Shown piece after piece: positions 1 through 64,000 of a stretch of 64,000 nt of DNA. The stretch is from Pachyseris speciosa (taxonomy: Eukaryota > Cnidaria > Anthozoa > Scleractinia > Pachyseridae). The position numbers and the translations under genes were made by a program. The stretch is taken from positions 56,001 to 120,000 of the forward strand of contig JAEMWC010000991.1 in assembly GCA_016490735.1 (NCBI GenBank). The letters run 5' to 3'. Within the stretch, counting starts at the first letter, position 1, and each line of letters begins with the position of its first letter. The notes under the pieces are model-generated. The model was not told the origin of the DNA and made no database searches. It worked only from the letters and a program-made list of their open reading frames with translations.

Positions 1-2223
1 ATAGTTTTTTGTTTTCTAAAGAAGGGGAGATGTAACGATATCGCTGTTATCTGTTCTATTTTTCTCTTTACATCCAGTCCACGTACGTCACCTCTACCAT
101 GGCAACGGAACTTTAGAGGCCATGCTTTCCGGTTTTCATTGTATACTGATCATCGGACGAATCGATTAAAAAGCTGCTTAGTCCACTAGTGTGCGTTTCT
201 CTGTTCTTCCTAAGAACAACGTTACAAATACTGGTCACGTTCTAGAGTGGAGTGGTGACAGAAAAATAAAAATAATCCGAAAATGGATTTCTCGTTTCTT
301 TTGTCGTCACGAATCCGTATCATCTTGGATCACAAACCCAATCTAGGATTTTCCCAAAGAAACGCACCCTTTATGTATGTCAGTTAAGTAAAGCCATAAA
401 GCACACAAAACATCCTGTTTTACTTGAAGTCGTTTTTGTTTTTTCTAAAAAGAGGAGCAGGTGAGATTCCCTCCTTTTTTAACTATTATAAATAAAGATA
501 ATTGAAATTATAATTTGATTAATAGGTCGTACGGTGCTAAAAAAAAACAGCCTCGGGCCCCAGTCAGTAAGCCGTAAAGGCTATGAGATCATAGCACAGA
601 CCTTACCTACCCGTTACAAATAGTGCTTGGGTTTTCTTTAAATAATTCCTCGTTGGAATTTTGCGTGTGGAGGTGGAGACAAGGCTCAACAGCTCTTTTT
701 ATTGACCAGATGTTCTGAATTTGAGGTAGACGCTCAGCACTGAAAAAGCATGATCTTACCAGTTAATTTAAGACAATGGTTTGTGTTCCGATCTGGGAGT
801 TGAAGTCAAGACCCTCCGCTCAATAGTCGGGAGCTCTCATAAAGCTGGGTCGCAAGGAAGATGCATACACAAATCATTTTAATCCTCTACAATAGCAGTG
901 TCTCTAAGCGCATTGAAGAAAAGTGCCCTCCTTGACAGGGGGTGAATTGGTCAGATGACATAAGGCTACCATCGTTTTCAGATCCGAACCTATTTCCAAG
1001 GGTTGCACTATCACTTATCATGTGGGAAGAGGGGTGGGAGAGACTGCAGTTAAGGGTGCAATTCCTGACACTGAGCTAAAGCGTTTATTGTGTGTAGGTA
1101 TAGATAAATCTACTTGACGCTGGTATATAAGTAGCAAGCTAGGTGTTACTATACAAGAGTTATTGACTAAGAAAACTAATACATTAATCAAGTTTGAAGC
1201 ACAGTATCATGTAATCAGATGTGATGCTTCAATAACCTATACATGCATACCTAAGTACATTTTGATAGAGCCTAAATAGCGTACACAATCAAATAGTACT
1301 ACATGTACCTGCTTACAACAATAATAATAAAACCTTGAAAAGTCTTAATACAATATGTAATGAAACGAACTGCTAGCTATTAGCAAGAAAAATAACAAAA
1401 TCCTAAGAATTCCAAAGTTTTAATGGTTACTGGAAATTTACTGAAAGCTCAAGCAAGTAAACGGCTTATTCTTAATCGACAATGCTTCGTCTAAAAAGAT
1501 TCAATGGTGTAACCATTAAAGTTGTCAAATATATTCTGATCTGACCTACGTTTACGTACCACGTGATTAGTGTCATCAGGATAACACCCTTTGTAATCAC
1601 GACCGCTGTTGAGATTTAGAACACAAGTTAGAATGAATTACTCAAAGAACCAGGACCCGCGGACGTTGGTAAGCAACAATCTCTTACGTTAATAGCTAGA
1701 AATAATGTTACACAAGTTTTCGTTATTCTATAAGTGAGCTAGTCTAAGTAAGTTAAGACTTTCCTTTATATTTAGGTGTCGGTTCGTGCTATTATAAAAC
1801 AGGTTTTCTATATCTTTTTGATAGTTTTCGAAGCTGAGGTTATTTTACTTGATTGATAATGTCTCCCTATCTATCTATCTTTTATGTTTCTTGGCTTCCA
1901 TATTACTTCCTGTGTGTTCATTGTAAGAAAGCAAGCAAGTAAACGGCAGTATTCAAGATTATTTGTGCTCCATTGAGAGGATAATACAAACAAAGAAAAT
2001 ATAGATGTATAAGGTGTGGCCGGTAGATGGCAAACTAAGAGTTGTTCTGTATTTTAATACCTTTAAACTAAATGAGTAAAAGAGTCAATACTTGGTAGTT
2101 CGTTGTTTTTTAGCCGATGTAGGCACCATGGCGGGGTATCATCTTCATAAGGACAAAATCTAAGCTAGTTATTTTTCTGTCAAGGACGAGGGTCACGTAG
2201 TTAACTAGTTAGTTCTATTGAGG
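1..2223. other. Non-coding host DNA, no gene recognised
   Basis: No coding region longer than about 60 codons and no recognisable protein motif is visible on either strand. The stretch is AT-rich and holds only short simple repeats, such as a CTAT run near 1868. It lies downstream of the minus-strand GPCR gene and may include its 3' UTR. Confidence 0.5.
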
Positions 2224-3225
2224 TTACAAGCGTGTCTCTGCCACTTGCGCATTATTTAAACGTGCAGCCCTTGTGGACTTGGCTCTCTGTCCTAGACTGC
2301 TTGATCTTCCACTAAACCATCTGTTTACCATTTTGACTAATGCCAATTTTATGTTGCTGCTTAATCTAATGTAAAGCCATGGATTTAAAGCGCTGTTTGC
2401 GTAACCCAGCCAGAAGACGAGATACATGATCCAGTAGGGTACGGGAGACTGGAATGCGGTTATTCCGAGGTAGAGATGGAAGGAATGCAAGGGTAGCCAG
2501 CATAGCGCAAATGTGACGACGATGATGATGAGCATTCGGACCACTTTTCTCTTTGCGATTTGCTGCCGTTGTTGGTTTTGAATCAGTTGATTGCCAGGTA
2601 CTTTATGAAACCATATTTTGTGTGCCACCTTAGCGTACAAGACGGTAATGGCAACCAACGGAAGCAGGTAGTAAATGAAGAATATAAAGCAGAAGTAGGC
2701 ACGAGTTAGCGTTTCCTTATGGTGCAATCCAAATATAGCAAAGTCCATTGCACAGAGACCATCCCGATAGTCAGTTATGACTGCTCCAAAGGACATCAAA
2801 AGCATTGAAGTTATCCAAACGAGTGGAGCAACGAACTTTGCTTTTCTAAACCAGGCAATGCGGCGATTCAAAGGCCAAACACACGCATAGTATCGATCAA
2901 TTGCGATAAACGTCAGACAGAGGATGGACGCCATAACGGTGACGTTTAATGCGTAAGTAGAGCCTCTGCATGAGATATCTCCAAGAAGCCCATCAACTGG
3001 CCACTTTCCCTCGGTATAGAAGAAAGCAATGGACAAAGGTATGGCGACCAAAGACACCAGTAAATCAGCCACGGCCATGTTGACGAACATAAAGCTGGTT
3101 GGTGATCTTACCTCGGGTTTCTTCCAAACGATGTAGATTAGGAGTGTGTTCCCTGTCACTGATGCAACAAATGTTATGGCGTACAGAAGTGTAAATATGA
3201 TCGATACGGCCTCGCTGTTTGCCAT
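2224..3225 (-). CDS. Class A (rhodopsin-like) G protein-coupled receptor, neuropeptide-receptor-like
   Basis: A complete single-exon reading frame of 333 residues encodes a seven-transmembrane receptor of the plasma membrane that should signal through heterotrimeric G proteins. Class A landmarks appear in order: GN in TM1 (GNTLL), the TM2 aspartate (MAVADLL), a cysteine before TM3 (DISCRG), DRY at the end of TM3 (IDRYYACVWPL), a cysteine in the second extracellular loop (DGLCAMD), CWLP in TM6 and NPWLY in TM7. The N-terminus is short with no obvious signal peptide. The C-tail is basic and serine-rich. The overall look is that of peptide-type receptors, but the ligand cannot be told from sequence. 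The ATG chosen gives a normal family length and TM1 follows it at once. Cnidarian genomes hold large sets of intronless receptors like this one. No neighbouring gene suggests a partner. Confidence 0.93.
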   Translation of the reverse strand: MANSEAVSIIFTLLYAITFVASVTGNTLLIYIVWKKPEVRSPTSFMFVNMAVADLLVSLVAIPLSIAFFYTEGKWPVDGLLGDISCRGSTYALNVTVMASILCLTFIAIDRYYACVWPLNRRIAWFRKAKFVAPLVWITSMLLMSFGAVITDYRDGLCAMDFAIFGLHHKETLTRAYFCFIFFIYYLLPLVAITVLYAKVAHKIWFHKVPGNQLIQNQQRQQIAKRKVVRMLIIIVVTFALCWLPLHSFHLYLGITAFQSPVPYWIMYLVFWLGYANSALNPWLYIRLSSNIKLALVKMVNRWFSGRSSSLGQRAKSTRAARLNNAQVAETRL

Positions 3226-5207
3226 CTTTCCTCTGTCGACAAATTACATGAAACAAACGATATTACTTCCGCTGTTAATGGAATGGGTTATTCACTGTAT
3301 CTCTATTTGGGTGTAATTGTTTTGTCCAGGGTCGAAAGTCGAGGGTAAAATGTCGAGAGTCGATGGTAAATTTTCGAGGATCGAAGGTATTATTATTTTT
3401 ATTTATTACTACTTGGTTTTTAATATATGTTTGGTATCTTGTGGTTGCAAGATTTCCCGCCTTTCTCAAATTGACAGAAATGCTCGGATGCGCGTTTCTT
3501 CTCGTTAGTCGAAGTGCTTATCCAAATATGTTAGCTAAAGCGAGTTTTAGTAATATCGGGCTACTCATTCATACATTTTCCGTTTCATGGACAAATTGTG
3601 AAAATCGAGGTTCTACTGTATTTCGTATGCGCGTGTTCCAGGTAGTTTTATGGCACGACTTCTACCACCGGCCGTTCTCCTGTCTAAGGAAGCTTAGTTG
3701 AAAGTAGTTTTACATGGAAGTACTTTGAAGGCGATTGCTGGTTTTTATCAAAGGCGCACAACCAAACAACGCAAGCTGGAAAGCGAAATTGGTGACAAGT
3801 TTCAGTATTCTCAGTGAAGCCGTAACGATTGAAAAACACGTTTTTAGTAACTCGTAAAAACAACTTCAGTCTAAAACTGTTTTCATTTTATACACTTGAA
3901 CAACAATTGTTGTTCTAAACTGCTCCAGCCAACCACCGGCCAAAGTTGTTAATTTGTTTTTACAAATCGTTGATTAACTAACTTGAAACTGGCCGAGGTG
4001 AGGTGGGACATACAAGATGTCGCGACTTTGACAAACATTTGATGGGTACTTCGAAATCAAGATGTGATCTATAAAAACGGAAAGGTTTTAGGTAATTTTT
4101 ACTTCTAAATCAAGGGAAGCAACACTTGAATGATGTTGACCTTCTATTGAGTCAAAGTGTGAAAACGCAAGGGATGACGGACAGGCAGCACAATCCCTAC
4201 CGGTGTGAAGCCTTTTTTTCAACCTTTTGTATTTTGGCTCTAACGAGCAGATACTTTAAGGTGGTTAATTGAATATCTGGCGAAGAAACGGTTGATTTTC
4301 TTTTCTTTGTTGTTTTTATTAAACGCTGTTGCCCAGCCCTGTGAATTTTATCCCTGACAGGAGTTTCTCTATTAAATTGCTTGGGTAACCTCTATCCTGC
4401 AAATGTTTTCTTTAACCCTGTTTTTTTGGATGATTCTGAAAGTCCTTGTTATGGAGCCATTTGGTAACGTTCAAGTCGACAGAAAGTGGTTATAACTATA
4501 TACCGTTTTTAAGAACATAGAGAGCCTTTTCCATTAATACTTGTCGGTGGATTGACAGTTGCCTCCCTAGGGGGTTGGGACGTCAAATGAGTTGCAATTT
4601 GAACCCTCAAACCAGGGCAAACGAATGTTTTTGGTACACTGTGGCTGGATAATTGGAGCTGAGAGCGCTTTCCGGGGAGTAACAGTAATGGCGTAATAGG
4701 TTTATGTCAAGGACCAAACTAGGGTACAATTTGTTGGCTATTGTGTTTCTTAGGTACATATGAACATTTCATGGTTTTCACAGGCATTCCCTCGTCTTCA
4801 ACAACTTCGTGAGCACAAGGTTTACCCGAAATTAAAAAGGAACGTTTCAATCAATTTATTTAAATGGTTCTATTCAGGAAACGGCTTTATTTCAGGATGT
4901 GACTGGCGTTGTTGGTGTTGTAATACATTTAATTCTCTTTATATACCAAGCACGGAAAGTTATCGTTCGCGGGCTGAAAACAAACTGAAACAAGAATGAA
5001 AGAATGAATAGAACCCTCGACCATTTTTGCAGTCCTTACTCTTTTTCAGTGGCATTCTCCCTGAAGGATAACCGAGCTGGTGTGCTTTTTGGTTTGTTTT
5101 GTTTTTTTTTTTTACTGTTGGATTTTAAAATCAAATTGATTTCTTTGTGCCGTATCCGGCGTACGGATAATAAGACCAACCAGCTGATATCAACCAGTGT
5201 TCAGCAA
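3226..5207. other. Non-coding host DNA upstream of the GPCR
   Basis: No convincing gene is present. The open frames here are short and show no domain. The promoter of the minus-strand receptor at 3225 would lie at the left end of this stretch. A short direct repetition of GTCGA-type words occurs near 3336-3385. Confidence 0.45.
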
Positions 5208-5417
5208 TCTAATTACAAATCGTATAAACTCATATCAAATCAAATCAAATGTTGTTTTTTGGGGAGAGGGCAAAACCGGAGTACCCGAAGAAAAACCTCT
5301 CGGAACAAAGTAGAGAGTCAACAAACTCAGCCCACATATGACGCCAAGTCTGGGAATCGAACCCGGGACACATTGGTGGAAGGCGAGCGCTCTCACCACT
5401 GCGCCAAACCTGCTCCC
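5208..5417 (-). repeat. tRNA-derived SINE
   Basis: Read on the minus strand, the element opens with a tRNA-like head (about 5342-5417). It has an A box-like segment (GGCGCAGTGGTGAGAGCGC) and a B box (GGGTTCGATTCCC). The unrelated tail of about 130 bp runs into a short ATTTG/ATTTGATTTG repeat at its 3' end. This is the usual layout of a Pol III-transcribed, LINE-mobilised SINE. A related head recurs at 39566-39640. From memory this type of SINE is common in cnidarian genomes. Confidence 0.75.
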
Positions 5418-5756
5418 TAAAGATGACTGGTGTCCTGAACTGAAAAGGATTATATGAGATGGCGTTGAGGGACATTTTGATAGCCTGAGCAAAAAAGGGG
5501 AAGGCCCTTAAAGAAAAGTAGGTATCATTGTAACAACATAGATTTAGTATACTGTATTTGTAATATGGCGTGTTATAAACAAATGACCGAAGTAAGTAAG
5601 GAAGGATCGTTTTCCAAAATTTTAGTTCCCGATTTTAACAACTCCAAAATAATTCTAAGTACCACCCAAATCTCCTGATAACTATGGTTCTCATGAAGTT
5701 TTATGTAGGGCAAGCCAGAAATTACCAGTGCCACACTTCTTCCTCTAGCCGCCGGT

Positions 5757-6024
5757 ATAGACCAGTTTCGAGTTCGCCATGACCGCTGAATAAAAGTACT
5801 GAGAAAACTTTTGTACAGGGTTAGCCTCGACCTTAAGTAAAATATTCACAAATTCCAGCGAGAAGATGACCTGTTTACAGCTCTGTCTGTTGTTTCATTT
5901 TCAAATTTGTGGCACCTTCCCACCGGTATTTGTGAATATTTTACTTTAGGTCGAGGCTTACCCTATGTAAATGCGTTCTCGGTGCTTTTATTCAGCGGTC
6001 ATGGCGAACTCGAAACTAGACTAT
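5757..6024. repeat. MITE with ~92-bp terminal inverted repeats
   Basis: The left arm (about 5759-5852, starting AGACCAGTTTCGAGTTCGCC) is matched in reverse complement, with few mismatches, by the right arm (about 5930-6021, ending GGCGAACTCGAAACTAGACT). The spacer is only about 77 bp, so the whole unit could fold into a long hairpin. There is no coding capacity. Size and symmetry fit a non-autonomous DNA transposon. A target-site duplication is not clear. Confidence 0.7.
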
Positions 6025-7111
6025 TAAGAACTGGTGTTGGCCTAAAATTTATATCAGTAAAACAAGGGTGATCCCAGAGCGATCTTGTTTCATGATACAA
6101 ATAGAAGTCTTGTCTCCGGCATATACCAGTTATAGCGATTGAATTCACACAACTGTACAGTTCGGATCATTGCAAGTAAGACAGAGGTCACAGATCATGG
6201 GAAAGAACTCACAATATCAACTTAAACAAGCTCAAAATTCTGTTTCCGCTGTTTCCGTCGTATCCGTCAAACTAAAAAAAAAATACAATTGTATTTTCAA
6301 ATTCATACCTTACAGAGAGATACACACTAATGGGTTCGGGTCATTTGAACTATTCTTAATTCCTTAGTGAAAAATTTAAAAGAAGGAACGCCATTGAACA
6401 ATTGGGAACGAACATGGAACAGCCACCCTAAGAGGGAACCTATTAAAAGGAACAACCGTTCCTTAAAGTATAAACTGAAGAACAAGCTGTTGTTCCTAAT
6501 TATCAATTTGGGCGGTAATGTGGTCTGTTTGCAAACAGGAATTTGGAACAAAACGATCCTGTTTTATTTGCAGATGTACGTTTTGTTCCTCTTTTATATG
6601 AAACAAGCTTTCGTATGCTACGAGATAGATGATAAGAAAGAACAAGCTTACCATAAGGGGACGTTCCTCTTTAAAAAAAAAAAGGAAAGTGGCAACCAAA
6701 AAACTCGGCAGTTAAAAAAATAAAGACTGAAACATTTTTTGGGGGAAAAAACGGGTTTAAAATAGGTATGAAGGATCCTAACGTGTTGAAGACTCACCAT
6801 CTCGAATATGAAAAAATCAATAATGAAACACGAGCATAATTGGATAAAAAAAGGGATAAAAGAAAATTTTTGAAACGTGAAGGAAAGAAGGAACGTAGGA
6901 ACAAAAAATAGATGGATGGACGAACGACGGACAGACAGACAGACAAACGGACAGAGACTTATGAATCGATGGATCAATGGAGAGATGGACTGATGGATGC
7001 ATAGGATGTATCGTGATGCATGGAAGAAGGAGTATATATTGTGCTTAAATTGTTATCGTTTTCTTTTAGGGACCCCTCCATCCCCATCTTCTTCTTCCCC
7101 CAGGAAGGAGA
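6025..7111. other. Non-coding host DNA with GGAT/GACA-type simple repeat
   Basis: No domain-bearing frame is visible. Between about 6905 and 7000 there is an imperfect tetranucleotide tract (GATGGATGGACG, GACAGACAGACA) whose translations are meaningless serine/histidine-rich frames. The rest is AT-rich. Confidence 0.45.
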
Positions 7112-8128
7112 AAATTTGGTTTATCAACGGAATTGATAATGTAAATTGACCACCGTACAGGGATTCGATTAGCTGGCGTTTCGAGCGTTAGCCCTTCGTC
7201 GGAGCGAATCGAGGAATTGTGGGTTGTGTATGGTTTATATACAGAATATGGAGCTACGCTATTGGTGGTAACATGGTAACGTGAAAAACAGAAATAAATT
7301 AATTGAATGAAAAGCGCTCGTTGATACCGTGGGGATTAAGAGTGCCAATTTGAAAGATCAGTTTTTGTTCGAGATTTTTACGGCTTTCCGTGGTACCTTG
7401 ATGTAGGGAAAGGCCAGAGATCGACATGTGTTGTTTGGAATGGTTAGGGAGATTAAAATGCCGAGCGACAGGTTTGGATGCGTCTTTGTCATCTTTCTCA
7501 ACACCACGAAGATGTTCTCGGAATCGGTCACCTAGTCGTCTTCCTGTTTCGCCGATGTATAACTTTTTGCATAATGTGCAGGTTATGCCATAGATAACAT
7601 TTGCTGAGGTACACGTGAAACGATCGGTGATCTTAACAGATCGCTTAGGGCCCGATATTTTGTCAGTGTTTTGAATGAAAGGACAAGTTTTGCATCGCGA
7701 GCGCGCGCATTTAAAAGTGCCAGGTTGTTCAGTTGTTTTGAATGCGCTTTTAACTAGAAAGTTACCTACATTTTTGTCGCGTTTGAATGAAATCAGCGGT
7801 GGTTCCGAAAAGATTCTAGCAGTTTCTGGATCATTTTGCAGTGTCTTAAAGTTATTAAGAATGATGGCTTTAACTGGGTTATTATGCGGGTGAAATGTGA
7901 GGGTGAATGGAACTCTGTCATTCTCTTCCTTTTGTGACGTCTGTAGTGCTGACTGTTGATTAATCAGCTGAGCGCGGTGATGGCCCGATTGAACCACAGA
8001 ATCAGGATAGCCACGTTTCTCGAAAAAATGGCTCATTTCCTCTGATTTGTTGGAAAAATCAGAGTCATCACTACATAGACGTCGAAGTCTAAGAAATTGA
8101 GAATAGGGAATGGCGTTTTTGAGATGAG
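7112..8128 (-). mobile_element. Penelope-like element fragment (copy 1, 3' part)
   Basis: A 5'-truncated Penelope-like retroelement on the minus strand. It contains the post-RT linker, a zinc motif, the GIY-YIG nuclease and the 3' non-coding end (to about 7112). No reverse transcriptase domain remains. It abuts copy 2 head-to-head at about 8128, where the opposite-strand copy begins. Nearly identical copies lie at 37221-38228 and 42568-43216. Confidence 0.8.
7172..7203 (-). ncRNA. Hammerhead-ribozyme-like motif in Penelope 3' end (copy 1)
   Basis: On the minus strand the 3' region reads CCGACGA, then a GGGC/GCTC stem with TAAC loop, then GAAAC. This is close to the hammerhead core (CUGANGA, stem II, GAAA). 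Penelope-like elements are known to carry hammerhead motifs in their terminal regions. Here the core U is C, an extra A sits beside stem II and stem III is not evident, so activity is doubtful. Confidence 0.3.
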
Positions 8129-8153
8129 ATGCAAAACTTGTCCTTTCATTCAA
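7299..8153 (-). CDS. Penelope-like element C-terminal protein with GIY-YIG endonuclease (partial)
   Basis: The open frame of 284 residues is the C-terminal part of a Penelope-like polyprotein. Residues 1-140 are a linker with no motif I recognise. A cysteine-rich zinc motif follows (CARSRCKTCPF), then the GIY-YIG nuclease: VIYGITC, KLYIGETGRRLGDRFREHL and a histidine-bearing NHSKQHM segment. In complete elements this nuclease nicks target DNA to prime reverse transcription. The reverse transcriptase that should precede it is missing, so this is a dead 5' truncation. The ATG given is simply the first in the frame and lies at the junction with the opposite copy. It was not necessarily a translation start. 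Confidence 0.8.
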   Translation of the reverse strand: MNERTSFASHLKNAIPYSQFLRLRRLCSDDSDFSNKSEEMSHFFEKRGYPDSVVQSGHHRAQLINQQSALQTSQKEENDRVPFTLTFHPHNNPVKAIILNNFKTLQNDPETARIFSEPPLISFKRDKNVGNFLVKSAFKTTEQPGTFKCARSRCKTCPFIQNTDKISGPKRSVKITDRFTCTSANVIYGITCTLCKKLYIGETGRRLGDRFREHLRGVEKDDKDASKPVARHFNLPNHSKQHMSISGLSLHQGTTESRKNLEQKLIFQIGTLNPHGINERFSFN

Positions 8154-8525
8154 AACACTGACAAAATATCGGGCCCTAAGCGATCTGTTAAGATCACCGA
8201 TCGTTTCACGTGTACCTCAGCAAATGTTATCTATGGCATAACCTGCACATTATGCAAAAAGTTATACATCGGCGAAACAGGAAGACGACTAGGTGACCGA
8301 TTCCGAGAACATCTTCGTGATGTTGAGAAAGATGACAAAGACGCATCCAAACCTGTCGCTCGGCATTTTAATCTCCCTAACCATTCCAAACAACACATGT
8401 CGATCTCTGGCCTTTCCCTACATCAGGGTACCACGGAAAGCCGTAAAAATCTCGAGCAAAAACTGATCTTTCAAATTGGCACTCTTAATCCCCACGGTAT
8501 CAACGAGTGCTTTTCATTCAATTAA
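8130..8525 (+). CDS. GIY-YIG endonuclease fragment of Penelope-like element
   Basis: The frame covers the zinc motif (RCKTCPF), the GIY-YIG core (VIYGITC, KLYIGETGRR) and the C-terminal tail, ending in CFSFN at the same point as copy 1. Apart from a handful of substitutions it equals the C-terminal third of copy 1. The upstream part is missing, so no functional element could be made. The nominal ATG at 8097 lies in the junction sequence and is fortuitous. Confidence 0.75.
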   Translation, partial: CKTCPFIQNTDKISGPKRSVKITDRFTCTSANVIYGITCTLCKKLYIGETGRRLGDRFREHLRDVEKDDKDASKPVARHFNLPNHSKQHMSISGLSLHQGTTESRKNLEQKLIFQIGTLNPHGINECFSFN

Positions 8526-8620
8526 TTTATTCCTGTTTTTCACGTTACCATGTTACCACCAATAGCGTAGCTCCATTTTCTGTATATAAACCATACACAA
8601 CCCACAATTCCTCGATTCGC

Positions 8621-8652
8621 TCCGACGAAGGGCTAACGCTCGAAACGTCAGC
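8621..8652 (+). ncRNA. Hammerhead-ribozyme-like motif (copy 2)
   Basis: The same block as in copy 1, read on the plus strand: CCGACGA, GGGC/GCTC stem, GAAAC. The same departures from consensus apply. Confidence 0.3.
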
Positions 8653-9099
8653 TAATCGAATCCTTGTACGGTGGTCAATCTACATTATGAACTCCGTTGA
8701 TAAACCAAATTTTCGTGTTTCACTCCCCCACCGACGCAGCATCACAGTTTCTTTAGAAACTAATCCCCTCAGGAAGGAGGTTAATCTCACAGAAAGCCGG
8801 CTATGATCCTGACTTACAGATGTTTTACTTTATCCATTCATTCTCTGACATATTGGTTTTTACCGTCAGCCATATTCGACACTTCGTTTTCTTTGTCCAA
8901 TAAATAGTGTTTCGTGGTTCGATTTCTTCTATGATACACCTTCGTTGTTCTGCACAGTCAGGTGAATTCAAAGTGACGTTAAACTATCCTAGCTCTAACA
9001 CAAACCTGAACTTGGTCAAATTCTTAGTGTTTCGACAAATGGCCATAAAAACTGCAAATGCAACTTCTCTCTTTTTCTTGGTATGTTCTCCTTGGCTCA

Positions 9100-9375
9100 C
9101 AGTGGTTTAATTGAATTCATTCAACTTTGCCCAGAAACGTTCACATCGAAAGGTTTTCGCGACCTTTTCGTTTATTACATGTGATCGACAAATGTTTCCT
9201 TTTTACGGTTCCTCCTTCTTTGAGTTACTTTCTTTCACTGTTTTCTGTTCAGATTCTAAATTATGCGTCGTAGAATTTTTAAGAAAACAGTTATTCTACT
9301 CGGGCTGTGCGCCTCGTCGATTATTAACCAATTCATATCCAACGCGGTGCCCTAGTAGAATAATCAGTTAATTAA
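9100..9375. repeat. Dispersed repeat, copy A
   Basis: About 275 bp are shared, with many substitutions, with 14385-14672 in the same orientation. Shared anchors include GAAAGGTTTTCGC, CTTTCTTTCACT, TTATTCTACTCGGGC and a closing GTAGAATAAT. The last two words form an inverted pair, TTATTCTAC/GTAGAATAA, so the 3' part can fold. There is no coding capacity. It is probably an old non-autonomous element. Confidence 0.6.
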
Positions 9376-10608
9376 ACAAAACGGTCTCAAAACAGGAGCT
9401 CAAAGATATAAAAACAAGAAATCATCAATTTTGAGTTTCCCATGGTTTCTGTACCTGAGTCTTGGAGCGCTGTTATAATTTAATCGGCACATTTTCGACT
9501 ACTCCATAATTCAAGTGAAGAAAATGCTGTCAAAACTCAACCTTTCATTGTTGTTTTGTCAGCGGAAAGCGCGGATCGGCACTTCTGTTGATTCGAAGCT
9601 GTATTTTGGGAGTAATAAGCAAAAGACCGCCAACAACAGTGCTGCTAGCTTGCGTAGGATCTAGAAGAGATCTATTCAGCCAAAAAATAAAACAATAAAA
9701 TAGAATAAATAAATCTCTGATGCTACGTGAAAAAAGTTGACTTTGCGACACAAACATGCCGAAACTCGATAAAGTAGGGTTGCAGCCATGGACGGCTGTT
9801 TCGTCCTTATTGGGACTTGTCGGCATGGCGTAGCGAATTTAAATGACGCCAACTATAATGTCAGCGCAAATAAATTGCACAATGGCCCATTCACGATATC
9901 AAGTTCCGTACCTTGGCCTCTCTTGTCCCCCGAAACACGCGCTGCCACTCCACGTGTCCCGGAAAGCAAGGAATCCAAATAGTGTCTCGCAAAGTCAACT
10001 TTTCAAGTAGTATCAGCCTTGCATTTATTCTATTTTGGAATTTTTGAAGTGGCGATGGGGATACTCATAAACAAGCGAAGCCGTTCTTGACAGCTGTGAT
10101 AGTTTAATACCGTTTCCTATCTTTTTAAAAAATATCCTCCTCCTTCCTGCATTTTGTTTTGTTTCTAATTTTGGCAGATTTGTAACTTTGGCCCATTAAC
10201 TATTTATTAGCAAGGGACATTTAGCAGAAAAAAGGTAGAATGTTCTTCCTCAACTGTAAATTTGACCAGAGAGTTATGATCAGCTTGGGAATAGGCTGTC
10301 AGGTAGAGAATCTAGTTTATGAGAGCCTCCATGCAGCAGCTTTCGCACAAATGAAACATGGCATTTTCAAGATCGCTTTCAAGGTCCAAAAATCTGGAAT
10401 TTAATCGAAGAAAATGTTTAAGCCTTGTCTATAAGTCAGTTTAAAAAGGTTCTAATAAAACAAACTTCGTAATGATTATTAAGACATCTTTTATCACATG
10501 CTATTTTCTTTGCGTCTAATCAATAATCTTGCTTATTTATATTATGTGCATTATATTAGAATAATACTGCGGGTGTTTTTGTGTTTCTATGCCTGTGTCT
10601 GTATTTCT
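9376..10608. other. Non-coding host DNA
   Basis: Only short open frames without recognisable domains are seen. The DNA is AT-rich and no repeat stands out by eye. Confidence 0.4.
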
Positions 10609-11055
10609 CAGGGGCACCCAACGACAAGTTTCGGTAGATATCTGTTCTGTGGAGGGTAATTCGCCTTGCGCTTACGGCGTCGATTAAAGACTGCACTCGG
10701 ATTTTCGTAGCTAAAACGTGGCCTAAAAGATTCGAAATTGGGAAATAATAGCTCCTGAGGTTTTCGGAAAGGCCGCATTTGCTGTTTTTGGCAGTCAAAA
10801 ACTTCAGCTGGCATTTTCGGAAAGAAAATAGTTACCTACATAGTTCGTTGAAAGTTCATTTCAAGTTGAATTTTCTCAAACGAAGATTTTGTTCCCTAAC
10901 ATTTTCGGGCAATTAAAATTTCAGCTAGGGAATCCGAACAGATGAACTTCTTCTAGCTTACTACAACATCGCGTTAAACAGACTTCAAACACCATAATGC
11001 ACTTAAAAATGCCTTTCTACAGCTTTTGGTTGATTTGGCTCGTTGGGTGCCCCCG
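10609..11055. repeat. hAT-like MITE with CAGGGGCACCCAACGA ends
   Basis: The left end reads CAGGGGCACCCAACGA and the right end TCGTTGGGTGCCCC, an inverted pair of at least 14 bp. The CAGGGG start is typical of hAT-superfamily termini. The 0.45-kb interior has no coding frame of note. About 100 bp of it (10649-10750) recur at 61941-62040. No clean 8-bp target-site duplication was found. Confidence 0.65.
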
Positions 11056-12179
11056 ACTTCCGTGTGTGTTAGTGTATGTTTAGTGGTGTGTGTTTTGCTC
11101 CACTTCTTGGGTGTATTGTACCTCTGATCCATTTCACTAAGATACTTTTATATCCTGCAAACATTGACCTTCGGGCATTGTGAACCCTTAAAAGTTACTT
11201 CTGAAGGTCCGTACCTTTTCTTATGTATTAGCTTATATAATTAATTTTTGTATCAAAGAAAATTCAAGGGACAATAAAGCTGTTGTTGTTATTGTTGTTG
11301 TTGCGAGACACCAGAATATTTTATGCACCGACAATTACTTCTTTTTGTTTTTGTTTTTAGCTTTCGCGGCCATATGATTTAATATTTAACTTGGTCAACG
11401 ATCGTTTACTCTGACGCTCTCGCTAGAGGGTGAACGCTGAATTGTGATTCCTGAAATTGAGGATTCCACTCCGTAAGACATTTAATTCTCAGGAAATTTA
11501 CCGATAGCTCCAAAACGTGAAACCAACCTTGCATCCCTATTAAACACATAACTACGGGACATGTTTTTTGTGTTCAACTTGATTTTGTCCTTACCTTGGT
11601 TATTTGCCTTCTTGATTTGACTACCAGAACGTACCAAAATGGAACAGATAGCGCAGGGGTGTTCGGCCAGAAACAAATATTTTAGTGGGCAGCTCTTTCT
11701 GACATGTTGATTCTTAAATAGTTTGTACTATTATAGCAGGTGTCGATTCATCATTTATACTGGCATCTTTATCAGTTCCTTCATAGTAATGACTATTAAT
11801 GAGCGCTTATTTTAAACATCGGAAAATTATACCATGTTACCACCGACGGTTAATGGGAGCCGACGCCTTCAAAGCCGCCATCATCATTATAAGATATTAA
11901 CCTGAACACACGAAGGTATTATAAAACAGCTTGTAAGGTTTTAAGTGCTATGTTAATTTAAACGCGCCTTATTGCTTTCAAGGAACCTGCCTGTCCAGAT
12001 GTAGTTGGCCGTTTTAAACAAAACTTACCTATAGGGGATGTTAACATTGACGGGCCCGATTTGATATTCCCATTTTTGGGCTTGCTGATTGTTTTTTATA
12101 TTACTTTAACCAACAAATGTCAACGAAGCAATTAAGTTCGCTGATTAGGTGGAAATTGACCCAAGTATTTACTTTTTTA
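11056..12179. other. Non-coding host DNA
   Basis: No gene recognised. A short TTGTTG tract lies near 11283-11303. Confidence 0.4.
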
Positions 12180-13275
12180 CTTGAATACTCCCTTATCACG
12201 CATCGCCATCGTGGATTGTATAGTGCATCAAAGCGAGGTTGGACGGGCATAAAGTTCTTGGGGGAGGGTTGCGTTACAATGTTTAGCGAAACGACAGTGG
12301 TGATAATTTGTCGGTTTTCAACTTTCCTTTAAAACTCTCACAGAGATCGCAGTGGATTGCCGTGATAAACCGGATGTTGGGCCGCTTTTTGGAGTGAGTT
12401 AGTCGAGTTGTGATTAGCGAGTAAACTTGTCAAACGCATGTGTTTGACTTTTTCTTTCGATTTAAGACTCAACTAGCACATGAAGTATTTACTCAATACA
12501 TATCCAGAGCAACTGCTGTCGATTCTACCAGTCTCCTTACATCCTAGATCAACAAAGGCTTTACTCTTCTGCGCTCTGCTCACTTCAAGCCAAGCGATAA
12601 AATTATAACCGGGCTTCCAAGTCTAAAACCAGGAGTTGTGCCATCGCAGTTAGCATAGATCAAGGACAGTAAAAACCGCCCACAAGATAAAGTTTCAAAC
12701 AACAAATTAAAACGCTTGCAACAAGGGAGAATCTCATCTTGAATACAGATTTCAAAATCCGAGTCAATGAAAACAAACAAATCAGTGCCATAAATGTTTG
12801 ACAGCTTGGACCAAAAGCAGCAAAAAATCTAAAGTAAGCTTAAAGAACACTGGTAGATTCGAATGATTGACGGCAGTTGCTCTGCATAGGTATTGAGTAA
12901 ATATTTCGTGAATAAAACGTGGTAGCTGTGTCTTAAATCGAAGGAAAAGTCGACCACTAGTATAAACACGTGCGTTTAACAACACGACTCGACACACTCA
13001 CCCCCAAAAGCAGCCCTTCATCTCGCTTTATCGCGGCAATCCACTGCGATTCTGTGAGGGATTTGAGGGAAAGCTGAAAAACGACAAATTCTCGCCACTT
13101 TAGTTTCGCTTGTCGTTATTACAGCATACTACAACAATGATCGTGGGTCATGATTGCATCTGTATCCACTCAAAACATTGTAACGCAACCTTATGCACGT
13201 CCATCCTCGCATTGGTGCACCACACAATCCAAGATGGCGGTGCACGATAAGGGAGTATACTTAGAAGTCAAGGGA
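12180..13275. repeat. Foldback element with ~370-430-bp inverted arms
   Basis: The left arm (about 12180-12545) and right arm (about 12835-13275) are imperfect reverse complements. Matching landmarks are ACTCCCTTATC/GATAAGGGAGT, GTTGCGTTACAATGTT/AACATTGTAACGCAAC, GCAGTGGATTGCCG/CGGCAATCCACTGC and CTCAATAC/GTATTGAG. The loop is about 290 bp without a recognisable gene. Such long arms around a short loop are typical of foldback or long-TIR MITEs. The short frames here are products of the repeat, not genes. Confidence 0.7.
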
Positions 13276-14384
13276 CGACTAGGTAAATTCGCTCCATCAT
13301 CAGTATATTCAATTTTATTCAAGCTAAACTACGAATATCAATTTCTAGCATTTTCATTGGCCAGCCGGACACAGGCTATCAGCTCATATACCTGCACTAC
13401 CTTATATGGTCAATGGACGTTTCAGCAAACAGAGAAAGCTCAAAAGGGTTCCCCTCGAATCGGCAGCCATTAAAACATTAGTCGTCTCGCAGCAGAATTA
13501 ACGAGTAGAAATTTCGAAACTGGAACCGAAATACAAATGAAATTCAACTTTTCATTGCTGAGTGTTTTAGAATGATACAGTGCTGGGATCGTGTTAAAAA
13601 ATTTCTTACAGCGCTAAAAAAACTTTTCCTGGCTGCTGATTACTCTACGCACTTTTATTTACGGAAATACCGAAAGAGGTTTTGAACTTAACTAAACGAA
13701 ATTGAAAATATATATTAAACAGCAAGTCTCGACGTCACCAATCTGTAACTATGCTCACAGACCAGTCTATTCAAAACAAACTGAACAAACAAGAATTTCA
13801 GCAAAATTTGCAGCAATAATATATCCACAATTGAAAATCTCTCCAGCGATCAGTGACACTTTTTAAAAAATTAACACACATTAAAAATGTTCTGACCTGC
13901 ACTCGATGCAACGTATCAATCACCAGCTTCAAACTTTCCGCTTAGAGATACGATGTTTTGTAAAACATGAGAAGAATCGCCGATCTTGTTGTTGTTGTTG
14001 TTATTCTGTTCGGCCGAGGTTCCAGTTTTTGTTCCACGCGTCGAGACAAATTTCTATAAGCTATTTAATTTCTTGAAGCATAACCCAGACATTTGTCTTG
14101 CTTATCCCTCGTATATCTTGTTTTCGACCAGGGCTGGTTAGACAAAGTTCCAGTCTTTCAAATAAATTACATGAGATTGTGTTTCTTGTTGTTTTGATGG
14201 ATTACAAATTCGCTTCCTTCGGCTCGTAGATCTACGTGAAAGCCGTTCACCCTCTTTGAGCAATGGTTGACATTATTTTACCAAACTACTGACCATTTAC
14301 AACGGCATTCAGAGCAAATAAACTCTGCATTTGTTCCAAAAAGGACCCTAAAGTGAAGCTTCAACGTTGTTCTCGGACAGTTTC
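13276..14384. other. Non-coding host DNA
   Basis: Only short domain-free frames are present. A TTG trinucleotide tract occurs near 13987-14004. Confidence 0.4.
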
Positions 14385-14672
14385 ATTTAATTTATTCAAC
14401 TTTGCTCGGAAACGTTGCAACACACCGAAAGGTTTTCGCACCCTTTTCGTTTAGTCATGTGATGGACAAATCTTACCTTTTTTGGTTTTCTCTTTCTCTG
14501 AGTTCCTTTCTTTCACTTTTTTTGTTCAGACTGTCAATTATGTGTCGTAGAGTTTTTTATTTTTTATTTATTTATTTTTTTATAAAACAATTATTCTACT
14601 CGGGCTTTCTGGATATGAAATGATTATAACCAAATATCCAGCGCGCCCTCGTAGAATAATTGTTAATTATCT
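14385..14672. repeat. Dispersed repeat, copy B
   Basis: Same-orientation relative of 9100-9375, carrying extra T/A-rich sequence near 14550-14585. It ends in the same TTATTCTACTCGGGC ... GTAGAATAAT inverted pair. Confidence 0.6.
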
Positions 14673-15354
14673 TTTATTGGTTTATTGGTAAAGACCACTT
14701 CTTGATTGTGGTTTGCGAGTCAAAAAAAAAAAAACTCAAAAGACCAAATTAGACAAGAAGACTAAAGCAAAAACATGGGCAAATCTAGTCAGTTAGCTTC
14801 ACTTCGGCTCAACGTAAACAGAAACGTGAAAGAAAGAAGGCCTTTTAGCATTGCATCAACTAGTACAATCAACTACTACTACTACTACTACTACTACTAA
14901 ACGTTGTTTGACCAGCCCTTGCAGTATTTCCTTACACTTTATTAGTTTTTGACTGGTCACGAACTATCTTTGATCCAACGTAGAGCAAGTTTGATGAGAG
15001 TCCCCCATACCCCTCAGTAAAATGCATTTACGTAAAAATATTGGGACTTTTCACGCGTCACGGATAATTCCCAAAATTCCTTCATGTTCATGCAAAAATT
15101 GACTAATTCGCGTTTCACGTTAAATTGAACAACAAAAATACGGATTAATGTTTCCCATTGAGTAACCAGTTTAGGCTGTTTACACTCCAAAGGTAGCTCG
15201 TTCTACTTGTAATCCCAATGTCGCTAGGTCTGAGAGGACTTTTAACGGCTCCTTGTAGACGAGTTTTCAAACAAATACTAGGGTATGGGCAATACCCCCT
15301 AACGACGCTAAGGCTTCACGCTACAGACTTTGAAGGTTGTGAACCATTCGGCTG
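14673..15354. other. Non-coding host DNA with ACT microsatellite
   Basis: No gene recognised. A pure ACT trinucleotide tract runs at about 14872-14898. Words of the TTTCACG/TCACG type (15050-15120) resemble the tract at 36790-36965. Confidence 0.45.
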
Positions 15355-15560
15355 ATAGAATAGAATAGAAAAATAGAATAGACTAGTTCTTTATTCAAAC
15401 ACGGTAAAATCCATCAGGAGTATAAAAATTAGAAATAACCTAACTGTCCTAAACAAAATGCAAAAACTAACTACGTCTAATCTATCTAAAACCTGTTTTC
15501 AATGAATGCCGTGTATACTCTAACGTTAAAAATAATGTTTAACGAATCGTTAAAATTGAC
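15355..15560 (-). repeat. 3' tail of a jockey/CR1-like LINE (solo fragment)
   Basis: On the plus strand this begins with a TAGAA-type simple repeat and continues as AACACGGTAAAATCCATCAGG ... AAACCTGTTTTCAATGAATGCC. The same series of words borders the LINE at 45475-45620 plus 51140-51180 (ACACGGTAAAAATTCATCAGG, AAACCTGTTTTCCATGAATGCC). It is therefore read as a 5'-truncated 3' UTR copy of that minus-strand LINE. Confidence 0.6.
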
Positions 15561-16260
15561 CTAGAGATTTAGCTTCTCTCACAGACTAGGTGACTAGGTG
15601 ACTGACGACTTAGTAAAGTACCAAGGATGAAAAAATTTCATAGCATCAAAGCGTGGGGCTGTCACGGAGTCTATCACTGTTGCCGTCAATCTTATACGAT
15701 TTTTTAGTGTATACTAAAACAGTGGATAGCATTTTTCGTGCGAAATAATTGGCTACTCAAACTCGGGATAGCAAGTGCTATTCACCACTGACGGAGCAAT
15801 TCGATCGTTCGCGCGTGAAAAAAGTAATTGTTGACGGGAATAAATGAGTTAAAATGACCATTTTTGAGCTCTATTATCTCACTGTCTTAGTATGTACTAA
15901 AACAATTTTTCATTGTCGGTGCTACTGGTGAATATTTTCGCGGATCGGATATTTTAATTCGCCCACCAACTCGTGTGATGAAATCTCTGCGACTTTCTTC
16001 CGGAGAATTTCAAGCAGCAAAACGAGATAAAGAAGTAATCTCAGTTTTTCAAATAGAAAACAATCTTGTATCACCTTGTTTGTGAAACACTCCAACAGTT
16101 TTCCTTCGTGCAGAGATGGTAGCAGGTGAGAGCAGTCGTTGAGTTCATTGATGGATGGCGTGTCATTGACGTCACAGGAGAAACAGAAGTCTCACAGATA
16201 CGAATTACGAGACAAAATGGTCTATGTAGTATCTCAATTCCATCGCAGATCAAAAATTAT
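15561..16260. other. Non-coding host DNA left of MITE and Polinton
   Basis: No gene recognised. The word TATACTAAAACA recurs with variation near 15710 and 15893. Confidence 0.4.
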
Positions 16261-16608
16261 GGGCGAGATCCATTTGGTCAAAAATATCGGAATTTTCGGT
16301 TCAGAGGTAAATGGAACGGTAATTTCCGGAAAGTTCATCTCGAAAATTTTGGTCAACCACTCAAGATTGTCCATTTTCCCGAAATATCGGAATTACCGGG
16401 AAATTTTCTGTTCCATTTGGCATTTCATTTCGGTGAGACACTCGGCTCCCCCAGTTTCCCTTGCTGTCAGATGTCGAAGGCAAGATGGCGCAATCTGCGT
16501 TATGCCAATGGGACGAGACCGGTTTACTGAAGTAGAAAAACCGTTCCATTTGATACCTGAGTATTTCGGAAATTCAAACCGAAATTTTTGCCCAAATGGA
16601 TCGCGCCC
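16261..16608. repeat. MITE adjoining the Polinton
   Basis: Inverted ends: GGGCGAGATCCATTTGG at the left, and CCAAATGGATCGCGCCC at the right, with imperfect complementarity for about 65 bp (AAATGGAACGGT pairs with ACCGTTCCATTT). It is flanked by TAT on both sides, a possible 3-bp target-site duplication. Its right end lies only about 10 bp from the Polinton terminus. The open frames inside come from the palindromic sequence and are not considered genes. Confidence 0.6.
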
Positions 16609-16619
16609 TATAGTAATAT

Positions 16620-16892
16620 AGTGTTTGGGGGTACCAGAACAAAAATGGGGTGTTTTAGCAAAATGATCTCGTATTCTGGAATATATAGTTATTTAATTTG
16701 ATGGAATATATAGTTATTTAATTTGATGGAATATATAGTTATTTAATTTGATGGAATCTATAGTTGTTCAATCTGATGGAACCAAGGTCTGCACACTTTG
16801 AATTTATGGTTCAATCTGATGGAATCTATAGTTTATTAAAATGCGTGACTTTCTCGGAAAAATCACCAAGCGTGACATTCTCGGAAAACAGG
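16620..16892 (+). repeat. Polinton left terminal inverted repeat
   Basis: 273 bp, nearly identical to the reverse complement of 36446-36719. Next to the tip it holds four tandem units of about 25 bp (GGAATATATAGTTATTTAAT and relatives, 16678-16777), then ATGGTTCAATCTGATGG variants. Such subterminal iterations could bind integrase or the replication-priming protein, but this is inference. Confidence 0.95.
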
Positions 16893-16978
16893 GAATGAGT
16901 CATCACCTATAGCTATTATTTCTCATGTGGAACCATCCGATGGTTACATAAAAATAAAATATCACATAATATTATAGA

Positions 16979-17542
16979 ATGAGTTGTAATTCAGTAATCC
17001 ACCATGAATTGAAAAATATGGGAGAATTGTCATGTTATTTTTGTGATCAGCTATTGGTCAAAGTTGTTAAAAGTGTGAAAGCACCTTGCTGTGATAAACA
17101 GGAATTGTTTAAAGATAATGGTGAAAATGTTTGTCTAAATTGTGGTTCAGTTCATGGTTATGATTATTGTAAAGAGTACGTTGACTTTCATAATAATATG
17201 TATAAAATACGGCGAAAATCAGTATATCACCGGAAGTACCATATTGAAAATGTGATAAATGGTATATGTCGCAAGAATAGATTTCAAATTTCAGTAAAAG
17301 ATAAAGGCAAAATATTGAAAATATTTGAAGAGATAGACACAGTCCTTCCTTTGGTAAATAAGAATCGTAAAAGGATGATAAGCACGAAATTTATGCTTAA
17401 GCAAATATTTTTAATGCTTGATCTTCCATTTGATGAAATAATAGTTACTAGATCAAAAAAGACGCTTGGATTTTATGATCAATATTGGGTTGAGATTCTA
17501 TTGTTGAGATTTGATAAGATTATTCCTATTATCAAGCAGTGA
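16979..17542 (+). CDS. VLTF3-like late transcription factor (poxvirus A2L-like)
   Basis: A 187-residue protein with paired cysteines typical of a zinc ribbon: CYFC at residues 19-22, PCC near 37, and CLNCG near residue 53. A conserved YxxxxYHRKYHIENVI-like segment follows (about residues 75-92) and a basic C-terminal half. This arrangement matches the VLTF3-like family, known from poxviruses and giant viruses as a late-gene transcription factor and also found in Polintons and adintoviruses. It is the first gene inside the left repeat and is transcribed inwards. No TCTAA motif precedes it; the upstream DNA is an AT-rich TAATATTATAG block. The frame is intact from a clear ATG. It may act on the TCTAA late-type promoters of this element, but that is inferred. 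Confidence 0.8.
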   Translation: MSCNSVIHHELKNMGELSCYFCDQLLVKVVKSVKAPCCDKQELFKDNGENVCLNCGSVHGYDYCKEYVDFHNNMYKIRRKSVYHRKYHIENVINGICRKNRFQISVKDKGKILKIFEEIDTVLPLVNKNRKRMISTKFMLKQIFLMLDLPFDEIIVTRSKKTLGFYDQYWVEILLLRFDKIIPIIKQ

Positions 17543-18299
17543 ATTTTTCATCATATTTCTGTAGGTACTTATCAATAATTGGACTATTGTCAGTCACATA
17601 ATCATCGATATTCTTCATTGAGATTTGTATACTTGAAGCATCAAAATCACCACTTCTCAACTTGTCTTTTATTGAATTGAGTAGATGTTGATAGCTTTGA
17701 TAAGCATATGTGCAATTTTGGATTTTCAAATCTAGGTTTTTATGCTTCATCCAGCCTTGTATTAACATTGATACTGTACTGATGGCTACCAAACTAACAC
17801 CACCGGTTGAAATACTTGCAGCAAGACCACCAGTTGCAAATAAAATGGATGCCGAATTGCCAGCTAATTTCCATTTTTTGAACCGTTTAACCGCCTGTTT
17901 ATGAGCCCAACACTTTCTGTGATATGAATGTTGTGCCGCGTAGCACTAGGAACACAAATAGTGGAACAGAGAATCGTCCCCGACTTTCTCTGTGCGACCT
18001 TGTAGCTCAGTCGGCAGAGTAACGGTAGATCTAATCCGGAGGTCGTGGGTTCGATTCCCACCGAGGTCAAAAGATTTTTTCTTTGCCTCGTGTGGTTCCC
18101 TGTTTCCCTTTACTAAGGCTAACGCCCAGTGGGTTATTCATGGGTTTAAGTAGCACTTTAATTTACACTTCAGAGTTAATTCTCTGTTCCACTACTTTCT
18201 GTGATATGTTCGGTAATAGGATTTTAATTCATTTACCTGATCTTCTGTTAATTCACCTGAAATATGGTTCCAGCTGAATATGCTTTTTCGCTCTTTCAT
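17532..18299 (-). pseudogene. Small two-helix membrane-like protein gene, split by a SINE
   Basis: The 3' part (17532-17911) encodes a hydrophobic stretch rich in A, S, G and I, which could form one or two membrane helices, followed by a charged C-terminal region of about 90 residues. The 5' part (about 18209-18299) starts at an ATG at 18297-18299. The two parts are separated by a 267-bp SINE and one copy of its 15-bp target duplication. The same frame runs on either side of the insertion, so the ancestral product would have been roughly 160 residues. Its 3' end overlaps the VLTF3-like gene tail to tail. I do not recognise the family. As it stands only the C-terminal 86 residues from an internal ATG (17790-17792) are open. 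Confidence 0.7.
17912..18208 (+). repeat. tRNA-derived SINE inserted in a Polinton gene, with 15-bp TSD
   Basis: The SINE body (17927-18193) is flanked by perfect 15-bp direct repeats, ACTTTCTGTGATATG, at 17912-17926 and 18194-18208. A tRNA-like region occupies 17996-18068. It has a 7-bp acceptor pairing (GACCTTG/CGAGGTC), an A box (TAGCTCAGTCGGCAGAGT) and a B box (GGGTTCGATTCCC), but its anticodon arm does not pair properly. GGAACAGAGAAT near 17963 is inverted as ATTCTCTGTTCC at the 3' end. It clearly arrived after the Polinton. Confidence 0.9.
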
Positions 18300-18308
18300 A
18301 TATATCTT

Positions 18309-18656
18309 TTATACAATAATTCTATTGAATATGCAATAAAGTATTCCAGATATCTGGCCGCATAATGGAGATCTTTTTCTTCGCTTTGGTGTAAGGTACT
18401 TAGGTATAGCATAACTATATCCACGGTCTAAGGAATAACTGTTATAAAATCTTCCATACGCATCATGAAGTATACCATGTGTTTGTAATGTGTCAATCCA
18501 TCCAAGTGAGTGCTCCAATACATCAGTAAAGCAACCATCACCAGGACCAATTAATCCAATGTCGGGATGCTCTGATATGATGTCTTTAATAGGCAAATAT
18601 CTTTCAAAGTGTCTATGATACAGATATTGATACACCAAAGCTGATTCTTTTGGCAT
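18309..18656 (-). CDS. Polinton hypothetical protein downstream of the fibre genes
   Basis: About 115 residues from the ATG at 18654-18656. The frame is open a few codons further up to the stop of the preceding gene, but without an ATG. Features visible are GLIGPGDGCF around residue 35-45 and GILHDAYGRFY around residue 65. The HDAY combination loosely recalls the HD motif of phospholipase A2 and of phage DUF1353-type proteins, but the spacing and the surrounding sequence are not convincing. There is no membrane segment or signal peptide. It follows the collagen-LamG fibre gene closely on the same strand, so it may be a fibre-associated virion protein. I do not recognise the family with confidence. 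Confidence 0.55.
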   Translation of the reverse strand: MPKESALVYQYLYHRHFERYLPIKDIISEHPDIGLIGPGDGCFTDVLEHSLGWIDTLQTHGILHDAYGRFYNSYSLDRGYSYAIPKYLTPKRRKRSPLCGQISGILYCIFNRIIV

Positions 18657-18679
18657 GAACAATGAACCAACCAACGTAT

Positions 18680-19690
18680 CTAATTATTTTGTACATCTAT
18701 ATTATAGCGTTGGATTAAAATACTATGATGGTCTGAAATTGTTTTTTCATCTAACATGAAATCCAAGTACACACAGAAAAAAATAATACAACCATCCAAT
18801 GGTGCTATGGAGCTTGGATTCAAATCACCGAAAGTCATTTGTGTGCTACCAGTTCTGTTAGCTGCTGTAAAATCTGCCATATGTTTTCCATTCCAATAGA
18901 TCTTGCTGGTATTGGTATTTGGAGAAGATAAATTATCCCAATGAACAGACAAGCAGTGCCAAACATTAATCTGCCCCAAGTCATTTGAGGAATAATCTGA
19001 TATCTTTCTGAAGTTCTGTATGGAAGCATCAGGACCGAAATACACACAATTCTTTTCATCAACACCACTTATAACTAAATTTGAACCATTGTAATAGCTG
19101 ACAAACTTATCATAACCTCTATTATCATGACCAAAAAGACCATTTTTCCATGGACTTCCGCCTGTATTTGAATTTAATTTATAAACAATGAAGACATTAA
19201 CAACATCATTATTCAAATTGATTTGACTTATCATTCTCTGTGATCCATCAAACTTCAAAAAATAACGTCCATTATGTTTCTCAGCCTTGGTACAAACAGT
19301 GGGTCTTATGTTTAAAGTTGATTGAGTTGCATTATTTTCTTCATTTGAGAGATCATATAATGTTTCAACTTTTCTGTCTGCATTCATATCTACAAAATTA
19401 TTATTCGCTCTGTCGATTTGATAAACACATTTTGAGTATAATCTAATGAATTCAGAAACCCATAAATCTAAAAAACTATCTCTGACAATATCAGAAACTT
19501 GTGATTTGATAACAACATGATCAGAATCATTGCCTGCTTTTACATTAGTCAAATGTTTGTTTCCAAGATCATAGTGACCATCTTGTGTTAATGTAAAACC
19601 AATTCCTTTATCACCTCTCTCACCTTTAGGACCAATTGCACCAGTATCGCCTTTATTATCTTGATTTTGTGGAGAATTAAAAACTCCCAT
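18680..19690 (-). CDS. Collagen-like fibre protein with C-terminal LamG/concanavalin-like domain
   Basis: 336 residues in one intact frame. Residues 1-10 (MGVFNSPQNQ) are nearly the same as the start of the larger fibre gene at 23273, pointing to a shared virion-attachment peptide. A short collagen-like G-x-y run follows (GDTGAIGPKGERGDKG), then an LTQDGHYDLGNKHLTNV segment also shared with the large fibre. From about residue 95 a 230-residue beta-rich domain (KFDGSQRM, NVFIVYKLN, KIYWNGKHMADF, GDLNPSS) looks like a LamG/concanavalin-type glycan-binding fold. The role proposed is a trimeric surface spike for receptor binding, by analogy with phage and adenovirus fibres. A TCTAA promoter-like motif lies 16 nt upstream of the ATG. 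Confidence 0.75.
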   Translation of the reverse strand: MGVFNSPQNQDNKGDTGAIGPKGERGDKGIGFTLTQDGHYDLGNKHLTNVKAGNDSDHVVIKSQVSDIVRDSFLDLWVSEFIRLYSKCVYQIDRANNNFVDMNADRKVETLYDLSNEENNATQSTLNIRPTVCTKAEKHNGRYFLKFDGSQRMISQINLNNDVVNVFIVYKLNSNTGGSPWKNGLFGHDNRGYDKFVSYYNGSNLVISGVDEKNCVYFGPDASIQNFRKISDYSSNDLGQINVWHCLSVHWDNLSSPNTNTSKIYWNGKHMADFTAANRTGSTQMTFGDLNPSSIAPLDGCIIFFCVYLDFMLDEKTISDHHSILIQRYNIDVQNN

Positions 19691-19706
19691 ATATTATTAT
19701 TTTAGA
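19691..19706 (-). promoter_or_regulatory. Late-type promoter motif of collagen/LamG fibre gene
   Basis: TCTAA on the minus strand (19702-19706), then AT-rich spacer and ATATATG. The first T lies 16 nt from the A of the ATG. Confidence 0.6.
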
Positions 19707-22700
19707 TTAATTCATGACTACTTCAAGTGTGAATGCTGTATCAAATTCTCCACTATTGGGATGTGAATAGTCAATTATAAGATAGCCTCTCGATAATGAT
19801 TTATTGACGTTAACCGTTGCGATGTTTCTACTCATAGTATTATGTCTGTATTCAAAAATTGTTGCTGGTAATGGCAAAGGCCTACCACCTTCAGCTTTTG
19901 TCTTGAAATAAAATATTCCGGGTTTTGTTCCTTGTATTACATACATATTCTTAATGTGAAAGTTATTGTTATGAATGACTAAAAAATCAGAGCCATTTAT
20001 CAATACAGGCTTTAAAGCATTCTTATTATGTCCTCGTTTGGCTTTGACAGAGCAATTTAAATATTGTATTTGACCGATTATTCCATTCCCATTCAAATCT
20101 AGATCACCTCCTAATTTCGGCCTGTAAAGAGCAAATCCACCCAAATCGAGAGCTGTTTCCATGATTGCACCTGTAACGCTTTAACGAAATAGATTCAAAC
20201 TATTATTATGAATTCTATAGCCATTCAGATTTAAATCACCACCAAGTTTAGCCTCACTTATAAGAAAGCTGTTCATATTAATATTATTTAGCATTGTCAA
20301 TTCACCATTTTGACCGTCAAATAAGTTTGATGAATTATTAATCAAGGCATGTCCATTCAAATCTAAATCAGTTTGTAATTGCATTTTTTCATTCACGATT
20401 TTATAAGCTTCTGCGAAGTCGTAAACACTTGATGGAACGTCTACAGCTTCAAAATCAATACCATATGCAACACAATGAACTTTGTACTTATTTGGATAAG
20501 TTGGGTTAGCATTAATATGAATCGTACAATATAAATATTCAGGTGGTGAACTTACTGAAGGTTTTTCAATCCATAATAAATATCTCGAATGATCTTCATT
20601 TCTGTTATCAAATTTTCTCCCTACAGTTTTATGAATTGTAATTCCACCAGTTGCACTGAATGTTACACTACTAAGATTCATTCCTTCATAATCAGGAAAT
20701 AGCCATTCAAGAATAAATGTGTATTTTCCGTCTTTTATTGTGTACATATTAAAACCAATTCTAGCTCTGTAAATATGATTAGCTTCTTTATTCAAGTCTA
20801 TATCAATGACCTTTTTTAAAATCAAATGCGGTGAACGAGGTAAATTGACATATCCAATAACTTTCAAGCCATATTCAGTACTGACTTCATCGATATCATT
20901 CATCAAATATTTGAAAGCATTCTTTGGATGAGAAGCAGATGAAATGTGACTTTTTTCTAACTGATCTAAATTTACGGCATCGGTTTTATTTGTTCCTTCT
21001 TTTAAGTTAATGATTTTATGCCCTCCAAGTTTTAAGTCTGCTGCCATCGCATTTGTTCCATTCAATAATAAAGTGTTCGCTCTAATAGCTATTCCAGCTC
21101 GATTTAAAACTCTGAAGTTCACTGCATCAGTTTCATTCGAAGGGTCCGCTAAATTCGTCACTCTATTTCCACTCATTGACAAATCGCCATACATTGCAGT
21201 TGAACCGTCTCGTCGGAGAAAATACTCGTCAGTATATCTTTTTGTAACCGCATCATCTAAATTGACGGGTGGAGCAAGATCAGTGATGGCATTGTTGTTC
21301 ATATTCAGATTTTGTTGTGCTGTTGTGTTTAATTTTAGCGAAACCTGATTATCAACATAACTTTTGTTTACAGCGTCTTGTGGGTTTGAGGGGTTATCCT
21401 GCAGGTTGAGGATTTTGTTCAATTTCATGTCAATATTACTACCAAACGCAACATGGCCGTTTTCAATTTCATACGCTGGGTCATGGAGAAAGTAAGACAA
21501 ATTGGTATGATAGCCATAGGCCCCATAAACGATGATATGTGTTTTGGTGTTAGACGCAGGAGCTGTGCTGGAAAGTTCCACCTGTATTGCCGCTTGACCA
21601 CCACTTGTTTTTTTCTATCTGGAAAAGTTTTTTCATGTAACCATCAACGTGTGGAGTTTGGGGAAAAGGTTTTTGAAATGGCTGTCCCGCATCTCGTATA
21701 TTTACAGTTGGAATGAATAAATCAATTGTTGCATTTCGAGGGTCTGAGGGTGAGAAAAACTCAGTAACAAATGTGTACCGTCCATTTCTCAAAGATGCCA
21801 CATTAAAACGAATTTCGGATGTAAAGTTACCACTATGTGAAATGATAAGAGACAATGAGGACTTGTTTATGTGGTATGGTGATCTATCAAAATTCTCAAT
21901 TTGAAGGTTTGCTGCATCACTAACTACAGAAGACTTGGATTTGTCTTTTAACAGAAAAGCGAATGGGTTGCGTTGAGCTCCTGATGCTGAAAAAAAAGGT
22001 CATCAACATACTTTTTGTTGGCAGAATCTTTATCAGAGTTTGGAGATCCAACATTTGTCATTTTATTGTCACCCATGTCAAGATCACCAGTCATTGCAAC
22101 AGTTCCATCTTTTTTAAGAAATGGAGAAACATCAATGCCAGTAATTCCAGCAATTTCAGTATCAACATACCCCTTTGTGGCTGAATCATTGTTTGCTGTT
22201 GGCGCTGCTACATTAGTCAATTTATTACCTCCAAGATTCAAATCAGAAGTCATCGCAACGCTTCCATCTTTTTTCACAAAGTTAGAATTAACATATGCTG
22301 TATCCGCTTTATTATTCGTCAGATATATGACACCATCATCAACGTATTTTTTATTTGCACAGTCTTGTCGTAATATAGGGTATGCAACATTGACTATTCT
22401 ATGAAAACTCATTTTAACCTCACGATCAAATACAATTCTTCCTTCTTCTATTTCAAAAGCTGGGTCGTGAATATGTGATAAAATGATATTAGAAAATCCA
22501 TAAACACCATAAACTATGACATGATGTTTGGCATTATTTGATAAATATGGTGAGATCAACAATAATTCCATTGATGTCTGACCAACTCTAGTTTTTTCAA
22601 GGAAGAATATTCTCTTAAGATAACCATCGACAAGATGAGTCTTTGGAAATGCTCTTTTTATCGAATCCTTTCTTTCAATTAAATTAGATGACAGATTGTC

Positions 22701-23273
22701 GTCATCGACTGTTGCATTATTTGGGTTACCATCAGTATAAAACTCAACAACTAAAGTGTACTTTGAAACTTCCAATTGTGTCAGATCAAAACGAAGAACA
22801 GTTGTAAGACCGGCAGTAGGAATAACAAAAGACAAGGCTTTTTTATTTATTGAGTAAGGGCTTTTATTAAAATTTTCCAATTGCAGATTATTCGCATTTC
22901 TAAGAATAGTTGTTTTTGATGTATCTTCAAGAAGAAATTTAAATGGATTAACACGTGTTCCTTCAATTGATAAAACAGCATCATTAACATATCCCAAGTT
23001 AGTAGAATCTTAATGATTTACTGGATCACCAACATTTGTCAAACGTTTATTTTCAATATCATAATTGCCATCTTGTGTTAATCTAAATCCATCACCTGTT
23101 TCACCTTTATTACCTTTGAAACCAAATGGACCTCTATCACCTTTATCACCTTTTGGACCTCTTTCACCTCTATCACCTTTTTCACCTTTGGGACCAATTG
23201 GACCAGCTGGACCTCTTTCACCAGTTCCAGTTTTTGTTTTATCTTGATTTATTGGAGAATTAAAAACTCCCAT
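19707..23273 (-). pseudogene. Large tail-fibre-like spike gene (collagen stalk plus DAVNKxYVD repeats), broken
   Basis: The 3.6-kb gene is seen in pieces: 23273-23010, 22997-21948, 21855-21550, 21581-20181 and 20162-19707. It opens MGVFNSPINQ, then a collagen-like G-x-y stalk of about 45 residues (GPKGEKGDRGERGPKG), then LTQDGNYDIENKRLTNV. The body has at least six copies of a pattern seen in phage tail fibres: N-K-hydrophobic-T-N-hydrophobic, x-x-P, four or five residues, then D-A/S-x-N-K-x-Y-V-D. Two related beta-rich modules (YTLVVEFY/YTFVTEFFSP, HHVIVYGVYGF/HIIVYGAYGY) and DLDLNGN-type repeats also occur. The breaks are in-frame TAA at 23010-23012 and 20181-20183, and frame changes at the A/T homopolymers 21990-21997 (8 nt) and 21608-21614 (7 nt). 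Homopolymer slips may be assembly errors; the TAA codons less likely. The inferred role is host recognition. Confidence 0.8.
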
Positions 23274-23290
23274 TATATCATCTTGTTAGA
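23274..23290 (-). promoter_or_regulatory. Late-type promoter motif of large fibre gene
   Basis: TCTAA on the minus strand at 23286-23290, 17 nt before the ATG, with the start set in GATATAATG. Confidence 0.6.
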
Positions 23291-23497
23291 TTAATCATCT
23301 TCCAAGAATTCATAGATGACAGGTAGTCTCTTATTGTTTTTCAATACTTTTTGTGTCCTCCTGTTTACTTCCATTTTGATTTTTTCAGCGATTTCAAATG
23401 GTGTTTCAACATCAGCGTCAGGTTTGATCAATTTTTTGATTCTTTCTGTTCTGGGATTCTCCTGTTTTTCTGGATTTTGAAAATTGTTGATTGCCAT
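23291..23497 (-). CDS. Small charged Polinton protein
   Basis: A 68-residue protein rich in K, E and N, with no cysteine, signal peptide or membrane helix. It sits between the packaging ATPase and the large fibre gene on the same strand, with only about 20 bp on either side. It has its own double TCTAA motif. I do not recognise the family. Its position suggests a small virion or assembly factor. Confidence 0.6.
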   Translation of the reverse strand: MAINNFQNPEKQENPRTERIKKLIKPDADVETPFEIAEKIKMEVNRRTQKVLKNNKRLPVIYEFLEDD

Positions 23498-23513
23498 ATA
23501 ATATTAGATTAGA
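23498..23513 (-). promoter_or_regulatory. Double late-type promoter motif
   Basis: Two TCTAA words on the minus strand, at 23509-23513 and 23504-23508. They lie 16 and 11 nt before the ATG, which is set in ATTATATG. Confidence 0.6.
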
Positions 23514-24152
23514 TTAAACAGCACCATAAATATTTCTCTTGATTGTCTTCATCGGCTTGTCAACATAACAGAAGGAATAAGGTTTCTTGGTGGCCTCAAT
23601 GTATTTCTTCTTGTCTATTCCAAGTTCTTGTGCAATCAAGTTCCTTTCTCTTGTGGATGGAAAATCATAAATGCAGAAGTGACTGCAATTGAGTCTGATT
23701 GATTTTGGACAGCCATAGAATGATTGTGTGAGATATATGACTGAACAGTTCTTGTGTCTCCCCTGAATGAAATAGCTGATTATCTGATCTTGTTTTTTAT
23801 CAGTGACAAAATCATCAAAAACAACCAATCGCTGCAAATCTGTGTCTTTTATTTGTTCAACTGGCAATATCTCTTCTTGACTGCAAACCAAGGCAGGATA
23901 TCCAATGTGACTGCTTATTTCATCCATGACTTTCCGCAGATATTGATACTTGTCTTGATCCAAATTTTTTGCATAAAGATGTATCTGATCATAATAGACC
24001 AACGGTTCCATAATCAGATGCATGAACAATGTTGTCTTTCCAGATCCTGAATTACCAGCCAGCAGCATCCTGAAAGTGTCTTTTGGCATATACGGATACA
24101 ACTGTCTGAATGAATTCTTTGAACCCTGAATATCATAATTAGGGATTTCCAT
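23514..24152 (-). CDS. FtsK/HerA-type genome-packaging ATPase (A32-like)
   Basis: A 212-residue P-loop ATPase. Walker A is GNSGSGKTT at residues 33-41, Walker B is LVVFDDF at residues 109-115, and a GRHKNCSVIYLTQSF segment (about residues 131-145) carries the conserved glutamine/arginine region typical of viral packaging ATPases. It would pump element DNA into capsids. Length and motifs are as in Polinton, virophage and adintovirus ATPases. The frame is intact. It is divergently arranged with the coiled-coil gene at 24189, and the 36-bp gap holds a motif for each direction. Confidence 0.92.
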   Translation of the reverse strand: MEIPNYDIQGSKNSFRQLYPYMPKDTFRMLLAGNSGSGKTTLFMHLIMEPLVYYDQIHLYAKNLDQDKYQYLRKVMDEISSHIGYPALVCSQEEILPVEQIKDTDLQRLVVFDDFVTDKKQDQIISYFIQGRHKNCSVIYLTQSFYGCPKSIRLNCSHFCIYDFPSTRERNLIAQELGIDKKKYIEATKKPYSFCYVDKPMKTIKRNIYGAV

Positions 24153-24168
24153 ATGTTAATAGTTTAGA
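24153..24168 (-). promoter_or_regulatory. Late-type promoter motif of ATPase gene
   Basis: TCTAA on the minus strand at 24164-24168, 16 nt before the ATG. It forms one half of a compact divergent promoter. Confidence 0.6.
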
Positions 24169-24172
24169 TTAG

Positions 24173-24188
24173 CCTAACACAATTGTAT
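24173..24188 (+). promoter_or_regulatory. Late-type promoter motif of coiled-coil gene
   Basis: CCTAACACAATTGTATATG on the plus strand. CCTAA lies 16 nt before the ATG at 24189 and differs by one base from TCTAA. Confidence 0.5.
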
Positions 24189-24977
24189 ATGGATATAGAA
24201 CGAATGAAAAGGCTTCTTAAAAGTGGAATTGAAGCTGGAAATAAAACTAGAGAAGTTCGTGAGGTTATCAAGACTTATGAAAATAGAAAACAGGATGCAT
24301 ATGATACAACATCAGAATTGCTAAAACCCTCTATTGATGTCCAGAAGAGTGTGAAAGAAAGTGTCGACAAAAAACAGGATGAAGTTATTGAACAGTTGAA
24401 AAAAAATCAAAAAGCCTTGACATCTGGTTTTGAAGATCTTATGCTATTAAACACGTTACCTGAATCAGTACCTATGAAAACAACATTACCAATTGATTAC
24501 AAACCTAAAATGATGACTGAAACAGAACCAAAGTACAAGTCAAATCTTGACAAAGGTTTCTCACTTGATGAGGTTAAGGTATTACAGGAATATGAATTGT
24601 CTCCTCCAACAACAATTTTAGACAGGATAATGGATGGTTCAATCGACATCGACAAGTATAACAAAAATATTCGTGAAATAACCAAGCAACTTGGAAGACA
24701 AAAAGCTCATCTATCAACAACCAAAACAAATAGGGATAAAAACAAAGATAAGATATATGAATTAACTCAAAGGATCAAACTAATGCAAAAGTACCGAAAA
24801 AGAATGGAAACTGTTAAGGAAGGTGCACAAACTGTTGGTTCAGGCATGGGAAGGAGAAGAGGTGCAATGGGTTCAAGGGATGCATTTTTGGGTGACATGC
24901 TTTCAAGACTGCAGTTGCTTGGTGGATCTATTTCAGCCGGCAACAACAGCAAAAATGTTCAAAATGAATTCACATAA
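24189..24977 (+). CDS. Coiled-coil Polinton structural protein
   Basis: 262 residues from the ATG at 24189. An earlier in-frame TTG is less likely, since the late-type motif is spaced for 24189. The N-terminal third and the region around residues 160-215 are highly charged and heptad-like (KKQDEVIEQLKKNQKAL, KIYELTQRIKLMQKYRKRM), predicting coiled coils. A proline-bearing middle and a glycine/arginine-rich C-terminus (GSGMGRRRGAMGSRD) follow. I do not recognise a named family. It lies between the ATPase and penton genes, a position that fits a minor virion or scaffold protein. The frame is intact. Confidence 0.7.
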   Translation: MDIERMKRLLKSGIEAGNKTREVREVIKTYENRKQDAYDTTSELLKPSIDVQKSVKESVDKKQDEVIEQLKKNQKALTSGFEDLMLLNTLPESVPMKTTLPIDYKPKMMTETEPKYKSNLDKGFSLDEVKVLQEYELSPPTTILDRIMDGSIDIDKYNKNIREITKQLGRQKAHLSTTKTNRDKNKDKIYELTQRIKLMQKYRKRMETVKEGAQTVGSGMGRRRGAMGSRDAFLGDMLSRLQLLGGSISAGNNSKNVQNEFT

Positions 24978-25045
24978 ATATTGCATACATTGAACAGACT
25001 GGGAATCCTGAAAACCGGTGAGTTGAATAAAATAATGATGAAATA

Positions 25046-25061
25046 TCTAATGTAATAGTAT
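25046..25061 (+). promoter_or_regulatory. Late-type promoter motif of penton gene
   Basis: TCTAATGTAATAGTATATG. TCTAA lies 16 nt before the ATG. Confidence 0.6.
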
Positions 25062-25847
25062 ATGACAGAAATTTCATTACGATTCAACAGTAAAAACAGA
25101 GACAAAATTGGTGTCAGCAAGAGTCATGATTTTGAAAAAAGATTCAATACACCTCTTAAATTAACGAATGATTTAAAATATGAAATGGCTGTGAATGTTA
25201 TCAATATGACATACAGTTGGTACAATATCAGAGATATTTTTGGGAATAATCAAATGAAATATAGCTATGACAAAGGTGTAAACTGGGAAACAATAACATT
25301 CGTTGACGGGATGTATTCATACGACGATATCAATAGTTACATTCATGAGTATATGAGAAAAAACAGCCATGTACTGAATCCATCTGAAACAGACAAATCA
25401 AAATTCAAGTATGGTATTAACATGTATTTCGTTTTGTCAACATATCGCATTTTGATTGAACTTGATGAAAACTATAGAGTGGATCTGAGAAATCTTGATT
25501 TCAGAAAACTTATCGGTTTCAATTCAAAATTAGTTCCAGCCACAGAATATGGAACAAATCTACCTGATATTACAAGAGGAGTAGATGAAATTTATATCAA
25601 TTGTGATTTGGTGATAGATAGCATTGTTGATGGCAATAGCACAAATACAATCGCAGTTATTCCAGTCACAGATCTAGTTAGAAGTTTACCTTTCACTTAC
25701 AAACCTCGTTTTCTTTCATGGAATCCTGTCTCAACACATACAATCAGCTCAATACGCTTTTATGTCACTGATTCTTCTAGACAGCCAGTCGATTTAAATG
25801 GGATAGATTGGTATATTGAGTTATTCTTGAGAGGTGTGGAATTATAA
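25062..25847 (+). CDS. Minor capsid (penton-like, single jelly-roll) protein
   Basis: 261 residues in one intact frame. The beta-rich sequence starts with SLRFNSKNRD and ends with FYVTDSSRQPVDLNGIDWYIELFLRG. The closing pattern of a residue pair like R-P-V-D-L-N-G followed by a hydrophobic beta strand is characteristic of the penton-like minor capsid protein of Polintons and virophages. That protein closes the five-fold vertices of the icosahedral shell. Length fits the family. It lies just upstream of the small basic protein and major capsid genes, the usual Polinton order. Confidence 0.85.
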   Translation: MTEISLRFNSKNRDKIGVSKSHDFEKRFNTPLKLTNDLKYEMAVNVINMTYSWYNIRDIFGNNQMKYSYDKGVNWETITFVDGMYSYDDINSYIHEYMRKNSHVLNPSETDKSKFKYGINMYFVLSTYRILIELDENYRVDLRNLDFRKLIGFNSKLVPATEYGTNLPDITRGVDEIYINCDLVIDSIVDGNSTNTIAVIPVTDLVRSLPFTYKPRFLSWNPVSTHTISSIRFYVTDSSRQPVDLNGIDWYIELFLRGVEL

Positions 25848-25849
25848 AA

Positions 25850-25860
25850 CCTAATAGTAT
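25850..25860 (+). promoter_or_regulatory. Late-type promoter motif (short spacing)
   Basis: CCTAATAGTATATG. CCTAA lies 11 nt before the ATG, and the first bases overlap the end of the penton gene region. Confidence 0.45.
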
Positions 25861-26091
25861 ATGAAACGGTTTGAGTTTAAAAAATATGAACAACATGGTG
25901 AAGGTATTGTGACTGATATGATCAAAACAGCTGGAAAAAAAGCAGCCACAACAATTGGTGAACATGCTGGCAAAAAAGCTGGTGACAAAATCATAGAACT
26001 TTTGAAAAAGAGGAAGAGTGGAACTGAGAGTGTGAGCCAGACTGGTGGTTTAATCAAAAGAAAGAGAGGCCGACCACGTAAAATAAAATAA
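25861..26091 (+). CDS. Small basic AT-hook virion protein
   Basis: 76 residues, strongly basic. The middle is an alanine/lysine/glycine amphipathic helix (AGKKAATTIGEHAGKKAGD) and the C-terminus a classic AT-hook (KRGRPRK). A core-type role is likely: binding element DNA in the capsid, or a membrane-active peptide like adenovirus pX/pVI. The placement between the penton and major capsid genes supports a virion protein. The frame is intact. Confidence 0.75.
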   Translation: MKRFEFKKYEQHGEGIVTDMIKTAGKKAATTIGEHAGKKAGDKIIELLKKRKSGTESVSQTGGLIKRKRGRPRKIK

Positions 26092-26097
26092 CTTTTA

Positions 26098-26113
26098 TCT
26101 AACACAATAATAT
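26098..26113 (+). promoter_or_regulatory. Late-type promoter motif of major capsid gene
   Basis: TCTAACACAATAATATATG. TCTAA lies 16 nt before the ATG. It is almost the same as the motif at 24173. Confidence 0.65.
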
Positions 26114-27393
26114 ATGTCAAACTATCGTGACTCAAAATATATCGAAAGATATGAAGATGTAGTGTTCGAACTAGAGACAGCACTTAATACTGTAGTAGCA
26201 AACAATGATCATCAGAGGAAAACAGGTTATCGATTCGTTGTTGATAACAGTGGAGAGACAACACCATTTGACTGGTATAATGCCCGTTTTAATGTTGATT
26301 TCATTGTAAAGAAGCTTGCAGATGGAGACCACATTGTTGCTGATGATAGAAATGGTATTGTCAATTCAATTCACGCTCTTATAAACACCATTAATGTGAA
26401 AATGAATGGTATTGATGTTTATGAGTGCAGAGATGCCAACCAAGCCACTAATATAAGTCATTGCTTGAGTATTCACAGGGTTATGCTGTAAGTCAGGGAA
26501 CCAATGAGTTCTTCTATCTCGACGACAAAAGACAAGCCGAAGACAGAGTTGGCCAGGCGGCTAATTATAACAAAGGTTTCGCAGCTCGCAAAGCGCTGTT
26601 GAATGGTGCAGCCGGTAAAGTAAATGCAGAGCTTGCATTGAACAGATACGGTTTTTTCAAGAGCTTTTGGGATGAACTTATGCCTAACTCTAAATTGGAG
26701 GTCAACTTGACACTTGAGAGTGATGCCAATATGATTTGGCAAGCTGCAGATAATTGTCGTGTGGTACTAACTAAATTCCAGCTAATTGTTCCTCGCATTA
26801 TTTTTAATTCTACAGGAAAGTCCTTATACATGAGCAAGTATCTTGACAACAGAAAGTGGATTTACATGAGAGAAATGGTTGAGAGAGGCAATTCAACAAG
26901 ACAACAGACTGCCAATTTCCGTATTTCCACGGGAATAAACAAACCCAGGCATGTTCTTTGTATTCATCATCAATGATGCAAGTGATGCATCTCAGACAGC
27001 CAATAAATTTCTCTATAACACATTCTCAGTTGCAAATAACCGAACTTTGACTGATTGTTATCTTGAGGTTGGCAATGGAAATGATTATCCGGAGGTCCAT
27101 CAACTGAACCAACAAGAGTATTTAGAGATGTTTTGAAATATGTTCAAGCTGTAAACGATTTCAGTGAAAGTACCCTTCTTAACAGGGGCAATTTCGGTAC
27201 AATATTCCCTTTTGTTTATTTCGATCTGACAAAACAGAAACAGGATATTAAAGATGGAATGACAAAACTGACTTTCAAATACACTTTGAGTGCTGCAACA
27301 AATGCTGATTACAGTGTGTATGCACTGGTCCTCTATGAGCAGGATATTGAGATGAGAAAGACTGATGGAAAATTAATTCTGAGATCAATGTAA
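26114..27393 (+). pseudogene. Major capsid protein (double jelly-roll), frameshifted
   Basis: Four overlapping frames (26114-26491, 26461-26976, 26951-27136, 27133-27393) together span about 425 codons, the length expected for a Polinton double jelly-roll major capsid protein. Family-like features are a N-terminal segment DWYNARFNVDFIV, a central region with ALNRYGFFKSFWDELMPNS, RKWIYMREMVERGNS, and a C-terminal FALVLYEQDIE-like strand. The frame changes near 26452, near 26950-26957 and between about 27080 and 27125. The breaks are single-base gains or losses. None lies in a long homopolymer, so they look like genuine decay. An intact protein would form the hexagonal capsid lattice; this copy cannot make it. 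Confidence 0.85.
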
Positions 27394-27489
27394 ATGGAAT
27401 AATTAAATTAAATAATTGAATAATTAAATAAATTAAATAAATTAAATAATTGTTTGTATTAAATACAATTTAGTGTAAACATATATTAT
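27394..27489. promoter_or_regulatory. Capsid-virion protein intergenic region with weak late-type motif
   Basis: A tandem AATTAAATAAATT-type tract is followed by TGTAAACATATATTATATG. TGTAA (27474-27478) lies exactly 16 nt before the ATG at 27490, so it may be a degenerate form of the TCTAA motif. Confidence 0.35.
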
Positions 27490-28337
27490 ATGACTACTTA
27501 TCATCCTCATGGAGTAAGACTTTCACAGGGTCAGAAACAAAAGCTTGCAAAAGCTATACAAACAAATTCACCGGTAACATTGAGACTTGAACATGGAGAT
27601 CTCACTGGAGGTGATCAAATGATGTTGACAAAAACACAGATAAAAAATTAGCCAAAGCACAGAGAAATGGAACAGGTGCTGATGTAAAGATATCCAAAGC
27701 ACAGATCAGAAAATCAGTCCAAGAAGGAGGTTCTCTTTGGTCCAGTCTTTTTTCACTTGGAACAAGACTATTGCCTTATGCAGGTAAAGCAGTAGCTAAA
27801 GCGGCTCCAGCATTGGCCACAGGTGCTCTTTCTTCATTAGCAAGTCTCGGTATTGATAAACTATTTGGAAAGAAACAAAAAGGAGGATTTCTTATTCCTA
27901 ATGCCAATTTATCCCAATTATTGAATGTAGGAAATTTATTGAATACGAGACAGATGGCAGATGTTATTCAAAAAATGCAGTATGGTGGAGACGTTGTTAT
28001 CAAACCAACAAAAGCGCAGACTGGAAAGGGTATTGGAACAATACTCGCCAGTATTGGAATTCCTTTGGCTATAGAAGCAATTAGAAAATTAACTGGAAAA
28101 GGTTTGCATGTTGAAAGCAGCCGTCCAAGACGGTCAATACCAGTTCACGTTCCAGATGACATAAGTGGTGGGAAACATGCTATGATTCCATGGCGATCCC
28201 CTCCTGTTTTTGGTACATGGGATAACCCAATAGGCATGGGAATGAAAAAAAAAAAAAGAAAAACCAAAGGAAAAGGACTTCTACTAGGCAAAAACAGTCC
28301 ATTCAATTCAATCCCAATTCTAGGAACAATACTTTAA
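27490..28337 (+). pseudogene. Glycine/alanine-rich virion protein (pVI/pX-like), frameshifted
   Basis: The ATG at 27490 opens a frame of about 53 codons that stops at 27649-27651. The rest of the gene is in another frame, open from about 27650 to 28337. The shift coincides with an A6 run at 27642-27647. The downstream part has two glycine/alanine-rich amphipathic segments (AGKAVAKAAPALATGALSSL and GIGTILASIGIPLAIEAIRK) and a lysine-rich C-terminus with an A13 run at 28244-28256. Such proteins in adenoviruses and adintoviruses disrupt membranes or coat DNA. The assignment is by character and position only. The lysine run is itself a hot spot for length errors. Confidence 0.65.
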
Positions 28338-28345
28338 AATTCATA

Positions 28346-28801
28346 AACAAACCCTTATCCAACTTTGATTTAATCAATTGGGTGAAACAACTTGGAATAA
28401 AACATTTTAGAGGAGTATTTTCAAGAGACAATCTTCCTAGACAAATCAAAAACAATGAATGTGGGATAGTCAATCTTGATTCACAAATTGGACCAGGTAC
28501 ACATTGGGTATGTTATCGGAATTTCAAAAATGACAGATACTGTGAATACTTTGACTCATTTGGTTTAATGATGCCAACAGAAGTACAGAAATACATGGCT
28601 ACAAGTGGAAAACAACTTGAATACTCTGGTGATGAGATACAAGAAAGGGATTCAGTCTTGTGTGGATATTGGTGTTTGTACTATCTTCTTGAGAGACAAA
28701 AAGGCAGATCTATTCTGAATACAATACACAATTCCAAATTCAGTCCAACAGATACGAGTGTCAATCACAGATTCATCACAGACTACTTTGAAAATATCTA
28801 A
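28346..28801 (+). CDS. Adenain-like cysteine protease (maturation protease)
   Basis: A C5/Ulp1-fold protease that would cut capsid and virion precursors during maturation. Counting from the GTG at 28382, the triad reads His41 (GTHWVCY), Asp58 (EYFDSFG) and Cys94 (LCGYWCLYY), with Gln87 in the oxyanion position. The order H-D-C and the spacing fit adenain-like Polinton proteases. No ATG precedes the conserved part in this frame. The frame is open upstream and overlaps the end of the virion protein gene, and the conserved N-terminal words (FDLINWVKQLG) begin before 28382. The start is therefore unresolved and may have been lost, or reached through the overlapping frame. Confidence 0.85.
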   Translation, partial: NKPLSNFDLINWVKQLGIKHFRGVFSRDNLPRQIKNNECGIVNLDSQIGPGTHWVCYRNFKNDRYCEYFDSFGLMMPTEVQKYMATSGKQLEYSGDEIQERDSVLCGYWCLYYLLERQKGRSILNTIHNSKFSPTDTSVNHRFITDYFENI

Positions 28802-28813
28802 CTTATATGTATA
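28797..28813 (+). promoter_or_regulatory. Late-type promoter motif of small zinc protein
   Basis: TCTAACTTATATGTATAATG. TCTAA lies 17 nt before the ATG and overlaps the stop codon of the protease gene. Confidence 0.6.
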
Positions 28814-28972
28814 ATGGTGAAATCATATTGTGTTAAACAGAAGAAAGTCACTGAATGTGTACCAGGAAGTGAAAGATATCAGAAGACTAAAAATGGTCGA
28901 ACTGTGATGAAATGTACTTGTGCTGAATGTGGAATCACAAAGACTAAATTTGTCAGAAATCGGGGAAACTAA
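28814..28972 (+). CDS. Small zinc-ribbon-like protein (DUF5679-like)
   Basis: 52 residues. The pattern is YCVK near the start, NGRTVMKCTCAECG in the middle, and KFVRNRG at the end. It resembles the tiny DUF5679-type zinc proteins found in giant viruses and Polintons, in which two Cys-x2-Cys pairs bind zinc. The first pair here is incomplete: the second cysteine is replaced by glutamine (YCVKQKK), while the second pair (CAEC) is intact. The function is unknown in the family. The gene starts 13 nt after the protease stop codon and has its own TCTAA motif. Confidence 0.7.
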   Translation: MVKSYCVKQKKVTECVPGSERYQKTKNGRTVMKCTCAECGITKTKFVRNRGN

Positions 28973-29016
28973 TTAGCCCGTCTGAAGGGGCGGGCATACT
29001 AGATTCGGCAGCAGAT

Positions 29017-29657
29017 ATGGCACTAACAGGATTCTTAGAACATGGTGTCCCTTATTTAGCGAAGAAGGGTGTTGAAATGGGTAGATATTATGCATCAGAA
29101 GCAATGAGAAATCCAAAGCTGCAAAAGAAATTAATTGACAAAGGACTTTCCCTCGCAAAGCCTGCAATCACAAAGGTTGGGTCAGAAGCTTTGAAACAAC
29201 TCTCAACAAAAGTGAGACCAAATATTCGTTACAAAACAGATATCAAAGGATTAGATTATGGCGGTGCTATTGACATTCATAAGGTTATTGGCAAGCTTCC
29301 TAAACCGAAAAGTGGATTGACACCCGGAAAGTATAAATATATGGGACCTTATAATCCCCTCGATAAACAGTTAGAGTATGATGAAAACACAGGTGAGGTC
29401 ACAAAATGGTAATGTCCAACCTTACAACAAGGTAGATGAAATAGCAGCATATCACGATATATTGTTATGATATGGGAAAAAATAAAGGTGATTGTGATAA
29501 AACAATGGTCGAGTCACTTGATCTAATACCATATGGTGAGATGCCAAAATGGGGTCAAACAGCCAGATTCTTAATTGACAAAAAACAGAAACTTGGTCTC
29601 GGCATTTCAAAAAACGGAAAAAGCCGTCGAGTGAAGAAAACTGGCAAGAAAAACTAG
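29017..29657 (+). pseudogene. Phospholipase A2-like virion protein (parvovirus VP1u-like), frameshifted
   Basis: The 5' part (29017-29412) has an amphipathic helix-rich N-terminus and ends in a calcium-loop-like YMGPYNPLD. After a frame change near 29413 the DNA encodes PYNKVDEIAAYHDI, with the catalytic His-Asp pair. After a second change at about 29462-29466 it continues as YDMGKNKGDCDKTM to 29657. This order (Y-x-G-P-x-N-P-L-D, then H-D-x-x-Y-D) is that of secreted and parvoviral phospholipase A2, which helps virions leave endosomes. PLA2 domains are known in parvoviruses and some adintoviruses. Both breaks are single-base. The 3' end overlaps the start of the integrase frame. The protein is not makeable as it stands. 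Confidence 0.8.
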
Positions 29658-30577
29658 CTGATGAATTACATGCACCCATAAAACGAAATTTCACTCGGCG
29701 GCGTGTGATTGTAAATAAAATTGATGAAATATGGGCAAGTGATCTAGTTGAAATGCAACAGTTCAGTAAATGGAATAAAGGTTATCGATATCTTCTTATG
29801 GTTATTGATGTCTTCAGCAAATATGGTTGGATTGTCCCATTGAAGGATAAGAAAGGTGAATCTGTCACTGAAGCATTCAAAACAATATTCAAGGAAGGCA
29901 GAAAACCACAGTATTTATGGGTCGACAAGGGAAAAGAGTTTTACAACAAACACTTGAAGGACTTGCTAGAGAAACATAGTGTACAGATGTACTCAACTGA
30001 GAATGAAGAGAAGTCATCAGTAGTTGAAAGATGGAATAGGACAATGAAGTCCAAAATGTGGAAGCAGTTCACTGTTCAAGGTAATACACAGTATTTAGAC
30101 ATGTTACCAAAATTAGTGAAACAGTATAATAATACCAAACATTCAAGCACAAAGATGACACCCGTTGAAGCATCTGATAAGAGGAATGAAGGAACTGTTT
30201 ACTTCAATTTGTATGGTGATATGAAAACATTAAAACAGAAACCGAAATTTAAAATAGGTGATAAGGTCCGAATATCCAAGTATAAACGGAATGTGTTCGA
30301 CAAGGGCTATACACCAAATTGGACTGAAGAAGTGTTTACAGTTGATAAGATCCAGTACACTAATCCAATAACATACATAATAAAGGATCTGAAAGGTGAA
30401 GATATTGAAGGGAGTTTTTATGAAGCTGAATTATTAAAAGCCAGACAGGATGTATTCCGTATTGATAAAGTCATTCGCAGAGATTACAAGAAGAAACAAG
30501 CTTTGGTGAAGTGGAAGGGTTACAGTGATGAATTTAACAGTTGGATACCGTTCAAGGATTTAAAAGACATATTATAA
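29579..30577 (+). CDS. Retroviral-type (rve) integrase with C-terminal chromodomain
   Basis: The DDE integrase that inserts the linear element. Counted from the GTG at 29705, the catalytic residues are Asp13 (WASDLVEM), Asp74 (WVDKGKEF) and Glu108 (VVERWNRTMK). The C-terminal 45 residues form a chromodomain (KVIRRDYKKKQALVKWKGY, then W-I-P-F), which may direct insertion to histone-marked chromatin. The frame is open back to a stop at 29576-29578. Family-typical words (ELHAPIKRNFTRRR) lie before 29705, so the true N-terminus is upstream, but no ATG is seen in that stretch. The first 80 bp overlap the PLA2-like gene. The catalytic core shows no breaks. Confidence 0.93.
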   Translation, partial: QKTETWSRHFKKRKKPSSEENWQEKLADELHAPIKRNFTRRRVIVNKIDEIWASDLVEMQQFSKWNKGYRYLLMVIDVFSKYGWIVPLKDKKGESVTEAFKTIFKEGRKPQYLWVDKGKEFYNKHLKDLLEKHSVQMYSTENEEKSSVVERWNRTMKSKMWKQFTVQGNTQYLDMLPKLVKQYNNTKHSSTKMTPVEASDKRNEGTVYFNLYGDMKTLKQKPKFKIGDKVRISKYKRNVFDKGYTPNWTEEVFTVDKIQYTNPITYIIKDLKGEDIEGSFYEAELLKARQDVFRIDKVIRRDYKKKQALVKWKGYSDEFNSWIPFKDLKDIL

Positions 30578-30588
30578 AGAGAAAATTA

Positions 30589-30601
30589 TCTAACATATAT
30601 G
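30589..30601 (+). promoter_or_regulatory. Orphan late-type promoter motif
   Basis: TCTAACATATATG. TCTAA lies 10 nt before an ATG (30599-30601) that is followed at once by TGA. The usual arrangement is present but no gene follows it, so a small gene may have been lost between 30601 and 30660. Confidence 0.4.
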
Positions 30602-30666
30602 TGAAGGAGACCTACAGTATATCTGTTATTTGCTATTATGTAGCCAAGAATATTATTATTCCTGAC

Positions 30667-30691
30667 TATATTTAAACACAGGTCGAAAATG
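30667..30691 (+). promoter_or_regulatory. Putative early-type promoter block (Bro-N gene)
   Basis: TATTTAAACACAGGTCGAAAATG lies here, ending about 31 nt before the ATG of the Bro-N gene. A near copy precedes the polymerase gene at 31841-31864. It is not found before the structural genes. Confidence 0.5.
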
Positions 30692-30721
30692 AATTAAAAA
30701 ATAAATTACTATAATATACAA

Positions 30722-31561
30722 ATGCAAAAATATTCCTACGATAATAAAGAATTGGATGTATCAATAGATTGTTATCTTGATGATAAAAACGACGTTTGGT
30801 TTAGAGGAAGAGACATTGCTAAAATTCTTGACTATAAAAATCCACAAAGAGCAATCAGAGATTATGTTGTATCGGATGATAAAATCTTAAGAGACCACAA
30901 AATCAGCATAAATTCACGGGGGACAAAAATGGTCCCTCGTGCTGAGGCCACTGATTCACGGGGAACAAAAATGGTCCCTCGTGCTGAGACCCCCGAAAAA
31001 ACTTTCAAATGTTTCTTCATAAATGAATCTGGACTTTATTCACTAATACTGTCCTCTAAAAAACAGGAAGCAGTAAAATTCAAACATTGGGTTACATCAA
31101 AAGTATTGCCATCAATCAGGAAACAGGGATATTACAAACGGTTCAATGATAGAAGCAATAATATGCTGATGATTGAAAGTGAAAATGATCTGCACTGCAA
31201 GATTGTATCATTCATCAGAAAAAAATATGAAGATGCTTTAATGATTGTCGGTCTAGGTGAAAATCAAATAAGCTCAAATATGAGAATCAGAAGTTATAAC
31301 AAAGGATATATGGCTGGTCAGTGTGATTTAATGCTGTTGAATCCCACTAGAAAATACAATGCTCTATGTCTTGAATTCAAAAGTCCAACTGGTGTGTATC
31401 AAGTGTCAGATAAACAAAAAAGTATGAAGCAAATGTATGAGAAAAATAAGTGTAAGTACATCATGAGCAATAGTTTCGAAGATTTGATCCACGAAATAAC
31501 CAAACACTTGGAAGAAAGCAAATTATACTTATCACGAAGGAAAGATTTAAAAGAAAATTAA
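30722..31561 (+). CDS. Bro-N domain protein fused to a PD-(D/E)xK-like nuclease domain
   Basis: 279 residues, intact. Residues about 15-140 match a Bro-N DNA-binding domain: VWFRGRDIAKILDYKNPQRA, then INESGLYSLILSSKKQEA and WVTSKVLPSIRKQGYY. The C-terminal part holds AGQCDLMLLNP followed by CLEFKSPTGVYQVSDKQ. This D ... E-x-K arrangement is that of a VRR-NUC or similar PD-(D/E)xK nuclease. Bro-N proteins occur in baculoviruses, phages and giant viruses and often carry a second domain. The Bro-N domain is interrupted by two copies of a 42-bp unit (30913-30996) encoding SRGTKMVPRAE, each able to form a DNA hairpin. A role in replication, gene regulation or degrading foreign DNA is possible but not shown. 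Confidence 0.8.
   Translation: MQKYSYDNKELDVSIDCYLDDKNDVWFRGRDIAKILDYKNPQRAIRDYVVSDDKILRDHKISINSRGTKMVPRAEATDSRGTKMVPRAETPEKTFKCFFINESGLYSLILSSKKQEAVKFKHWVTSKVLPSIRKQGYYKRFNDRSNNMLMIESENDLHCKIVSFIRKKYEDALMIVGLGENQISSNMRIRSYNKGYMAGQCDLMLLNPTRKYNALCLEFKSPTGVYQVSDKQKSMKQMYEKNKCKYIMSNSFEDLIHEITKHLEESKLYLSRRKDLKEN
30913..30990 (+). repeat. Two 42-bp hairpin-forming units inside the Bro-N gene
   Basis: The unit starts TTCACGGGG at 30913 and again at 30955. Each has inverted arms CACGGGGGAC/GTCCCTCGTG (about 10 bp, one mismatch) around a 7-nt loop. The length, 42 bp, keeps the reading frame. Confidence 0.75.
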
Positions 31562-31596
31562 ATTGATATAAAAATAAAATATAGTGTATATATTAT

Positions 31597-31794
31597 ATGG
31601 AAAATAAAAATGTTAAAAGAGGTCGTGGAAGGCCTAGAGTTCTCAGTGATGAGGAAAGAAAAAAACACAAGACTACCTATATGCTAAATAAAGAATGGTA
31701 CTGTAACATATGTAAGACAGGACGTAACTACACAATGGCAGGAAAATCTTGTCATATTAAAACAAAAAAACATCAAAAAAATATTCTTCAATAA
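31597..31794 (+). CDS. Small AT-hook plus C2H2 zinc-finger protein
   Basis: 65 residues. An AT-hook (KRGRGRPR) lies near the N-terminus. One C2H2-type zinc finger (CNIC ... H-x-KTKKH) fills the C-terminal half. Both should bind DNA, so a regulator or a chromatin-like role is likely. It lies between the Bro-N gene and the polymerase. It is preceded by an AT-rich TATAGTGTATATATTATATGG start context without TCTAA. The frame is intact. Confidence 0.75.
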   Translation: MENKNVKRGRGRPRVLSDEERKKHKTTYMLNKEWYCNICKTGRNYTMAGKSCHIKTKKHQKNILQ

Positions 31795-31840
31795 TTACAA
31801 TTCAAAAGGATCCAGTAATTGGATCAATTGAATTCTCAAC

Positions 31841-31864
31841 CATATTTAAACGCAGACGGAAATG
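31841..31864 (+). promoter_or_regulatory. Putative early-type promoter block (polymerase gene)
   Basis: CATATTTAAACGCAGACGGA and the next four bases (AATG) match the block at 30667-30691 at most positions. It ends about 35 nt before the polymerase ATG at 31899. Confidence 0.5.
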
Positions 31865-31898
31865 TTTTAAAGAAATAATAACTATAGATATATTATAA

Positions 31899-34800
31899 AT
31901 GGAAAAAATTATCGAAACTATTAGTAATATGGACAAGAAAAGTCTCAAAAAATTGAGCAAATCTAAGCTAATCGAATTGCTGTTGAAGCAGCAGAAAAAG
32001 CCTAAAGTTATTATAGTTGATGACACAAAACCTGTGCCTAAACCAAGAACAAGACCAATTCCTGCACCAAGGACGAAAAGACCAACTGTGAAAGAATTGG
32101 TTGATTATTTTGAGAGGAAAAGACTTCCAGCCCCACCTGCTGAATGGTTGGAAGAAATAGAACAATTGAAAAAGAGACCAATTCCCGCCCCAAGAGCCAA
32201 AAAGCCTGTGCCGGTTCCAACACCCAGAACAAAAATAGAGCAAACAGAGAAAGCTCTAAAAGGTTTCACAAAATCTTTTGAAATCAGTATAAAAAAATCA
32301 AAGACCCGCTTGCGCAACTGCAAAACACAAGAAAGGCTGTTGCATATAATATTATAAAATCGTTGAATGAAATTAAAGGTCTCAAATTTGTTGAAACACT
32401 CAAGGTAACATTTGCAAAAATGACTGACGGACAATTAGAGTTTAAAACAGCATATTTCAACAGTGCAGCTCAAACAATTGTGAATAATCTGGAAGTAACT
32501 GAATCACTGCAGTTGTCAAAAGACCAAATAATGAATAAGATTGCAGTTTGGGTATCTGAGGGTTCAGGTTGGACAATTGAATCTGTTGACAGCCATTACC
32601 TCAATGTTGTGAAATATGCGCCAATGAGAGGCTCCTCATACATAAAACTACCAAATGAACTTAGAAACAGTGCGAAGGGTTTAATTAACTTGAAAAATGA
32701 GGATAATGAATGCTTCCGATGGTGCCACATCAGACACCTGAACCCACAAGAGAAATACCCACAGAGGGTTAAAAAATCAGACAAGCAATACATTGAAAAA
32801 TTGGATTATTCAGGGGTTGAATTCCCAGTTGCAACCAAGCATTACAACAAGATAGAGAAACAAAATGAGATCAACATCAATGTATTCGGTTATGAGGAGA
32901 AACAACCTTATCCAATATATGAATCAAAAGAGAAATATGCAGACTGCTTGAATCTGCTTCTAATAACTGAAAATGAAAACAAGCATTATGTGCTGATCAA
33001 AGATTTCAATAAGTTTATGTACAAACAAACAAAGCACAAAGAAAGAAAACACTTTTGTATGCACTGTCTTCAATGCTTCAGCTCTGAAAGGGTGTTGAAT
33101 GATCACAAGGACAACTGCATGCAAGTAAATGGCACACAGGCAATAAAAATGCCAAACAAAGATAACAACATACTGAAATTCAACAACTTTCATAAACAAC
33201 AGCAGGTACCATTTGTGATCTATGCTGATTTTGAGGCCATCACTGAAAAAATGCACGGTTGTCAACCCAACAATGATAAATCATATACAGAGGCTTATCA
33301 GAAGCATACTGACTGTGGCTACGGCTATAAAGTTGTTTGTTGCTATGACGATAAATATAGCAAACCAGCAGCAATATACAGGGGTGAAAAGGCTGTGTAC
33401 AAATTTATGGAAGCTAAGCTGGAGGAGGTCAAATATTGCAAGAATGTTGTGAAAAAAAATTTTAACAAACCATTGAAAATGACTAAAGATAATGAAAAAG
33501 AATTCCAAAAAGCTGAAATGTGTCACATCTGTGATAAGAAATATACTGAAAAGGATATTAGAGTCCGAGATCATTGTCACATTACTGGTAAATACAGAGG
33601 TTCTGCTCACCAAGATTGTAATCTGAAACACAGAGTGAACCCAGAAGAAATAAAAATACCTGTTATATTCCACAATCTGAGAGGCTATGATAGTCATTTT
33701 ATTATGCAGGAGATTGGAGCCATTGTTAAGAAGCACACTTACAAAAACAAGAAAGGTGAAGACTGTCAAATGAATATCAATGCTATCCCAAATAACATGG
33801 AGAAGTATATGGCTTTCATGCTTGGCAACCACTTGACCTTCATTGATAGTTTCCAGTTCATGAGCTCCAGTTTGGAAAAACTTGTAGGCAATCTACCAAA
33901 AGAAGCCTTAAAATACACCTCACAAGAGTTCAAGGGAAATGATCTCAATCTGGTGGCACAGAAAGATGTTTATCCATACGACTTCATGGACAGTTTCGAT
34001 CAATTCAATCAGAAGCTGCCCTCAAAAGAAGAATTTTACAGTATATTGAGTGATGAGCATATATCAGATGAAGACTATACACATGCTCAGACAGTGTGGG
34101 AAACATTCTCTTTGAAAAACATGGGCGATTATCATGACCTGTACCTTAAAACAGATGTACTCCTACTGGCTGATGTATTTGAAAACTTCAGAAAAACATG
34201 CCTTGAGTACTATAAACTGGACCCGTGTCACTATTTCACATCTCCTGGTTTATCTTGGGATGCCATGCTGAAAATGACTGACATAAAATTAGAATTGATG
34301 ACAGACATTGATATGTTTCAATTCATTGAAAAGGGCCTACGTGGTGGTATCAGTTATATAGCCAACAGATACGGAAAAGCAAACAATAAATACATGAAAG
34401 AGTATGACGAGAAGGCGCCCTCGAAGTACATCATGTATCTTGATGCTAATAATTTGTATGGTTGGGCTATGAGTCAATATTTACCAACCGGTGGTTTCAA
34501 ATGGTTGACACAAAAACAGATCAATAATTTAGACCTGGCTAAGTATAAAGAAGACAGCAACAAAGGTTTGATACTTGAAGTTGACCTTAAATACCCCCAA
34601 GAGTTACATGATCTACATAATGACTACCCACTTGGGCCGGAAAAGATTAAAGTGACTGGGGACATGCTATCAGATTATTGTAAAAACATAGCAAAGAAAT
34701 ATAAAATATCAACTGGTCTGGTACATAAACTGATACCAACATTAAGCAACAAAGAAAAATACGTGCTCCATTATAGGAACCTCCAATTATATACTGATCT

Positions 34801-35698
34801 CGGTTTGAAAATAACTAAAATCCATCGAGTGTTAGAATTCAATCAGTCCGCGTGGCTCAGACAGTACATCGACTTCAACACTCAGAAAAGAACTAGCGCA
34901 AAAAATGCCTTTGAGAAAGACTTTTTCAAGCTGATGAATAACAGTGTATTTGGCAAAACGATGGAAAACCTCAGAAAGCGAGTAGACGTCAGATTGGTGA
35001 CTGATGGGAAGAAGCTATTGAAATTAGCTAGTAAACCCACTTATGTTAGCAGTAAAATCTTCGATGAAAATCTAGTAGCTGTTCATAAGATATAAGAAAC
35101 ACTTACTTTAAACCGGCCGGCATACGTGGGGATGTGTATTCTAGACCTTAGCAAGACACTGATGTACGATTTCCATTACAACTACATCAAAGAGAAATAT
35201 GGAGATGAAGCAAAATTATTATTCACAGACACAGACTCACTGACCTATGAAATTGAAACCCAAGATGTATATAGGAATTTCTGGAATGATAAAGATAAAT
35301 TCGATAACAGTGACTATCCTGAAAGCTCGCCATATTTCGATAAGTCGAATAAAAAAGTGATTGGTAAGATGAAAGATGAGGCTGCTGGAGTCCCAATATG
35401 TGAATTCGTAGGACTGAGATCGAAGATGTATAGCTATATTAAAGATGATCAGAAAGGAGGAAAAACAGCAAAAGGTATTAGGAAGAATATTATTAAGAAT
35501 AACATCAAACATGAAAATTATAAAGAGACACTATTTGATAATAAACAGATGCATCATAGAATGAAAACAATCAGAAGTCAGAACCATCAACTTGGAAGTT
35601 ATGAGATAAATAAAGTATCACTCAGCTGCTTTGACGACAAGCGGTATATTCATGATAATGGCGTGACAAGCTATGCGTATGGACATTATGGAATCTAG
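31899..35698 (+). pseudogene. Protein-primed family B DNA polymerase, one frameshift and one in-frame stop
   Basis: About 1,265 codons in three pieces: 31899-32357, 32363-35095 and 35096-35698. The N-terminal part has proline-rich PVPKPRTRPIPAPRT repeats. Counting from 32363, Exo I is YADFEAI (about residue 289), a Cys-x2-Cys ... DHCH ... CNLKH endonuclease-VII-like zinc domain sits at about 387-420, Exo II is NLRGYDSHF (about 440) and Exo III is YLKTDVLLLADVF (about 595). Motif A is YLDANNLYGWAM (about 695) and motif B FKLMNNSVFGK (about 855). Motif C, FTDTDSL, is at 35225-35242. All catalytic residues are present. The frame shifts at an A7 run (32291-32297), and TAA at 35093-35095 interrupts the frame, which continues in phase. 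In the family this enzyme replicates the element by protein priming. Confidence 0.93.
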
Positions 35699-36445
35699 CT
35701 GTTGACGTCACGCCATATGATTTGCCTAGTTCAGGATAGTATTGTGAGTTTTAAAATACTGCCCTCTTTCTGACCCTTTGCCCGAAGAATTAGCATTTTG
35801 GGGGGTTTCCCTTTCGAATGAGTCATCAAACTACGTCAGATTTTTCGCTTTTTACACATGCGTATTATTTTTTATCTTTGTAAATTTCATTTATGTACCA
35901 CAAGCATAAAAATGAAAATACAAACGAAAATATAAGGGTTGTTTCACACAGATAAAGTGTGGCTTGTATACATAGGTCTAACGATTGGAAAAAGCGGGGG
36001 CCTTTCGTTAGCGAAATGTATACAAGCCACCCCGTGGAATAACGAAAAACCCCCGCCGTTATTCCATGGGTTGAAAAAATAAAAAATGAAAAATAAAAAA
36101 TAAAAAATGAAAAATAAAAAATCACCCTGAGATGGTGTCGGATTGTTGGGTAGAGCTATAGTGAAGCTTCGGCTTCTCAGAAGTGCCGGTTCAATCTCAA
36201 GCCGGAGGGTGAAAAAAACAAATAAACAAATACTTGGCCTCAAGAGGGTCTGATAGGGCCAGAGCGGAGTGGAGGTGGGAAAGACATAAATGATAGTGCT
36301 CTGGTGGTGTGGAGGTGGGAATTCAAAAAACAAAACAAAAATGAAACCTCTCATGAGGGACGGGTGGTGATTCAAATTCCAAATTAAGTCCCTCATGAGA
36401 GGTTCTGGTGGCCACCAGTTTTGCTTTTTTTTTTCTGCAGCTATA
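35699..36445. repeat. Polinton right subterminal region with hairpins
   Basis: No gene is present. Three inverted repeats stand out: TGGCTTGTATACAT at 35960-35973 with its complement at 36016-36029; TGGAATAACG at 36035-36044 with its complement at 36057-36066; and 17-bp perfect arms (AACCTCTCATGAGGGAC) at 36345-36361 and 36388-36404. Between them lies an AAAAAT/AAAATG low-complexity tract (36075-36122). Two GGAGTGGAGGTGGGAA-like words occur near 36265 and 36305. The left end of the element has nothing comparable. Confidence 0.75.
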
Positions 36446-36719
36446 CCTGTTTTTCCGAGAATGTCACGCTTGGTGATTTTTCCGAGAAAGTCACGCATTT
36501 TAATAAACTATAGATTCCATCAGATTGAACCATAAATTCAAAGTGTGCAGACCTTGGTTCCATCAGATTGAACAACTATAGATTCCATCAAATTAAATAA
36601 CTATAGATTCCATCAAATTAAATAACTATATATTCCATCAAATTAAATAACTATATATTCCAGAATACGAGATCATTTTGCTAAAACACCCCATTTTTGA
36701 TCTGGTACCCCCAAACACT
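36446..36719 (-). repeat. Polinton right terminal inverted repeat
   Basis: 274 bp, reverse complement of the left repeat with only a few differences (for example CCAGATC against CCAGAAC near the tip). It carries the same series of about 25-bp units. Confidence 0.95.
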
Positions 36720-37220
36720 ATACTACTCCCTATAATACAAAAGATGACGGAAGCTTAGTTACGGGTCAGAACACTAAAATAATTTTAAATCAATTCACGC
36801 AAAACGAGATCTTTCACGAATCACGTTCAATTAAAGTGTTCGTTAACGTGTCACGCTTAATTCAAAAACCGCTTTCACGTGTCAATCACGAATCACGAAT
36901 AAATAAAAACTTAAATCACGTTTCACAAGGAAAAAACTAGGCTGAATCACGTTTCACGAAAAAAGTAAAGGGGACCCTTTTTGATCGTTCACGGTTTATG
37001 CGGTGGTTTTCATAACCTTAAAAAATTTGTACTTCAATGCCGACTGATGGCGTAAGGCTTGTTAAGAGTATAAAATCACTGATTTTATACTCTTAACAAG
37101 CTACATATCACAAGTATTTTTACCAGTGTGCTTTTGACATAATTTGTGCGTTTAGAGTGCACATTAATCGAAAATTAACAACCACTTATTACGATTCTAC
37201 TTAGCTTATATTCCCCATAA
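36720..37220. other. Non-coding host DNA with TCACG-rich tract and a perfect hairpin
   Basis: TTTCACG/TCACGAATCACG words recur many times between 36790 and 36965. At 37057-37101 two perfectly complementary 22-nt arms (starting GCTTGTTAAGAGTATAAAAT) are separated by a single C. No coding region is present. Confidence 0.6.
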
Positions 37221-37238
37221 AAATTTGGTTGATCAACT

Positions 37239-37269
<31 letters not shown>

Positions 37270-38228
37270 GGATTCGATTAGCTGACGTTTCGAGCGTTAG
37301 CCCTTCGTCGGAGCGAATCGAGGAATTGTGGGTTGTGTATGGTTTATATACAGAAAATGGCTATTTGTGGTAACATAGTAAGGTGAAAAACAGGAATAAA
37401 TTAATTGAATGAAAAGCGCTCGTTGATACCGTGGGGATTAAGAGTGCCAATTTGAAAGATCAGTTTTTGCTCGAGATTTTTACGGCTTTCCGTAGTACCT
37501 TGATGTAGGGAAAGGCCAGAGATCGACATGTGTTGTTTGGAATGGTTAGGGAGATTAAAATGCCGAGCGACAGGTTTAGATGCGTCTTTGTCATCTTTCT
37601 CAACATCACGAAGATGTTCTCGGAATCGGTCACCTAGTCGTCTTCCTGTTTCGCCGATGTATAACTTTTTGCATACTGTGCAGGTTATGCCATAGATAAC
37701 ATTTGCGGAGGTACACGTGAAACGATCGGTGATCTTAACAGATCGCTTAGGGCCCGATATTTTGTCAGTGTTTTGAATGAAAGGACAAGTTTTGCATCGC
37801 GAGCGCGCGCATTTAAAAGTGCCAGGTTGTTCAGTTGTTTTGAATGCGCTTTTAACTAGAAAGTTACCTACATTTTTGTCGCGTTTGAATGAAATCAGCG
37901 GTGGTTCCGAAAAGATTCTAGCAGTTTCTGGATCATTTTGCAGTGTCTTAAAGTTATTAAGAATGATGGCTTTAACTGGGTTATTATGCCGGTGAAATGT
38001 GAGGGTGAATGGAATTCTGTCATTCTTTTCCTTTTGTGACGTCTGTAGTGCTGACTGTTGATTAATCTGCTGAGCGCGGTGATGGCCCGATTGAACCGCA
38101 GAAACAAGATAGCCACGTTTCTCGAAATAATGGCATATTTCCTCTGATTTGTTGGAAAAATCAGAGTCATCACTACATCATGAGACGTTGAAGTCTAAGA
38201 AATTGAGAATAGAGAATGGCGTTTTTGA
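37221..38228 (-). mobile_element. Penelope-like element fragment (copy 3)
   Basis: Minus-strand relative of copy 1, nearly identical, ending at ATTTGGTTGATC (37221) at its 3' side. The linker, zinc motif and GIY-YIG region can be followed in one frame from about 38180 down to about 37408, although no early ATG remains. The reverse transcriptase is absent, so this is a 5'-truncated copy. The short open frames on the other strand are shadows. Confidence 0.75.
37282..37313 (-). ncRNA. Hammerhead-ribozyme-like motif (copy 3)
   Basis: Same motif as in copies 1 and 2 (CCGACGA, short stem, GAAAC). Confidence 0.3.
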
Positions 38229-38399
38229 CATGAGATGGATGTGAAGATGAATACAACAAATAACTGTGAGAATCGGTGGGTTTGTAGTGCACACTGGTAC
38301 ATAAACCGTTGCCGCTGACACCAGTCACTACAGGGACTATACCCTACATCAAAGCGGGGACTTCTGAAGCCATCGCACGGTTTCTATAACCTTATAATA

Positions 38400-39020
38400 T
38401 CCGTGTTACTCACAGACCCATCACACCTTTACGGCAACTATTGACGAACGTTAAGAACAAAGACGAACCAAAGGACGGACAGGGAGCAGTTAATAAGATC
38501 GAATGCTGCGTCGACTGTCAGGCCACTTATTTCGGTCAGATTGGGAGAAATTTGAACGTATGACTGACTGAACACAAACGAGCGACGAGCGGGAAATGGT
38601 GAAAATTTCATTAATAACATTGCTGAGCACCATTTACTGGCAAACCACACAATCGACTGAACTCTGCTAAATGCATTCCCTCTTGTACTAACTACCACCA
38701 ACGGATCGCACTGCAAAGTTGGTTTACTAACTTGAAACAGACACCACTGAACCGTTGGCAACAGGATCATGCACCTTACAAACGACTTACTGACGTTATC
38801 AACAACAGACAAACCAAAGACGGATCGAAAACGCACCAATCACGGTTTACAGTCTTCACGGCCATTAACATCACGGCTCAACGGACAGACGACCAATAAC
38901 ATCACGACCTCGTCGACCAATCAGATCAACGACCAGAGTACTTATACCATCTACTGACGTTTTTTACTTGACTCTGATGATGACTTCCGCTCAGGTTGTC
39001 GAAACGTAAGTCAATGTCAT
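38400..39020 (+). mobile_element. Degenerate fragment of a second Penelope-like family
   Basis: On the plus strand a frame near 38460-38560 reads KDEPKDGQGAVNKIECC, CVDCQATYFGQIGRN and then a stop. After it the frame is riddled with stops while GIY-YIG-like words (LTEHKRAT) remain. The 3' region carries a hammerhead-like block and CGAAACGTAAGTCA. The family differs from that at 7112-8712 but has the same logic (cysteine pair, GIY-YIG-like core). Confidence 0.6.
38970..39012 (+). ncRNA. Hammerhead-ribozyme-like motif (second Penelope family)
   Basis: CTGATGA (38974-38980), a stem closed by GAC/GTC around CTTCCGCTCAGGTT, then GAAAC at 39001. The core strings match the hammerhead consensus exactly. 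The following GTA is an acceptable type of cleavage triplet, but stem III is not clear. Confidence 0.4.
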
Positions 39021-39565
39021 CACAAACAGTCCTTCCCAGGACTACACTCAACCGGACTATTGTAATTACTAAACCCTGTGACTGCCGACTTTTTGTACGT
39101 ATTTTGTGGCAATTTCCTGAGGGTAGGACGACAAGCCGACCTCGCTATTCCATATAAGGGGTTACCATAACGATTTTGCTGGTCCACAACACCGAAGGCT
39201 CGATCTATTTTGTGTCGCTCGTCATACTAGCTATCGCTTGTTTTTGAGCGTTCACTGCAGCTAACATATCGGTAGGTAATTGATTTAAATGTGTCTTTTT
39301 CGAGCCAGTTTCCACCTCAGAATCCCCCTGTCTGTGGGTTGGTGGGGTGAGGTGATCCTCTGAGGGAAAATATGAGGTGACAAACAATTTCACAGCAAGT
39401 GGATCGCCGAACGGTGTTTGAGAAAGCCACGAGCGATTCACAAGTGAGGTTGTGTCTTTGGCCGTTCCTTAAATGCATTCCGGGAACTGGCATGGCAATT
39501 TTGGCGAGTTTTGATTTGCAAACAATGCAATCGGTGCACTATTTTGTCAGCAGGACCGGGTGGAA

Positions 39566-39640
39566 ATCGAGCTCTGGAATCGAACCCGGGGACACATTAG
39601 TGGAAGGCGAGTGCTCTCACCACTGGGACAACCCTGCTCT
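39566..39640 (-). repeat. tRNA-like SINE head (fragment)
   Basis: On the minus strand, GTGGTGAGAGCACTCGCC and a B box CCCGGGTTCGATTCC match the head of the SINE at 5342-5417, with substitutions. The characteristic tail was not recognised, so this is a fragment or a diverged copy. Confidence 0.6.
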
Positions 39641-39809
39641 GCTTAATTAGAAAACCTGAATACTCGGAAAAAGAACGGCAAACAAAACTAATGCTGGCTC
39701 GTTCTGCCTGATGTCTTGTCGACTTTAGTGATCGAGTCTTGATATCACGGCCGCTAACCGTCGCGATTTGACCTCGTGGTGGAAATTCCTCCAACGCCCA
39801 AGTTAAGGG

Positions 39810-40810
39810 ATGTGCCAAGAGATAAGATCATCGGTCAGTTGTATCAATTGTACCAAAACTTTCTGCTATCGTAAAGACAAACACGACTTGGAGGACGAAA
39901 TACTGATCACACTAATCGGCATAAAATCGTTTGTAATAATCCCTGGCTTCTGTGGGAACTGCTTGCTCATAAAAGCTTTTTACAAATTTTCCAGCTTGCG
40001 AACTGCGTCAAACGTAATTCTGGTGAGTTTGTGCGTCGCGGACACTTTGATTGCGATCCTTTATTTCCTGGAAATCAGCGTATTAACTCTAAAGCTAAGT
40101 TCTGTTGATACAAACTGTTCAAAAACTTGCATGATAACCGCATGGTGCAGCGTACTACTCCTCGCGGTAATCATTCTTCATCTCGCGTTGATCAGCGTCG
40201 AACGTTTCATCGCCGTCAAGTTCTCCTTCCGGTACCACACCATAGCGACTGACCGCCGCGCGCTGTTTGCGTCTATCGTGGCATGGCTGTGGACTGTGGC
40301 AGTGACTGTTATTTTCCGCAGGGTCTCAGAGCAGGCAGCAACGACGCCGCCTACGAAAGCCTCCTTCAAGCGTTACATCCATGCCTCAAAACAAAGAAAA
40401 AAGGACCAAGGAATGAACTACCGCCGTTATCCAAGGGATATCTTATTTTCCATGTCACGTTACAGCTGGTCATCCCTTTGTTGGTCATTCTATGCTCGTA
40501 CACCTTCATTTTCATCGTGTCCCACCAGCACAGGAAGCAAATGAGAGAACAAGACGACATTCGAGGACTTGTCGCCATTAAGCATGAAATTAAAGGGGCT
40601 CGCACTTTCGCAACTGCTTTAACAGTCTGCCTCAACGACATATTACCAGAGTTGGTCACCACAAGCCTCCAGTTTTTCGGTGAGCTGGCTGATGATGATG
40701 ATGATGATGATGATGGTTATCTTCACAGAAAGCATCTTACAATCACCAGCTACAACACTGCATTTTGTTTAAATGCCATCTGCTTTCTCCTTACATTTAA
40801 TATGCAATAG
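39810..40810 (+). pseudogene. Class A GPCR, frameshifted and C-terminally truncated
   Basis: The first frame (39810-40544) carries TM1 (GFCGNCLLI), TM2 (LVSLCVADTLIAI), TM3 with SVERFIAVKF (an ERF form of the DRY motif) and TM4 (LFASIVAWLWTVAVTVIF). TM5 and later parts (HVTLQLVIPLLVILCSYTFI, then ARTFATALTVCLNDILPELV) are in the frame 40283-40810, so one or more single-base changes lie between about 40320 and 40440. The third extracellular loop holds eight aspartates from a GAT repeat. TM7 ends in CLNAICFLLTFNMQ and a stop, without NPxxY. A functional receptor is not expected unless the breaks are assembly errors. Confidence 0.8.
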
Positions 40811-42567
40811 GTAATGCTTGATTCAATTCCAGACTTAGGCCATACTAGACCAGGCTGAAAATAAAGCAACTATTTCTAGTGTTAGTCAGGTTCTCGGGTA
40901 TTTATTTTACGATAAAATCATTTTATTTTCCGGGTTGGATTTACGAATTGTATTACCTCGAGCACTTTTTGGGTCAAAAAATTGAAAGGATTTCATTTTT
41001 GCTATTTTAGTTCATGTTGAAAACTATTTTTTCAAGCCACTTTCGACAGCATGTATGACAACTTGCCTTTACGTTTATTCGCCTTTTCGAATAGACTACT
41101 TTATTTTCTTTTGCTTGCATCTTTAAAATTGCAGTTTTTATACTAAAGAAATGCTTTGCGAACATGTTTTTCAGTTTCGCAGTTAAAAAATTTTGACAGC
41201 CATACTCTTTTTCGGACTATGAATAAAATCGTTTGTTATCATGTTTCCTGTCCAATCAGTTCACATGAACCTCCTCCTGGCAGCTGGTGCTGGAAATCAG
41301 CCTGCATTGCGTATGCGTTTCATCCTAAATAACAACTAATTATAGCCCCGCATGATTCGGCGTCAAAAAGAAGTTTAAATGCCAAGTTCAGCCTATTACC
41401 TTAAATTGGTATATGCTTCTCAGCTACCACGAGTTATAAAACATTTCAGTATGAGCAGCATCCTCAATAAAAATATATAGTATCTCGATTTATCCCAATA
41501 AATAGACGTTTAGCTTTTCAGATGTCTTGTCATTATAACGCCTCTAGCGGCCGGGAGCGATGAGAGGCGGCTGTGTTCAAAATCTCCACTTGTCATCAGA
41601 CAGTTGATTTTGCTGTAGCTCATTTGAGTCGTGTGATCGGCAGATATGACGTTTACTCTCGTTAACTCAAATAGATCAGCCTAACTAAGCCTATAATCTT
41701 TGGCCATTTGATTTCAAAAGCACAGGATTTCGAAGACACACAGTCACAACTAACTATTTTAGCAGAAACGAGAACATGCAGCCTGGTCTACTTGATTAAA
41801 GAGGATGTGGGTTTGTTGTTTTCTTCAACTCGCAGCTGTTTAATTAATGCCGGACAAATGATCATGAATTGTGACAGAAGTTGCATCAACAAAACGAAAT
41901 TGCAAATTAAAGATCATTTGTTCCCCTAACGTGAAAGCGACATAATTCTGGCGCAGTTCCTGCGTCGCGGTCAGTTCACTCGCGATCGCTTTTACCATGA
42001 AAATAATCCTTTTTCTTGTTAATGATGAAAGTTTCAATTTTCTTGGCAAGGTAGACGCACATGATTTAGCTTTATATACATTCGGTTCATCAACATTCTG
42101 AGTTTCGCGTTGATCATTAATGAACAGGTTTCATCCACATCGCAATTGATAAACCAAGCATCGGCACCTGAAAAGCGGCTCCAGACATTTTATGTTTCAT
42201 AAATTTTATGTATGAATTATTTTTAGTTTTGTTTTAATACTTACCGTCACGTCCGGCTTGAGATGTTGCATGTTACCATATGTTGACGTAGATGTTAGTA
42301 CATCACCGTGCGCGTACTTTTTTGCTAATGACTAATGCCTGAGCGGATGTAAAATAAAAAAAAAGAAGGCAAAAAGAAACAGTAGGCGGTTAATTTGGCC
42401 AGAATATTCTTTAAAATAACATTCAAATGTCTCGTAGTCTAACCCATCTGAGTTAGCATCAAATTAAGGGTTTGGCAATCAGCAAACTGTTCATTCGACA
42501 GTTTGCAAGACGCCCAGAAAAATGATGATAGTGATGTTTTAGAAGGGCTAGAACCAGGGCTATAACC
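40811..42567. other. Non-coding host DNA
   Basis: No gene is recognised in these 1.75 kb. The open frames are short and lack domains. It is moderately AT-rich, and no clear inverted or tandem repeat was found by eye. Confidence 0.4.
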
Positions 42568-43216
42568 AAAAATGTAGGTAACTTTCTAGTTAGAAGCGCA
42601 TTCAAAACAACTGAACAACCTGGCACTTTTAAATGCGCGCGCTCGCGATGCAAAACTTGTCCTTTCATTCAAAACACTGACAAAATATCGGGGCCCAAGC
42701 AATCTGTTAAGATCACTGATCGCTTCACGTGTACCTCCGCAAATGTTATCTATTGCATATCCTGGACATTATGCAAAAAGTTATACATCGGCGAAACAGG
42801 AAGACGACTAGGTGACCGATTCCGAGAACATCTTCGTGATGTTGAGAAAGATGACAAAGACGCATCCAAACCTGTCGCTCGGCATTTTAATCTCCCTAAC
42901 CATTCCCAACAACACATGTCGATCTCTGGCCTTTCCCTACATCAAGGTACCACGGAAAGCCGTAAAAATCTCCAGCAAAAACTGATCTTTCAAATTGGCA
43001 CTCTTAATCCCCACGGTATCAATGAGCGCTTTTCATTCAATTAATTTATTCATCATGTTACCACCAATAGCGTAGCTCCATTTTCTGTATATAAACCATA
43101 CACAACCCACAATTCCTCGATTCGCTCTGACGAAGGGCTAACTCTCGAAACATCAGCTAATTGAATCCCTGTACGGTGGTCAATTTACATTATCAACTGC
43201 GTTGATAAACCAAATT
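42568..43216 (+). mobile_element. Penelope-like element fragment (copy 4)
   Basis: Plus-strand copy starting in the linker (AAAAATGTAGGTAACTTTC) and running through the zinc motif, GIY-YIG region and 3' end (ATAAACCAAATTTTCG). It shares long identical blocks with copies 1-3. It is 5'-truncated and has no reverse transcriptase. Substitutions in the GIY-YIG segment (for example GGAC for a cysteine-coding TGCAC region near 42764) suggest it is older. Confidence 0.75.
43125..43156 (+). ncRNA. Hammerhead-ribozyme-like motif (copy 4)
   Basis: Here the core string is the consensus CTGACGA, followed by a GGGC/TCTC stem and GAAAC. It is the closest match to the hammerhead core among the four copies, though stem II pairs less well. 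Confidence 0.35.
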
Positions 43217-43439
43217 TTCGTGTTTTATACTGTAAGTATGCCGAGTTATAAAATGTGTCAGATTTCAGTCTTTTTTTTTTTCCTGTGCAGCAAAATGCAC
43301 AATACAATTACGTTCCGGTGTTTGGATTGGCCAATGCACAATAGTAGGCACGTGGCGGTGTGTTCATTGGTTAAAGCAAACGACGTAGTCCAAAGGTCGA
43401 AAGGCTAACATCACGCGACGGTTGTTTTGATGTTATGCA

Positions 43440-43875
43440 AATTCATCGTGTTTGAGCTGTGAAGCTACAATCGTAGATATTTTAATACAGCACAGTCTGC
43501 CCCTGTGAAAAGGTTTGCCGACTGTTAAGATAAAGTTGGAAGCCTCGCACGTGTAGTGCTTATCGGCTAATCGATATCACATGTCGAATTCGAATACTGT
43601 GACAGAAAAATTACAGATTTGCACAAAGTTGTTTTCGTAATGTGATACCTTCCATTTAATACATGACCGCAAGGGAACACTCAAGGTTTCTTGCACATGT
43701 CTTTGTAAAGTTGTGAAGCTAGATTTTAATGCAGTACAGACTGTCCGCGTGAAAAGGTTTGTCGAATTTAAGACAAGGTTGGAAGCCTCGCACGTGCTGT
43801 GAGTATCGACTCGAATTAGAACGTTGTGACAGTTAATCGCAAAGTTGTTTTGATGTAATTTGATTATACCACAAC
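43440..43875. repeat. Imperfect direct repeat of ~240 bp
   Basis: Two diverged copies, about 43450-43655 and 43705-43870, share words such as GTGAAGCTA, GTGAAAAGGTTTG, GTTGGAAGCCTCGCACGTG and CAAAGTTGTTTT. They have no coding value. Confidence 0.6.
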
Positions 43876-44097
43876 TCAATCGCTGTGACAGTTCTATATT
43901 TAGAGACAAGTTTGGGAATTTTTGGTTTTCACGTGACGTCAGAAAAAAAAAAACTAAAATTAAACATTTAGATTTTTTACCTTCATCAGGTAAATGACAT
44001 TTTAAGCCAAGTAACACGCTTTGGAGCAACTACCGAATTCAGGGCCACTTTTAACCATGCACCAATGCTCGTTTGGCTTGGCAGTGGGAAAAATTAT

Positions 44098-44520
44098 GAG
44101 CGTTGAGTGTTGATGTTATATATTTAGCAGCTCGTTTGCCTCGTCTGGCTCGGCAGTGCATGTAAGAACGAGGAATAATTTGTATTGCGTTAAGTGTTGG
44201 GTTCATATATTTAGCGGCTCGTTTGGCTCGGCAGAATCAAAGAACGAAGTATAAGTTGTATTGGTTAAGTGTTGGGTTCACATATTTAGCGGCTCGTTTG
44301 GCTCTTCTGGCTCGGCAGTGGATGTAAGAAAGAGGAATAACTTGTTTTGGTTAAGTGTTGGGTTCACATATTTAGCGGCTCGTTTGGCTCGTCTGGCTCG
44401 GCAGTGGATCTAAGAACGAGCAATAAGTTGTTTGGCTTAAATGTTGAGTTATTATATTTAGCGGCTCGTTTGGCTCGTTTGGCTCGGCAGTGGATCAAAG
44501 AACTTGGAATAAATGTTATG
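44098..44520. repeat. Minisatellite, about five units of 72-90 bp
   Basis: Units start near 44098, 44192, 44264, 44350 and 44436. Each contains TTAAGTGTTGGGTTCA or a variant, ATATTTAGCGGCTCGTTTGG, one to three GGCTCG words, and GGCAGTGGAT(G/C)TAAGAACGAG. They vary in the number of GGCTCGTTT words. Confidence 0.75.
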
Positions 44521-44649
44521 CGTGTAATTCTGGTGTGATATAGTTAAACACACGATGGGAAAATTACATTACATGATCCACTGCCGAGCAAACGAGCCAG
44601 ACGAGCCATCTCAATGTACATAAAGAGCGTATGTGCCTGCAATTAACTT

Positions 44650-45474
44650 CGTCAGCGCAAAGAGCAAAGAGCAAACGAGCCAAACGAGCCGGCTCGTTTG
44701 GTGCATGGTTGAAAGTGGCCCTGTATTCTGTAGTTTAGCCCACACGCGTTGTTTTGAAAATAGAGCAGTTTGAATGTCGAGTTCTTTTTACAATGCGTCA
44801 CATCTGGATTGCTTCTGAGAAACATGTCACATACACGGAAACGATTCGCCTTGTGTTTTCGAGTTTTGAATATTCAATATGTTAAGAGAAGTGTCTATGT
44901 GAAGAGACAAAATGAGAGAAAAAATGTTTTGAGAGAGCCAAAGTAAAGTCCAGATGTTGCCACTTAATTTAGAAATATGTTCTTTGGGCTTATGACCGGT
45001 CTGTTGTAATGCAAAGGCATTAAAGTCAACAAACGACAGAGCGAAAATTAGCAAAAGCGGTAGCGCGTAATATCGTAATCTAATCACGCTGCAGTTAAGC
45101 TTATTCTGGTTTGTTTACTTCGTAAATAAGCTTTTACCTGGCCTAAATGCTGCCCCAGAAAGAAGCTATATCAGTTGCTGTCAACGGCATCAGTCCGCTT
45201 TACCGAAACTAGCTGTTCGAAACAAAGAAAGCCAATGTTTACATGTCTTTGTCAGCAACGCGAAAGCCTTCTGCGTTCAAGTTACATAATATTTACGCTG
45301 TTTATAGCGGTTTTGCCAACGATAAACCAATGATTCAACACAAATAAATAGTTATAGCTTAAAGCTGGTCTTTTGCAAAGCAAATCTAAGGGAACAAAGT
45401 CAGAAGGACGGAAACGAAATCGGTTCTTTCCGGAACAGCAAGCCGGTCTTCTAAGGCGGTAGAGCGATAAGATC
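44650..45474 (+). repeat. Left arm of large inverted repeat
   Basis: Two blocks, 44650-44967 and 45105-45474, are reverse complements of 54010-54335 and 53432-53810. The middle (44968-45104) is unrelated to its counterpart. The arm holds a self-complementary CAAACGAGCCGGCTCGTTTG core near 44681. Together with the right arm it may mark a long-TIR DNA transposon or an inverted duplication. Confidence 0.75.
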
Positions 45475-45620
45475 ATTAATCTCTAATCTTTAATCTTCAA
45501 TCGTTATTTATACACGGTAAAAATTCATCAGGTATCCGACATACATACAAACAAAAACCTAAAAACCTAAAAACCTAATCCTAATATTACCTAACTTACA
45601 TCAATATACTACTTATAAAC
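45475..45620 (-). mobile_element. 3' end of jockey/CR1-like LINE (left of the nested L1)
   Basis: ACACGGTAAAAATTCATCAGG with an AAAACCTAAAAACCTA repeat. It is the terminal part of the minus-strand LINE whose coding part lies at 51140-52050, separated from it by the nested L1/Tx1 element. Confidence 0.7.
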
Positions 45621-45716
45621 TGGGCCCGAGGTATGGCGATGTAGTCACGGTTTTTTTTTTTTTTTTTTTTTGAACTCCGGTCGAGGACTTGTGTTTATTT
45701 CAAGTGAGCGCTTTAA

Positions 45717-46574
45717 ATGTCTTTAAATAACCTACTAGTATCAAACGTTAAACGTAAGCTTTACAGTAGGTCATCTTCTGGAAGATCCAGCAACTCGCCC
45801 GACGAGAAAAGACTGAAGGACCACGCTATCAACGCGACGGAAGACAAAGTTGATGAAAGTGACGAAGTATTTCAAGAGCTCGACATGGCAGAAAAGCTAT
45901 TAGAGAGAATGGATCAAATTTCTCTCAAGATTCAAAAACTTGACGCAATAGAAGCGAAGATAAACAAGTTAGACAGTATTGAAGAGAAAATGGAAAAATT
46001 CGCGACGAAGTTGAGTAAAATTGAAAATTCGTTGGCGTCACTTAGGTATGAATTCAATGCTTCGAAGGAAAAGCATGCGGACTTAGAACATTCTGTTGAT
46101 GAAGTTAAAGAAAGCGTCGAATTTGCTCACAGTAAAGTCGAATTGTTGGAACTAAAAGCCTATAAAACAGAAGCTAATTTGAAGGAAGCAAGAGAGGAGT
46201 TACAGAAGAGTATTCTTTATCTGGAGGCATACAGCCGGCGGGAAAACTTAAAATTTGCAGGCATCCCGGAGGGTAGAGAGGGCCAGGAAGATACAGGAAA
46301 AGTCTTGGCAGAGTTTCTTTCTACAAAGCTTGGCATTCAAAATCCCGATGATATAGAACTTCAACGAGTGCATCGCATTGGAAAGAAGGGTGACCGCCCT
46401 CGTATGATTATCGCAAGATTCTTAAGATATGCTGACCGGGAAAGAGTAATGAGAAAAGCCTTCAAACTGAAAAACACTAATTTCACGATTTACGATGATA
46501 TACCTAAAGAACTGATCGAGTTAAGAAAGAAGCACATGCCAGCCTTTCGAGAGGCCAGAAAAGCAGGAAAATAG
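45717..46574 (+). CDS. LINE ORF1 protein (L1-type, coiled coil plus RNA-binding domain)
   Basis: 285 residues. A serine-rich N-terminus is followed by a long coiled coil (residues about 50-180; LLERMDQISLKIQKLDAIEA), then the L1-type RRM start (YSRRENLKFAGIP) and C-terminal domain (RVHRIGKKG, RMIIARFLRYADRERV). ORF1p coats the LINE RNA. The frame ends at an in-frame TAG (46572-46574), after which about 20 more codons in phase read on to a second TAG at 46633, so the original C-terminus was probably slightly longer. Confidence 0.88.
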   Translation: MSLNNLLVSNVKRKLYSRSSSGRSSNSPDEKRLKDHAINATEDKVDESDEVFQELDMAEKLLERMDQISLKIQKLDAIEAKINKLDSIEEKMEKFATKLSKIENSLASLRYEFNASKEKHADLEHSVDEVKESVEFAHSKVELLELKAYKTEANLKEAREELQKSILYLEAYSRRENLKFAGIPEGREGQEDTGKVLAEFLSTKLGIQNPDDIELQRVHRIGKKGDRPRMIIARFLRYADRERVMRKAFKLKNTNFTIYDDIPKELIELRKKHMPAFREARKAGK

Positions 46575-47033
46575 GCAGTGTTCAGTAAGTCTGAGCCAGA
46601 TAAACTCTTCATCGATGGCAAACTTGTTGTCTAGGTATGAGCTAAAGAGTAGGTGCTATATTAATTTACGCTTAGTTATATGTTTTTTTTCTTTTATATC
46701 CTCTGACGTTGGAGTTCAAAGAGTAGTGAGAAAAAGTAGATCGGATATCGCCGGGGTTTACTGTTTAATTTCTCTACCCCTAGCTAAGTGAGAGTCCAAT
46801 TCGCATGGTCGCATGCGGGAATCATTCTAGCGGCCTCTTAAAATCATTGTGTGTTTGTGGTGTTTTTTCTGTATGTGCAGATTTTTAGCGCAAAATGCAA
46901 GTTGCTAAGTGTTTTAGTTGGGATATTGTATTCTTTTTGCTTTGTATATTCCTTTCTATGTATGCTATGTTGGGAAACAATAGGAAATTAATAGCATCAA
47001 CCATTCGAGAAGTTCATTAGTATTAATTTTAAA

Positions 47034-50000
47034 ATGCTTTCTTTAAATGTGCGAGTTATTCGCTCCCTGGAGAAAAGGAAAGCTTTGTTTATTTGGCTTC
47101 AAAAGCAAAATGCAGACATCTTTTTACAAGAAACATATAGCACGAAAGATGTTGAAAATGCATGGAAATGTCAGTGGAGGGGACCCATTTTTTTCGCACA
47201 CGGTTCCAATCGCAGTTGTGGAGTTTTGGTACTTGTGAAAGACAATGTAGAATTTGAGATGAAGTCGGCACTAATTGATGATAAGGGACGTTTCATATTG
47301 CTTGATGCCAGAGTACAAGGTAACGATTACATTATGGGGAATATTTACGCACCTAATAAAGTACAAGAACAGTGCTCTTTTTTCGAAAAATTACAGGAAA
47401 AAATAGACAGCATTGTTGCTGACCAAAATCAGAACATTATCATCGGAGGGGACTTCAATGTTTTCACTGACCCAGATCTTGATTGCTCCGGTGGTACGCC
47501 AAAAGAGAAAGAATCCACTAAATTTCTCAATGTGTCAATTGCGTTCACAACTGTGAGGATCATTCTTCATTTGATCACAACTGTGAGGATCATTCTTCAT
47601 TTGATTTAATTTTGACTTAGTTGACATCTGGAGAGTCCGGAATCCGGATTGTAAGGCGTTTTACCTGTAGGCAGAAAAAGCCCCTCATCCAAAGAAGACT
47701 AGATTTTTGGTTAATTAGCGATGTCTGTCAAGATGAGGTAGAGGAGGCGAATATCAAAGTGGCCATCAAAACAGATCATTCAGCAATAACTATTTCTTTC
47801 AATACGTTAGATGAACAGATGCGAGGTCCTTCATATTGGAAATTTAACTCAAGTCTAATTGAGGATGAGAATTATGTTTTAGCGATTAATCAGAAAATAC
47901 CAGAATGGCTAGAGGAATTCGAAGAGGTAACCGATAAAAGAGTATTATGGGATCTAATTAAATATCGAATCAGACAATTCACGATGAAATTTAGCAAAGA
48001 AAAGGCATATAGAAGAAGACAAAAACTAACAGAGGTTGAGACATCCTTAAAACAAGCCGAGGAGTTGCTGGCAGCCGAGCCATCGGAATCAAATCTTGAA
48101 AAAATGGAAGACTTAAAAATGAAATATGATTCGCATTTTGATTATATAGCCAGAGGCGCAATAATTCGCTCCAGAGCTACTTGGTACGAAAAGGGGGAGA
48201 AAAGTAATAAGTATTTTTTGGGGTTAGAATCTAATAGAGGTAAAAAGAGCTGTATTCGAAAAATGTTCGCGAGTGATGGTACGGTCACTACAAACCCAAA
48301 AAAAAATTATGAAAGAGATTGAAACGTTTTACTCCGATTTGTACGCGGCAAATGAAGAATCGCTAGACGAATATCACCCATTACTTCACAGATCAGAGAT
48401 ACCTAAACTCTCCCCCGATGTGAGTGGTCTTTGCGAAGGAAGGTTATCAGTGAAGGAATGCTTTGATTGCCTGAATTCATTCGAAAATAACAAATCACCC
48501 GGAAATGATGGCCTCACTGTTGAATTTTATAAAATGTTCTGGAACTCCTTAGGCAATTTATTGGTTGATTGTCTTAACTACGCATATGAGATCGGCGAAT
48601 TGTCAAACACTCAAAAGAAAACTGTTATTACACTAATTGAAAAGAAAGGGAAAGATAAGCGAAAAATTGGTAATTGGCGACCTATTTCGATAATAAATGT
48701 TGACGCTAAAATTGGCTCGAAAGCTATTGCCACAAGAATTCAGAAGGTGCTACCTGACATAATACACTTCAATCAAAATGCCTATGTGAAAGGTAGAACC
48801 GTTCTTGATGCAGTGAGAACTATAGATGACATTTTAGAGTACACGCAAAGGAAAGGAATTAACGGACTATTAGTGGCTATAGATTTCCAGAAGGTATTTG
48901 ACTCAGTCAGTCGCAGATTTATGTTCAAGGCGTTTTCTGCTTTTAACTTTGGCCCGTCTCTGATCCATTGGGTAAAAACATTTTATAATAACATATCTAG
49001 TGCCGTTATGAATAACGGTTACACAAAAACCCCCTTTCAAGTTCTTAAAGGTGTTCGTCAAGGCGATCCACTATCGCCATATTTATTTATAATTTGTTTA
49101 GAAATTTTAGCTATTGACATAGTACGTTGTAACAAAGAGATTCAAGGAATTTTGGTGGACAAAGAAGAGATAATTAGAGATTTTTGCAGATTATTTGACA
49201 GTCTTTCGTAAAAGCTACACTTCGCTTAATGCTTTGTTTGCCACTGTGGAAAGTTTTACTTTATGTTCTGGTCTTCAAATTAATTATGAAAAGACGGAGG
49301 CAATGTTCTTGGGAAAACAAGATCAAAAAGTAGCTCCTGCAGTATCCTCCGTTAGAAATATTTCCATTAAGAAGGCTGTTAAAATTTTAGGAGTTCATTT
49401 CACGTATAATCAAATCCTTTGGAAAAAGCTGAATTTTGAAGATATTCTGAAATCCATTCGTGAAAAGTTGCATCTTTGGAACTGGAGAAATCTAACAATT
49501 ATCGGACGAATTCAAATTGTTAAGACATTTGTTATAACAATCTTTATGTATAGAGCTGGTTTAGTATATATACATAAAGACATAATTAAAGAAGCAAATA
49601 AAATTATTTTTAATTTTATTTGGAAAGGAAAAGATAAAGTTAAACGCTCATTCCTTATAAGTGATGTGGAAAATGGTGGACTAAGAGCACCACACTTGGA
49701 ATCAATCATTAAAACACAGCGAATCATGTGTTGTAAAAAAAACTTGCTGACGCTCAACCAAACAGTTGGAAAACAATCCTCTTGCACTATTTAAAACCTG
49801 TAGGAGGAAAATTACTTTTAGGGTGTGGATATGATATTAAAAAACTTTCAATTAAACTACCAAAATTTTACGAGGAATGTTTTCAATTTCTCTCCGAGTA
49901 TTCTGTAGCCGGGGCCGGAAATATTGAAATTTTTTGGATAACAACACTAGAGGCAACATAATTGTTTGGAACAACAAACACATCTGCATTGATGGAAAGT

Positions 50001-50870
50001 CAATTTTTCACCATGCTCTTTTCGAAAAGGGAATAATCACGCTTGAAGATCTCATAAGGGATCATAATGATTTTATTGTCAAGGGGAATCCATATAGGTT
50101 GGGCTTCTCTCCTATGGAAGTGTTTTATTTGAGGCAAATTCTCGATGCGTTACCGGTGCAATGGCAGAATTCTTTGAGGTCCTGTGGAAACAAAGGTGGA
50201 AACGCTTTTGTTCTCAACGATTTCATCAAGCTTTGGTTAAAGAACAAACAAGTGCGGCTTGATAAACTGATTTCTAAAAACATTTATGGTGTAATACGAT
50301 CTAAGTATGAAACCACCCAACTGCGCAGTCAAAATTCACTGAACATTACTCTAGTGTATACCTAGATTGGCAAGAAATATATAATTTACCTTTTAAAGTG
50401 GTCCTTGACACAAAATCAAGGGAATTCCAGTATAAAATTCTAAACAGATACTTGACAACGAATTCCTTTCTTCATAAAATTGGTTTAATAGCCTCACCTT
50501 TATGTTCATTCTGTCATGCAGAGAGCGAGTCCCTTGAGCGTTTATTTATTTCATGTTCTTTTACCTAGAGTTTCTGGCTGGAGTTTATTTGTTGGTGTAA
50601 AAATATGGGTATAATCTTAGAAGAACTCTCTCAAACGGATAAGCTTTTTGGAATTTGGGATAGGAAAGATGACTTTTTAATACTCAATCAGTGATTAATT
50701 ACAGCTAAACAATATATTTATGATTGTCGTAGAAATACTGTTCGACCATCCTTGAGAGTGTTCTGTACCAAGTGACTAGGCTCTATCAATTAGAATCACA
50801 GATTGCTAAATTAAACAAGAAAGAGCCTAGTCATATTCTTAAATGGAGAAAATATATTAATAGCTTAATT
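47034..50870 (+). pseudogene. LINE ORF2 (AP endonuclease and reverse transcriptase), broken
   Basis: Pieces at 47034-47609, 47621-48322, 48273-49211, 49195-49794 and 49934-50365. The first has AP-endonuclease features (FLQETYS, GNIYAPN, IIIGGDFNVF). The RT domain has NWRPISIINVDAKI, VAIDFQKVFDSV and KGVRQGDPLSPYLF. The catalytic FADD box has become FADY at 49183-49194 and falls at a frameshift. A SINE-tail duplication disrupts the endonuclease (47540-47606). The 3' part is eroded to about 50870. The copy is dead. Confidence 0.85.
47536..47606 (+). repeat. SINE-tail sequence, partly duplicated, inside LINE ORF2
   Basis: CAATTGCGTTCACAACTGTG and the next bases (AGGATCATTCTTCATTTGAT) match the tail of the SINEs at 58567-59565. 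The part starting at CACAACTGTGAGGATCATTC is then repeated immediately. It interrupts the endonuclease reading frame. Confidence 0.75.
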
Positions 50871-51002
50871 CTTGCGTAAGCACATCCTAGCAGTTAGTTT
50901 TCCCTTTGTAGCGATGCTTGTAGTAATTAATATACGCGATATGTTACTTTCGGGTAAACAACACGTAAGCAATACTGTCTTATTTCTAGTTTGTATGCAC
51001 GC

Positions 51003-51031
51003 TTGTGTGTGTGTGTGTGTGTGTGTGTGTG
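51003..51031. repeat. GT microsatellite
   Basis: About 13-14 GT dinucleotides in the LINE 3' region. Confidence 0.9.
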
Positions 51032-51139
51032 AGTTTGTAGGTAATTGTAATTATTGTAATGTAATTATTGTAAGTAATCTATACATGTAGTATTGTTAAA
51101 TATTGTGTCATGTAAAGCAAATAAAAATTGTTAAAAAAA

Positions 51140-52050
51140 ACTACTTATAAACCTGTTTTCCATGAATGCCGTGTGTTTCAAAATTAAGATATAAAAGTCT
51201 TTTAAATTGAATTAATGAATCAGACTCTCTAATGTTACAGGGTAAGCTGTTCCAGAGGGTTGCGCCGCTGTAACTAAAACTATTTTTCAAGTAATTGTTC
51301 TCGGAAAGGGGACAACAAGTTTTTTAACCGAGTCCCTCAGAGCATTTTTTGGTTCAATTCGCGATGAAAATTTAGATGTGAGATATTCAGGAACCAGACC
51401 GTTTTTAAAGACTTGAAAACCATTCGGGCTTTCTGAATTTGACGTTGAGATTGCAAGTTTTTCCAGCCGAGTTTGTGAAACAAGGAATCGACATCAGCGT
51501 CATAGCTCGATGAAGTTATTACTCGTTCAGCCCGGTTTTGTAGTTTTTGTAGCTTATTAGATAATGTTTTGCCACAATTACCCCAAACTGGGCTGCAGTA
51601 ATTAAAGTGAGACTGAACTAGTGAGTTGTATATGCTGATTAGGGTGGATTGAGGCACAAGTGGCTTAACTCGCTTTATGGCTCCGATTGCGCAAGCGATC
51701 TTTTTACACAGTTTATCAATGTGGGAGTTCCACGTTAGACATTCATCGATATATATTTCAAGTGATTTCACAGAGGAAACTTGTTCAATCGGACATTATC
51801 AATGGAGAGTTCGAGTGTATCGGTAAAGTACTTAATCTTTGCCTGGAGCCGATCAACATAAATTCAGTTTTTGTAGCGTTCAGGGTAAGTCTGTTAGACA
51901 CAAGCCATTTGCTTAGATTTTCAAGGTCGTGAGATAGACTAGACTGAATTAGATGTAAATCTGAACCAGCATAAGTAATGTGGGTGTCATCAACATACAT
52001 TCTAGGTACGTTGAACGATAGACAGTAAGGCAAATCGTTAATATAAATTA
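51140..52050 (-). mobile_element. Jockey/CR1-like LINE, 3' half (interrupted by L1)
   Basis: The minus strand encodes the C-terminal part of a non-LTR reverse transcriptase. One frame (52033-51785) has RMYVDDTHITYAG, the Y/FxDD box, followed by NRLTLNATKTEFM. The other (51771-51337) has LTWNSHIDKLCKKI, NSLVQSHFNYCSPVWG and LQKLQNRAERVI. The two are out of frame with one another near 51771-51785. The element is 5'-truncated at about 52050. Confidence 0.85.
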
Positions 52051-52051
52051 G

Positions 52052-53428
52052 AAATTGAGCTGATTTTAGTTAGCTTACCTCCTAAATTGTCGTTTACCAA
52101 GCCTAAATGTAGCCTCCCACGCCGAGGCGGGACTTCAGACTTCAGACTTCAGACTTCTGACTTCAGACTTCAGACTTCGGACTTCGGACTTCAGACTTCA
52201 GACTTCAGACTTCAGACTTCAGACTTAAAGCAAACCAAGGAATAATATTAGTTCTGCGGGAAAAGGTTGAATCATGACAATTTTGCACGGCGTATTTAGG
52301 TGTCACGCAATAGCCTTGTGAAATCAGTATGAAATTGCCCTACTCTCAGTTTCGTTCAAGCGTTAGCCCTTTGTCAAAGACTGTTAAGTGTCACCCTCGT
52401 TAAACAATGTTGATTGATTTATTTATTTATTTTATTTAATCCGAAGGACGAAAACGTCAGCACTCGAATCTCTTTACGAACTTTCCAGATGCCTCAAATA
52501 TTTTGAAATAGGCTTGATAATGGGTACTTTTAACAGGCCTGCAGCGTCCAAATCCTAATCGTTTCAAATTATCTGTTATTTCTATTAAAAAAATGCATTA
52601 ACCTTTCCTCTGTGTTTTGTGGTACTCGGTGGTTGGGGACTATATACCCAACGAGCTCCTCAAACTCCCGCGAGTAATCTCTGGATTATGCCCCGAAAAG
52701 AGTTTTACAGGCTTCCGCATCTTCTTAGTGGTGAACATCAACGAGATAACTGTGTGTCGAATATACTTCAGGCACAAAGCACATTACGTCTGGCTTTCCT
52801 CCGAGAGCATCCGTGCGTTATTGTCAACTCTTTGTTTCTTGATATTCCACAGTTTTGCAACAGAGTGGAGTTAGGTATAAAACAAAACTTTAAGCATTTT
52901 TTAAGAAACGGATCAACATCTAAAAAGTCCGAAGTCCGAAGTCCGAAGTCTGAAGTCTGAAGTCTGAAGTCTGAAGTCTGAAGTCTGAAGTCTGAAGACT
53001 GAAGTTCGAAGTCTGAAGTCTGAAGTCTGGAGACTGAAGTCTGAAGTCCCTCCTCGGCTTATGGTGTTACGAACTAACGAACAAAAAATATACAAAGGCA
53101 CGCAAACGCTTTCAAAATCTCTATCATCAAAACTAAGGAGAAAAAAAAGAAACAGAAATAAAATCGACTTAGCGAGTTTCGATCATCCGGCCTGTTATAT
53201 CCGTGGAAGTATGCGAGTGCCGTGTCCTAAGAAAACCGCGCACTTACCAGTGGAGTTACTTTATTGTGTTATTTGTTGGATGCGCCTTTCGTTCCGCATC
53301 CTTGCACTTAGATATCTCGACGGATTCGAAACAGTGGTTCGATGTCTTTGTAACTTCTATCTGGTGTAGCATTTAGGCTTGGTAAACGACAATTTAGGAG
53401 GTAAGCTAACTAAAATCAGCTCAATTTG
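52052..53428. repeat. 1.4-kb element with ~60-bp inverted ends and inverted 7-bp arrays
   Basis: The left end (52052-52112, TTGAGCTGATTTTAGTTAGC) is the near-perfect reverse complement of the right end (53367-53428, GCTAACTAAAATCAGCTCAA). Inside lie two arrays of the 7-bp unit ACTTCAG, on the plus strand at 52131-52226 and on the minus strand at 52925-53048, flanked by GCCGAGG/CCTCGGC. The core shows no domain. A non-autonomous DNA transposon is the simplest reading. Confidence 0.75.
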
Positions 53429-53431
53429 ATG

Positions 53432-54335
53432 AATGATCTTATCGCTCTACTGCCTTAGAAGACCGGCTCGCTGTTCCGGAAAGAACCGATTTCGTTTCCG
53501 TCGTTTTGACTTTGTTCCCTTAGATTTGCTTTGCAAAAGACCAGCTTTAAGCTATAACTATATATTTGTGTTGAATCATTGGTTTATCGTTGGCAAAACC
53601 GCTATAAACAGTGTAAATATTATGTAACTTGAACGCAGAAGGCTTTCGCGTTGCCGACAAAGACATGTAAACATTGGCTTTCTTTGTTTCGAACGGCTAG
53701 GTTCGGTAAAGCGGACTGATGCTGTTGACAGCAACCGATATAACTTCTTTCTGGGGCAGCATTTAGGCCAGGTAAAAGCTTATTTACGAAGTAAACAAAC
53801 CAGAACAACACGCTCTATGAGCGTTAACTCGGGATACTTTTGTGCTGCAGAAGCCGGACGCAAGCTTTCTGATTCTCGAAACTATCCAGTTAGTGGTTTG
53901 CTTTTAGCCTTTTTGGCCAAGGCCATTTTGTTCACGTACGAGCAAAGCTCGTTAAACTGTTTTGAGAGTTCCCATCCATATTCGTAGTCAGCTGTTGTTG
54001 TTTACTTCTAAATTAAGTGGCAACATCTGGACTTTACTTTGGCTCTCTCAAAACATTTTTTCTCTCATTTTGTCTCTTCACATAGACACTTCTCTTAACA
54101 TATTGGATATTCAAAACTCGAAAACACAAGGCGAATCGTTTCCGTGTATGTGACATGTTTCTCAGAAGCAATCCAGATGTGACGCATTGTAAAAAGAACT
54201 CGACATTCAAACTGCTCTATTTTCAAAACAACGCGTGTGGGCTAAACTACAGAATACAGGGCCACTTTCAACCATGCACCAAACGAGCCGGCTCGTTTGG
54301 CTCGTTTGCTCTTTGCTCTTTGCGCTGACGTGCAA
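53432..54335 (-). repeat. Right arm of large inverted repeat
   Basis: Counterpart of 44650-45474. A small frame at 53433-53627 and its mirror at 45476-45282 encode almost the same peptide only because the arms are inverted copies. The block 53811-54009 has no partner in the left arm. Self-complementary CAAACGAGCCGGCTCGTTTG lies near 54283. Confidence 0.75.
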
Positions 54336-56792
54336 TGTTCTTCATTCTTACATGCACTGCCGAGGCAGACGAGCCAAACGAGCTGCTAAATATATAACAT
54401 CAACACTCAACGCTCATAATTTTTCCCACTGCCGAGCCAAACGAGCCGGCTCGTTAAAGCAATAAAACAATTTTTTGATGTGTCTTCAACTAATGTCGGC
54501 TTCTTTGTTTTTGCTGCAAAATTGTTGTAGCACCATGTTACTCGAAAGTACACTGACCCTGTCTGAAGAAGGGCTTGTGTTGGACGTTTGATAAAACGAG
54601 AGAAAAAAAAAATGAAATAAAATAACAACCCTCCTACTTATTCTGCGGGTACAGGAATGGGGATAAGATTCTGCTCCGGGGACTCTGAACGTTTATAACA
54701 CTCTTCTTGGTAAATATATAAAACAAACATTGTCAAAATCCGTGACTTACTTTTAAAAAGTTTACTTTGGAAGATTTTGAGGTGGTAAGTCGTTGTTAAT
54801 TGGAGTTTGTTTTTAACGGTAGGTTTATACTAAAACTAAGTGGCAACTACAATATTATTTAAAAATCCGATCTCAGTGCAAATGGGTACAATTAGCCGCA
54901 CAGTGCTTCTATAAACAGACCGATTTTCTTAACGAAATGACTTTTAAGTTAAAGCACTGTAAAACCCTTTGACTGACGTTTCTCTCAGTGTTGAGTTTTA
55001 TTTGCATCGGGTTAATAAAAACAGGAAAGTATGTTTCACTAACACGCTTGGTAACTGCACGGACAGCCTTGCATGACTTTGTTCGATCAGGGAAGTCACA
55101 CATCAGATTGAATGTTGTTCTTTGATGTAGGCCCAGTTGTCAGGTTAGTGCTAGAATCAGACTTAGCCTGTCGGGAAGACAGTTGAAATTGGCCCGTTTT
55201 GTGGGTTGCTGGTGCGTATCATAAACGCCGCAAAATGTTCTTTTTAGTCCATTTCCACCAGTTTTTTAAGAGATGAGTCTTGAATAAAAATGCAATGATT
55301 TCGCACAGGAACGAAATGCCCGCTTATAGAAGTCTTATTTTTCAACCCTGGAAGAAAACATCGGCCTTGAAGCGTAGTTATAATTATATTTACAGCCCAA
55401 ACTTCTCATTTTCACGCCCTAGCAGGTATCCTATTGTTCCTCCTATATTCTCTTTTTTTTTCTCTTTCCGCGTTTGGTTTGTAAACAATCCATTCTGGCC
55501 TGACAACAAAATCCAACAGAAAACATTCTTGCAGATTTGGCTTTGTGTTGAGGATATAAGGAAAAGAGGTGATGGGAAAAATCAAAACTTCTGGCGGCGA
55601 GGAATCCATCTTTGATTTTGCGCGTCTGCCGTGAACTCTGAACAAAAGTTGGTGTTTACAGCAAGGAGTCTTCAGCTGCAAAAAAACCGAAATTGCACCC
55701 CAACCGACTCTTGTTATCACTCGCGGAACTCCTTAATGGGCTTTAATGAATGCAAATAAAATAGCTCTTGATACCGCTATCGAACGTTCTTTTCTTCTTC
55801 AGAGACAAAAGAAAAACTAAAGACAAAGGTAGACAAATGACGATTAACTCTGCTATTTTTTAAACAATTGGTTTCATTATTTACAAGAAAACCAACCACA
55901 TTCTTGAAAATCTTGCTGTCTATGACCCCATCCATACAGCAATTCGAATGAAAACGACGAACGTCTTGTCGCCTCGAAACTAATAAAAACATTTACATCC
56001 ACACTATAGCTAAAGGAAAATTAAACAAAACCTCACAAATATCCTAAGCGCTGAGGACTCCTACATTGATGTCCCTGAAATTATCCTAAAAATGAAATCG
56101 TTCTCTATCCATATCTCAATATATATAGTCTAATAAGTATACAGTTCAGGCTTATTATAGTTATTTAACCACCGTATAATAGCATATATACTTTTATTTA
56201 CTCGTTATGTGTAATCATTTATTAACTAAACTTATCTGTAACTTAATCACTAAGTAACTGTAACTTCCATCTCCAAGCGTACCGGCCTAGATTAGCCTTT
56301 GCTACCCGCCGGTATGCTTAAATGTGTATGTAATTATTTTTCATTTTGTTTGTAAAAATTGTAACAATTGTACATTATGAAATAAATAGTTGATTGAGTT
56401 GATTGATTGACATTTGTTCGTTTATATCGCTTAATGTTTCCATGGCAACGACATTTCACGGTCACTTTTTTTAACGAGAAAATGTTTATCTTTTCATCGC
56501 CATGAACGTAACCTTGAACCGACCAATTTTCAAAGCATTAGGGTGAATTAATCAACGGTGTTACCATTTTCAGTGTGATCACTATGTTGCGGTGGCTAAA
56601 CGCTGAGAAGCGAAAGCAATCGTCCCGCTCTTTGGTCGAAGAACCCCATGGCTAGAAATGAGGAGCACGCGTGCGCAGTTCGTAGCGACACTTAGAAAAA
56701 TCACGCTAAAAACATGGTGGGCATAAATAGAGAGACTTGAGTGAAGAATATTCATTTTTTTGTCATACCTCTCTAAGCTTTTGTCTTTTCCA
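54336..56792. other. Non-coding host DNA
   Basis: No gene recognised in about 2.5 kb. More GAGCCAAACGAGC words lie near 54369 and 54434. The remainder is AT-rich, with frames that lack any domain. Confidence 0.4.
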
Positions 56793-57208
56793 CTGGTATC
56801 AATCTGATCCTGTTTCTTGACATCGATAGTCGTTCTTTGACACAATAATAAGTCACTTTCCAGCTTTATCCGCCACCGTTTTGAACTTTGAAGTTAAGCT
56901 TTCTCCTTAATTTGGTAAGAAAAGTATGGCGGAATGCCTTTTCCAGCTCAATCGCCTTTGAAAAATCTAACTTTGCATGCCCGTACGGGAACGAATTCCC
57001 TGGTATCAATCTGATCCTGTTTCTTGACATCGATAGTCGTTCTTTGACACAAAAATTAGTCACTTTCCAGTTTTATCCGCCACGATTTTGAACTTTGAAG
57101 TTGAGCTTTCTTCTTTGGTAAGAAAAGTATGGCGGAATGCCTTTTCCAGCCGCCGGAATCGCCTTCGAAAAATCTAACTTTGCAAGCCCCTACGGGAACG
57201 AATTGCCT
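56793..57208. repeat. Tandem duplication, two ~207-bp units
   Basis: Unit 1 (about 56793-57000) and unit 2 (57001-57208) both start TGGTATCAATCTGATCCTG and end GGGAACGAATT(C/G)CC, with small differences. A third copy starts (TGGTATCAATC) and breaks off at 57220. Confidence 0.8.
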
Positions 57209-57220
57209 GGTATCAATCAG

Positions 57221-58120
57221 AAATATTGTTCCAAAACAATGTAGGTCACGTCCATGGAACAGTTTCGGTCCACCACGGTAATCAGCATTGAAGATGGAAT
57301 TTTTTCAAGTCTACTTGAATGAAGGTAAGTCTTCATAGAAGCGCCATGAGTGCTGTGAGCGTCTCGCAAGTTTCAATTTTTCGCAAGTTCGAAGTACTAC
57401 CAGCCATTTTGTTATATCATTCTTCTCTTTCCCAGGCTTTTTACGGATAGAAACCCTCGGTAAAAGACTGAGAATGACAACAAATCCTTGCGGCGAGATA
57501 GCGGGAAAATTAAAAAGGAGGAAATCAAATTATTTCTTCGCTGTTGCAGACAACCGTAGATTACTCAACGGGGCCGCCATCTTTTTTTTTTTTTTTTTTG
57601 AACCGCCTGCGAATTTCTATGGCAACGATCATCTAATAGCATCTCGCCAAAGACAGAAAGTAATTGACAGCTCTCCAGACTTCTCTGAAGTGACTTCGCC
57701 CCCCAACGTCCCTCATTTCTTGCCATGCGAGGACTGTGGGTAATGAGGTCAATGGGATTGAGAGAGAGGCGGCCCTCACTTGTGCCCGTAAAATAACTGC
57801 AGTGCAAGGCACGTGGACTAAAACTCAAGTGCACTGAAGCACGTGTGACATGCGTGTCAGGAAAAGGTATTGGGTAATTAAACGGTACAGGCATTCAAAA
57901 TGGCAGTGAATGAAACCCATTGGAGTGGAAATTAAGATATATTCGCGGATGAACAAGAAGCAAAAATCAAGTTAGTGAATTTTCCATAATTAACGTGAAA
58001 TCAGAATGAATAAATGAAAATCATATATGAAGTTCAAATATATGATTTTCAGATAGTCATTCTCGCATATTCATCACTCACGGGTGTATTACGAGCCAAC
58101 AAAAATGGCCAGCTCCCAGT
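57221..58120. other. Non-coding host DNA
   Basis: No gene recognised. A T-run of about 18 lies at 57582-57599. ATATATGA-type inverted words occur near 58023-58050. Confidence 0.4.
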
Positions 58121-58121
58121 G

Positions 58122-58192
58122 GCTTGTTAGATCAGTCTGTAGAGCGCTGCACCGGTATCGCAGAGGTCGTGGGTTAAAATCCCGTACAAGCC
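58122..58192 (+). repeat. tRNA-Thr-derived SINE head
   Basis: The acceptor arms GGCTTGT/ACAAGCC pair perfectly, and the anticodon loop would carry GGT (Thr). The B box is degenerate (GGGTTAAAATCCC), and the D and anticodon arms have mismatches. The downstream CCTGAATTTTTTTTTCAGGC hairpin is the SINE tail signature also seen at 58567-59565. A functional tRNA gene is unlikely. Confidence 0.6.
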
Positions 58193-58566
58193 TGAATTTT
58201 TTTTTCAGGCTTTATTTTTACTACTGCTCAAGTAGTGTGCATAACTGCGATGAGCATTCACATATTCATCGTTTACTCGAAGCATAGTTCATAGAGAGAA
58301 ATGGTTATGAAACCGAGCAAAGTTCTTTGTAATATGTGTTTGTTTGCTATTTTTGGGATTGACCGTGCACAATAACAATAGGTGGTTACGCAATGTTCAT
58401 GCAACTAACCAATAGAAACATTGCGATTATGTAATTCATGCATAGTGCATGAGCTTAAAACAAAGAAATGTGCACGGTTATGGACCTTCCAGCATAAATC
58501 TTGGACTCTTTGACTTGCTCCTTTGATGTTTACCGGGTTTCCTAACCATTTAACTCTATTAACTAT

Positions 58567-58734
58567 ATGAATGATATATGAAATGAATCATATATGAACT
58601 GCGGAAATGAAATCAAACGAAGAATGATCCTCGCAGTTGTGAACGCAATTAATGCAATTGCGAAAAGAAGCCTGAAAAAAATTCAGGACTTCAACGGGGT
58701 TTGAACCCGTGACCCCGCGATTACCGGTGCGATA

Positions 58735-58774
<40 letters not shown>

Positions 58775-58985
58775 AGGTCAATTGTGGGTTCATATGATCC
58801 CGTGAAAGAAATGAGTATGAATGATATATGAAATGAATCATATATGAACTGCGGAAATGAAATCAAACGAAGAATGATCCTCGCAGTTGTGAACGCAATT
58901 AATGCAATTGCGAAAAAAAGCCTGAAAAAAAATTCAGGACTTCAACGGGGTTTGAACCCGTGACCTCGCGATTACCGGTGCGATA

Positions 58986-59025
<40 letters not shown>

Positions 59026-59565
59026 AGGTCAATTGTGGGTTCATATGATCCCGTGAAAGAACATCATATATGATTCAGTTCATATATGATTCATTTCATA
59101 TATCATTCATACTCATTTCTTTCACGGGAACATATGAACCCACATTTGACCTGCTCCCAACGTCAGTGGCTTCATAGCTCAATTGGTTAGAGTATCGCAC
59201 CGGTAATCGCGAGGTCACGGGTTCAAACCCCGTTGAAGTCCTGAATTTTTTTCAGGCTTCTTTTCGCAATTGCATTAATTGCGTTCACAACTGCGAGGAT
59301 CATTCTTCGTTTGATTTCATTTCCGCAGTTCATATATGATTCATTTCATATATCATTCATACTCATTTCTTTCACGGGATCATATGAACCCACAATTGAC
59401 CTGCTCCCAACGTCAGTGGTTTCATAGCTCAGTTGGTTAGAGTATCGCACCGGTAATCGCGAGGTCACGGGTTCAAACCCCGTTGAAGTCCTGAATTTTT
59501 TTCAGGCTTCTTTTCGCAATTGCATTAATTGCGTTCACAACTGCGAGGATCATTCTTCGTTTGAT
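58567..59565. repeat. Palindrome of four SINE units flanked by a 12-bp direct repeat
   Basis: Four tRNA-like SINE units of about 245 bp lie in the order minus, minus, plus, plus. Their tRNA-like heads are at 58687-58759, 58938-59010, 59168-59240 and 59418-59490. All share the same head (GGCTTCATAGCTCAGTTGGT, B box GGGTTCAAACCCC) with the same mispaired anticodon arm. The tail is GCAATTGCATTAATTGCGTT onwards. The centre lies near 59060-59110. TCTATTAACTAT occurs at 58555-58566 and again at 59566-59577, bracketing the entire array. Confidence 0.85.
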
Positions 59566-59607
59566 TCTATTAACTATGCTCGAAGTGACCTCTAATACTT
59601 GGTTTTC

Positions 59608-59720
59608 ACTTTTTTTTTTTTAACAACTTTATTGATTACAACACAAAGACAACTATTTACAATCAGTTACTGTTAATTAAAGGTACATACACTTCTGACA
59701 ATACGGAATGTTGTACTACT
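59608..59720 (-). repeat. Possible 3' end of a non-LTR element
   Basis: TTTTTTTTTTAACAACTTTATTGATTAC reads on the minus strand as a sequence ending in GTTAAAAAAA, like the A-rich 3' end of the L1-like LINE at 51139. The remainder is not recognised. Confidence 0.35.
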
Positions 59721-60555
59721 AGCAACTATACCTACATCAGATACGCCATATATTAACGATACGTATACAATAACCACACTACTAACAATACAATGCTTTA
59801 CTTAGTACGTAACCAACAATACACCCCTGTAATTATCTATTATAATAATTGTTTTTATTATTTAGTTTTTGTACAGAAACAGCTAGTAATGAAGGGCGAC
59901 TACATTTATACTTGCATCCACTAACGCAGAACAACAATTGATACAGTATCTACACACGTTCACGAAGCTAGTGTTAACATCAGAAAGAAAGAAACAACCG
60001 GTTTTCACTTGAAGTCACTAAACTCTATAATTTTGAGTGGTGCATTTTGCCGAATATCTCGAGTGCTGGATATTGCACAGCCCTGAGGCTTTGGCATGTT
60101 GTTTATTTATGACTCTTCTAAAATTAATATCTCAATTTCTTTCATCTATTGATGATTTAAAGCGAGTTACAATGCAGTTGCTTAAAGTAAGAGCTTCTTT
60201 TTATTTCGTGGCTTGCTGATTTCAAAATATCTACAAACTTTGAGGCTATTACCATCGAATTCCGACGAGTTTTACTTTTTTTGAACTCCTTTTTCCGACA
60301 CCGCCGTTGAAAATCTACAAGCGATCTTAGTTCATCTTCGAGAAGAAGAGTATTTGGACAAAATTCCGATTTGAAACGCACTTGTAAATGTACCTTTTTA
60401 CGGCACAAGCACAAGATTTTCTAATGACATGATATGGAAGCGATGCCATTGAGAAAACAGGAAACACGACGAGCCCCAAACTATGTGAAAGAAATAAGAA
60501 GAGGTCCATGAGGGTTGAAAAACGTGTCCACCAGGTTTGAGATGATCAAGACCAG
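59721..60555. other. Non-coding host DNA
   Basis: No gene recognised. Only short domain-free frames are seen. Confidence 0.4.
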
Positions 60556-60858
60556 TCCGAGGGGGGGAAGAAGGGGGGGGGGGGGGGGTCTAATTCAGAC
60601 CAAAATCTGTGATTTTCCCTACCCTATTTCAGACTTAACCAAAAATTCGATACCCTATCTCAGACCTATTTCACGTACACGGTTGACGTGAACATAATTT
60701 GAGAAGGGCTTTTGTGACTCACGAACCATACCCTATTTCAGACCAACATGATTAAAATCGATATCCTAGTTCAGACCAAAACGGCTTAAAAACCATACCC
60801 TTCAGGGCCGCACATACCTATCTATCCCATATAAGGGAGTAGCCCCCCCCCCTCCCCC
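60556..60858. repeat. Short element with TACCCTATTTCAGAC repeats and G-/C-run ends
   Basis: The left end holds runs of G (60560-60588) and the right end runs of C (60844-60858), giving inverted CCGAGGGGGGG-like and CCCTCCCCCGG ends. Inside, TACCCTATTTCAGAC variants recur about six times. It is probably a MITE-like repeat. Confidence 0.55.
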
Positions 60859-61940
60859 GGAGGGTATGAAGTGTATTACCTTTACTTGGGATGCATTTCT
60901 TTGAGACTTTTTCGGAATACGAATGCACTCAGAATAAACAGGGTTGTTGGAATTAGTTCATTTATTGTTTCGTCTACTCATTTAGTGTGTTACCAGCTAG
61001 GTGAGGGATGAAAGAAAAATTGAATCTCCCAAATCGAATTAACAGTAATACTTATCTTGGCTTCTTAAAATGCTACTAATTTTGTTGGTGTATATATGAG
61101 TAGTACGCTGAACCAAGTATTCGGGCTTAAAAGCGTAGTAGCATGGGAGTTTTCTCTGATAGTATTTTCACCAAAAACGTACTGAGGCCTACAATGGGTA
61201 CCAGAGGTTCTTTTCTTCGTTTAGCGGGTTAACCGTTCTTCCGGCTAAAAAAAAAATAAATAAATAAAACCTCTGGCACCCAGGGTAACTGAGTCCATTT
61301 CCCGTGAATTTGTAATTCATGAATTGCTCCTGGATCACGTACCAGTGCGAGAAAATCGAGTAAATTTTAATCAAAAATGACCCACAGTATTGCGTATGCG
61401 TAACCAAAAGCACTTTTAAAGAATAGTTTCCAAGAGCTAAAATAGCAGTTTTGAAGACAATTTGGCAATTATTTTCTTTTGCCATCGATAAACAGGTCCC
61501 CTTTGCTTTTCAGATTCTTACTAACAATCCATGACGCTGTCCTATTAACATTGCTGGAGAGGAAGAGAAGAGGCATATTAAATTAAATCCCCAAAAGAGT
61601 GGCTCTAAAACATCGGGTTAACGTTTTGACATTCTTCTGTAACATTTCTGTCGGATCAACGAGATGAGACATTTACATTCCCCCAAGTAAGAGGATTTCT
61701 ACCAACCGTAATAATTGATGCATGAGTGTTTAACTGTCGAGAGCGCATTTCATTGATCAAAAATTGTCAATGTGAAATCATGTATAGCCACGCGCCTAAA
61801 ATTTTAATACGACAAGATGTTAAGGCGTTTAGTCGGGCTTTAAATCTTTAAATGCATGTTCGGTTACTCTTGTGCTTACCTCATCTGTCTGGTGTTCGCT
61901 TCATGATCAGGTATAGCTGCAACACTGCTGGGAAGGTGGA
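60859..61940. other. Non-coding host DNA
   Basis: No gene or repeat recognised. Frames are short and lack domains. Confidence 0.4.
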
Positions 61941-62038
61941 CGGTAATTCGCCTTAGGTTTTCGGTGTCGATTAAAGAGTGCACTCGGGTTTTCGTAACTG
62001 AAACGTGGCCTAAAAGATTCGCAATTAATGGGGAAATC

Positions 62039-62040
<2 letters not shown>
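61941..62040. repeat. Internal fragment of the hAT-like MITE family
   Basis: GGTAATTCGCCTTAGG ... GTCGATTAAAGAGTGCACTC ... AACGTGGCCTAAAAGATTCG matches the interior of the element at 10649-10750. Confidence 0.6.

Positions 62041-62094
<54 letters not shown>
62041..62094. repeat. GATA microsatellite
   Basis: About 13 GATA units. It adjoins ATATATATTTAGCCAAGCC, and a related word (ATATATATTTAGCCATGCC) recurs at 63776, so this may be the microsatellite-bearing end of a LINE. Confidence 0.85.
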
Positions 62095-64000
62095 TTTATT
62101 AATATATATATTTAGCCAAGCCTAAAAGCGGAGCTCCAAAAGCATTCTTTTTCTACTGGCATTTACATATAGTCTGCTTGTCATATCACCCATCTGACCT
62201 CACTCAAGCTACAGACCCAATGCTGTAGAAAATAGTATGGAAAGGTCATCTGAGCCAGTGGCACAGTGGATTTGGACCCCACGTGGATTTGCACCCTCCA
62301 GTCCAGATCTGCTTGTGGATCAGATTTGGACCCCCTAGTCCAGAACTGCTAGCAGATATGAATCCCCTTTTACGAATTTGGACCCCCACCCCTCCTAAAA
62401 ACAAGCGTTCTATTGAGTAAGGTAATAAAAATTCCTTTCCAAACTGAGTTTGGAGATGTTAAAAAAGCAAAATAAAAATATTGAGGTAGGTTTTTTTAAA
62501 ATAATCTTTAATACCTTGTGTAAAAAAGAACCTGCAAAGCTAGTTTTCATCTATAAATTTTTAAAACAAAACATTTCTTAACATCTTAGAGCAATACCTA
62601 AGGACAGGTCTGTTTCCCCGTTCAACTGTAGGCAACTTAGTTACATACTTAGCTACTTAGGTATGGTTTAGAGCCACTAGAAATTGGTGGAGAAGCCTGG
62701 TGATTGCTCCTTGGAATCAGTATCACATCAGATATATAGTGATTCAGATCATCACTTCATAATGAATGCAATTTCAATTATCCACAGCCTCCCATGAGAC
62801 AGTCAGAAATCGGAAATTGTGTATCCTCTGGATATATGTATGCCTCACAAAAATTATGAAAGAAAGATACATGGAAATCAATAAAAATATTTAGATGCCA
62901 TGAATTAAGACCAAGATATTTATTTTGATCAATTACTTCTTGACCTTACTATCACAAAAAAAAAAAACTGCTTGCTAACATTAAGCTCATCACTCAATGG
63001 ACCTACAGTGTTTTCAAAAAGAAATCCAGCTGCTCTTCTGGCCAGTTAAGTGCAAGACCAAACAACTTGATAATAATATATTGGGCATTTGGTTGATACC
63101 ACTATCAAGGTGATTCATCAAAGCAAAAGTGCTGGAAATCCGTTAGCCATCTTAACTTGATCTTAACATACTTCATCAAACATCAGAGATTCCATTAAAC
63201 ATTAATGCCAAATGTCATCCAAACATCCCACAAGATTGGTGTGACCAGCTACTAATAAAATTAATTGAAAGACTGTATGCAGGAGGAGGAAGTCCAAAGG
63301 ATGTGTACATTGATGAGAAAGAGCTTACTTTAAGTTTAATTTTAAGTTTTAAGTTTAATAATACTTTGTCATGTGAATACAACTAAGTTGATACAAAACA
63401 AAAAAGTGCATGACTGGAGAATAATTGGGAGAAACTAAATTCCCATACAAAGAATATTATCTAATATTACACATTCTAAAAACTAAGAGGTGAAATGTAA
63501 ACGTGGCCAAAGCTAACCTAATCAAATTAAATCAAATACTTGTCTCTTACAAGTCACCCCTGATTTGAGATTGAGACTAAAAATCATGAAGTAATCCAAA
63601 GCAAACCTAATTAAATTACATACTTGTCACTTACAAGCTACATCTGATTTAAAATTGACACTAATAATGTAATAGATAGGACTTAAAACTGCTTAAAGAA
63701 GGTGCATGCATGATGTTCGATGGAACACCATTCCAGTCTGTTATGTAGCGATTAAAAAAAGAAAAGCTGAAGGCCATATATATATTTAGCCATGCCAAGC
63801 CTAGAATCGGAGCTGCACACTCTCACCGAGCAACTTCGCAAGAGTTTATTAGGGCCAGTTTAATTTGTGTCCAAAACAATTGAGCAGCAGCAGGGAAAAC
63901 GAAGAGTTTTCGATAGTAAACGTTTGCAAAAAGAAAAAAAAAAAGACGGACATTCTTGAGTCTAACTACTTTGAGATGAAAGCGTAAAGGGATTCAAAGC
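62095..64000. other. Non-coding DNA with a diverged tandem repeat
   Basis: No gene recognised. Two diverged tandem copies (about 63515-63590 and 63599-63665) share TACTTGTC(T/A)CTTACAAG and TGATTT words. A 35-bp word (ATATATTTAGCCA ... CGGAGCT) occurs at 62105 and 63778 in the same orientation, bracketing 1.7 kb that may be an eroded element. Confidence 0.4.

What the first reader, a model, noticed from the sequence alone, without database searches (positions are those of the whole stretch)
19691..28813. A TCTAA late-promoter-like motif at fixed distance before most Polinton structural genes
TCTAA occurs 16-17 nt before the ATG of the LamG fibre (19706), large fibre (23290), 68-residue protein (23513), ATPase (24168), penton (25046), major capsid (26098) and zinc protein (28797) genes. 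CCTAA variants precede the coiled-coil gene (24173, 16 nt) and the AT-hook gene (25850, 11 nt), and TGTAA the virion gene (27474, 16 nt). The start lies in TATATG or TATAATG. The motif is seen on both strands and is absent before the Bro-N, zinc-finger and polymerase genes. A TCTA late-promoter core is known for the giant virus CroV and its virophage mavirus. A common late programme read by a factor such as the VLTF3-like protein, or by a co-infecting virus, is an inference.
Basis: partly seen in the sequence, partly recalled or inferred. Interest (0 to 1): 0.88.

Follow-up and report, generated by a model that had tools for sequence, protein, structure and literature searches.

The report
Late-gene promoter box in a Polinton
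A virus-like transposon (Polinton) carries the same short DNA box just before the start of nearly every gene for its particle but not before its replication genes, and it encodes a relative of a giant-virus "late" transcription factor, so it probably switches its particle genes on late by itself.

Summary
This 20.1-kb Polinton (16612-36727, target duplication CCCTAT) has 861 ATGs on both strands. Seven have TCTAA at -16/-17, and all seven start structural genes. The constrained unit is a bipartite box, TCTAA-N8-TA, with the ATG at 14, 16 or 17. In 30 copies from the same genome, TCTAA lies at -15 to -17 before 154 of 164 starts of seven structural genes; the AT-hook (1 of 30) and virion (0 of 19) genes mostly lack it. 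In four pieces with 74-77% ATPase identity, 15 of 16 TCTAA at 14 or 16 before an ATG are gene starts. Bro-N and PolB lack the box and share TATTTAAAC(A/G)CAG 53-56 nt upstream. The element encodes a VLTF3-like protein (34 of 45 family members match Pfam). Best reading: a near-leaderless late promoter, probably read with the element's own VLTF3-like factor. The likeness to the CroV/mavirus TCTA is a resemblance, not shown kinship; mavirus has that promoter before all its genes. No transcript data exist here, and which RNA polymerase reads the box is unknown.

The parts
16606..16611 (.). Target-site duplication CCCTAT, left copy
16612..16888 (+). Left terminal inverted repeat (begins AG), 99% complementary to the right one
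16979..17542 (+). VLTF3-like late transcription factor gene, 187 aa, cysteine-rich N-terminal part plus helical part; its own upstream has a weak box-like match (TATCA-N8-TAT, score 12.0)
   Evidence: Pfam PF04947 2.2e-5, 24.7 bits against cut-off 25; 534 homologues; 34 of 45 aligned members match PF04947; model; score
19702..19706 (-). TCTAA, d=16, LamG-like fibre gene (start 19690)
23286..23290 (-). TCTAA, d=17 (TATAATG), large fibre gene (start 23273)
   Evidence: 26 of 26 copies
23509..23513 (-). TCTAA, d=16, 68-aa gene (start 23497); a second TCTAA at 23504-23508 (d=11)
   Evidence: 15 of 16 copies
24164..24168 (-). TCTAA, d=16, packaging ATPase gene (start 24152), back to back with the coil-gene box
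   Evidence: 29 of 29 copies; TCTAA in 8 and TCCAA in 10 of 20 further copies
24173..24177 (+). CCTAA, d=16, coiled-coil gene (start 24189); TCTAA in 25 of 29 other copies
25046..25050 (+). TCTAA, d=16, penton gene (start 25062); overlaps Tyr-Leu codons of an upstream reading frame
25845..25849 (+). TAAAA at -16 of AT-hook gene (start 25861), weak or decayed box; CCTAA at -11 (25850); TCTAA at -16 in L187, L215, L217
26098..26102 (+). TCTAA, d=16, major capsid gene (start 26114; frame interrupted further on)
   Evidence: 29 of 30 copies; 22-nt leader without variable site in 20 copies
27474..27478 (+). TGTAA, d=16, virion gene (start 27490); TATAA in 17 of 19 copies
28797..28801 (+). TCTAA, d=17 (TATAATG), DUF5679-like zinc protein (start 28814)
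   Evidence: 4 of 4 copies
30669..30681 (+). TATTTAAACACAG, candidate early (TATA-type) element, 53 nt before Bro-N (30722)
31843..31855 (+). TATTTAAACGCAG, candidate early element, 56 nt before the first PolB frame (31899)
30589..30593 (+). Orphan TCTAA downstream of the integrase gene; the ATG behind it is followed at once by a stop
36451..36727 (-). Right terminal inverted repeat
36728..36733 (.). Target-site duplication CCCTAT, right copy

Best explanation
TCTAA-N8-TA(T/TA)ATG is the core of a late-class promoter for the Polinton's particle genes. TCTAA is the core, and the fixed TA eight bases on is where the RNA most likely starts, so the late mRNA has almost no leader. A transcription complex that includes the element's own VLTF3-like factor reads it. 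Replication genes (Bro-N, PolB) use a different, TATA-like element further upstream with a variable leader, presumably read by host RNA polymerase II. Shown: position, spacing, class restriction, conservation, presence of a VLTF3-like gene. Inferred: that it is transcriptional, that it is late, that VLTF3 reads it, and where RNA starts.
For: All 7 of 861 ATGs with TCTAA at -16/-17 are structural starts. Leave-one-out matrix: for 8 of 10 sites at most 9 other 19-mers of 127,962 in the window score as high. The TCTAA-to-TA step is constant while ATG lies 14, 16 or 17 nt away, which argues for a constraint at DNA or RNA start rather than translation. 154 of 164 starts of seven genes in 30 copies; 146 TCTAA-ATG pairs at distance 16, the next highest distances 48 or fewer. 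Upstream DNA differs but the box is kept: ATPase in L187-L190 and L192, coil in L187, fibre modules L132, L143, L147. Divergent pieces: 443 ATGs, TCTAA at 16 in 12 cases and at 14 in 4, 15 of these 16 at gene starts. Leaders of seven genes: 12 of 133 sites variable in near copies, MCP 0 of 22, against 18-41% of third codon positions (my count from its lines). Leu codon in the penton box is CTA in 38 of 40 copies although CTA is 10.7% of Leu codons in eight gene frames. VLTF3-like gene; late-factor/VLTF3 names in 6 of the first 15 viral fold matches and 13 of 30 PDB rows from Pol II/III initiation complexes or TFIIB, none significant alone. Two large contig lengths shared by ATPase and VLTF3 hit lists against about 0.013 expected. 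Poxvirus and ASFV late promoters likewise have a core plus an initiator, in poxvirus overlapping the start codon (PMC5294985, passages).
Against: No transcript, timing or binding data. Copies share ancestry, so counts are not independent. The virion gene never has TCTAA (0 of 19) and the AT-hook gene rarely (1 of 30) in the near copies. In the divergent pieces ATPase has TCTAA in 2 of 4, penton in 1 of 4 (3 TCTAC), AT-hook in 2 of 4. Some families use TCCAA (10 of 20 ATPase starts) and 2 of 20 have neither. Distances 53 (48), 11 (47) and 59 (42) are as high as 17 (44), because single sites recur in near-identical copies. The virion and Zn sites are weak in leave-one-out (62 and 36 better places). 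The VLTF3 match of this copy is just under Pfam's cut-off and no fold match reaches E 0.001. Co-occurrence of VLTF3 gene and box was not tested copy by copy. I saw no RNA polymerase gene in the element, but ran no dedicated search for one. One Bro-N copy (L169) has TCTAA at -14.
Confidence: 0.7

Rival explanations
1. The box is read by the transcription machinery of a co-infecting giant virus; the Polinton is or was a virophage-like parasite, as mavirus is of CroV.
For: CroV late promoter is TCTA in AT-rich DNA before 124 late genes (PMC5294985, passage); type-4 EMALEs incl. mavirus carry it (PMC8547959, passage) and only these responded to CroV (PMC10945749, passage).
Against: Mavirus carries it before all genes (PMC6723459, passage); here replication genes lack it and the element has its own VLTF3-like gene. 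I have no evidence of a giant virus in this host, but did not search its genome for one.
Confidence: 0.12
2. It is an ordinary host RNA polymerase II promoter variant; no special factor is needed.
For: Host polymerase is the only one surely present; TATATG resembles an AT-rich initiator.
Against: TCTAA is 13 nt from the presumed start, too close for a TATA box (about 30 nt, recalled), and the replication genes of the same element have a different TATTTAAAC element.
Confidence: 0.12
3. The box works in translation or RNA processing: a start-codon context, a branch point for (trans-)splicing or an upstream stop/reinitiation signal.
For: It touches the stop codon of the preceding gene in several places and lies just before ATG; TCTAA resembles a branch-point core (recalled).
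Against: Spacing is to TA, not to ATG; only 3 of 10 sites have any AG between pentamer and ATG, so there is no general splice acceptor; replication genes lack it.
Confidence: 0.05
4. No function: shared ancestry of duplicated gene starts.
For: LamG and fibre genes have paralogous starts.
Against: The other genes show no such likeness; the box is kept when flanks differ and leaders vary less than third codon positions.
Confidence: 0.01

Closest known systems
CroV late promoter (TCTA) and its use by mavirus / type-4 EMALEs
   Same: TCTA core in AT-rich DNA just upstream of genes of a Polinton-related element
   Different: Here the core is TCTAA with a fixed 8-nt step to TA/ATG, kept off replication genes, in an element with its own VLTF3-like gene; mavirus has it before all genes. 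Spacing in CroV/mavirus was not measured here (mavirus records not held).
Poxvirus late promoter (T-rich core, 5-7 bp, TAAAT(G)) and ASFV late promoter (core plus TATATA initiator)
   Same: Bipartite with an AT-rich initiator; in poxvirus it overlaps the start codon without a leader (PMC5294985); VLTF3 is a poxvirus late factor
   Different: Different core; no viral RNA polymerase was seen in this element
VLTF3 in compact adintovirus-like insertions of Amoebidium (PMC11244446)
   Same: VLTF3 gene inside a Polinton-related element with capsid proteins and PolB
   Different: The passages that I read (12 of 16 places found) describe no promoter motif of these insertions
Mriyaviruses (PMC11253617)
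   Same: Small (35-45 kb) viruses with VLTF2/VLTF3
   Different: Placed in Nucleocytoviricota by that paper; this element has an rve integrase and Polinton ends

Membership tests
Polinton/Maverick | Terminal inverted repeats beginning AG, 6-bp target duplication | tested here: met
Polinton/Maverick | rve integrase with chromodomain | tested here: met
   PF00665 4.6e-10, PF00385 2.6e-7
Polinton/Maverick | Protein-primed DNA polymerase B | tested here: inconclusive
Two open pieces scanned apart; only Endonuclease_7 6.5e-5 (just under cut-off) in the first, nothing relevant in the second.
Polinton/Maverick | A32-type packaging ATPase, penton, MCP, adenain-type protease | tested here: inconclusive
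Nucleocytoviricota VLTF3 (Pox_VLTF3) | Match to PF04947 | tested here: met
   This copy 24.7 bits against cut-off 25, so just below by itself; 34 of 45 family members match at E <= 0.01, best 2.5e-10
Nucleocytoviricota VLTF3 (Pox_VLTF3) | VLTF3 fold | tested here: inconclusive
   Model pLDDT 72, pTM 0.53; late-factor/VLTF3 names in 6 of the first 15 viral matches but none with E <= 0.001
CroV/mavirus late promoter | TCTA core in AT-rich DNA upstream of late genes | tested here: met
CroV/mavirus late promoter | Present before all genes, as in mavirus | tested here: not met
   0 of 4 non-structural starts in the window, nor at 18656 and 18299; mavirus: all genes (PMC6723459)
CroV/mavirus late promoter | Recognised by CroV transcription machinery | not testable with these tools
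   needs infection or transcript data
Poxvirus-type late promoter | RNA start at or near the ATG | not testable with these tools
   No transcript data

The most novel reading that the evidence does not exclude
A Polinton without its own RNA polymerase encodes a VLTF3/TFIIB-like factor that redirects host RNA polymerase II to a private, leaderless late promoter, giving a nuclear transposon a giant-virus-style early/late programme; VLTF3 and the bipartite late promoter would then predate, or have been exchanged between, Polintons and giant viruses.
Probability: 0.35. Interest if true: 0.88.

Novelty: new variant of a known kind. Interest (0 to 1): 0.74.

Why it matters
How Polintons time their genes, and whether they still make particles, is open (my judgement). 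A box found by sequence alone that separates particle genes from replication genes, together with a resident VLTF3-like gene, gives a direct test: map 5' ends and ask whether VLTF3 is needed. It also bears on whether giant-virus late transcription has roots in Polinton-like ancestors: one paper states that VLTF2 and VLTF3 homologues had not been detected outside Nucleocytoviricota (PMC11253617, passage), while another reports VLTF3 in adintovirus-like insertions (PMC11244446, passage). The low variability of the box in many copies is indirect evidence that structural genes were expressed while the family spread.

Tried and rejected
Relatives in public contigs: ATPase, penton, an MCP piece, integrase and VLTF3 queries found none in viral contigs, the ATPase none in prokaryote contigs and none in phages. 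A genome-wide count of the box in the window's genome was asked for and never answered. Mavirus records were not held, so its spacing could not be compared. Branch-point/splicing idea rejected. Protein read-through as a proxy for upstream DNA of other species: 2 of 120 ATPases (P0004, P0106) and 1 of 120 pentons (P0138) start upstream of the usual start, judged by eye; all three have Tyr just before the usual Met, compatible with TAT-ATG, but three cases are too few (Tyr 6.9% of residues). The conservation script stopped with an error at the Zn gene, which is left out of that count. One fetched copy, L130, holds 1606 masked bases. PDB sequence search with the VLTF3 profile gave nothing convincing (best E 0.029, NusA). 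Two relevant papers (Stephens 2024 on coral polintoviruses; Starrett 2021 on adintoviruses) were not held, so novelty is bounded by the searches. By title and start of abstract none of their listings showed a promoter study of Polintons proper; virophage promoter studies were listed. I read passages, not whole texts, in twelve papers; (vertebrate Mavericks) the term VLTF does not occur and 'promoter' occurs twice, neither time for a Maverick's own genes.


Full report
What the element is. The window lies in an unnamed 984-Mb genome of 2368 contigs. The finding falls within a Polinton at 16612-36727 with 277-bp inverted repeats, 99% complementary, beginning AG, between two copies of CCCTAT. Pfam confirms an A32-type ATPase (1.3e-16) and, only weakly, an adenain-type protease (0.055), a Bro-N gene (2.2e-25), an rve integrase with chromodomain, and a DUF5679-like zinc protein (6.7e-4, below its cut-off). 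That the first PolB frame starts at 31899 is my judgement from the neighbouring frames and recall.

Check of the observation. All quoted sites are there. TCTAA is not over-represented in the window (157 against a mean of 185 in shuffles), but within the element exactly 7 of 861 ATGs have it at -16/-17 and all 7 start structural genes. Searching all 5-mers and spacings, 2000 random sets of ten other ATGs gave at most 4 sharing one 5-mer and spacing, and 2000 shuffles at most 4, against 7 (6 without LamG). Outside the element ten other ATGs of the window also have TCTAA at -16/-17 (17 of 2314 in all). Of the ten structural starts chosen, seven have TCTAA; coil has CCTAA, virion TGTAA, AT-hook TAAAA at -16. 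Four non-structural starts (VLTF3, Bro-N, 31597, 31899) have none; two further predicted starts, 18656 and 18299, have none either and score low.

What the unit is. Aligned on the pentamer, the ten sites share TCTAA or its variants, then eight bases, then TATA (CATA in ATPase) running into the ATG. Where the ATG lies 17 away the sequence is TATAATG; in some coil genes of other copies, with d=14, it is TATG. So the TCTAA-to-TA step is what is fixed. The spacer leans to TAATA. In a leave-one-out test (LamG and fibre excluded from each other's training) eight sites are matched by at most 9 of 127,962 other 19-mers; virion (62) and Zn (36) are weak. Among the six other predicted starts the VLTF3 gene itself scores best (12.0), which may mean a weak box of its own.

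Copies in the same genome. The ATPase query scored 150 copies, 98-100% identical, out of 3849 first-look candidates. I fetched 20 of them as 9.2-kb pieces; 20 penton starts of 211 bases out of the 145 scored; 10 pieces of 2.9 kb around penton copies, mostly of more distant subfamilies; 16 early-region pieces; and 20 short plus 4 longer pieces around ATPase copies that rank highest with P0109. In the 30 structural pieces TCTAA lies at -15 to -17 in: fibre 26 of 26, 68-aa 15 of 16, ATPase 29 of 29, coil 25 of 29, penton 26 of 30, MCP 29 of 30, Zn 4 of 4, together 154 of 164; against it, AT-hook 1 of 30 and virion 0 of 19. A few of these starts are no longer ATG (fibre 2, 68-aa 1, coil 1, AT-hook 1). 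In the 20 penton starts, listed, the box is TCTAA in most, TCTAC in L157 and L165 and TCTCC in L152, and in L161 an added TA moves the ATG. Over 9061 ATGs the TCTAA distance histogram has 146 at 16; the next are 48 at 53, 47 at 11, 44 at 17 and 42 at 59, so only 16 stands out; the others reflect single sites repeated in near-identical copies, and 11 the second TCTAA of TCTAATCTAA. Several exceptions keep the step: four coil starts are TCCAA-N8-TATG and one 68-aa start is TGTAA-N8-TATG.

Selection. In 15 to 20 near copies per gene, the last 19 leader bases of seven genes have 12 variable sites of 133 (68-aa 5, penton 3, ATPase, coil, AT-hook and virion 1 each, MCP 0), against 18-41% of third codon positions (my count from its lines; the Zn gene failed). 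The 22-nt MCP leader has none, while 29% of its third positions vary. At the penton start the box overlaps codons of an upstream frame, so protein constraint is a confounder; still, Leu is CTA in 38 of 40 copies though CTA is 10.7% of Leu codons in eight gene frames of the window. Upstream DNA differs while the box stays: ATPase in L187-L190 and L192, coil in L187, fibre modules in L132, L143, L147.

Divergent families. In four pieces with 74-77% ATPase identity 443 ATGs were scanned: TCTAA lies at 16 in 12 cases, 11 in 9, 14 in 4, and at most 3 at any other distance from 6 to 60. Of the 16 at 14 or 16, 15 are starts of coil, AT-hook, MCP, ATPase, fibre or penton (fibre recognised by eye from MGIFN) and 1 is not; two of the 15 frames are broken soon after (L218). 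Misses in these four: ATPase TCTAA in 2 (one TCCAA, one neither), penton in 1 (three TCTAC), AT-hook in 2; coil 3 with ATG; MCP 3 of 3 found; fibre 4 of 4. In L215 and L217 the AT-hook gene has TCTAA at -16, so its lack in the window's family is a loss or a weaker variant. In 20 short ATPase upstreams (three of them, judged by eye, near the window's family) TCTAA is present in 8, TCCAA in 10, neither in 2: the third base is not rigid.

The replication side. Bro-N and PolB share TATTTAAAC(A/G)CAG at 53 and 56 nt before their ATG. In other copies TATTTAAAC is kept before Bro-N in 12 of 15 and before PolB in 13 of 14, read by eye from the listing, and its distance to the Bro-N ATG varies. No TCTAA at the box position is seen in those listings (15 Bro-N, 14 of the 31597 gene, 14 PolB) except before Bro-N in L169 (d=14). 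This looks like a TATA-type host promoter, which is inference.

The likely reader. The 187-aa gene at 16979 matches Pox_VLTF3 (2.2e-5, 24.7 bits against a cut-off of 25). It has 534 homologues at E <= 0.001 (120 listed); of 45 aligned, 34 match PF04947, best 2.5e-10, with invariant cysteines at 22, 37, 38, 52 and 55. The model (pLDDT 72) has late-factor or VLTF3 names in 6 of its first 15 viral matches (entomopox-, cowpox-, pandora-, pitho- and mimivirus relatives) and ASFV B385R at rank 23, none with E <= 0.001. In the PDB 13 of 30 rows are TFIIB or chains of Pol II/III initiation complexes, best E 0.74; that most of these chains are TFIIB or Brf is recalled. Two contig lengths over 500 kb occur in both the listed ATPase and VLTF3 hits, about 0.013 expected by chance, none between penton and VLTF3, which suggests but does not prove that the two genes sit in the same kind of element elsewhere.

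Comparison with the known. CroV late genes carry TCTA in AT-rich DNA (PMC5294985, passages), type-4 EMALEs including mavirus carry it (PMC8547959, passages) and only these answered CroV (PMC10945749, passages). But mavirus has it before all genes (PMC6723459, passages); here only the structural class has it. Poxvirus and ASFV late promoters are bipartite with an AT-rich initiator (PMC5294985), which is the closest likeness in architecture. VLTF3 is reported in adintovirus-like insertions of Amoebidium (PMC11244446, passages), so a VLTF3 in a Polinton relative is not new by itself. I found no published promoter study of Polintons proper in ten searches (listed in Tried and rejected); two likely papers were not held.

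Verdict. The host could not be named.

Noticed in passing
   Followed up: partly
30669-30681 and 31843-31855: Shared TATTTAAAC(A/G)CAG element before Bro-N and PolB, kept in most other copies looked at, at variable distance from the Bro-N ATG.
   Followed up: partly
30589-30593: Orphan TCTAA behind the integrase gene; in copy L169 a TCTAA has come to lie 14 nt before Bro-N.
   Followed up: partly
23504-23513; L215-L218: Tandem TCTAATCTAA at several starts, giving a second TCTAA at -11 (9 of 443 ATGs in the divergent pieces); could be a second core.
   Followed up: no
17996-18069: tRNA-Arg(TCT)-like sequence inside the minus-strand gene starting at 18299, flanked by a repeated CATATCACAGAAAG (seen); looks like a tRNA-derived SINE insertion.
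   Followed up: partly
16677-16839: About 25-bp repeats inside both terminal repeats; could be replication or regulatory iterons.
   Followed up: no
window genome (G000): 150 scored ATPase copies at 98-100% identity among 3849 first-look candidates in 984 Mb: a very large, partly recent Polinton expansion, with fibre modules differing between copies.
   Followed up: partly
23010-23273: Fibre N-terminus with collagen-like G-x-y repeats, paralogous to the LamG-type gene start (MGVFNSP).
   Followed up: no
29400-29780: Integrase frame has no clear ATG and overlaps the end of the preceding gene; how the integrase is started is unclear.
   Followed up: no
literature (PMC5294986, passage): VLTF3 copies reported as isolated among host genes in the anemone Exaiptasia pallida; they might be Polinton-borne.
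   Followed up: no
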